From positions 1 through 31,139 of IMG/VR virus record IMGVR_UViG_3300042691_025932: a DNA stretch of 31,139 bases; one strand, 5' to 3'. Below, piece after piece: positions 1 to 31,139 of the stretch. Position 1 is the first letter of the stretch, and each line of letters begins with the position of its first letter. The notes below the pieces were generated by a model. It was not told where the DNA came from. It searched no databases and was given only the letters and a program-made list of their open reading frames with translations. The stretch is from a virus. The position numbers and the translations under genes are program-made.

Positions 1-83
1 TTCGCTGTATGAATTTCGTGCCGCCACGGAATTGATCCGAAGACCTTTTTCGTGGCGTCACGAATATGGTGTTCAGCCGTCAT
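1..83 (-). CDS. Unidentified early protein, 3' end outside window
   Basis: An open frame starts at ATG 83-81, inside the last codons of the PP-loop gene upstream (11-base overlap), and stays open to the window edge. It begins MTAEHHIRDATKKVF and about 27 residues are visible, too few for a family assignment. The overlapping start matches the tight packing of the other genes in this operon. The reading frame is seen directly; that it is a real gene is inferred from context. Confidence 0.5.
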   Translation of the reverse strand, partial: MTAEHHIRDATKKVFGSIPWRHEIHTA

Positions 84-1050
84 AGCATCCACAGGGGATT
101 GGTGATTCGTCGGTTTCATCGAGGTAGTTCCAGAGCTTTCCTTGCGCATCGTCGTTGCTGTCCACATTCTCCCATCTGAGCGTTTGTCCGCCGAGTCCTC
201 GGCCCGGAGATCGGAGCACCGCTCCTTTTTCGATAGCGAGCGCACGGGCGAAGTATTCGGGGTAGTTCTTTTTCAGTTGGAGAATTTCGCCGCGCTTCAT
301 CGCGGGACAGAAGAAGCAGGAGCTTTTCCCTGGCTGGGTCAGGCCGTGCCGCTTGATCGCTTCGATGCATTCTTGCCTCCTCCATCCCCATTCGATCAGC
401 GCATACCATGGCCTTTGAATATCGGGACGGCTGCCCATTTCGTTTGCCGAGCGATGCGATTCCCCCGCGTCGAAGCCTATGGCTTTGATTGCTGGCGCAT
501 CGTTGACCGACCGGCCATTTTCGGCCAGCCACTCACTGATAGCCTTGCCGCCGTTGCTCCTGATTTTCGATGGGGCTTGCTGGAACGGGATGCCACGCGC
601 CCGCAGTTCCTTGACGAGCCTTCCGTCTTGGACTTCTCCTTTGTATTTGATTGAGCATCCGCGCTTTCCATAAGCCAGCGACGGCAGCATGTTCATCCGC
701 AGGCAGTTCTTTTCCAGTCCCTCGAATCCGCCTTGATAAGTCTTGCGGACAGTCTCGATTCCAATACCCCACCAGAGGCGGCACTGAGTATCCATTTCGA
801 GGACATGTTCGTAGGTGTACGGCAGTTCGCCGCCCGTATCAGCGAACAGGATCAGATCGGGCTTGATGTCACGCTCGCGGAATCCGCAGAGCATCGCCGT
901 CGAGTTCGTGCCACCCCCAAACGCTACGGCCAACAGCGAACAATTAGACGCACCTAACCCCTTGTCTTCCGTCACGCAATGGCGGCATGGCAGGTAGCGC
1001 CCGCACCCGCAGATAAGGTCTTCTGGTCGTGGATCGGGGTAGGTGGTCAT
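73..1050 (-). CDS. PAPS reductase-like PP-loop protein
   Basis: A 325-residue protein of the adenine nucleotide alpha hydrolase / phosphoadenylylsulfate reductase-like superfamily. The PP-loop is GGGTNS at residues 45-50 (family form SGGxDS), followed by LFADTGGE near 68-75. Cysteine pairs occur at the N-terminus (C14, C16, C22, C25) and near the C-terminus (SCFFCP, C245 and C248), and RGCSIKYK lies near 130-137; these could bind zinc or a cluster. Phages commonly carry such proteins in their early regions. Sulfate assimilation is unlikely in this setting, and modification of nucleic acid or a related sulfur or adenylation reaction is more plausible, but the substrate cannot be read from the sequence. 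It is the last complete gene of the leftward early operon. Its ATG overlaps the stop of a 22-residue ORF by ATGA. Confidence 0.82.
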   Translation of the reverse strand: MTTYPDPRPEDLICGCGRYLPCRHCVTEDKGLGASNCSLLAVAFGGGTNSTAMLCGFRERDIKPDLILFADTGGELPYTYEHVLEMDTQCRLWWGIGIETVRKTYQGGFEGLEKNCLRMNMLPSLAYGKRGCSIKYKGEVQDGRLVKELRARGIPFQQAPSKIRSNGGKAISEWLAENGRSVNDAPAIKAIGFDAGESHRSANEMGSRPDIQRPWYALIEWGWRRQECIEAIKRHGLTQPGKSSCFFCPAMKRGEILQLKKNYPEYFARALAIEKGAVLRSPGRGLGGQTLRWENVDSNDDAQGKLWNYLDETDESPIPCGCYDG

Positions 1051-1115
1051 AGGTCGTTCGGTCCACGGAATAGATCGCCTTGCGCGAGTTCGCGTTCTTT
1101 GGTGGTCATTTTCAT
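1047..1115 (-). CDS. Micro-ORF of 22 residues
   Basis: This ORF fits exactly into the gap between two genes. Its ATG (1115-1113) overlaps the TGA of the upstream gene, and its TGA (1049-1047) overlaps the ATG of the PP-loop gene, both by ATGA. The peptide is charged and begins MKMTTKERELAQGDLF. No family is recognised. Two flush ATGA overlaps suggest it is translated, perhaps only to couple translation through the gap. Confidence 0.42.
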   Translation of the reverse strand: MKMTTKERELAQGDLFRGPNDL

Positions 1116-1309
1116 GGCTTGGTCTTTCTGCTGATTCCGCGGCGTTCCATCTCGTCCCGGACGATGCCGAGCCGCCTGTGTTCCCAGGTGCCGCGTTTGT
1201 TGCTGAGCGGGTTATCCATCAGCGCGCCGTGGATGGCGGTGAGCGTTTTGTCAGAATATTGCCAGAGGGTTAGGCAATGCGCTGCGGATGGTCGGATCGT
1301 GCCGTTCAT
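1112..1309 (-). CDS. Small unidentified early protein, 65 aa
   Basis: A basic 65-residue protein beginning MNGTIRPSAAHCLTLWQYSD, with no family recognised. It sits between two genes that it overlaps by ATGA on each side (1309 with the 88-aa gene, 1112 with the micro-ORF). The exact fit of both ends and the shared strand support it as a real member of the early operon. There is no signal peptide or membrane segment. Confidence 0.6.
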   Translation of the reverse strand: MNGTIRPSAAHCLTLWQYSDKTLTAIHGALMDNPLSNKRGTWEHRRLGIVRDEMERRGISRKTKP

Positions 1310-1572
1310 TCGTCGTCTCCTTCCTGTTCACGTTGTATCAACTCCTGCTGTTGCCGCTTTGTGACGGTGGCGAATGCGTCGTATCGCTCGATGATTTCAG
1401 GAAACGCCGCGATGAGCTTGGACTGGTTCTCCAAATCCGCGCTGCCGAAACAGCGGCTCAGGTCTTGCACGAATGTCCCGCCGCGCCGCCACATTTCGAG
1501 GCGGATTTCGTAGATGGAGTTTTCGAGTTTGGGTGGAGGTTGCATGTAGATGGTTCCGGTTTCTGAGTTCAT
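1306..1572 (-). CDS. Small unidentified early protein, 88 aa
   Basis: An 88-residue acidic protein whose C-terminal third (KRQQQELIQREQEGDDE) looks helical or coiled. A longer frame runs upstream to 1824, but that stretch is the shadow of the exonuclease gene. The start chosen, ATG at 1572, overlaps the exonuclease stop by ATGA. The stop overlaps the next gene in the same way. Its place directly after a RecE-like nuclease hints at a link to recombination or replication, but no domain is recognised. Confidence 0.65.
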   Translation of the reverse strand: MNSETGTIYMQPPPKLENSIYEIRLEMWRRGGTFVQDLSRCFGSADLENQSKLIAAFPEIIERYDAFATVTKRQQQELIQREQEGDDE

Positions 1573-2426
1573 GGCGTTTCGGTGTAGGCGTAGTCCGGCA
1601 GGTCGAGTTCCACGATGCCGTCCCATTGGCTCGGCCAGGTGTCGGTTTCCAGGCATTCGGCGAAGCGGGCGATGCCGCTCTGGTATTGCTGCGAGCCGAG
1701 CAGGATGGCGGCGAATGGCAGTTCGATGACGGCCACCGTGAATGGCGGCTTGTTGGTCACGAAGATGAATTTGAACCGCGTGCGTTCCTCCCTGCTGGCG
1801 ATGTTCCAGCCGTCGAGATAACACCCGGCTTGGATGTGGTAGGAGTAGTCGAGGATGTGCCGTTGCAGCGCGCGTTTGTTTTCCAGCACGGATGGGGCGC
1901 AGGTCTTCAAATCCACCAGTGTGTCCACGGCGGCCGGCACGATGTCGATGAGTCCCTTGCTGGCGATGCCGAACTTGGTCTGATGGCGGAACGCCACCTG
2001 CGTCTGGGCGCCGTAAAGCAGGGCGGCCGCTATGTAGTGGTCGCGGACCGCATCGCAGCAGTCATGTGCTTCGGCGTGCGTGTCCTCGGTGACGATTTCC
2101 ACGCCGGCGGATTCCATCTCGGCGAGCCATTCCCGCGCTTCCTTCTTGCGGAAGTCGGCGTAAGGGGAAACGACATATCTCGATTCGAACTTGTCCGGTT
2201 CCAGCAGCAGGGTGTCCACCAGCGATCCGAAGGACATCGAGCGGGTCTTTTCCTTCTGCTTGCGGGCTTTCCACATGCCGGGATCGGCGATGAAGTCGGT
2301 GATGAGCGACTTGGAAACCGCCTTGCCTTGTGCGGTGTCGAGCGTGTCGGACTGGGTGATATCGTCGGAGCGGTAGATGGCGAACGGCACGCCGTGGTGG
2401 ATGCCGTTGTCGGGCCATGCGCTCAT
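1569..2426 (-). CDS. RecE-like PD-(D/E)XK exonuclease
   Basis: A 285-residue nuclease of the exonuclease VIII (RecE C-terminal) type, which would resect one strand of double-stranded DNA ends for single-strand annealing recombination. Visible signature: SFGSLVDTLLLEP near residues 65-76, where the family usually has a conserved SxxHxxxLEP-like helix, then GLID (D161) and VDLKT (D172, K174), forming the metal-binding D...DxK core. It overlaps the upstream unidentified gene by 4 bases. In many phages such a nuclease is paired with an annealing protein. No Erf, RecT or Rad52 homologue is recognised in the window, so the neighbouring 136-aa protein is the candidate partner. Confidence 0.85.
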   Translation of the reverse strand: MSAWPDNGIHHGVPFAIYRSDDITQSDTLDTAQGKAVSKSLITDFIADPGMWKARKQKEKTRSMSFGSLVDTLLLEPDKFESRYVVSPYADFRKKEAREWLAEMESAGVEIVTEDTHAEAHDCCDAVRDHYIAAALLYGAQTQVAFRHQTKFGIASKGLIDIVPAAVDTLVDLKTCAPSVLENKRALQRHILDYSYHIQAGCYLDGWNIASREERTRFKFIFVTNKPPFTVAVIELPFAAILLGSQQYQSGIARFAECLETDTWPSQWDGIVELDLPDYAYTETP

Positions 2427-2833
2427 GCGGCACCTCCCGTCATCTCGGCGCGGCGAGCGCGGGCCAGTTCGGGGTTTGGCTTGGCGTTGATACGCAGGCC
2501 GGTGGTGGTCCCTCCGCCCTTGCCCGGTCTGCGGATGCCGTCTTGGACGTAGAGTTCAATATCCTGTCCGATCCATGCCTTCGTGTCCGCGCCGAATGCT
2601 GCCGATAGTGTGCGGCGGTTCGTCGCGTTGAGGATCATCTGCTTCGGGATACCGTTGAACGCGAGCGAGAAGAGGCACGCTTCCTTGCGCCCGCCTTCCA
2701 TCTCGACGTCGTTATTCTGAACGACGGCGTTGATCTTGACCTTGACCGGGCCGACGCCGAGGAGGTCTTCACTTGCCAGCCATGGGCTGGTCTTCATGCC
2801 GGAAACTTTGCCGGTGTAGGGGGTTGAGTTCAT
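2423..2833 (-). CDS. Conserved phage protein beside exonuclease, possible ssDNA-binding
   Basis: A 136-residue protein resembling an unnamed phage family found next to recombination nucleases. Characteristic stretches are ATNRRTLSAAFGADTKAWIG (roughly residues 70-89) and a C-terminal basic, glycine-rich GKGGGTTTGLRINA. I recall family members only as hypothetical proteins. An OB-like beta fold and single-strand binding or annealing role would suit the position before RecE-like exonuclease, but that is inference. The stop overlaps the exonuclease ATG by ATGA. Confidence 0.72.
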   Translation of the reverse strand: MNSTPYTGKVSGMKTSPWLASEDLLGVGPVKVKINAVVQNNDVEMEGGRKEACLFSLAFNGIPKQMILNATNRRTLSAAFGADTKAWIGQDIELYVQDGIRRPGKGGGTTTGLRINAKPNPELARARRAEMTGGAA

Positions 2834-2925
2834 GGTTGGATGAGAATTTTCGTGATGATGGCCAAGACGATGTAAGCCACGCCGAGGATGGATGTGTGGA
2901 GCAGTGCGCGTGTTGTTGGTTTCAT
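2830..2925 (-). CDS. Single-span membrane peptide, 31 aa
   Basis: The ORF begins MKPTTRALLH, followed by a hydrophobic stretch (ILGVAYIVLAIITKILI) that would cross the membrane once. It is locked between two genes by ATGA overlaps (start 2925 with the stop of the 87-aa gene, stop 2830 with the ATG of the 136-aa gene). The hydrophobic segment and both exact junctions make it more convincing than most ORFs of this size. Function unknown. Confidence 0.6.
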   Translation of the reverse strand: MKPTTRALLHTSILGVAYIVLAIITKILIQP

Positions 2926-3185
2926 ATCCGCGGAATAGGGCGTGTTTCCCACTCGACCATGGCGGCCCGGTTGGCCTCGGCCGCGAAATGCAGGGCGTCG
3001 CGGACCATCCCGAGGAAATAGAACAGGCCCGTGAGTGTTATCAGATAGCAGATGACCCCCAGCGCCATGCTGTCCATGGCGACTCTGACGGACCACACGC
3101 CGGCGCAAACCGTGGCGGCGAGGATCATGGCGGCCTTGAGTGCCGCATGTTTGGCTTTTGATTGGAGATGGATGGATCGTTTCAT
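2922..3185 (-). CDS. Two-span membrane protein, 87 aa
   Basis: An 87-residue protein with a basic N-terminus (MKRSIHLQSKAKHAALK) and two hydrophobic segments, about residues 18-36 and 40-60 (MALGVICYLITLTGLFYFLG). It is part of the early operon. A small early membrane protein could act in superinfection exclusion or modify the host membrane, but no family is recognised. Start 3185 follows a purine-rich stretch and overlaps a possible 23-residue ORF. Confidence 0.6.
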   Translation of the reverse strand: MKRSIHLQSKAKHAALKAAMILAATVCAGVWSVRVAMDSMALGVICYLITLTGLFYFLGMVRDALHFAAEANRAAMVEWETRPIPRI

Positions 3186-3253
3186 GGTGAGTTGAGGTGT
3201 TCCCTGCCGCCTTCGATATTTGCCTGGCGTGATCGCGTTTGGGCATTAGCCAT
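3182..3253 (-). CDS. Doubtful micro-ORF in 111-base gap
   Basis: The gap between two early genes (3186-3296) holds a 23-codon frame starting MANAQTRSRQ. Its TGA overlaps the next ATG by ATGA. It may be a translated leader, or the gap may simply carry a ribosome binding region (AGGCGGCAGGGAA precedes the next gene). Only the junction supports it. Confidence 0.22.
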   Translation of the reverse strand: MANAQTRSRQANIEGGREHLNSP

Positions 3254-3296
3254 TGCTGGCACTTGGTCGCCACCCAGTAGGGCGGCAGGGTGATTG

Positions 3297-3488
3297 TTAG
3301 CTTTCGCAGAGGTGGAAATTGCCGATTGGTTCGCGGATGCCGCGGCGTTGCCAGAATCCGTCGCAGGCCGCCGCCATGTCTTTTGAGCCGATCCAGCGGG
3401 TGACCGGCTTGAATCCCACGGTGTGGCGCATGGTCGGGCGCATGGTCGGGCGCATGACACGGCCCTTGTATTTCTTGAGGCGGTTCAT
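3297..3488 (-). CDS. Small unidentified early protein with MRPT repeats
   Basis: A basic 63-residue protein. Residues 12-23 are three imperfect four-residue repeats (MRPT, MRPT, MRHT) encoded by a 12-base tandem DNA repeat. The rest (GFKPVTRWIGSKDMAAACDG and onward) is globular-looking with two cysteines. No family is recognised. The start at 3488 overlaps the HTH gene stop by ATGA. A longer frame on the same strand (3182-3460) is compositionally a shadow over this stretch. Confidence 0.5.
   Translation of the reverse strand: MNRLKKYKGRVMRPTMRPTMRHTVGFKPVTRWIGSKDMAAACDGFWQRRGIREPIGNFHLCES
3426..3457. repeat. 12-bp tandem repeat, 2.7 copies
   Basis: On the plus strand GCGCATGGTCGG occurs twice in tandem (3426-3437, 3438-3449) and starts a third copy (GCGCATGA, 3450-3457). 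The unit is a multiple of three, so copy-number change would add or remove MRPT units without shifting the frame of the 63-aa gene. Confidence 0.8.
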
Positions 3489-3694
3489 GGCGTGGCGAGT
3501 TTGTAGCTGGCAATGTTTGCGCCGTTCTTTGTGCGGCGGATGTTTGTATCAATGCGCCATCCTTCTCTGCGGAGGTCATTGATCCTGGCGGCAAGGCGTC
3601 CGATTGACATATCCGATGCCTGCGGTTGAGTGATACTGCGGCCCTTTTCGAGTAGCCGTGCGATGCGTTCAGCTTGTGTCAGTTTGGTTTTCAT
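3485..3694 (-). CDS. Helix-turn-helix DNA-binding protein, 69 aa
   Basis: A 69-residue winged-helix-like protein. ARLLEKGRSITQPQASDMSI followed by GRLAARINDLRREGWRIDT matches the pattern of small phage HTH proteins: a helix, then 'ITQ' plus a recognition helix with the LAARIxDLRxxG signature, then a wing (NGANIASYKLA). A longer upstream frame is rejected because it is Arg/Pro-rich shadow. ATG 3694 overlaps the stop of the membrane gene by ATGA. It probably regulates transcription or initiates replication locally; the target is unknown. Confidence 0.75.
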   Translation of the reverse strand: MKTKLTQAERIARLLEKGRSITQPQASDMSIGRLAARINDLRREGWRIDTNIRRTKNGANIASYKLATP

Positions 3695-3843
3695 GGTTCG
3701 TGGTCGGGGAAAATCAGTTCGTCGTGGCCGAACGCGGCGTTGACCTCGCGGGCGATGGTTTGGATCGCGTTGATGCTGTCCTGCCACGCGATGAGCAGGG
3801 CGAAGGTGAGCAGTCCGGTGAGGGTGAAGATCAGGCCGATCAT
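3691..3843 (-). CDS. Single-span membrane protein, 50 aa
   Basis: A 50-residue ORF. The N-terminal 20 residues (MIGLIFTLTGLLTFALLIAW) are strongly hydrophobic and the rest is a soluble acidic tail. Start (3843) and stop (3691) both overlap neighbours by ATGA, making a continuous chain from the excisionase-like gene to the HTH gene. Function unknown; likely a small inner-membrane protein expressed early. Confidence 0.65.
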   Translation of the reverse strand: MIGLIFTLTGLLTFALLIAWQDSINAIQTIAREVNAAFGHDELIFPDHEP

Positions 3844-4034
3844 AGCGTGATGCAGTTATGTGTTTTCCTGATGGGTTTCGCCGCCCGCCGTGCCAGTTGC
3901 TCGCGGACCTTCGCCTCGTTGAACCGGATCGTGCGGCCCTCGCGGATGTCGGGAGTGATGATGCCGGCGCGCGTCCATTGCAGGATGCTTTCCTTGGAAA
4001 CGCCGAGCGCGGTGGCGAGGTCGGCGGGTTTCAT
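3840..4034 (-). CDS. MerR/excisionase-like HTH protein, 64 aa
   Basis: A 64-residue protein with a MerR-type helix-turn-helix and wing: MKPADLATALGVSKESILQW, then TRAGIITPDIREGRTIRFNE, as in AlpA or excisionase-like proteins and helix_turn_helix_17 domains. The tail is basic (ARRAAKPIRK). Near an integrase such a protein is a natural candidate for recombination directionality factor. An early transcription regulator is equally possible. It overlaps the RHH gene by ATGA. Confidence 0.75.
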   Translation of the reverse strand: MKPADLATALGVSKESILQWTRAGIITPDIREGRTIRFNEAKVREQLARRAAKPIRKTHNCITL

Positions 4035-4225
4035 GCCTCGGTGCCGGTCAGTTGTTTCCTGATCGCCTGCTCGACGAACCCGGACAGACTCATCCCGTTC
4101 CGGGCCGCGGCTCGTTTGGCGAGTTTTACGGCGTCGACCGTCAGTGAAAGAGACGGGGTGATTCGGGTGATGCCGCTCTTGGGGCGGCCGGGCTTTTTCT
4201 TGGGGGATTTAAGTATCGCGCTCAT
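4031..4225 (-). CDS. Ribbon-helix-helix regulator, leftward
   Basis: A 64-residue protein with a basic tail (SPKKKPGRPKSG, AT-hook-like GRP core) followed by a ribbon-helix-helix domain: TRITPSLSLTVDAVKLAKRA then NGMSLSGFVEQAIRKQL. Arc/MetJ-like proteins bind repeated operators as dimers through the beta ribbon. It is the first gene of the leftward early operon and faces a similar protein on the other strand, so the pair is a candidate lysis-lysogeny or autoregulatory switch. Confidence 0.8.
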   Translation of the reverse strand: MSAILKSPKKKPGRPKSGITRITPSLSLTVDAVKLAKRAAARNGMSLSGFVEQAIRKQLTGTEA

Positions 4226-4350
4226 TGCTGTCGCAAATAAATACCTACGGAATACCTATGGCAACAACATTTTTCGTGGGTATTGTGTAAGTAATTTTTC
4301 TATTGACAAAAATCGGTTGATTTCATTGGCGCCCGGCGCGATTCTTAGTC
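4226..4350. promoter_or_regulatory. Divergent promoter/operator region between two RHH genes
   Basis: This 125-base, locally AT-rich region separates the two divergent RHH genes. It holds two direct copies of ATACCTAYGG (4241-4250 and 4252-4261, 11 bases apart, about one helical turn) and a third, inverted, diverged copy (CGTGGGTAT, 4275-4283). Such spacing suits RHH dimers binding side by side. TTGACA (plus strand, 4303-4308) and TTGTCA (minus strand at about the same place) are possible -35 boxes. I see no strong -10 box. Binding is inference. Confidence 0.6.
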
Positions 4351-4545
4351 GTGCCCCATAACCCAACAAAAAAAACAAAAAGGCCCGGACGGCCGCGAAT
4401 GAGAGAGGAGAATAAAAAAGTTCGTCCTAATTTCTCATTGTCTCACGATGCGCTCACCCTCCTGCGGTGCAAGGCCGAGGAACGCGGCGAGTCGATGTCC
4501 GGCCTGCTGGAGCGGGTGATCCGCGACCACATCAGTGGCATGTAA
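4351..4545 (+). CDS. Ribbon-helix-helix regulator, rightward
   Basis: This is the only plus-strand gene supported in the window. GTG start at 4351 gives 64 residues with a basic tail (PTKKTKRPGRPRMR) and an RHH domain (VRPNFSLSHDALTLLRCKAE, ERGESMSGLLERVIRDHISG). Length, tail and domain parallel the divergent gene, suggesting an old duplication. An ATG at 4399 would drop the GRP tail, so GTG is preferred because the parallel gene keeps it. It runs toward, and nearly meets, the integrase gene (10-base gap). It could be the lysogeny-side repressor. Confidence 0.75.
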   Translation: MPHNPTKKTKRPGRPRMREENKKVRPNFSLSHDALTLLRCKAEERGESMSGLLERVIRDHISGM

Positions 4546-4555
4546 TATCCCGCTC

Positions 4556-5626
4556 TCAGCGTGCCGCGAAATAAGCCGCCCCGGCATCCGGTGTGACGGC
4601 GCGCGCATAGAAGCTGAAAAGGGTGCGACTTCCCGCCGTGTGACCCATCACCGCCTTGGTGGCATCCTCCCCCTTCCATGCCAGGTAGTGGCTGGCGAAG
4701 CTGTGGCGGGTGCAGTCGTTCATGTGACCGACACCAGCGGTCTTGCGGATGCGCTGCCATGCCTTCTTCCAGTTGGGCGCGTGGACCGGGCCGTGGTCGG
4801 GATGGCCGGCGATGAGTTGGCCCAGTCGCGGCGTGATCGGGATGATGCGGTCGGTGCCGGTCTTGCTGGCCTCCTGCCGCACATGGATCGCGCCATCGCG
4901 GAAGTCGCGCCAGTCGAGCCGCATGATCTCGCCACCGTCGGCGCTCGGCCGGATGCCGGCGTAAAGCAGCACGGCCACGCAGCGCGTCTCTTCTGGCGTG
5001 TTGCAAGCGGCCAGCAGCGCGTCAACCTGGGCGGCGGTGAGCAGGTCGGGGCTGGCATCCCGGTGGTGGCGTTCCCGGTGGGAAAGCACGGCTTTGACGT
5101 AGCGCGTCCGGTGGTCAATAGAGGATCGTTTCAGGTCGCGGCCCTCGGTGATCGCCCGCTCAATGGTCGGCGCGTCGATCTTGTGGCAGCGGGTGGCGAG
5201 GAACCACGCCGGCAGGTAGCGCCAGAGGTTTTCGACGTCGCGCAAATAAACCTCGCTCCACCGTTCCTCGTTGCTGGCCGTGGCGCGGTCCAGCCGGGCT
5301 TTGAACGTCTCGGCCGGGCCGGTAGCCTGCGCCCGTTCCGCGGCCTGTCTGGCGGCATCCAGGAGGGAAATGCCCGTGCCTTCCAGAATGCGTTCCGCCT
5401 CGGCCGCCTCGGCCGCGAGGGTGGCCGGGATCAACGCCCCGCGTAGCCCGCTGCCGTAGGTCGACCGTAGCTTGCTGGCGAACTTCTGCGCTGGTGCTTC
5501 CGTGGCAAACGTCTTGCGGTGACGTTCCCCGTCCGCGCTCAGATACGCGGGCACGTTGACAACCCAGCGTGAGCCTGCCTTGTAGGGGTCAAAAACGGGG
5601 ATTTTTGGCATGTGGCAATCTGCCAT
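4556..5626 (-). CDS. int: Tyrosine recombinase (phage integrase)
   Basis: A 356-residue tyrosine integrase. Catalytic residues: R226 (YAGIRPS), K255 (ASKTG), R307 in TRHSFASHY, H329 (MGHT) and Y340 (FSFYAR). The usual HxxR of box II reads DCTR, so the first histidine is replaced by Asp. I associate this with integrases of Verrucomicrobiota and relatives with an LRHSFASYHLA-type box. N-terminal 130 residues should be the arm-binding and core-binding parts. The gene starts next to the att region, the usual int-attP arrangement. Start is 5626 or the ATG at 5611 (MPKIPVF); no clear ribosome binding site decides. Confidence 0.93.
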   Translation of the reverse strand: MADCHMPKIPVFDPYKAGSRWVVNVPAYLSADGERHRKTFATEAPAQKFASKLRSTYGSGLRGALIPATLAAEAAEAERILEGTGISLLDAARQAAERAQATGPAETFKARLDRATASNEERWSEVYLRDVENLWRYLPAWFLATRCHKIDAPTIERAITEGRDLKRSSIDHRTRYVKAVLSHRERHHRDASPDLLTAAQVDALLAACNTPEETRCVAVLLYAGIRPSADGGEIMRLDWRDFRDGAIHVRQEASKTGTDRIIPITPRLGQLIAGHPDHGPVHAPNWKKAWQRIRKTAGVGHMNDCTRHSFASHYLAWKGEDATKAVMGHTAGSRTLFSFYARAVTPDAGAAYFAAR

Positions 5627-5654
5627 CCCTGAGCCACTCTCTCAAGTGGCAAAT

Positions 5655-5666
5655 GTGGCACAACGC
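5655..5666 (+). repeat. Integrase arm-site candidate, left copy
   Basis: GTGGCACAACGC, identical to 5826-5837 on the other side of the tRNA-like core. A GTGGCAAA element lies 9 bases before it (5646). Repeated short sites on each arm are typical of integrase N-terminal domain binding. Confidence 0.6.
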
Positions 5667-5722
5667 AGCGCGCTTGGATGTTTTTAACCGCACGAAACCA
5701 CCCGGAAAGGCCCGAAAATACA

Positions 5723-5769
5723 TACCCCGGCATGGATTCGAACCATGGACCGTTTGATTAAGAGTCAAC
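5723..5769 (-). other. Partial tRNA-Lys(CUU), att core identity block
   Basis: On the minus strand this reads from the anticodon arm to the discriminator: anticodon loop CTCTTAA (5764-5758, anticodon CTT), variable region, T-arm CATGG-TTCGAAT-CCATG (5747-5731), acceptor strand CCGGGGT (5730-5724) and A73 (5723). No D-arm or matching 5' acceptor strand lies upstream, so it is not a complete gene. A phage core with the 3' half of a tRNA rebuilds the host gene on integration. Confidence 0.8.
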
Positions 5770-5825
5770 TGCGACCCTTTATGGAATAAAGGATTCCGGG
5801 CCATGAGGCGGAATGTGGCACATAG

Positions 5826-5837
5826 GTGGCACAACGC
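5826..5837 (+). repeat. Integrase arm-site candidate, right copy
   Basis: GTGGCACAACGC, exact direct repeat of 5655-5666. A further GTGGCACA begins 11 bases upstream (5815), so both arms carry a pair of sites. Confidence 0.6.
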
Positions 5838-5863
5838 GACAAAAACAACTCAACCCCAGAGGG

Positions 5864-6136
5864 TCAAGGCAAGGAATAAACAGTCGTGATTTTCCCATCG
5901 ATATTGATGGACCTTGATTTGAGTTTCCCCTCATTGGATCGACGCAGGAGGTGGGCGCGGATGGAGGCCAGTGTTCGTGTGCCGCCAGCCTTCACATGCT
6001 GCTCATAGGTCATTTTAGCGGTGAACTCATCCGGTCTGATTACATCCTCGGCAAGCTCGGCCAGGATTGCGTCGATGCCGCTCACAGCGGCCCGTGTGGA
6101 CTTATCCAGTCGTTGCCCTCTCTTATGATTTGCCAT
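5864..6136 (-). CDS. Small unidentified protein, 90 aa
   Basis: A basic 90-residue protein (MANHKRGQRLDKSTRAAVSG...). Its C-terminal part (MTYEQHVKAGGTRTLASIRA, then a basic helix and a GKITTVYSLP strand) could be a small winged helix. It is the last gene of the rightward block before the att region. ATG 6136 has GGAA a few bases upstream; ATG 6145 (MERMANHK) is possible. The longer frame to 6250 is shadow of the phosphoesterase, which overlaps the start by 55 bases. Confidence 0.65.
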   Translation of the reverse strand: MANHKRGQRLDKSTRAAVSGIDAILAELAEDVIRPDEFTAKMTYEQHVKAGGTRTLASIRAHLLRRSNEGKLKSRSINIDGKITTVYSLP

Positions 6137-6816
6137 GCGTTCCATTGGGATGTTTTGGTGTTGATGATGCCGTAGAGAAAACCGTTCCGATGGCCCAGTT
6201 TGGCAGGTTGACGGTCGGAGTAGGTGAGCCGCGTCAGGTCGGCCAAACAACCGACCGAGAAGGATCGCCCGCCGTCGATGTGCCTGGCCACATGCTCATC
6301 CGGTTTGTGAACGTGGCCGTGCAGACACTCGCCCCAGTGATCGAAATGAGCCTTGGCCGGATACATGGTCGATCGAAAACCGTGGATCAATTTGGGGCCA
6401 CCTTCCGGCAGCCTTAGAAACGAATTCACACGGTATTCAACGAACTTGATTTTCCGGCGCGTCAATTCACGCTCCACGGTGGCGACCAGATCGGCGCACC
6501 GCTCGCGGAGGATGCCGTCGGCACAATGGATGGCGAGTTGGTAGATCCGGTCGTCGTGGTTTCCGAGCGTGAGGTAATGCGGTTTGAAATCATTCAGGAA
6601 CTCCAGGCCGGCAACAAAGTCATTGCTGATGCCGTCCGCTTTTTCCTCCTGTGAGGCGCCGCGGCGAAGTGGGGAAAAGTCCCAGTTGTCACCAAGGTGG
6701 ATTCGGTAATCCGGCTTCCACGTTTCGGCAAATTCCAACAACTTCCGCCGCGATTCGTCGCAAACCAGATGGCCGTGGTTGTCTGCAGCGACAAGGAATT
6801 TTTTGAATTTGCTCAT
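6082..6816 (-). CDS. Calcineurin-like metallophosphoesterase
   Basis: A 244-residue metallophosphoesterase. The five metal-site motifs are present in order: DNHGH (D12, H14, H16), GDNWD (D43), GNHD (85-88), H145 and GHVH (167-170). Activity should be phosphomonoesterase or phosphodiesterase with two metals; substrates in phages include nucleic acid ends and cyclic nucleotides, and which one cannot be told. Start 6816 (MSKFKKFLVAADNHGH) is chosen because it overlaps the metallopeptidase stop by ATGA; the longer frame to 6873 is not needed. It follows the lysis genes, so it is probably an accessory late-transcribed gene. Confidence 0.88.
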   Translation of the reverse strand: MSKFKKFLVAADNHGHLVCDESRRKLLEFAETWKPDYRIHLGDNWDFSPLRRGASQEEKADGISNDFVAGLEFLNDFKPHYLTLGNHDDRIYQLAIHCADGILRERCADLVATVERELTRRKIKFVEYRVNSFLRLPEGGPKLIHGFRSTMYPAKAHFDHWGECLHGHVHKPDEHVARHIDGGRSFSVGCLADLTRLTYSDRQPAKLGHRNGFLYGIINTKTSQWNAWQIIREGNDWISPHGPL

Positions 6817-7115
6817 GGCATCATTTTCTTTCTCACGTGTTCCCACGCCGGGTGGAAGATGTTGTCGATGCAACGCACCAGAGACTCCTCCTCAAAGGTC
6901 TTGAGATAGCTCAGGCCGGCGATGTCGAGAGAGGCGTGGAGCATTTCATGGCGGAGCGTTTCGCGGAGGGTTGATGTCTTGTGCAGCGTCTTGGGAGCAA
7001 GGGTGATCAACCGCTCGTCCGCGTGGTATTCGCCCCACGAATCCTGATCAGGATCGACACGCACGGTGATTACGCGCCCGCCGATGGTGATTTGGTTTGG
7101 AAACTTCGCTGGCAT
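6813..7115 (-). CDS. Small zinc metallopeptidase-like protein (HExxH)
   Basis: A 100-residue protein with the gluzincin motif HEMLH (residues 56-60) in a helix and a C-terminal acidic EEES near 76-79 that could provide the third ligand. The N-terminus is a beta hairpin (ITIGGRVITVRVDP). Small phage peptidases of this kind are usually annotated as putative peptidases; the substrate is unknown. A longer frame to 7382 is shadow of the endolysin. ATG 7115 lies just after the endolysin stop. Position beside the endolysin may link it to lysis or to turning over a host protein. Confidence 0.72.
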   Translation of the reverse strand: MPAKFPNQITIGGRVITVRVDPDQDSWGEYHADERLITLAPKTLHKTSTLRETLRHEMLHASLDIAGLSYLKTFEEESLVRCIDNIFHPAWEHVRKKMMP

Positions 7116-7116
7116 G

Positions 7117-7614
7117 TCAAACGGTGAATCGGATGCGGGATCGGACTTGAGTGGTCCGGCGTGTTTTGAGCCACACACTGCCGCCCTCCCTGCTCCCGGC
7201 GTGGTCGGTGTTGCCCTCCACGGACTTGAAATGCCCGGTGTCATCAGGCACGCTGACGGCGATGCCGCAATGGGAAAAGTTGAAGACGATGATGTCTCCG
7301 GGCTGGATGTCGCGGTGTGGCTGCTTTTTGGTGTGTGTTGACTTGTCCTGCGCCAGAGACCATGCCTCAAGCGCCCATGCACCTGCTGTGGTCGGCCGGC
7401 GGAAGGTTTCCGTGAATGCCACGCCAGCGGCCTTTGCCGCCTCTCTCACGCACCAGCAGACGAATGCCGCGCACCATGGCCACGGTTCATGTGGGGGAAG
7501 GTTGGTCGCCGCCTTGAACTCGTCGACGCGGGGGCCGCAGTTCGTCGCGTCGATCTCCTCCACGCCAATTTCAGCCTTGGCGACAGGGATGATATCCTGG
7601 GCGAGCTTGCTCAT
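7117..7614 (-). CDS. CHAP-domain endolysin
   Basis: A 165-residue cysteine amidase/peptidase of the CHAP (NlpC/P60-like) fold. Catalytic candidates are C48 in PWCAAF, H115 in FNFSHCGIAV and the polar residues E133/N134 in SVEGN. DIQPGDIIVF before the His is the usual CHAP strand. No signal peptide or cell-wall binding domain is visible, so release would need a holin. It should cleave peptidoglycan at the end of infection. It overlaps the lipoprotein gene by ATGA, forming a lysis cassette. Confidence 0.87.
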   Translation of the reverse strand: MSKLAQDIIPVAKAEIGVEEIDATNCGPRVDEFKAATNLPPHEPWPWCAAFVCWCVREAAKAAGVAFTETFRRPTTAGAWALEAWSLAQDKSTHTKKQPHRDIQPGDIIVFNFSHCGIAVSVPDDTGHFKSVEGNTDHAGSREGGSVWLKTRRTTQVRSRIRFTV

Positions 7615-7757
7615 TTGCTTGAGAGAATTTGGATGGCCCTGCCAACCTGTTCACCGGATGCCGTCCATGTCCTCGTCCCGTCAGGTGCGACGGTGAGGGT
7701 GCATGATGTCAGACAAAAGGTTGCAAAAAGTGCAATTAAACCGAGAATATGTTTCAT
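7611..7757 (-). CDS. Small lipoprotein, possible outer-membrane spanin
   Basis: A 48-residue protein with a signal peptide (MKHILGLIALFATFCLTSC) whose LTSC is a lipobox, Cys19 being the lipidated residue. About 29 mature residues follow. A tiny lipoprotein directly before an endolysin is the pattern of Rz1-type o-spanins, although proline enrichment typical of Rz1 is absent. Start 7757 overlaps the FN3 gene stop by ATGA. Confidence 0.65.
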   Translation of the reverse strand: MKHILGLIALFATFCLTSCTLTVAPDGTRTWTASGEQVGRAIQILSSK

Positions 7758-8206
7758 TGGCGTGGGAAAGAGAACCGCGCGAACATCCGCGGACTGGCCT
7801 CGACGAATATGGTTTTTTGCAAGCTGGAATTCCAATTTGCAAGGTTGACCGATGTCTGGGGGACGAACGGCACCACGGTGATGTTGACCGGTGAGGAATG
7901 GCCGGCGGCGTTGACAGCCGCCACCGTCAATGTGCTGCGCCGGTCGGTCGGGAGATCGAGCGTGGCGCATGGTTCATGCACCGTGGCGAGGCGTTCGATG
8001 CCGCGGAAAATTTCCCAGTGGGTGACGCGTTCGTGGTAGGGAGGATGGTCCCATGCCAGCTTGCATTCAGCGCCTCGGGCGCAGCCGTGGATGAACCCGA
8101 GAATCACGATCACCCAAAACAGCAGGCAGAGCGGCCCCAGCCAACATTGTTCGGCAATCCCGCGAACGCGGGTTTCCTCGTCATCGTCTGAGGGTTCGGG
8201 TTTCAT
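7754..8206 (-). CDS. Membrane-anchored fibronectin type III-like protein
   Basis: A 150-residue protein: acidic cytoplasmic N-terminus, one membrane span (about residues 22-42, GPLCLLFWVIVILGFI), then an FN3-like beta domain (KLAWDHPPYHERVTHWEIFR ... LTVAAVNAAGHSSPVNITV) and a tail with NLANWNSSLQ and SPRMFARF. The tail recalls the 'NW ... RFYR' ends of secreted Verrucomicrobiota proteins. Position between DUF1353 and the lipoprotein suggests a role in lysis, perhaps as the inner-membrane partner of the lipoprotein, but no spanin family is recognised. Start 8206 overlaps DUF1353 by ATGA. Confidence 0.65.
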   Translation of the reverse strand: MKPEPSDDDEETRVRGIAEQCWLGPLCLLFWVIVILGFIHGCARGAECKLAWDHPPYHERVTHWEIFRGIERLATVHEPCATLDLPTDRRSTLTVAAVNAAGHSSPVNITVVPFVPQTSVNLANWNSSLQKTIFVEASPRMFARFSFPRQ

Positions 8207-8583
8207 TTCTTGTAGGAACTCCCGCCGAACATCCGCACGGCCACGTGAATCGTGTGCCTTGTGTGCCACGGCACGCCGAGGTTGAACATCGCTTCTAGAA
8301 ACAGGAAATCGGCCTCTTCCCGGTCGCAGTCGAAATACATGGTCGAGGTCCGCGAATAGAGGTAGTCATGCAGCAATGCCGCCGGGAAATACTCGCCGAA
8401 CGGCTGAAGGATGTTCCAGAAAATGCGCGGGATGCTCGCGCCGTCCGTCTCAAATCCGGTCGGGATTGTCACCGTGCCGAAGCTCGTCAATGCCCGGTAG
8501 TAATGCACCAGCCGGAAGACCCTTGAACCGCCACGCATACCCGCGTCACGAAGGATCAACTCGTCTGGGAAGTGGAAGCTCAT
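8203..8583 (-). CDS. DUF1353 family protein
   Basis: A 126-residue protein with the DUF1353 signature: VTIPTGFETDGASIPRIFW (about residues 38-56), then PAALLHDYLYS and EADFLFLEAM. These conserved His, Asp and Glu residues suggest a small metal-dependent enzyme fold. The family is common in phage lysis and tail regions, often near endolysins, and its function is not established. It overlaps both neighbours by ATGA. Confidence 0.82.
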   Translation of the reverse strand: MSFHFPDELILRDAGMRGGSRVFRLVHYYRALTSFGTVTIPTGFETDGASIPRIFWNILQPFGEYFPAALLHDYLYSRTSTMYFDCDREEADFLFLEAMFNLGVPWHTRHTIHVAVRMFGGSSYKK

Positions 8584-8774
8584 GGTTTGCTGGATGCTTC
8601 GGAAAGGTATGCTTTAAGCGCGACGAATCCCGCGCCCTGCGATCCGACAATGAGGGTGATCCATTCCCAATCGGTGACAGGCGGGCGGGCGCTTGCTCCG
8701 ACGAATGCCGCGCATGTGCCTGCGGCGTAGTGGCAGAACGCCTTGAGGCAGTAGAGCATATGGTGGGTGGTCAT
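8580..8774 (-). CDS. Small membrane protein, lysis region
   Basis: A 64-residue protein with hydrophobic segments near residues 10-26 (LKAFCHYAAGTCAAFVGAS) and 34-52 (ITLIVGSQGAGFVALKAYL). The ending VALKAYLSE resembles small phage proteins often found near holins. The start at 8774 (MTTHHMLYC) overlaps the preceding gene by ATGA; the 79-aa frame to 8819 would overlap much further. It could be a holin with two spans, or an antiholin. No family name can be given. Confidence 0.55.
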   Translation of the reverse strand: MTTHHMLYCLKAFCHYAAGTCAAFVGASARPPVTDWEWITLIVGSQGAGFVALKAYLSEASSKP

Positions 8775-9067
8775 TCTTTCGTTGTCCGGTATTTCGTTTC
8801 CCAGTCGCCACCGCTCCACATGATGGCGATTTTGTGCGACATCAGTGTCGCTTCTTCCCTCAACTCCTTTATTTCTGTGGTCATATCACCCATGTCCTTT
8901 GCCATGCTCTTTTGCTGGAAATGGTTTGCCACGAGCATGCACAAGCCAGCAAAGGCAAGTGGCGCGATGACTTTGCCTATCAGCATTACCGCCTTAGCGA
9001 TCAGTGAAGTCTGCACCTGAAAATCGTGGTGGCGTTCGTCAGCTCGTGTTTCGTGTTCGGGTGGCAT
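8771..9067 (-). CDS. Single-span membrane protein with coiled coil (holin-like)
   Basis: A 98-residue protein: charged N-terminus, one membrane span at about 26-48 (VMLIGKVIAPLAFAGLCMLV), then a charged helix likely to be a coiled coil (DMTTEIKELREEATLMSHK). It is the first gene after the tailspike, where a holin is expected. An i-spanin-like role (span plus coiled coil) is the alternative. Start 9067 is the only ATG before the span. Upstream, 9068-9144 is non-coding; I see no clear terminator or promoter in it. Confidence 0.55.
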   Translation of the reverse strand: MPPEHETRADERHHDFQVQTSLIAKAVMLIGKVIAPLAFAGLCMLVANHFQQKSMAKDMGDMTTEIKELREEATLMSHKIAIMWSGGDWETKYRTTKE

Positions 9068-9144
9068 GGGTGTCAGGGTGGGCGGGGAGAGCTTGTTATG
9101 GGAGAGTGGGGGCGGTGGGGCATGGCGGTTATTACAAGATCATA

Positions 9145-11724
9145 TTATTTGGCGATCCAGCCGGTGTTCCCGGTGCCGGATTCCTTGAAATAGTGAGACG
9201 TGCCAGCGCCGCCATCGGTGCGGCGGTAGGTTGAGCCGACCGGCGCGGCGAACACGCTTTCCGGGCTCCCCGTGCCGCGAAGCTCCACCGGCTCGCCGGA
9301 TGCGTAGTTACCGGAAATGGTGTTGGCCGCTCCGGCGGTGGTCACGCTGATCGTGTTCGCACAGTTGTTGCCGGTCACAGTGCATCCCGAGCCTTGGACC
9401 TGGATGCTCGCGCCGGTCGCGCCGCTGACGTTGTTGCCGACGACGATGGAATCCGATTGGACCTTGATCCCCACCCCGGCGGAGACCCCGACAACGCGGT
9501 TCCCGATAATCGTGTTTCGGGTCTGTCCGGCGGTGATGAAGTCAATGACAGTGCCAGTCGCCGCGCTGCCGTCAACCTTCGTGCCAACCGTCGAGAGATA
9601 GTTTCCAACGATGGTGTTGTCGTCGCAAAGCACGCCGGTTGTGGAAATCGCGCCGTAGGCCGAGCGAATGTCGTTGCCGATGATGCGGACATTTGAGGCA
9701 CCGTTGAAACCAATTCGACCGCCAGTGAAGGTGTTGTTGGAAATCGTCGAGTTCCCGTCCACGCGCACCGCGTCGGTCGAGTAGCGGTTGCTGGTCATGG
9801 TGATGGTGTTTGAGTCCAGAACACCCCACGAAAGACCCACGACGGCAGGTGCTTCGCCGAGGAAGGTGTTTCCTCGAATCACCGCGTCTCGCGGCGCGTC
9901 TCCGTTCAAAAGAATCGCGCCTTGGCTTTGCGGGTTGCACCCCTCGAACCGCGAGTTTTCGATGCGGATGACGCTCTCGTTTCGAGTTCCGCCGCCGGTG
10001 AACGTCGCCGAGGCGCGGGAGATCGCCGCGCCGGTCACGGAAAGGGTTAGGGAGTTGCCGAGCGTGCCGACCGGAATCGCGGTCAGGAATAGCACATCAG
10101 GAGCTCCGGTTTCGCCGGAGGGTGTCGCCCACGTTGCGTAGGCGTCCGGGTTGATGAGCGTGCGCCGGTCCAATCCATTGATCGCGTAGCCGAGGTTCGC
10201 AACGGTTTCGGCGCGGGTCGCAAAGATCGGCACTTGGTTCGCGGTCGGCAAGTCAGCAACAGCGATGATGTAGCTATTGGCCGCAAGATCGCCTGTGATG
10301 TCGATGGCCGCGCCCCCGTTGGTTTCGGAAAGCTTGAATGTGCTGCCGCTGGAGTCTCGGACGTAGTAGGTCGTCCACTCGTTGACCGGATTGCCGCCGC
10401 CGCCTTGTGATTTGTGGATGATCTGGACCGCCGTGTTGTTCGCGAACCCCGCCCCTGTGCTCGTGAAAACGTCGGTGGATGCCGAAGCGGTGATCGCCTG
10501 CGCGACAACCGAAAAAGTGTAAGTGCGGCCATTGACCACGACGGTATCGCCGGCGGTTGGATTTGCGGTAAAATTAACCCGGTTCGTTGCCTGCCCGAGC
10601 CCGACGCCGGACACGCCGGAATAGACGTGGAGGCCGCGGTGGCAGTTGAAGAATTCGCAATCGCGAATGATGAGTCGCTCACCCGAGCAGTCGATTGCAC
10701 CCTGGCCTTCCGCACCGGTTTGAACTCCGTCTTGCGAGTCCCGGTAGCGGTTCCAGCCGACGTTCGTGAACCGGCATCGCTCGATGACAGCCCAGCTCGG
10801 GTTGTGGATCGCCTCGCCGCCGATGTCCACGAATTCGCAGTCGCGGACGAAGATCGTGGCGGCGTTGATCGGGTAGCCGTTCACATCGTTCGGGTCGAGG
10901 TCGATGGCCTCCTGCGATCCGTCCTTGAATTTGACCCGCTCAACGGTCAGCAGCGTCGCGTCCTTTTTTGTGTCGATGATCTCGGTCTCGCTGTCGTTGT
11001 AGGGCGTCTCAAGCCGCTGCCGGTTGCCGTCGAGCGTGAGGTCGGCGAATCGCACGTTGCGAGTCGCCGTGAGGTTGATGAATGGCTGCGCGGCGCAGGC
11101 GTCGGACTGTTTAAGAATCGTAACGTCGATGCCATCGCCGAGGATGGCCATGTTGCTGAACAACTGAAGGCAGGGGCGAGGGCCGCCTTGCGAGGTCGTC
11201 GAGCCGGTGGTTCCGGCGTAGGACGGAGACCACGGGATCGAGCCGGTCCCCGATGATGTCGAGCCGGTGAAGAGATAGGTGCCCTTCGGGAAGTAGAGCA
11301 CACCGCCGGTGCCGTCGCCGATGGTGAGAGCAGCCGCTTGAATTGCTTGGGTGTCGTCCGCCACGCCGTCGCCGACCGCGCCGAAATCTTTGACGTTGAC
11401 TACGCGCTGCGGGGTGTAGCCGAGGGTGGATTGTTTCGCATCGAGCGCGGTTTGGGTGGCGCTGCTGATCGGCTTGTTGGTGTCGCTGGTGTTGTCCACG
11501 TTGCCGAGTCCGACCATGCCCTTGGTGATGCCGGAGACGGTGCCGGTGAAGGTGGGGTTGGCGAGTGGCGCGTAGAGTCCGGAAACGTCCGCCGCTTGCA
11601 GGAAGCTGAGGTTGGCTTTCCACTGGCCGGGACTTGTGATGTTGCTGCCGTCCTTGGCCGCCGGACTGACGGTTTGTGCAACGGAAATGGATGCGGTGAG
11701 CAGGAATGTGAGCAGTGTTTTCAT
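9145..11724 (-). CDS. Tailspike/tail fibre with pectate-lyase-like beta helix
   Basis: An 859-residue protein. Residues 1-16 (MKTLLTFLLTASISVA) look like a Sec signal peptide. Residues 50-100 contain tail-fibre-type segments (YAPLANPTFTGTVSG, KPISSATQTALDAK). DFGAVGDGVADDTQAI (113-128) opens a parallel beta helix of the pectate lyase 3 type, continuing with repeated asparagine/isoleucine turns (IRDCEF, IIGNRV, VTGNNC). The C-terminus (YFKESGTGNTGWIAK) is a common fibre end. It should bind or cut host surface glycan. ATG 11724 is one base after the upstream TAA; the extended frame to 11763 is not needed. Confidence 0.87.
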   Translation of the reverse strand: MKTLLTFLLTASISVAQTVSPAAKDGSNITSPGQWKANLSFLQAADVSGLYAPLANPTFTGTVSGITKGMVGLGNVDNTSDTNKPISSATQTALDAKQSTLGYTPQRVVNVKDFGAVGDGVADDTQAIQAAALTIGDGTGGVLYFPKGTYLFTGSTSSGTGSIPWSPSYAGTTGSTTSQGGPRPCLQLFSNMAILGDGIDVTILKQSDACAAQPFINLTATRNVRFADLTLDGNRQRLETPYNDSETEIIDTKKDATLLTVERVKFKDGSQEAIDLDPNDVNGYPINAATIFVRDCEFVDIGGEAIHNPSWAVIERCRFTNVGWNRYRDSQDGVQTGAEGQGAIDCSGERLIIRDCEFFNCHRGLHVYSGVSGVGLGQATNRVNFTANPTAGDTVVVNGRTYTFSVVAQAITASASTDVFTSTGAGFANNTAVQIIHKSQGGGGNPVNEWTTYYVRDSSGSTFKLSETNGGAAIDITGDLAANSYIIAVADLPTANQVPIFATRAETVANLGYAINGLDRRTLINPDAYATWATPSGETGAPDVLFLTAIPVGTLGNSLTLSVTGAAISRASATFTGGGTRNESVIRIENSRFEGCNPQSQGAILLNGDAPRDAVIRGNTFLGEAPAVVGLSWGVLDSNTITMTSNRYSTDAVRVDGNSTISNNTFTGGRIGFNGASNVRIIGNDIRSAYGAISTTGVLCDDNTIVGNYLSTVGTKVDGSAATGTVIDFITAGQTRNTIIGNRVVGVSAGVGIKVQSDSIVVGNNVSGATGASIQVQGSGCTVTGNNCANTISVTTAGAANTISGNYASGEPVELRGTGSPESVFAAPVGSTYRRTDGGAGTSHYFKESGTGNTGWIAK

Positions 11725-11725
11725 G

Positions 11726-12436
11726 TTATGGGAAAGGTGTGGTTGTTGGGAGGCCGATGCCATCGACTCCGAGGGAGAAATAGGCGGTGTCCGCGCTGTT
11801 GCGGGTGATGGGTCTGCCGTTGAGCAGGAAGCGCGGAATCCATGCGGTGCCGCTCCACTGCCACCATGCGGTGCTGGCCTTGCACCATTGGCCGAGGTGG
11901 GTGGCGGTGAGCGTTTCGCCTGTTGCTGTTACGGTGGTGGGGTAGCCATTGTAAACTCCATCATCCGGCCAGCCCGTGTCGGGAACGTAGGTTCCGTCTG
12001 AGTCTGAATAAAGACCAGAACCGCTAGCGTCGAAAGCTAAGACAAACCACGCAGCACCAATAAAACGAATAGAGGTGTAAGCGACGACACCATGATTGTT
12101 GGCTATGGTGTCACCATTGCTTGACCAAGACTTTCCCCAAATTGGATCGTCGAGTTGCTGCAAAACGGTTGCTACGCCACCCGGGATGCTTGCGCCGGAA
12201 ATCGTCATTTCCGATTTTCCTCCGCTGTTCGGATCAGCCCCCGCTGCCACCGCGCCGCCGGCAACATCATCCCAAACGGTGTCGTGGTCGGCACCACTGG
12301 CCTTGACGAGCACCTGTCCGGTGGTGCCGCCGGCCGGCACACCTTCGCCTGGATCGCCTTGCGGCCCGCGGCCACCGGTCGTGAGGGTGTAGTTAGACGA
12401 TTCGCCGTTGGTCGTGATGGTGACTGAGGTGGCCAT
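11726..12436 (-). CDS. Tail fibre/baseplate protein with collagen-like linker
   Basis: A 236-residue protein. After a short beta strand (MATSVTITTNGESSNYTLTT) comes a short Gly-X-Y collagen-like segment (GRGPQGDPGEGVPAGG), then TGQVLVKASGADHDTVWDDV, a linker often seen in phage fibres. The rest is Ser/Gly-rich with Trp-rich motifs (WCKASTAWWQWSGTAWIPRF) resembling fibre-tip domains. Stop and start with the upstream gene overlap as TAATG. It is probably part of the adsorption apparatus, upstream of and co-transcribed with the tailspike. Confidence 0.7.
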   Translation of the reverse strand: MATSVTITTNGESSNYTLTTGGRGPQGDPGEGVPAGGTTGQVLVKASGADHDTVWDDVAGGAVAAGADPNSGGKSEMTISGASIPGGVATVLQQLDDPIWGKSWSSNGDTIANNHGVVAYTSIRFIGAAWFVLAFDASGSGLYSDSDGTYVPDTGWPDDGVYNGYPTTVTATGETLTATHLGQWCKASTAWWQWSGTAWIPRFLLNGRPITRNSADTAYFSLGVDGIGLPTTTPFP

Positions 12437-12795
12437 TAGGAATGCGGGTCCGTGGTTATTTGGTGCGTGCCGGTGATGCGGTTCTTGTCCACCACGCCAT
12501 CGGCATCGGTGGTTTCGATGGCCCATGAGTAGGTGCCGGCGTCCAGAGTGATGGCGTAGGACTCAACCGTGAATTCCCATGCGTAGGCCGTGGCGGTGGT
12601 GATCGTGATCTGGCTGGCCTGGCTGTCGAGCGTGAGGGCCGCCGCACCGGATGGCGTCTTCCACGTCATGCGAACGCGCGACAAGGCGGCGGCGTATTCC
12701 GTGTCATCCGAGTCGGTGATGGCAAAGGTGAAGCCGCGCCAGGTCTCGCCCGACGCAACCGCTGGCAGCACGATGTTTTTGAGGGTGCAGGACAT
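12436..12795 (-). CDS. Baseplate/tail protein, BppU-N-like
   Basis: A 119-residue all-beta protein. SGETWRGFTFAITDSDDT, VRMTWKTPSGAAALTL and LDAGTYSWAIETTDADG follow the pattern of small phage tail proteins that resemble the BppU N-terminal domain. It would be a virion structural protein near the tail tip. Start 12795 is one base past the upstream TAA; the MLESFN extension to 12813 overlaps that gene. Confidence 0.65.
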   Translation of the reverse strand: MSCTLKNIVLPAVASGETWRGFTFAITDSDDTEYAAALSRVRMTWKTPSGAAALTLDSQASQITITTATAYAWEFTVESYAITLDAGTYSWAIETTDADGVVDKNRITGTHQITTDPHS

Positions 12796-12796
12796 G

Positions 12797-13690
12797 TTAA
12801 AAGATTCCAACAACGGTGATCAACAGGTCGGTTATATCGGAACTGGTGAAGGTCAGGGTGCTTTCGGATACGGCGGTGGCCTGATCATTAGCCAAGAGGC
12901 AGATCGTTCCTGGGGAGATTGACCAAGAAGCGGTAGCTCCTGACACTGTGACCACTGCTCCAGCAGCATCGTTCTGGATGAGCAGGCCGGTGATAACACT
13001 AAGCTGCGGGATGTCCACACCCTCGACATCCAAACCGTCCCCGTCGTAAACAACCACCCCGCTGGTGGCGACGCCCGCGGTGGTGTTTGCCGATGTGGCC
13101 GCGGTGGTGATCCCGGTGCAGGTGCCGTTCTGGGTGGCGATGTTCAGCGTGGCATCGTTGGCCGCGTAAATCGGAAATGACAGGGTGCCGGGAGTGTAGG
13201 TAGAGGTCGCCTTGCGGGTCAGCACGATATTCGCCCCGGTGCCACTCACATCGTAAAGCGCGGTGATGGCGGCATTGGCGCTCACGCCGGCACGCAGGGC
13301 GGCGCCGAGCAGGCTAGCGGTGTTCAGCGCGGTGGTGACCGCCACCGTCACGGTGACCGGCGAGCCGGTAATTCCGGCACCTGTCACGATCACCTCGGCA
13401 TTGCCGTTCCCGGTGATACCGGAGGCTGCGACCACCGTGGCCGTTTCAACCTGGCGCGTGCCGGCCACATGGGCTGTGGAACCGGTGGTGTCGTTCTCCA
13501 GCAGGTCCAGCACCAGATCGCTGGAACCACCGAGAAAAACGGCGCGCAGCGAATAGCCAACATTGGCGCCGGTGAGTCGCACCTGCGTCTGGCCGGTGCC
13601 GACCGTGACCGTGCCGGAAATGTTCGTGCTGGTCGGCGTGCCCACCGCCGAAAGACCATAAACCGCCCGCGCGTCTGAAAACGTAGCCAT
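12797..13690 (-). CDS. Tail structural protein, Ala/Thr/Val-rich
   Basis: A 297-residue protein rich in Ala, Thr, Val and Gly, as in beta-structured tail proteins, with segments such as ASLLGAALRAGVSANAAITA that I associate with phage structural proteins. No named family. The start (MATFSDARAVYG) lies 21 bases after a copy of the TTTGACATTCGCGC element and is the first gene after the glycosyltransferase. It and the following three genes form the fibre block. Confidence 0.6.
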   Translation of the reverse strand: MATFSDARAVYGLSAVGTPTSTNISGTVTVGTGQTQVRLTGANVGYSLRAVFLGGSSDLVLDLLENDTTGSTAHVAGTRQVETATVVAASGITGNGNAEVIVTGAGITGSPVTVTVAVTTALNTASLLGAALRAGVSANAAITALYDVSGTGANIVLTRKATSTYTPGTLSFPIYAANDATLNIATQNGTCTGITTAATSANTTAGVATSGVVVYDGDGLDVEGVDIPQLSVITGLLIQNDAAGAVVTVSGATASWSISPGTICLLANDQATAVSESTLTFTSSDITDLLITVVGIF

Positions 13691-13700
13691 GCGGAGTGTT

Positions 13701-13725
13701 TCGCCCCTGCCGCGCGAATGTCAAA
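13701..13725 (-). promoter_or_regulatory. Repeated TTTGACATTCGCGC element, copy A
   Basis: Minus-strand 14-mer TTTGACATTCGCGC at 13725-13712, with GA at element positions 24-25. The first base is 35 bases before the A of ATG 13690. The TGA inside the element is the stop codon of the upstream glycosyltransferase. TTGACA resembles a -35 box; no TATAAT-like box is seen. See findings. Confidence 0.65.
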
Positions 13726-14728
13726 GCGGCACCCACTCTTGATTCCTCACGCGCAAATGCCCGCGATAGGCCGGGTCTTGTTCGTGGAATGCCCGCATGT
13801 GGTTGATCTTCCCGTCCGCTTGTCGTTTGACATGGTCGCACACAACGTGAGGCACGCAGGCGATCTTCACGCCCGCCGGGTGCCAGCGGTGCCAGCACAG
13901 GAATAGATCCTGCGTTCCGCCGCCATCGTAACCGGAAAAATCCGCCAGACTGAGCGCCCGCTTGCCAATGAGCGTGCAACCAAGCCCGCACCAGTCGGAC
14001 GGGACCACGGCCCCTTCCCCGATTCCGGGATAGGCGAAATCCATCCAACCGCGCCGACGCCAGCCATGCTTGGCGGTCACCTCCCAAATGTTTCCATCCG
14101 GCGGGGATTGTTTCACCCGTTCGCGGAGCCGGCCCATGCGCTTGATTTCCTTTTCCCCGCCGCCGGACTTCAGCCGGGCTTCGCAGGCATCGAGGCAGGT
14201 TTTCAGGCGCGGTTTCAACTTCCGTTCGTGCGGCAGGAAGTCTTCGGCAATCGGGTTTTGCGGCGTGCCGAACCCGCCGAGAAACAGCCCGTTCGGATAC
14301 GTTGCGGCGGCGACTTCATAGTAGGGAGTGCCATCCTCCCGCGGCATGGCCAGCGTCCACTCCAGCATCCGCAGCGCGTGTGGCGGGACGATGTTGTCAC
14401 TCTCCACGCTCCACAGCATGTCGGCCTTGAGCTTCACCTTGGCATAATGGAAGGCGACACCTTGGAGCCGAGCGATGCGGAGCTGCGCCGCGTGCTTGTA
14501 GTCCTTGGCATCGTCTTCCATGCCCGCGAGGTGGAACGTGTGAACCTCCCAGTCTGGCGGGAGTTCGGACTTGATCGTCTCCTCCGCCTCTTTGGACTCC
14601 GGGCTGTCATCCGTCGCCAGAATGAAATGGGCGGTCTCCAGGTGGGCGGCGGCAACCGCGATGGATCGGACACACTGCGGCAGCGCGTGCATGTAGGATT
14701 TGGTGGCGGCGACGGCGATGGCGAGCAT
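13721..14728 (-). CDS. Glycosyltransferase, GT-A-like
   Basis: A 335-residue enzyme-like protein. The N-terminus (MLAIAVAATKSYMHALPQCV) and FILATDDSPESKEAE, then SVESDNIVPPHAL with ESD at 109-111 standing in for DXD, and a late DLFLCWHRWHPAGVKI segment fit a GT-A fold of the type seen in phage and host glycosyltransferases that move one sugar from a nucleotide donor. Its start overlaps the stop of the Ser/Thr-rich protein (TGATG), strong coupling to that gene. The frame to 14782 is longer than needed. Donor sugar and acceptor cannot be inferred from sequence. Confidence 0.72.
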   Translation of the reverse strand: MLAIAVAATKSYMHALPQCVRSIAVAAAHLETAHFILATDDSPESKEAEETIKSELPPDWEVHTFHLAGMEDDAKDYKHAAQLRIARLQGVAFHYAKVKLKADMLWSVESDNIVPPHALRMLEWTLAMPREDGTPYYEVAAATYPNGLFLGGFGTPQNPIAEDFLPHERKLKPRLKTCLDACEARLKSGGGEKEIKRMGRLRERVKQSPPDGNIWEVTAKHGWRRRGWMDFAYPGIGEGAVVPSDWCGLGCTLIGKRALSLADFSGYDGGGTQDLFLCWHRWHPAGVKIACVPHVVCDHVKRQADGKINHMRAFHEQDPAYRGHLRVRNQEWVPL

Positions 14729-16425
14729 CACATTCCGTAGGTGTTTGAGGTTGAAATGTATTGTGGGATCTCCAAAACACACGGACCCTCAATGTATTCA
14801 AGGCACTTGAGAACCACCGGCTTGGTGAAAGTGGCTTGGTAGCGTGTCGGGGCGGAATGGTAAGTGGCATCCTCCCCGCTATCATGAAAGGCGACAAGAA
14901 CGCCGGCAGGGACAACCGCGTCAACTGCGCCGATGGTTGTCCATGATTGCGTGTTCCGGGTCGTCTGGATGGTTTGGGCCGCGCCGGATGTGGCGAGTGA
15001 CATCGCGCCCGAAGATGTGTTTGGGTCCGTGCTTGCCGTCGTCGTGACTGTCCATGTCGAGCTAACCACGCTGTCCGTGCCAAATATCATCGTCACTATC
15101 CCTGGCGCGGTGTCGGCGGAATTGGTGAGCTTGGGGAAAGTGGTTCGCTGTTGATAAGGCGCGGGGGCGTTGGTTGAAACCCCCGCCTGCCAATCAGGGA
15201 AGCCGGAAACCGTGCGTGCCGCGGATGCCGTCAGACCCAATCCCACTGGGGCATCACTGAACTGGGTGCTCACCGGGTTCCATCCGTTGATATCGCTCAA
15301 AAGGTAATTGATTTCCGCTGTCACCCCGCCATTGCGATTTGCCTCGCCAAAAGTGGTGGCGCGCGGAAACTGTTCATACACGGCCACGGTTTGGACTGTG
15401 GTCTTGTAAGTGATGTTGCTTCTCGTGACGGTGGCTGTCGAGTGTGCTCCCGCTCCAAGGCCAGTGGAGGTGGAAAGCGATGACCCTCCCCAGTCCGCGC
15501 TCGATGTGTGGCTGGAAGTAGTGATGCCCACCGTGAAATCCTGTTCGTAGTGCGTCCCCGTCGCGCTGCCACTGCGGTGCATTGTGGTGGTGAAGTCCGC
15601 GTAGGAAACCGTGTTGGAACTTGTTTTGTTCCAGTTCCGGGTGTAGGTGTTGGGACCGGTGCTGGATGTGACGGTCGTTTGTGTTTTCGCCGATCTTGTG
15701 GTATGGCTTGTCGATGATGGCGGCAAACACCCTCCATGGAAACTTGAAACGGTCACGGAGGTGAAATCATGAGACGAAGCATATCCACGGTTCGTGCCGC
15801 TCAGGTGTGTGCCTGTCGTGATGGTGAATACGGTCGATGCGGGTCCAGCCGGTGATCCTGACCAAGCACTGGATGCCATGACTTTCCGCGTGAACTTCGT
15901 GGAATCAACGCGCGACCCTGCCGTCACCGGTTGCGGCCCCGTGCCGGTGTAGACCAGCAGATCAAACCCCACCTGAGCGTGGTATTCCATCGCGGTGGTG
16001 TCCGGCGTGCCGGATGCCGTTTCGGAATAGGTTTCAGAAGTCAATGTGCTGGTTGTGTGCGAGGTGGTGCCTGCTGTCCTGCTCGATGTTGTGGTTGCCT
16101 CGGTGCTTGCCGTCGTCCTCCCGCCTGCCGTGAGTGAGGATGTGGTGTATCCCGCCGTCGTCACCGTAAGAGTAACCGGATTCATCTCCTCATCGTAACC
16201 ATCGTAAGTCGAATACGATTCAGTCGTCGTGCCATCGATTGGCGTGTAAGTTGTCTCTGTGGTTACCGTCCGGTAGCGCGTGAGAGGCGTGGCCGAGTCG
16301 GCCGTGGTATCATTCCAACTTTCTGAAAAGCTGGTGTATGTTGTGTTCAGCGGCCAATCAATCGACTCGTAGCTGGATGAGCTTGCCGAGACTCCGCGCG
16401 TGGTGATGTCTTCGATGACTATCAT
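14728..16425 (-). CDS. Ser/Thr-rich structural protein, candidate glycoprotein
   Basis: A 565-residue protein, extremely rich in Ser and Thr. I count 66 in the first 147 residues, about 45 percent, with runs such as TTTSSRTAGTTSHTTSTLTS. The middle (YHAQVGFDLLVYTGTGPQPV) and C-terminal part (FTKPVVLKCLEYIEGPCVLE) look like ordinary beta structure. No family is recognised. It sits among tail genes and is directly followed by a glycosyltransferase. It may be a virion surface protein that carries O-linked sugar. Confidence 0.65.
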   Translation of the reverse strand: MIVIEDITTRGVSASSSSYESIDWPLNTTYTSFSESWNDTTADSATPLTRYRTVTTETTYTPIDGTTTESYSTYDGYDEEMNPVTLTVTTAGYTTSSLTAGGRTTASTEATTTSSRTAGTTSHTTSTLTSETYSETASGTPDTTAMEYHAQVGFDLLVYTGTGPQPVTAGSRVDSTKFTRKVMASSAWSGSPAGPASTVFTITTGTHLSGTNRGYASSHDFTSVTVSSFHGGCLPPSSTSHTTRSAKTQTTVTSSTGPNTYTRNWNKTSSNTVSYADFTTTMHRSGSATGTHYEQDFTVGITTSSHTSSADWGGSSLSTSTGLGAGAHSTATVTRSNITYKTTVQTVAVYEQFPRATTFGEANRNGGVTAEINYLLSDINGWNPVSTQFSDAPVGLGLTASAARTVSGFPDWQAGVSTNAPAPYQQRTTFPKLTNSADTAPGIVTMIFGTDSVVSSTWTVTTTASTDPNTSSGAMSLATSGAAQTIQTTRNTQSWTTIGAVDAVVPAGVLVAFHDSGEDATYHSAPTRYQATFTKPVVLKCLEYIEGPCVLEIPQYISTSNTYGM

Positions 16426-17000
16426 GACCAGATATACCAAAGATCCTGCGCCGGCATGCCCGGCGATGGCGGGCTGGCCTTGTCCGTGACCAGCGCGATG
16501 TGCGGGGCCGCGGTCGGGTTGCCATCACCAATCGCCCGATACGCCCTGCCGTCGAGCGTGACAGCGAACAGTATCTCAAAGCTCGCGGGTGCAAGGCTGA
16601 TCCTTGGTGACTGCGAAACAGGCGGTGTGCCATCCGCGACAATTTCAACCAGTGTGATTCGTTTGCCGTCCGTGCTGGTGCATTCCGCCTTCCAATAGGT
16701 CAGGTCTTTCGGCACCGTGATCACACTCATCATATTTGTCGGCATCATCGATGAGATGGACCCCGGCCAAACACGGCAATCATAGTTTGGATAGACACCG
16801 GAAACGGGAGTGCCAGTCCCGGTCATTTCGTAAATGTCCCATGGCTGAATTTCTGAAGCGCCCCCACCTCCACCTTTTTTCTTTGGGGTTTTGCGGTTCG
16901 CCAGCCGCGCGATGGCTTCGCGGATGGAATTCGCCCAATCCGCGCTGACGGGTTGGCCGGAACTCACGCGGGCCGGCAGGTTGATCGGGAGCTTGCTCAT
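16422..17000 (-). CDS. Tail/baseplate protein, 192 aa
   Basis: A 192-residue protein starting MSKLPINLPARVSSGQPVSA, with a short basic, glycine-rich spacer (TPKKKGGGGGASE, near 41-53) joining an N-terminal helix (WANSIREAIARLANRK) to a beta-rich part. N-terminal helix plus spacer recalls small phage connector-like proteins. No named family. Start overlaps the 266-aa gene stop by ATGA. Confidence 0.6.
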   Translation of the reverse strand: MSKLPINLPARVSSGQPVSADWANSIREAIARLANRKTPKKKGGGGGASEIQPWDIYEMTGTGTPVSGVYPNYDCRVWPGSISSMMPTNMMSVITVPKDLTYWKAECTSTDGKRITLVEIVADGTPPVSQSPRISLAPASFEILFAVTLDGRAYRAIGDGNPTAAPHIALVTDKASPPSPGMPAQDLWYIWS

Positions 17001-17797
17001 GGGGCTGGGGCGTAAATCCATTCCGGCCAAACCCCGGAAGTCCAGGTGAGGGAATAGGAATTCTGACCGCTGCCCAAGACCGAGATTTGTTCGGTCGCGC
17101 CGGTGAACAGCCAGGTGTGGCCGTCGGGTGCGCCGGGGTTTCCGGGTGGGGTGTCGATCTTGCCGAATTTCAAGAGAGTGGCGTTGCTGATCCCGCCGCG
17201 CCCGGTCGCCGACTTGGTCCATTCCGAAGTGGCGACGAGATAGGTGGTGTTTTCCCTTGTGACGATCAAATCGTAAATTTCAAGCGACTCCGCATCAACA
17301 CCATCCACGATGACCTGATCGTTGTGCGAATACTTGATCGAGGTTCCGTCCAGGTAAGCCAAACCGTCCGAAGCGGCCTTGATCCCGGTGCGGATGCCGG
17401 TCGGCAGCGATAGGAAGTCAGCATGGTTGAAGATGGACTCTTCCTTGAGGCTGTTGTTCCGCGTGTAGACGATGGAGGAGTCGAACGAGAAATCACCGCC
17501 CTCGCCCAAATCAACGCCGCCGAAATCGCAGGTGATGGTGGTGATGCCGCCGGGTTCGTCGCGGGATGTCCACGAATGCAGCAACAGATAGCCGAACTCT
17601 GTGCCAGCCTGCGGGTAGAGCGAGATCAAGGTGGTCCCCTGCCTGAGCTTGGCCTGGATGAGCGGCTTGCCGACATCATATTTCCGACACGTGAATTCCA
17701 TCGTCGCCGTGGTCTTCCCATCGGCATCGCGGACAATGGTCAGCGTCGGGCCGGGCCGCAGCGTGTTGGCAGGGATGTTGTAGAGCTTGGTTTCCAT
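16997..17797 (-). CDS. Tail protein downstream of tape measure, 266 aa
   Basis: A 266-residue beta-rich protein (METKLYNIPANTLRPGPTLT...). The position right after the tape measure, where phages encode distal-tail or baseplate hub proteins, suggests a tail-tip role. Segments such as FSFDSSIVYTRNNSL and YSLTWTSGVWPEWIYAP are typical of beta-sandwich tail proteins. No named match. ATG 17797 follows the tape-measure stop by 3 bases. Confidence 0.6.
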   Translation of the reverse strand: METKLYNIPANTLRPGPTLTIVRDADGKTTATMEFTCRKYDVGKPLIQAKLRQGTTLISLYPQAGTEFGYLLLHSWTSRDEPGGITTITCDFGGVDLGEGGDFSFDSSIVYTRNNSLKEESIFNHADFLSLPTGIRTGIKAASDGLAYLDGTSIKYSHNDQVIVDGVDAESLEIYDLIVTRENTTYLVATSEWTKSATGRGGISNATLLKFGKIDTPPGNPGAPDGHTWLFTGATEQISVLGSGQNSYSLTWTSGVWPEWIYAPAP

Positions 17798-17800
17798 AAA

Positions 17801-18868
17801 TTAGGCGAAACGTGACACACCGGACTCGTCACGGATTTGGGTCAACAGGGTGGTGTGCTTCTGCAGTTCGGGCGTGATGTTGTTCTGCGTGGTGGACGGG
17901 TCGGATTTCTTGCCGGGGAAGATCAGATCCTTGAGGCCAAACCCGCCTGAAAAGGATTCTTTCAATCCGTCAGCGATACTCTTCCCAAGTTGCTTCCCGA
18001 TATCACTGATGATCCCGCTAAGCCCATCTCCCTCTCTGAAATAGGTGAACGTGTTGCGGATGAGACGGGATATCTCCTGAATCTTCGGACGCAGTTTTTC
18101 AGGATCGAATTTGTCGAAGAACGCATCCGGGCCGCCAGGGCCGCCACTGAAGTTGAAAAACTCTTCCATGCCGATGCTGACGAGGCCGCGCTTAAAGTTT
18201 TCAAAACGGCCGAGCGCGTCGCCCCATTGATCCAGCCTTGCCGCTCCACCATCATCACCCATGGCCTTTTTCAATCCCTTGACGTTGTTTTCCGCCTGCT
18301 TGGTGACTGCTGCGTAATCCTGAAAAAGCTTCAGTTGTTGATAACCTAGCTTTGCTCCAAATAGGTCCGCCATGATGCCTTCCACGTTGTCGAGAGTTGG
18401 AGCAACAATGGCCAGCCTTTGAGCAAGAATGTCAAATGCCTCTCCAATATCTTTTCCAACGATAAATTGCCCGTCAAATCCGAGTTTCCGCAACGCATCT
18501 ACCGCCGGGCCTCCCTCCGTTGCCGCTTGCTTGAGGTTCATCGCAAAGCGGGAAACCACCGCGCCGGATTCCTTGGCAGATACCCCAGCCATGCGGAATT
18601 TCTCCTCAAGCACGACAAGGTCGGAAATCGACATGCCTGTGGCGGTGCTCATGTCAGTGAGGCTTCCCGCCCAGTCTGCGGTTTCCTTGATGGCATCTGG
18701 AATTGCCATCGCCATGCGACCCAGCAGGTCCGTCATCTTGTGACCCACCCGCTCCATTGCGCCGATCCCGATGCGGCCCAAGCCCTTGCCAATGCCGCGC
18801 GTCAGGTTGCCAAGACCACGGGAAACCGAAGTCCCGTCAAAGCCGAGTTTGAATGTGGTGCCGATCAT
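17801..18868 (-). CDS. Tail tape measure protein, short
   Basis: A 355-residue protein. The glycine-rich N-terminus (LGNLTRGIGKGLGRIGIGAM), then ADWAGSLTDMSTATGMSISD and FRMAGVSAKESGAVVSRFAM match the start of TP901/lambda-like tape measures. Identification also rests on its place after the frameshifting chaperone pair. Family members are often over 700 residues; at about 1.5 angstrom per residue this would give a tail near 50 nm. A C-terminal basic region ends ESGVSRFA. Start overlaps the fusion stop by ATGA. Confidence 0.82.
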   Translation of the reverse strand: MIGTTFKLGFDGTSVSRGLGNLTRGIGKGLGRIGIGAMERVGHKMTDLLGRMAMAIPDAIKETADWAGSLTDMSTATGMSISDLVVLEEKFRMAGVSAKESGAVVSRFAMNLKQAATEGGPAVDALRKLGFDGQFIVGKDIGEAFDILAQRLAIVAPTLDNVEGIMADLFGAKLGYQQLKLFQDYAAVTKQAENNVKGLKKAMGDDGGAARLDQWGDALGRFENFKRGLVSIGMEEFFNFSGGPGGPDAFFDKFDPEKLRPKIQEISRLIRNTFTYFREGDGLSGIISDIGKQLGKSIADGLKESFSGGFGLKDLIFPGKKSDPSTTQNNITPELQKHTTLLTQIRDESGVSRFA

Positions 18869-19505
18869 GTGAATTCAGGTTCTAGGGTTGTCCAGTCGTC
18901 GCGTTCCGTGTGCTGGTTGGCGACAGCGTTCTGGAATCGCTGCCAGTCGGCGGCGTCAGGGTCAAGGTAGTTGGTCCAGTGAAGCATCCCGCCACGGAAC
19001 ACGGCGTCGGCGTGCATGACTTGAAGCACACGGGAAACTTCCCATTTCGTGATGACGGTGTGCGTGTCGAGTCCATGGCGGATGCAGAAGTGGTCTATGG
19101 TGGCGAGGAATCCGGGGCTGGCTGGCGAGGCTTTCCCCCCGCCTCGCTTTCCACGATGGCGGCGGCGATGGATTCCATGCGGGCGAGGATCTCGGGCTTG
19201 AGCGCGTCGATCCCGGCTTCGTGGTCGAGATAGAAGTCGAGCACACATCGAGCGCGGGCTTCGCGGCTCATCTTGCGCAGTTCGGCGATGCCGGCCCGGT
19301 CTTCCTTGGCGAGCAGCCACATGACCAGCACGCCCTCGCACAGGCCAGCCTGGTGGGTCTGGGTGCCGTCACCCTCGCCGGTAAACAGCGCGGTTTTGAG
19401 TTCGCGCAGGATCTCATTGGCGAGTGGTGAAAAAAACAACTCCACGCCGTCGAGCGTCATGGGGTTGCCGGTGTAGCTTCGTGATAAGAGGCATTCGCGT
19501 TTCAT
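18865..19505 (-). CDS. Tail-assembly chaperone G-T fusion made by -1 frameshift
   Basis: Predicted 213-residue product: residues 1-125 from the G frame (19505-19131), then base 19131 is read again and 88 codons continue to TGA at 18865. Beyond the slip the protein is coherent (ASPGFLATIDHFCIRHGLDT onward, 'KWEVSRVL...DADAVFRGG'-like helical text), and the upstream part of that frame is Arg-rich shadow. This mirrors lambda gpG/gpGT, which load tail tube subunits on the tape measure. The extended product ends just before the tape measure start. Confidence 0.78.
19095..19505 (-). CDS. Tail-assembly chaperone (G-like)
   Basis: A 136-residue protein ending at TAG 19097-19095, the unshifted product. 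Helical, acidic, with FFSPLANEILRELKTALFTG and a C-terminal Ala/Glu-rich helix. It lies between the tail tube region and the tape measure, the gpG place. AAGGA upstream of ATG 19505 (about 10 bases) is one of the few clear Shine-Dalgarno-like sequences in the window, fitting a chaperone needed in quantity. Confidence 0.78.
   Translation of the reverse strand: MKRECLLSRSYTGNPMTLDGVELFFSPLANEILRELKTALFTGEGDGTQTHQAGLCEGVLVMWLLAKEDRAGIAELRKMSREARARCVLDFYLDHEAGIDALKPEILARMESIAAAIVESEAGGKPRQPAPDSSPP
19131..19137 (-). promoter_or_regulatory. -1 programmed frameshift slippery site GGGAAAG
   Basis: Minus-strand GGGAAAG, read as G GGA AAG in the G frame, preceded by further G's. It is the same heptamer used in lambda G-T. 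A slip to GGG AAA G joins the open second frame directly. I did not identify a clear pseudoknot downstream; the next bases are GC-rich. Confidence 0.8.
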
Positions 19506-19511
19506 ATGTTT

Positions 19512-20093
19512 TTATCCTTGGAGTCGTGAGAGAATTTCCCTGGCCTGCCATTGAGGGAGTCGGGCGTCGATCAGCGCGCGGCGGGTGTCCCTGCCGCTGC
19601 CTTCCTCGAAAAACAGTTTTTTGGAGGCGCCGCGGTATAGCTGGAAGCAGAGTTCCCGATTCCAGACGTAGGCCAGCACATAGGCGGCTTCACCCTTGGG
19701 TAGCGCGTTCACGAATGCCGGCACATCGTCCATACGGCGCAGGCCCGCGAGCCTGTGGCCCTGCTGCTCAAGGTATTCCGCGGCGAAGTCGAGCAGGTCG
19801 GCGCTGCGCTGGATGCCCTTGGGTCTGGCGCGGATGAACCGGCAGATGGCGGCGAATCCGTGATCCGCCGGCAGCGGTTGCGTGCCACTCCAATGGCCCA
19901 GCAGCGTGTCCACATCTTCCGTTCCATCCTCGGAATATTCCGCGAAGTTGTAAGACCCGTAGGGATGCGGGTGGCGATCCACGACGGAAACCGGATCGAG
20001 CACGTCCAGCGGAATCCCGCAGGCCATGAGAGCGGAGACCAGGTTGATGTCGCCAGAATGCCGGGAGCTGGTTCCGATGTAGGTGGATGTCAT
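19512..20093 (-). CDS. Unidentified tail-region protein, 193 aa
   Basis: A 193-residue soluble protein. N-terminus MTSTYIGTSSRHSGDINLVS; later GEAAYVLAYVWNRELCFQLY and RGASKKLFFEEGSGRDTRRA. No family. It sits between the tail tube candidate and the chaperones, and ends 6 bases before the G gene. Its middle segment (PVSVVDRHPHPYG...) has no motif I know. It may be a moron or a tail component. Confidence 0.55.
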   Translation of the reverse strand: MTSTYIGTSSRHSGDINLVSALMACGIPLDVLDPVSVVDRHPHPYGSYNFAEYSEDGTEDVDTLLGHWSGTQPLPADHGFAAICRFIRARPKGIQRSADLLDFAAEYLEQQGHRLAGLRRMDDVPAFVNALPKGEAAYVLAYVWNRELCFQLYRGASKKLFFEEGSGRDTRRALIDARLPQWQAREILSRLQG

Positions 20094-20109
20094 ATCTCTT
20101 GTGACCCGA

Positions 20110-20538
20110 TCAGGTCAGGGTGGCGGGGGAGTTGGTGGCAACGAAGGGATGGTAGACGCCGGTGATGCCGCCGCCTTCAAATCCAGTCTGGGTCGGCGAG
20201 AGTGTCGATCCGGTGACGATCACCGCGGCGTTGGCGTCGGGGGTCACATCAAGGTCTTCCGAGAGTTTCGCGCGGCTGTTGTTGGTCGCCTCGGCGATGG
20301 TCAGGACCGTGCCGACGTTGGATGCGAGTCCCGTCCCCTTGGTCTTGACGATGCCGTCGATGGAAACATCCTTGCGCTGGTTGTAAACCGCCATGCCGAC
20401 GACACAGCCGATGTGGTCCGGCGCCTCCGCGGTATCCGCAGTGCCGGTGAAGGTGATGGTCCCGACCAGCAGGCCGGTGGCGGATGAGCAGTCGGCGAGG
20501 CCGTATTGGGCGGAGGAGAAAACGGTGGCTTTGGACAT
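20110..20538 (-). CDS. Major tail tube protein candidate
   Basis: A 142-residue, beta-rich protein: MSKATVFSSAQYGLADCSSA, GTITFTGTADTAEAPDHIG, VVGMAVYNQRKDVSIDGIV and a Ser/Thr-rich end. The order tail terminator, tail tube, chaperones, tape measure is the normal siphovirus order, and length and composition fit a small tube protein. Identification is by position and composition, not by a distinctive motif. Confidence 0.62.
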   Translation of the reverse strand: MSKATVFSSAQYGLADCSSATGLLVGTITFTGTADTAEAPDHIGCVVGMAVYNQRKDVSIDGIVKTKGTGLASNVGTVLTIAEATNNSRAKLSEDLDVTPDANAAVIVTGSTLSPTQTGFEGGGITGVYHPFVATNSPATLT

Positions 20539-20550
20539 GGCGGGAGTGGT

Positions 20551-20985
20551 TTAGAGTGGAGCGGCGATGACGGTGAGCATCCAGCGGGACACGCGGCGTC
20601 CCTCTTGCGCCTCCGTTGTCGGAGCTGCCGCGCGAATGTCAAAGACCTCCCAAAAGTTGCGACCGGTGATCCATTCCACGGCGTCGAAGTTGGCCAGGAT
20701 GTCGGTGAGGTCCGTCCGCATGATGCGTTCGTCCTCTTCCGGCGTGCCTTCCTGGTCCTCTGCTGCCGGGACGGTCTGGAGTTCGCAGGTGATTTCGTAG
20801 GTTGAAACGCCGTAGAGTGTGACATCTCCCTGTTCGTAAATCGTGCTCCCGGACTCCATGAACCCGAGAAACGGCGGCGAGATGTCGCCATCGTCGCCCA
20901 TCTTGATGATGGACAGGTCAGCGAGGGAATCGAAGTCGACGCGGTGGTGTTCCACCCATTCGGCGAGAGAGTGCAGCAGGGTCAT
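20551..20985 (-). CDS. Tail terminator/completion protein candidate
   Basis: A 144-residue protein. MTLLHSLAEWVEHHRVDFDS at the N-terminus and YGVSTYEITCELQTV resemble neck or tail-completion proteins that cap the tail tube, and the place between the gp10-like gene and the tube gene agrees. The stretch EVFDIRAAAPTTEA near residues 112-126 is encoded by a copy of the repeated TTTGACATTCGCGC element. Overlaps the previous gene by ATGA. Confidence 0.6.
   Translation of the reverse strand: MTLLHSLAEWVEHHRVDFDSLADLSIIKMGDDGDISPPFLGFMESGSTIYEQGDVTLYGVSTYEITCELQTVPAAEDQEGTPEEDERIMRTDLTDILANFDAVEWITGRNFWEVFDIRAAAPTTEAQEGRRVSRWMLTVIAAPL
20619..20643 (-). promoter_or_regulatory. Repeated TTTGACATTCGCGC element, copy B
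   Basis: Exact 14-mer at 20643-20630, with GA at positions 24-25. It lies inside the tail-completion gene in frame (FDIRA) and shares 19 bases with copy A. There is no start codon at +35. The nearest downstream gene, the tail tube candidate, begins 105 bases away. See findings. Confidence 0.5.
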
Positions 20986-21686
20986 GGCTTTTGTTTCTGG
21001 TCTTGGCGTTTAAGAGCGGATGAATACCACTTGACGGTCTTTTTCAGACTCCACGCGATAGCACGCTTGGAATTGGAATCTTGCAGCACGTAAGCATCCG
21101 CAACATGCCGCGCCTTGTTTATGATTTCGGCACTTGGGCGCCACCCCGGGACCGGTCTGCGGGATGCCCCTAATTTTGCGTGCTTCTGGGCGTAGCCGAG
21201 AAAGTTCTTTCCGATATAGATACGATCAGAACCCTTTTGTGCGTTGGCAATATCATGACCCGCTCCGATCCACCCCCCCTTGGCAATACCAGCGGCCTTC
21301 TTGCGCTCGGTCATGGTCTTCTTGAAAATAGCCTCGGTCACGGTTGGTCTTTGGGATGCAGGCACCTTGCGCGTGTGACCTTTGCTTTTCCTCTGTGAAT
21401 CAATCCAGTCTGACACTTCCTGCACTGATTTCAACGCGTTGGCATTTCTGGAGGATATCTTCTGAACGATATTCAAAACCGTGCGTGCTCCAGCTTCAAT
21501 GGAGTTCCATTGTTGCTTTTTTGCCTTGGATGATCCTGTGCCGAAAACCTGAGTTGCCCCGGCTAGTTCACGGCAGGCTTGAACACCCCATCGACAAAGC
21601 GCCTGTGCGTTGCTATCTCCGAAATCACGGGAGAATCGCTTCAGGCTTCGTTCCAGCTTGGATCTGTCGATGGATGCCGTGATCAT
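20982..21686 (-). CDS. HK97 gp10-like neck/tail protein
   Basis: A 234-residue, very basic protein. MITASIDRSKLERSLKRFSR followed by a long helical, Lys/Arg-rich body agrees with the HK97 gp10-like family (often 110-200 residues), although the length is greater because of a middle Lys-rich segment (WIDSQRKSKGHTRKVPASQR). C-terminal helices (KARHVADAYVLQDSNSKRAI) follow. Neighbours are the head-tail joining protein and the tail terminator, as in HK97-like order. Confidence 0.65.
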   Translation of the reverse strand: MITASIDRSKLERSLKRFSRDFGDSNAQALCRWGVQACRELAGATQVFGTGSSKAKKQQWNSIEAGARTVLNIVQKISSRNANALKSVQEVSDWIDSQRKSKGHTRKVPASQRPTVTEAIFKKTMTERKKAAGIAKGGWIGAGHDIANAQKGSDRIYIGKNFLGYAQKHAKLGASRRPVPGWRPSAEIINKARHVADAYVLQDSNSKRAIAWSLKKTVKWYSSALKRQDQKQKP

Positions 21687-21994
21687 GCTTTTTCCACATG
21701 TTCCAAGGTGATGGTCGTGAAGTCAGCCCCCTTCCGAACGCCTTCCACGCGGAATGTCTGGCTGCGGGCGGTGGCGGTCTTCTTGAGGATGCTGGTGGCT
21801 GGCATATCCGCCGTGCGGCAAACCGCCGTGAGCGTCTTAGAAACCTCAAAGCCGCCACTGGAGAAGTCCTTTGAATCGTCCACTTCCGCCAGGACACAGG
21901 ACAGCGAGGTTGCGCCGATGGTGACGGTTTCCTCACCGATCATCGGAAACGCCTGTTCTGCCATGCTGCGGACGAAGGTGGAAACGATGGACAT
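21683..21994 (-). CDS. Head-tail joining protein candidate
   Basis: A 103-residue beta-rich protein. MSIVSTFVRSMAEQAFPMIG, EETVTIGATSLSCVLAEV and RSQTFRVEGVRKGADFTTIT resemble small head-tail adaptors (lambda FII-like). Position after the head genes and moron cassette supports this. It is preceded by copy C of the repeated element, 35 bases before ATG 21994, suggesting it heads a transcription unit for the tail. Confidence 0.65.
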   Translation of the reverse strand: MSIVSTFVRSMAEQAFPMIGEETVTIGATSLSCVLAEVDDSKDFSSGGFEVSKTLTAVCRTADMPATSILKKTATARSQTFRVEGVRKGADFTTITLEHVEKA

Positions 21995-22004
21995 GCGCTA
22001 GGCA

Positions 22005-22029
22005 TCAAGCCTGTGGCACGAATGTCAAA
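22005..22029 (-). promoter_or_regulatory. Repeated TTTGACATTCGCGC element, copy C
   Basis: TTTGACATTCGTGC at 22029-22016 (one difference), GA at positions 24-25, and first base 35 before ATG 21994. As in copy A, the TGA inside it is the stop codon of the upstream glycosyltransferase. Confidence 0.62.
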
Positions 22030-22576
22030 GCTCCGGGGCGGCGGTGGTCGCGGCGTCGTGGCGATAGGTGTGCAGCACGGCATCGATATGGTGAGCGGTC
22101 CTCGCCCGCTTCCGCGCCTGCTTGCACCAGACCAGATCCTCACCGTAGTTTGACTCACCGAACAGGCAACCCGCGATCACGTCACGGCGCCACGCGCAAA
22201 CATGCCACGGGGCGCGCTTGATGGTGCGACCATCCCTGAATACGTTGTCGGGGTTGTTGATGCCGAACTCGATCTGGCACTCCCGGCCGTTGTAAATGGC
22301 TTTTTGGCGGAACGTGATCACATCCGCGCCGGTTTCCGCCGCCGCCAACAAGCGGGCGATGTAATCGCCGGAAACTTCATCGTCATCATCCACGAAAGCA
22401 ATGTATTCACCGCGGGCGATGTCCACCAATGCCTGCCGCTTCGCGCCGATGCTGCGCTTCCTGTTGTCGCAGAAAACAAGGTGCTCAACCGCCGGATGGT
22501 TGCCGAGGCTTTTTTGCAGTGAGGCGAGCTGGCTTTCCCTTCCGGGAATTGTCGGAGTTAGAATACTGAGTTTCAT
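22025..22576 (-). CDS. Family 2 glycosyltransferase
   Basis: A 183-residue GT2-type protein. MKLSILTPTIPGRESQLASL is the nucleotide-binding strand/loop; AKRQALVDIARGEYIAFVDD leads to the metal-binding DDDD (63-66, the DXD). It is short for the family and lacks a membrane anchor. It should move a sugar from a nucleotide donor; acceptor unknown. It starts at ATG 22576 inside the end of the 59-aa gene (92-base overlap), and its stop lies inside copy C of the repeated element. Confidence 0.84.
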   Translation of the reverse strand: MKLSILTPTIPGRESQLASLQKSLGNHPAVEHLVFCDNRKRSIGAKRQALVDIARGEYIAFVDDDDEVSGDYIARLLAAAETGADVITFRQKAIYNGRECQIEFGINNPDNVFRDGRTIKRAPWHVCAWRRDVIAGCLFGESNYGEDLVWCKQARKRARTAHHIDAVLHTYRHDAATTAAPEL

Positions 22577-22664
22577 GTGGTTTCTTTCTGAAAATGCGCT
22601 CGTAGTTCTCCGCAAAGGTCTGCGGGTTGACGGGTCTCGGTGATGATCCTTTGCCTGCGCTCAT
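22485..22664 (-). CDS. Small conserved phage protein with N-x-x-RIF motif, 59 aa
   Basis: A 59-residue basic protein: MSAGKGSSPRPVNPQTFAEN then YERIFRKKP. This matches a small unnamed phage family of the form KGSxPRP...xxNxxxIFGKK. Usual members end just after the IFGKK, while this frame runs about 30 residues further over the beginning of the glycosyltransferase. Starts with an ATGA overlap with the upstream fusion gene. Function unknown. Confidence 0.68.
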   Translation of the reverse strand: MSAGKGSSPRPVNPQTFAENYERIFRKKPHETQYSNSDNSRKGKPARLTAKKPRQPSGG

Positions 22665-24895
22665 GGTTTGTTTTCGTTGATCCTGATCCAGCACCGGCCG
22701 TGCGTGCCAACCTTCCAACCGTGCGCCTCCGCGTGTTCATCCACGGCCCGCCTGACATCGTCGAACGGGTAATCGTGGCCGGCGATGATCCCGCCCGGCT
22801 TGACCTTGGGAAACCATGCGGCGACATCGCGCACCACCGAGTCGTAATCGTGAGCGGCGTCGATGAACACCCCGTCGAGAGAACCATCCTCAAACAAGGC
22901 CGCGGAGTCCGCACTGTCACCCGTCACCGGTGATATCATGTCCGCCACCCCTGCCGCCGTGATGTTTTCACAAAACTTGCCGAAGGTGGAACCGCCCAGG
23001 CTCTGCACGATTTCGATGTGCGCCGGTTGGTTCTTCTCGCCCTCAAACGTGTCCACACAGTGGACCTTCGCTTTCTTGCCCATGTCTTGAAGCCGTTGGC
23101 AGATGGTAACGGCGGACTGGCCCTGCCATGATCCGATCTCCACAAAAGTGCCTCCATCCGGCAGGCATTCCGCGATGGCATAATACAACGCCTTGTAATC
23201 GCACCACCCGTCGATCTCCGACGGCACGCGGATGCCTTCTTGCAGCCGGTTGAACGTGCCGGCCCCGGTTTGATAGTTCAGCGTGGCATTGGACCGCGCG
23301 TAGGTTTCATCCATCCGCCCCTTGCCGAACGCCGGGTGCATGTGCTCGAAAACGATGCGGTCCCTGGCGTCGATCACCACCCCGTCACGGAACGCACAGT
23401 GGGAGAACCAGTTGTCCGAAAACATGCTGAAGAACTCCTTGTGGAAAAGGTCGCCCTGCTGTTTGTAGCGCGCCCGCGTGCAGATCGCCATGCACAGCAG
23501 GTCATCATTCCGGTGGCCGTCGCTCACCGCGAGAACCGCCGGCTGGCTGGTGTCTCCGATGGTGTCGAGGATCGCCGTGTCCCACCCTTGGAACGGCGCG
23601 AAGTCGTCCGAAAGCTGGACCAGCACCTGACCCTTGCTGACCTTGGCCGCGGCATTCCACGCCCCGACCGGGCCGACGGAATCCTTGCTGACCACGCACC
23701 GCGCCACCACCAGCGGCATGCTCGTTTCGTCGTCCGCATCGATGGCAAAAATATGTTCGATGGCATCGGGATTGGTTGCGGAGCGCAGCCAGTCCATCCG
23801 CGTCCGCCATGCCTGTGCCGGTCGTCCCCTGGTCGCGTGCAAAAGACTGATTTTGGCGCCGTTTCGGATAAAATGGTTAGTTTCCAGCGCATCCGCTTCC
23901 TCTGACCTGTTGTTGACGCGCAGGGCGGACGCACGCAGGCTGATGCCAAGGCTGCCGTAGTAGTTGCGCCGAAGGTTCCACGGCGCGGCACGCGGCAAGG
24001 TGAGGCCCATCATGGCCTCGGTGTATCCGAGCGCGGCTTTCGGGTCGGTGATGATATTGGCTAGGCCAAGCTCGCCGTAAGCCTCACGCCGGGTCGGATC
24101 GGTGGCAAGCGCCTGGAGCAGCATCGCCTGCTTGGTTTCATCATCGCTCGCCAGCCGCGCGAGTTGGAAAAACGCCTCGTAACGTTCATTGGTCCCCACG
24201 CCCTCAAGTTGGGCGAACTCAACGGCCTTGGCGATCGCCTCGGCGTTGCGGTCGAGCGCAATCAGGCTTTGGAAAACGTGGAACTTCTGCGAAATGGTGC
24301 GGTCCGCTTCGGGGATGCTTTCGAGAATACGCAGGTTGCGCTCATCGCGTGACGCGCTGCGCTTCTCACTGGCGTGGACAATCTCGGCGCCATCGAAACG
24401 CATCTGCTTCGCACCCTCGCGGAATTTCAGGCACTCATGGATGGGATTCTCCCACCGTGCCGAACCTTTGCGCCAGATCCGCTCGCGCCAGTTGATCACG
24501 CCGTCTTCCGGCACCACGTAACGCATCAGCACCCCGTCCACATCCTTGTCGTGGATGTCGTCGATCAAGCGGCGGATCTGCTCCACCGAATCCGGCGTGA
24601 TGATATCATCCGTGTCCGCCCACATCAACCAATCCCCGGTCGCCATGTCGCACGCCATATTCCGGGCGGCGGCGAAGTCATCGACGTGTGGCCAATGTCT
24701 GCCGTTGACGTTCCGGTAATTCGCCCACCGGCAATTCCGCTCCTCAACGATCCGCGGCGTCCGGTCAAACACCTGATTGCCGATGGCGGAAACCACGATC
24801 ACCTCATCAGCAACCGGCCCGAAGGCATCCAGGAATCTCCCGATGTGACTCTCAACATTGCCAGCGATTACGCACAGACTCAGTTTGTTTCTCAT
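22661..24895 (-). CDS. Glycosyltransferase-glycosyltransferase-methyltransferase fusion
   Basis: A 744-residue multidomain protein. Residues 1-190: GT2 domain with LSLCVIAGNVES and the DXD-like ADTDD (93-97). Residues 195-300: helical repeats like TPR (FFQLARLASDDETKQAMLLQ). Residues 349-530: second GT-A-like domain (ISLLHATRGRPAQAW, then IFAIDADDE near 382-390 and QLSDDFAPFQGWD). Residues 560-744: SAM methyltransferase (TFVEIGSWQGQSA motif I, VHCVDTF motif II, GVFIDAAHDYDS). It probably builds a methylated glycan. A TTG at 24907 is the longer alternative; ATG 24895 is preferred. It follows the terminator. Confidence 0.85.
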   Translation of the reverse strand: MRNKLSLCVIAGNVESHIGRFLDAFGPVADEVIVVSAIGNQVFDRTPRIVEERNCRWANYRNVNGRHWPHVDDFAAARNMACDMATGDWLMWADTDDIITPDSVEQIRRLIDDIHDKDVDGVLMRYVVPEDGVINWRERIWRKGSARWENPIHECLKFREGAKQMRFDGAEIVHASEKRSASRDERNLRILESIPEADRTISQKFHVFQSLIALDRNAEAIAKAVEFAQLEGVGTNERYEAFFQLARLASDDETKQAMLLQALATDPTRREAYGELGLANIITDPKAALGYTEAMMGLTLPRAAPWNLRRNYYGSLGISLRASALRVNNRSEEADALETNHFIRNGAKISLLHATRGRPAQAWRTRMDWLRSATNPDAIEHIFAIDADDETSMPLVVARCVVSKDSVGPVGAWNAAAKVSKGQVLVQLSDDFAPFQGWDTAILDTIGDTSQPAVLAVSDGHRNDDLLCMAICTRARYKQQGDLFHKEFFSMFSDNWFSHCAFRDGVVIDARDRIVFEHMHPAFGKGRMDETYARSNATLNYQTGAGTFNRLQEGIRVPSEIDGWCDYKALYYAIAECLPDGGTFVEIGSWQGQSAVTICQRLQDMGKKAKVHCVDTFEGEKNQPAHIEIVQSLGGSTFGKFCENITAAGVADMISPVTGDSADSAALFEDGSLDGVFIDAAHDYDSVVRDVAAWFPKVKPGGIIAGHDYPFDDVRRAVDEHAEAHGWKVGTHGRCWIRINENKP

Positions 24896-24934
24896 TTCTT
24901 TATGCAAGTTTCATGCAACTGCCAACTCTTTGCA

Positions 24935-24973
24935 ATAACAAAACCGCCGCACCCGGTTTCCCAGATGCGGCGG
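24935..24973 (-). terminator. Rho-independent terminator after capsid gene
   Basis: On the minus strand CCGCCGCA (24973-24966) and TGCGGCGG (24951-24944) form an 8-bp GC-rich stem, extendable by two pairs, with a roughly 10-base loop, followed by TTTTGTTATT. It lies 27 bases past the capsid stop codon and before the fusion glycosyltransferase. Confidence 0.85.
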
Positions 24974-25000
24974 ACCATGAAACGAACCCAGCAGAGAAGG

Positions 25001-25894
25001 TTACGGTTTGGTGCCGAAGGCGAGGCCGAGGGTCAAGCCGGTGGCGGTTCCATAGAGGCACTCGAAAGCACCATACATGGTTCCGGTCGCTTGGTTGAAG
25101 CTGCGGCGATAACCCATCACGATGCCGGATGGATCGGCAACGCGCTCGGTGGCGAGATACTCGCCGGCGGCCTGCGGCTCAAGGTAGCGCATGGCGACCA
25201 TGATGGCATCCGGGTGAGCGGCGAACGCGACGAGCGAGGTCGAAGCGGTCGGCATGATGTTGGTTTCGTAGGTTGGGAAACCAATGAGCTGGCCGAGCGT
25301 GCCTTGGCGGGCGGCTTGGTTGTCACCGATGGAGTAGGCTTGCAGCACGTTGGTCGAGCCGAGCAGCGAAGCACCCACGACGGTGTTGTGAATGAACGAG
25401 CAGACGCCGGGGGAAACGTCCACGTTGCGGCCGGCCAGCACCTTGCGAAGCTCGATCAGTTCCTCCAAACCGTAGTTGGTTTCCAGGGTGGTGATCGAAG
25501 CGGAGCCGAAGTTGGTGGTGGTGATGAGCTTCCAGATGTTCTCAAGCACGCGCTGTCCGAGAGCGCGGCCGGCTTGCGCGGCAAGCTCGTCGAATCGGGC
25601 GCCGGACGAATTCGCGGATTGGAGATCCGTGATATCGAAGGTGACGATGCTGTGGTTGTTCAGGTTGACCGTGTTGTGGGTCACCGCACCACCGCCCAGC
25701 TGGTAGTTGGTGTTGGTGGCGTTGAACGTGGAAGCGGTCAGCGCGGAAATGAACGGGACGACAATCGCGTCACCCTTCTTTCCGGTTTGGTTGTCGAGCG
25801 ACTTGGAAAAGGCGCGGAGCGGGGCGAGCGTCGCGGTAAAAGCCTTGAGCGACTCTTGCGCGAAGATGGTATCATTGAAGGCGATGGTGGCCAT
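25001..25894 (-). CDS. Major capsid protein
   Basis: A 297-residue protein following the protease-scaffold gene and ending before a terminator. N-terminal MATIAFNDTIFAQESLKAFT, then GDAIVVPFISALTASTFNAT and the acidic/neutral beta pattern (FDITDLQSANSSGARFDELA) are typical of HK97-fold capsid proteins of phages with no separate N-terminal delta domain. Late segments (YEPQAAGEYLATERVADPSG-like, GYRRSFNQATGTMYGAFECL) fit the same family. Position and size support the call; the exact capsid family is not resolved. Confidence 0.8.
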   Translation of the reverse strand: MATIAFNDTIFAQESLKAFTATLAPLRAFSKSLDNQTGKKGDAIVVPFISALTASTFNATNTNYQLGGGAVTHNTVNLNNHSIVTFDITDLQSANSSGARFDELAAQAGRALGQRVLENIWKLITTTNFGSASITTLETNYGLEELIELRKVLAGRNVDVSPGVCSFIHNTVVGASLLGSTNVLQAYSIGDNQAARQGTLGQLIGFPTYETNIMPTASTSLVAFAAHPDAIMVAMRYLEPQAAGEYLATERVADPSGIVMGYRRSFNQATGTMYGAFECLYGTATGLTLGLAFGTKP

Positions 25895-25914
25895 GGTGGT
25901 TTATTGGTTGGAGA

Positions 25915-26391
25915 TCAGGGTTTGGTGAGAGCTTTGCGGATTTCCGCCTTGTTTTCGTTGTAGTATGCGGTGCGTTCGGCGCCTTGGAGTTTGCCGAGGA
26001 CGGCGAGATGATCGACGGGGCCGCTCGTTTCGGATTCCGGCAGCGGCTCGGGTTGGCCGATGGCGGCGAGAATCTGGGTGGCTTCCTTGCTGGCGGATTC
26101 CTTGGCGGCGGCGATCTCCTCGTCCTTGGCGGCGAGTTCGGCCGCGGCGGTTTCCAGCGCGGTCTGGGCCGTGGCGAGTTGGCCGGCCACCGCTTCATGC
26201 GACTCGGTGAGTTCCGCAATCTTGGCGATGTTTTCCGCGATGGTTTGATCCTTGGCGGAAACGTCGGCTTGCAGGGATTCAATCGCGGCCTGGGCGTTGG
26301 TCAGATCATTGCGGAGCGAATCGGTGTCGGCGATCAACGCCTCGATTTCGGATTCGTTTTTGCCGGGGAATAGTTTGGTGAGCAAACTCAT
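25915..26391 (-). CDS. Candidate nested scaffold protein start
   Basis: ATG 26391 is Met203 of the protease-scaffold gene. Starting there gives 158 residues (MSLLTKLFPGKNESEIEALI...) that are almost all helical coiled coil (DLTNAQAAIESLQADVSAKD, ELTESHEAVAGQLATAQTAL), then a proline-rich end. A copy of the repeated element ends 22 bases upstream. It recalls lambda C/Nu3, in which the scaffold is the independently started C-terminal part of the protease gene. Confidence 0.45.
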   Translation of the reverse strand: MSLLTKLFPGKNESEIEALIADTDSLRNDLTNAQAAIESLQADVSAKDQTIAENIAKIAELTESHEAVAGQLATAQTALETAAAELAAKDEEIAAAKESASKEATQILAAIGQPEPLPESETSGPVDHLAVLGKLQGAERTAYYNENKAEIRKALTKP

Positions 26392-26997
26392 ATCGATGGA
26401 AATCGGGGTTGTGGCGCGAATGTCAAAAATTTCGTCAGCGAAGCCTGCGGCGACGGCATCCTTGGCACCCATCCATGTTTCCTTTTTCATCATGGCGCGG
26501 ATGTCCTCGATGTCCTTGCCGGTGCGGTCGGCGTAGATGGCGGCGATGTCCGCCGAGATGCTATCAAGAAGGTCCGCGGCCTTGCGGAGTTGCTCGGCAT
26601 TGCCGCCCACGACATTGGAGGCATCGTGGATCATCATGCGGGCGTGCGGCACCATGCGGATGGTGTTGCAAGCCATGGCGATGACGGATGCCATGGATGC
26701 GGCCATGCCGGTGATGGTGGCGGTGACTTCCACACCACGCTCGCGCAGGCTCTTGATTTCCTGGAAGATGGTGTAACCGTCAAAGACACTGCCGCCGGGG
26801 CTGTTGATCTCGATCTCAAGCGTGTCCACCGCGTTTTCCGCGGAGTTCATGATGATTCCGAAATCCGCGCCCTCTGCCGCGGCGGTGGCGCCGAACAGCT
26901 TGCCGATCTCGTCAATCATCCGCTCGATGGCGGGCTTGGAAACGACCTCGTTGAGCCGCAGCTTGCCGCTTTTGTTTTCAATCGTCAGCATCTTCAT
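25915..26997 (-). CDS. ClpP-like prohead protease with scaffold C-terminus
   Basis: A 360-residue protein. Residues 1-195 form a ClpP-like serine protease: NSPGGS (65-70), catalytic Ser101 in GMAASMAS, His124 in MMIHDAS and Asp157 in DRTG. Residues 203-360 form an Ala/Glu-rich coiled coil, as in protease-scaffold fusions. It should cut scaffold and capsid precursors during head maturation. Start MKMLTIENKSGK at 26997 overlaps the portal end by 20 bases; ATG 26991 is also possible. Frames reaching 27192 are shadow. Confidence 0.9.
   Translation of the reverse strand: MKMLTIENKSGKLRLNEVVSKPAIERMIDEIGKLFGATAAAEGADFGIIMNSAENAVDTLEIEINSPGGSVFDGYTIFQEIKSLRERGVEVTATITGMAASMASVIAMACNTIRMVPHARMMIHDASNVVGGNAEQLRKAADLLDSISADIAAIYADRTGKDIEDIRAMMKKETWMGAKDAVAAGFADEIFDIRATTPISIDMSLLTKLFPGKNESEIEALIADTDSLRNDLTNAQAAIESLQADVSAKDQTIAENIAKIAELTESHEAVAGQLATAQTALETAAAELAAKDEEIAAAKESASKEATQILAAIGQPEPLPESETSGPVDHLAVLGKLQGAERTAYYNENKAEIRKALTKP
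26403..26427 (-). promoter_or_regulatory. Repeated TTTGACATTCGCGC element, copy D
   Basis: Exact 14-mer at 26427-26414, GA at positions 24-25. It is in frame in the protease gene (FDIRA), 36 bases before ATG 26391 of the candidate nested scaffold start. Confidence 0.6.
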
Positions 26998-28495
26998 CGT
27001 CTTGGGTGGTGGTTGGTGGTTCCGGCGGCTCCGGTTCTTCTGCCGGTGGCTGTGCCGCCATTTCGTTGGCCGTCTGCATGAACATCTCGCGGTCTTCCAC
27101 GGTGATGTCCACGCCATGCGCGGCGTTGAGTTCTTCCGATATCTTGCGGGCCTTGTATTTGCGCTTCCACACCGAGCGGGCGCGGGCGTCATAAAACTCG
27201 TCCTCGGTCAGGCCGCGGGCGCCGAGCACTTCGGACAGATTGCGCGAGCCAGTGACCAATTCGTCGAGTTCCATCTTGGACTCCCGGCCATCGTCCACGG
27301 TGAGACGCGGCGGATAGCTGAATGTCCACGCCGTCGGGTTGTTGAGCGGGGTAAACCGGCCACCCTCCGCGAAGACGGAGTAGGCCCATGCGAACGCACG
27401 CTTCGCGGCATACCAGAGCTGGCCCTGCCGCTTGGTGACGAAGCGCCGGCACTTCATGATCTCGCCACGCTCCGCCGTGCCTTGGCCGGCACCTTTCCAG
27501 ACGGAATAGGACCACACCGGGACGATGGCGTCACGGTTGAGGCGGTCTTGGAAAGCCTCCCACACCGGGCCGGGGTTGTCGTGCTTGATTTGCTCGATGC
27601 GCTGGTTGCCATCGGCAGGTAGATACATGACACCGCCGGGAAACGCCTTTGATGAGAAGCCCGCCGCCCCTTGATCCGTGGTCCGGTCCAGTTCGGTCAT
27701 GGGGTCATCTAGGTCGGGCGCGCCGGTGTCGTTGAAAATAGTGAGGTGCAGGCGCGAGATGATCTGCTGGCGGATGCGCTCGTCCTCGGTCGAGAACAAC
27801 GACATCTTCAGAGATTCCAGCGCATGGGTGAAGGCCGGGAGACCGCGCCCCTGCTCGCAGTGGGTCGGGTCAAACAGGTGGATCACATCAGAGGCCGGGA
27901 TGTCCTGGAACACCTCCTTGTCCACTCCGACGTTGAAGCGATAGGCGGCCGGCCTGCCGCTCCTGAAATAGATGATGCCGTCGTTGATCCGGTAGCCGGC
28001 GAACGGCCCGGAATTGACCACATTCTCGGTGCCTGTGTTGTAGCACCGGTGCGATGGGATGAGCTGGATGCGCGGGAAACCGTCCGCACCTTTCACCATC
28101 AGCCAGAAAATTTCGCCATCGCGGTCGATGGCGACGGATGAGAGTTCCAGCACCTTCCACCAGTCGAAGATGCCACCGCGGGTGTCGCACTGCGGCAACC
28201 ACACATCGGTCATGAACTTGGCGACCGCCTTGCCCTTCTCGATGTCCTGGCCGGCGTAGGATGGCAGCCATGCCTCGCCCACGGCGTAATCCGCTTTTTG
28301 CAGGATGCACGCGCGCGGCACGCCCATGTTCATGAACAGCCGGTTGCTCAAACTGCACAACGTGCGCCGGTCATGTGACGGGATGAGACGGTCAATGTCA
28401 TCATTGCGGACGGCATACTGCGGGCCGCGACGATACGAACGATCCGCCGCATGCGCGAACGTGTAGGGGTTGCCGAATTCGTTGAGGATGGCCAT
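26978..28495 (-). CDS. Portal protein, lambda type
   Basis: A 505-residue portal protein. AVRNDDIDRLIPSHDRRTLC, VGVPRACILQ-type helix, DRDGEIFWLMV and IQLIPSHRC, then VIHLFDPTHCEQGRGLPAFT are the family motifs, followed by a long C-terminal charged tail (EEPEPPEPPTTTQDDEDADD). It forms the 12-fold ring that DNA and the tail attach to. Lambda-type portal (B protein) is found with GpA-type terminase. The start MAILNEFGNPYT at 28495 follows the preceding TAA by 3 bases. Confidence 0.92.
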   Translation of the reverse strand: MAILNEFGNPYTFAHAADRSYRRGPQYAVRNDDIDRLIPSHDRRTLCSLSNRLFMNMGVPRACILQKADYAVGEAWLPSYAGQDIEKGKAVAKFMTDVWLPQCDTRGGIFDWWKVLELSSVAIDRDGEIFWLMVKGADGFPRIQLIPSHRCYNTGTENVVNSGPFAGYRINDGIIYFRSGRPAAYRFNVGVDKEVFQDIPASDVIHLFDPTHCEQGRGLPAFTHALESLKMSLFSTEDERIRQQIISRLHLTIFNDTGAPDLDDPMTELDRTTDQGAAGFSSKAFPGGVMYLPADGNQRIEQIKHDNPGPVWEAFQDRLNRDAIVPVWSYSVWKGAGQGTAERGEIMKCRRFVTKRQGQLWYAAKRAFAWAYSVFAEGGRFTPLNNPTAWTFSYPPRLTVDDGRESKMELDELVTGSRNLSEVLGARGLTEDEFYDARARSVWKRKYKARKISEELNAAHGVDITVEDREMFMQTANEMAAQPPAEEPEPPEPPTTTQDDEDADD

Positions 28496-28498
28496 GGC

Positions 28499-28774
28499 TT
28501 AGAACGTGGTGAGCTGCGTGCTTGAAATCGGAGAACCGTTGTCGAGACACAGGACAACCCACCGCAATACCTGCAACCGCTGGCCATTGGTCATCGCGGA
28601 CTGGGCGGAGAACGTCTGCCCGTTGATCGTGGCGGATGTCACCCGCGCGGATGCGTTCGGGTCCGTGGCGATGCTCAATGCCAGCGACGCGAACTCGGCG
28701 CGGATAGCGGCACTCGCCTGCGCGTCACACTTGACCGCGGAGTAAATGGTGTTCCCAAGGCTGGCGACGTTCAC
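28499..28774 (-). CDS. gpW-position head completion protein, GTG start
   Basis: A 91-residue protein starting GTG at 28774. N-terminal Ala/Ser-rich helix (CDAQASAAIRAEFASLALSI), then VTSATINGQTFSAQ, a hairpin resembling gpW-type head completion proteins, and SPISSTQLTTF at the end. It lies between terminase and portal, the lambda gpW position. The start is 35 bases past copy E of the repeated element, which supports GTG. Function by position only. Confidence 0.6.
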   Translation of the reverse strand: MNVASLGNTIYSAVKCDAQASAAIRAEFASLALSIATDPNASARVTSATINGQTFSAQSAMTNGQRLQVLRWVVLCLDNGSPISSTQLTTF

Positions 28775-28784
28775 GCCGATGGAG

Positions 28785-28809
28785 TCGCCGCCATGGCGCG
28801 AATGTCAAA
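28785..28809 (-). promoter_or_regulatory. Repeated TTTGACATTCGCGC element, copy E
   Basis: Exact 14-mer at 28809-28796 directly after the TAG stop of the membrane-protein gene, with GA at positions 24-25. First base is 35 before GTG 28774. Downstream positions 15-20 differ from the other copies. Confidence 0.62.
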
Positions 28810-29040
28810 CTACCCGTTGCGCTTCACCGGGTTGGGCAAAGCCGTGTGCTGCGGTCTCTCAAGCAACCGCTCGACACGCGCCAGCAGGGCGTTGGTCCGC
28901 TTCACCCTCGCGCAGATGATCCAGACGAAGATCGGCTGCATGATGACGGCGAAAATAAAAGCAGCGGCGGCGATCAGCAGCACCAAGGCGGGAGTGGCAA
29001 GAAGGAACTCTTTCATGGTGGAACACATTAGCACGGTCAT
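28810..29040 (-). CDS. Membrane protein with basic tail, 76 aa
   Basis: A 76-residue protein with one or two membrane spans (LLATPALVLLIAAAAFIFAV and IMQPIFVWIICA, about residues 13-43) and a basic helical tail (RVKRTNALLARVERLLERPQ). It is encoded between the large terminase and the gpW-position gene. Start overlaps the terminase stop by ATGA; ATG of MKEFLLATP (residue 9) is also possible. No known structural role needs a membrane protein here, so it may be an exclusion or regulatory moron. Confidence 0.6.
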   Translation of the reverse strand: MTVLMCSTMKEFLLATPALVLLIAAAAFIFAVIMQPIFVWIICARVKRTNALLARVERLLERPQHTALPNPVKRNG

Positions 29041-30800
29041 TCCCCGCTGTCATCAAAAACCCGGAACGCCAGCGCCGCCCCGACTTGATAGCACATCGTG
29101 TCCCATAGGTGGTTTGCTTTTGAACCTGGGCGAATCCAGACCGACTTTTCCTCGCCGGTCTTCGGGTGTTTTTCCACCGTCCGTCGCTCGCACTTCATGT
29201 GGTTCTCAAACGGCTTGGAAACATCGGCGGGGATCTCAATCTGGTCGCCGGCCTGCATCATGCGGGCGAGGACGTCCTTGATAGGGTTGGACGCAAGGAA
29301 GATGAACCGGGCCACGCCGCCAGACTTGGCGCGGGCGCGTTTGATGGGTGAATAGAGCTTTTCCACCGGCTTCCCATTCGCCCCTTTGTGGACAAAAAAC
29401 CGCTTATTGCCCTCCCCCTTGATCCCGGTCCACCCATATTTGACGCACAGGTCGAGGATGCGGTCCTGCTCGTAGCCGATGTCGATGAAGGCGTGAGACG
29501 CCTGCACGTTGTAGCGCGAGACGATCCCGGAAAGATCCGCCTCGTCGCGGCCGTCACTTGGCACATAGCCCTCCCACAAAACCCGGCACACCCCACCCTG
29601 CCGCCACCCGGCGATGGTCATCCAGAAGTGGTCGCCGCCGGCATCAATCGTGGCAAACCGGCGGACCTCGCCCTCAATCGGCTTGCCATCCTCGTGATCC
29701 ATCTTGGTGAAGCCGTTGCGCGTGATGAGGATTTCCGAATCCGCCATGTCATCAGACCAGAACTGCGCCCGGCGTTTCTGACGCCACTGACGAAGTTTGT
29801 CGGTGACGCCCTGCTTGGCAAGGCGCGAGGCTTCCAGAAACTCCAGCACCTCCTGCGCCCAGGGAATCCACCAGATCGCCAGCGAATCGACATGGAAACC
29901 GCGGCAGTCGCGCAGTCCGATGGGATTGGTCGAGATATACCCAAGCCCGCCGTTGTCCATGTTGGAGGATGCCAACATCCGCCGGGTCTGCACATCGTCG
30001 CTGTATTCCTTGGCGCATCCCCTGCACCTCAACCGCGCCGTTTCCGCTGTGGCCTGGTCATCAATACTGCCGTCCTCGCGCGTGATCGTGTCGAACTTGA
30101 CCCACTCAAAACTGAACGGTTGAGCGTCGCCGCACTCGCACTTCCACGAAAACTCGGCCTGATCGGTTTTCTTCCACTCCAGATGAAACTCGCCGTCGGC
30201 AACACCACCCTGCGATACGAGAAAAACCTTCCGGTTCCAGCGGTTGTGATGGCGGGCGAGGAATTCGCGCAGGAGTCCCTGCTTCCACGCCCACACCTCA
30301 TCGCCATACAACCATCGCACCGACTTCTCTTGGAAGTTGGAAAGGTTCGCGCCACCCAGCACAATGGGCATGTGAGGGAAGATGATTTCGAGCTTGCGGC
30401 TGGCGTGCCGGTCTTCCGGCCACAATCCGTCAAGCTGGCGGCATGATTTCATCGCCGGCTTGAGCCGGGTCTCCGCCCAGAACTTCGCATCCTCATCCGT
30501 CTGCGATGCGTAAAGCATCGGGCCGGGGTCTTCGGAAACGACATAAGGAATCAATGCCTCGGCCATCGTCGATTTTCCTGAACCCGTTGGCGCAAGAACG
30601 ACAATCTCCCGCGTCTCGTAATCCCCCGCCTTTTCCATCGGAGCCTTCCACCACGGCGTCTGCTCAGGGTCAAACTTCGATGACCGCTCAGAGTTGGAAA
30701 TCTTGACGTTGATCGACGCCCATTCCCATGGCTTCAAATCAGTGGGCGGGCGCAACCCGGCACTCACCCCAGCCAAGACAGCTTCAACCGCTTTGCTCAT
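29037..30800 (-). CDS. Terminase large subunit, GpA type
   Basis: A 587-residue packaging motor. ATPase: Walker A APTGSGKS (70-77), Walker B WLYGDE (163-168). A four-cysteine zinc-finger-like knot (C221, C223, C259, C262) follows. The nuclease candidate metal residues are D386 (TIDAGGD), D390 and D440 (AFIDIGYEQD). Overall it matches the lambda gpA family, which cuts concatemers at cos and packages DNA. The gene overlaps the small-subunit candidate by 17 bases and the membrane gene by 4. Confidence 0.93.
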   Translation of the reverse strand: MSKAVEAVLAGVSAGLRPPTDLKPWEWASINVKISNSERSSKFDPEQTPWWKAPMEKAGDYETREIVVLAPTGSGKSTMAEALIPYVVSEDPGPMLYASQTDEDAKFWAETRLKPAMKSCRQLDGLWPEDRHASRKLEIIFPHMPIVLGGANLSNFQEKSVRWLYGDEVWAWKQGLLREFLARHHNRWNRKVFLVSQGGVADGEFHLEWKKTDQAEFSWKCECGDAQPFSFEWVKFDTITREDGSIDDQATAETARLRCRGCAKEYSDDVQTRRMLASSNMDNGGLGYISTNPIGLRDCRGFHVDSLAIWWIPWAQEVLEFLEASRLAKQGVTDKLRQWRQKRRAQFWSDDMADSEILITRNGFTKMDHEDGKPIEGEVRRFATIDAGGDHFWMTIAGWRQGGVCRVLWEGYVPSDGRDEADLSGIVSRYNVQASHAFIDIGYEQDRILDLCVKYGWTGIKGEGNKRFFVHKGANGKPVEKLYSPIKRARAKSGGVARFIFLASNPIKDVLARMMQAGDQIEIPADVSKPFENHMKCERRTVEKHPKTGEEKSVWIRPGSKANHLWDTMCYQVGAALAFRVFDDSGE

Positions 30801-31139
30801 TCAGAAAAAGCGTTGATTGTGAGTCTGCCAACCTGCCGAGAATCTCAACGATGGACGAGCGCAGGATGGATTGGATCTTGGCCTCGCCCAGTCCGCTGAG
30901 TTGCGGCGGAAGGTCGGAGGTGAGCTTGAGCATCTCGGCACGGACGACCGAATAAACCGCAGTCATTGCCTCCCTCACCTCACCGGACGGGACCAGTTCA
31001 CGCGTCTCCTGCTGCACGGCCACGATCCCCTTCAACGCCAGCACCTTCTCCTTGAGAATCTTGACGGTGTCGATGTCCTTGGCTTTGCGGATTGCCTCCT
31101 CGATTTCCTCAAGACTCTGCGCGGCCGCGGATTGCTCGT
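30784..31139 (-). CDS. Terminase small subunit candidate, 5' end outside window
   Basis: The reading frame is open from the window edge to TGA at 30784, with 117 residues visible. The visible N-terminal side is a charged helix (SLEEIEEAIRKAKDIDTVKI then LKEKVLALKG) that is probably a coiled coil. The rest (SDLPPQLSGLGEAKIQSILR) ends in LNEQSG. GTG 31044 is only an internal possibility. Position just before the large subunit, with a 17-base overlap, suggests the small terminase subunit, but no Nu1-like HTH is seen in this part. Confidence 0.55.
   Translation of the reverse strand, partial: EQSAAAQSLEEIEEAIRKAKDIDTVKILKEKVLALKGIVAVQQETRELVPSGEVREAMTAVYSVVRAEMLKLTSDLPPQLSGLGEAKIQSILRSSIVEILGRLADSQSTLFLNEQSG

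Follow-up and report, generated by a model that had tools for sequence, protein, structure and literature searches.

Five copies of one block in the window

We asked why a single 14-mer should recur five times on one strand of a viral genome and what might read it. The DNA analysed here (the window) is a virus record of 31,139 bases (IMGVR_UViG_3300042691_025932), in which the structural genes lie on the minus strand in the order terminase, portal, Clp-like maturation protease, capsid and then tail genes. Its closest named relative by capsid protein is Verrucomicrobia phage P8625 (25% identical; there was no other named one), and therefore, judging from this sequence relationship, the host is probably a verrucomicrobium. 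A tyrosine integrase gene (4556-5626, minus strand) suggests that the phage is temperate; no related prophage was found in two scans of bacterial genomes.

The 14-mer, TTTGACATTCGCGC, is present as four exact copies and one copy with one mismatch, all on the minus strand and all at the positions given by the initial annotation. When one mismatch was allowed, five copies were found where shuffled sequence predicts 0.01, and 0 of 100 dinucleotide shuffles reached five. The span first given (13701-28809) holds the five copies but not every downstream gene. Each copy is followed by a second box; all window features below are on the minus strand. Element E (TTTGACATTCGCGC, a -35-like block at 28796..28809, second box 28781-28786) precedes a GTG at 28774 (+35), which opens the 91-aa gene before portal (gpE, 28499..28774; hmmsearch 1.5e-5 to its P8625 ortholog gp08). 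This is the first gene of unit E, which also contains the portal gene (26978..28495; phrog_21, E 2e-18). Element D (26414..26427, second box 26399-26404) lies within the ORF of the Clp-like prohead maturation protease (25915..27192; phrog_94 6e-62, PF00574 4.7e-31), which has a C-terminal scaffold part, and is read there in frame as FDIR. An ATG at 26391, 36 nt from the start of element D, would begin a nested in-frame product of 158 aa (25915..26391) that we infer, from its position, to be the scaffold. The major capsid protein (25001..25894) was recognised by its position and by a distant match to P8625 gp11 (annotated P22-coat-like).

Element C (TTTGACATTCGTGC, the one-mismatch copy; 22016..22029, second box 22001-22006) stands before the 103-aa gene (gpC, 21683..21994, ATG at 21994, +35), whose product is weakly Phage_attach-like (PF05354, E 0.0016, below the cut-off). 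Between capsid and the head-tail genes, 22025-24907 encodes a 748-aa glycosyltransferase/methyltransferase and a 196-aa glycosyltransferase; both genes are retained in 7/9 of the phages compared below. Element B (20630..20643, second box 20615-20620) is an in-frame FDIR near the 3' end of gB (144 aa, 20551..20985), with initiation predicted near 20608. Its probable target is g142 (20110..20538), perhaps a tail protein gene, 105 nt downstream of B. Element A (13712..13725, second box 13697-13702) precedes the 297-aa gene (gpA, 12797..13690, ATG at 13690, +35). Just upstream of element A, 13721-14782 encodes a weakly glycosyltransferase-like 353-aa protein, the gene for which is common, among the nine phages, to the window and G001 only. 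The distances from the first base of the element to the start codon are 35, 35, 36 and 35 nt for A, C, D and E, and the window copies have GA at element positions 24-25, both as first described. Two further weak matches, a sixth one at 18436 with two mismatches and one at 7121 (both minus strand), were rejected, having neither a second box nor a start codon.

Conservation at five gene boundaries

To follow the element in other phages, we gathered ∼52 related loci by their capsid and terminase (TerL) proteins, and the motif was not used in their selection. In these loci and the window, copies with up to two changes numbered 62 on the coding strand and 0 on the other. The core TTGAC[A/T]TTCG was found 139 times on the coding strand versus 0 on the opposite strand in the protein-fetched loci plus the whole contigs of six; as the related loci overlap one another, 139 is a redundant count. 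The non-redundant count in the protein-only set is 43 core sites, with ATG or GTG at +35 or +36 in 34/43. We set aside statistics on loci retrieved by patterns with A25 and the start codon built in, and redid the key counts on the protein-only loci.

The same five gene boundaries carry the element in nine divergent phages, seven of them found by protein and two (G010 and G012) through the motif. Element E precedes the 91-aa gene in 9/9 phages, at a distance of 35 nt in eight and 36 nt in one, and element D precedes the internal in-frame ATG of the protease gene in 9/9 (+36 in eight, +39 in one). Element C stands 35 nt before the 103-aa gene in eight phages and 34 nt in one, and element A is exactly 35 nt before the 297-aa gene in 9/9. 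Element B lies 102-114 nt before g142 in seven phages, and in the two others (G003 and G004) it lies 36 nt before it. A weight matrix gave scores >20 only at the five orthologous boundaries, at an extra copy before g234 in two phages and at position 3609 of G006, and all other matches scored ≤16.6. In the nine phages no element was found before the starts of terminase, portal, capsid, gB, g193 or g266. Thus the element passed the test that the initial annotation had set for itself, namely that related phages should keep it at these boundaries. Searching all viral contigs with the 14-mer alone was uninformative and returned many single chance matches; among the papers listed in a literature search, the printed motif occurred only in unrelated human cardiac and stem-cell papers, probably as primers.

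The second box, the start codons and the reader

We then asked whether the element has the architecture of a promoter. TTGACA occupies element positions 2-7, and the hexamer at 24-29 follows after 16 nt. TTGAC(A/T) is present in all core sites, where it is part of the search pattern, and reading TTGACA as a -35-like box is supported. Beyond positions 1-12 there is one strong column only, A25 (37/43 in the protein-only set, 48/55 in a larger alignment), while A at 26-27, C29 and T30 are favoured, which makes the second box roughly NA(A/T)(A)NC(T). The spacer to this putative -10 is thus 16 nt, sometimes 17, and the second-position A of the box is almost invariant. Of the proposed GA, only the A at 25 is strongly conserved in the relatives and the G at 24 is not; the SRCAG-like positions 15-19 show no conservation there. 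The start codon moves together with the A: 5/5 sites in which it is shifted by one base (to 26) start at +36, compared to 0/18 of the +35 sites with such a shift (Fisher p 0.013 in the larger set). If A25 corresponds to -11A, the first RNA base is position 36, where a start codon at distance 35 begins. Initiation is therefore predicted, from the box spacing, at the start codon or at the base preceding it. In this respect the initial expectation of a -35 box with initiation at the start codon stands, but the second box is not 'GA' and instead, with a few copies of the TAnnnT form, resembles a degenerate σ70 -10. Because the test for a TATAAT or TAnnnT -10 failed (TAnnnT is found in 4/59 copies only), we did not file the element as an ordinary σ70 promoter. 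As a separate observation, TTGACA-16-GATAAT is present 21 nt before an ATG at about 11155 of L192 (G004 contig 31155, plus strand), a possible early promoter with a leader.

The start codons behind the element (44 ATG, 15 GTG and 0 TTG, n = 59) lack the signature of a leader. These phages make scarcely any use of Shine-Dalgarno motifs (9 of about 106 core starts versus a background of 11.5%), and an A-rich stretch precedes their other starts, with A at -3 in 22/43. Behind the element, A at -3 is found in 1/36 (p 9e-7, protein-only set), as expected if the DNA upstream of the start codon is outside the message. A pyrimidine preference at -1 was also seen and was discarded, as it did not differ clearly from other starts (p 0.07). 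Unit D ends at a strong intrinsic terminator after capsid (24944..24973; a 13-pair stem with a T-rich tail), a similar post-capsid terminator is present in 6/8 phages, and in G002 and G010 a terminator begins 31 nt before element C. With a terminator between them, unit D (scaffold, capsid) would be closed and element C would restart transcription.

With the element placed on the coding strand only, upstream of structural-gene units, we consider it quite likely from these sequence features that the five blocks are late promoters of one phage lineage that yield leaderless or near-leaderless mRNAs, except at B. TTTGAC(A/T)TTCGC would span the -35 region plus a little more, and the weak second box with its fixed A, 16 nt (sometimes 17) after TTGACA, would act as the -10. 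RNA polymerase, most likely that of the host, would initiate on the start codon or on the base just upstream, and a small phage activator may perhaps read the TTCGC extension. The leaderless messages of the initial annotation would then hold, strictly or nearly, for the 91-aa gene, the scaffold, the 103-aa gene and the 297-aa gene (elements E, D, C and A) but not for copy B, which in most phages would start a message with a leader of ∼70 nt. Copy D, inside the protease gene, would provide extra scaffold and capsid mRNA that ends at the post-capsid terminator, with little protease. Counting against the late-promoter reading are the rarity of TAnnnT, which makes host sigma by itself a less than obvious reader, and the gpC copy of G006, which is weak (score 11.3) and departs from the consensus.

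Which factor could read such a block? Most likely it is host RNA polymerase with its main sigma, perhaps together with a small phage activator. A dedicated phage sigma-like factor or activator that reads the block, which host RNA polymerase alone does not, is a serious contender, even if we lean slightly away from it; it is the specificity version of the late-promoter reading and is not exclusive of it. Such a factor would suit a conserved stretch of 11 bases, longer than a -35 hexamer, followed by a poor second box, and at two orthologous boundaries the sequence in P8625 is a different one, which would fit factors specific to a lineage. However, no match to sigma70 region 4 over the cut-off was found in the nine phages, and the 25 best-represented Pfam/PHROG families listed for 60 early and unassigned ORFs, in phage contigs that are possibly incomplete, included no sigma, no T7-type RNA polymerase and no late activator of a known kind; a few copies with TACAAT-like second boxes also speak against it. 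The phage-encoded or ECF sigma suggested at the outset is thus not supported so far by the phages scanned.

Selection as DNA and comparison with known systems

As the distance to the start codon is nearly fixed (35-36 nt), the element could instead be a signal linked to translation. We therefore considered an RNA signal in the 5' untranslated region (a translation enhancer, a ribosome site or a processing site), and in the absence of Shine-Dalgarno motifs another such signal might be needed. This appears improbable to us: at B the spacing differs between 36 nt (two phages) and 102-114 nt (seven), A25 is spaced as in a promoter and moves together with the start codon, and neighbouring genes of the same phages manage without the block. 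In addition, RNAalifold gave no consensus fold and there was no Rfam match. A tRNA search was empty. A binding site for some other purpose (a repressor operator, partition or packaging) would agree with several copies per genome in a single orientation, but it would need neither the 35-36 nt to starts nor a second box nor the same boundaries across distant phages, and we judge it very unlikely.

The initial annotation had also claimed that the block is conserved as DNA and not as protein, with FDIRA readable in frame from copies B and D only and with A, C and E at or after stop codons. Both claims agree with what we found. At A and C, the gene upstream ends with the TGA contained in TTTGACA (13721-13723 for the 353-aa gene and 22025-22027 for the 196-aa glycosyltransferase gene, minus strand), the overlap at C recurs in several relatives (G001, G003, G004 and G012), and element E stands after a TAG stop. 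At D, all nine phages have the codons TTT/GTT GAC ATT CGC, with the synonymous positions fixed as well, despite a codon usage that prefers TTC and ATC. Element B provides a natural test: seven phages have FDIR inside gB, ∼105 nt before g142, whereas in G003 and G004 gB is without FDIR (the translated G003 sequence reads ELLANSPETTE at that place) and the element is found 36 nt before g142 instead. The element has moved as DNA and the FDIR residues were lost. That the block is a protein motif, FDIR, recurring by chance is hardly credible, since FDIR or VDIR is in frame at D and most B copies but A, C and E lie either in another frame or outside coding sequence, which already refutes it there, the codon choice at D is fixed and B loses FDIR when the element moves.

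A more far-reaching form of the late-promoter reading can be put forward tentatively, and we hold it to be rather less probable than not: a clade of verrucomicrobial phages may use start-codon-fused promoters, in which an undescribed phage factor reads an 11-base extended -35, most late messages are leaderless and the protease-to-scaffold ratio is governed by a promoter within the protease gene. If the late-promoter reading itself is right, phages of Verrucomicrobia would gain one of their earliest promoter maps; in some members of this phylum, Shine-Dalgarno signals have been described as scarce (PMC10783764). On this reading, abundant structural proteins would be translated from leaderless messages, scaffold dosage would be set by an internal promoter and an undescribed factor would recognise the element. 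It also yields gene-start calls that annotation programs would miss, for example the nested scaffold.

Finally, we compared the element with known systems. P8625 (PMC4642752) has the same head gene order as the window, with orthologs of the 91-aa gene (gp08) and the 103-aa gene (gp13), and it also has start-abutting elements: upstream of gp08, gp13 and gp15, TTGMCA and, after a further 17 nt, TATTGGATAC lead up to the start codon. Unlike in the window, the repeated sequence adjoining the start codon is TATTGGATAC, and TTGACATTCGC is absent. The TATTGGATAC copies are at 5435, 9643 and 10759 of L176 (NC_029047, plus strand), with an inverted copy before 17541, and the start of gp13 is probably near 9656 and not at the annotated TTG at 9620. 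As P8625 has start-abutting elements at orthologous genes, the placement of the putative promoter against the start codon seems to be older than its present sequence. Promoters of the σ70 type share with the window element TTGACA, a 16-17 nt spacer and a fixed A at the place of -11A, but the window element has a poor -10 hexamer, and its conserved block extends five bases past the -35 hexamer. The middle and late messages of Thermus phage P23-45 are leaderless, and their promoters are phage promoters used by a host RNA polymerase that the phage has reprogrammed. These promoters belong to the extended -10 class, and gp39 blocks the contact between sigma4 and the -35 (PMC7403470). In contrast, the window elements conserve the -35 region and have a weak -10. 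In lambda (C/Nu3) and in herpesviruses (UL26/UL26.5), the scaffold is an in-frame product of the 3' part of the protease gene, as is predicted here. The likeness of UL26.5 to the predicted internal promoter is one of logic only, and we do not claim homology. In lambda the scaffold arises from an internal translation start, whereas in the window a promoter within the protease gene is predicted to take that role.
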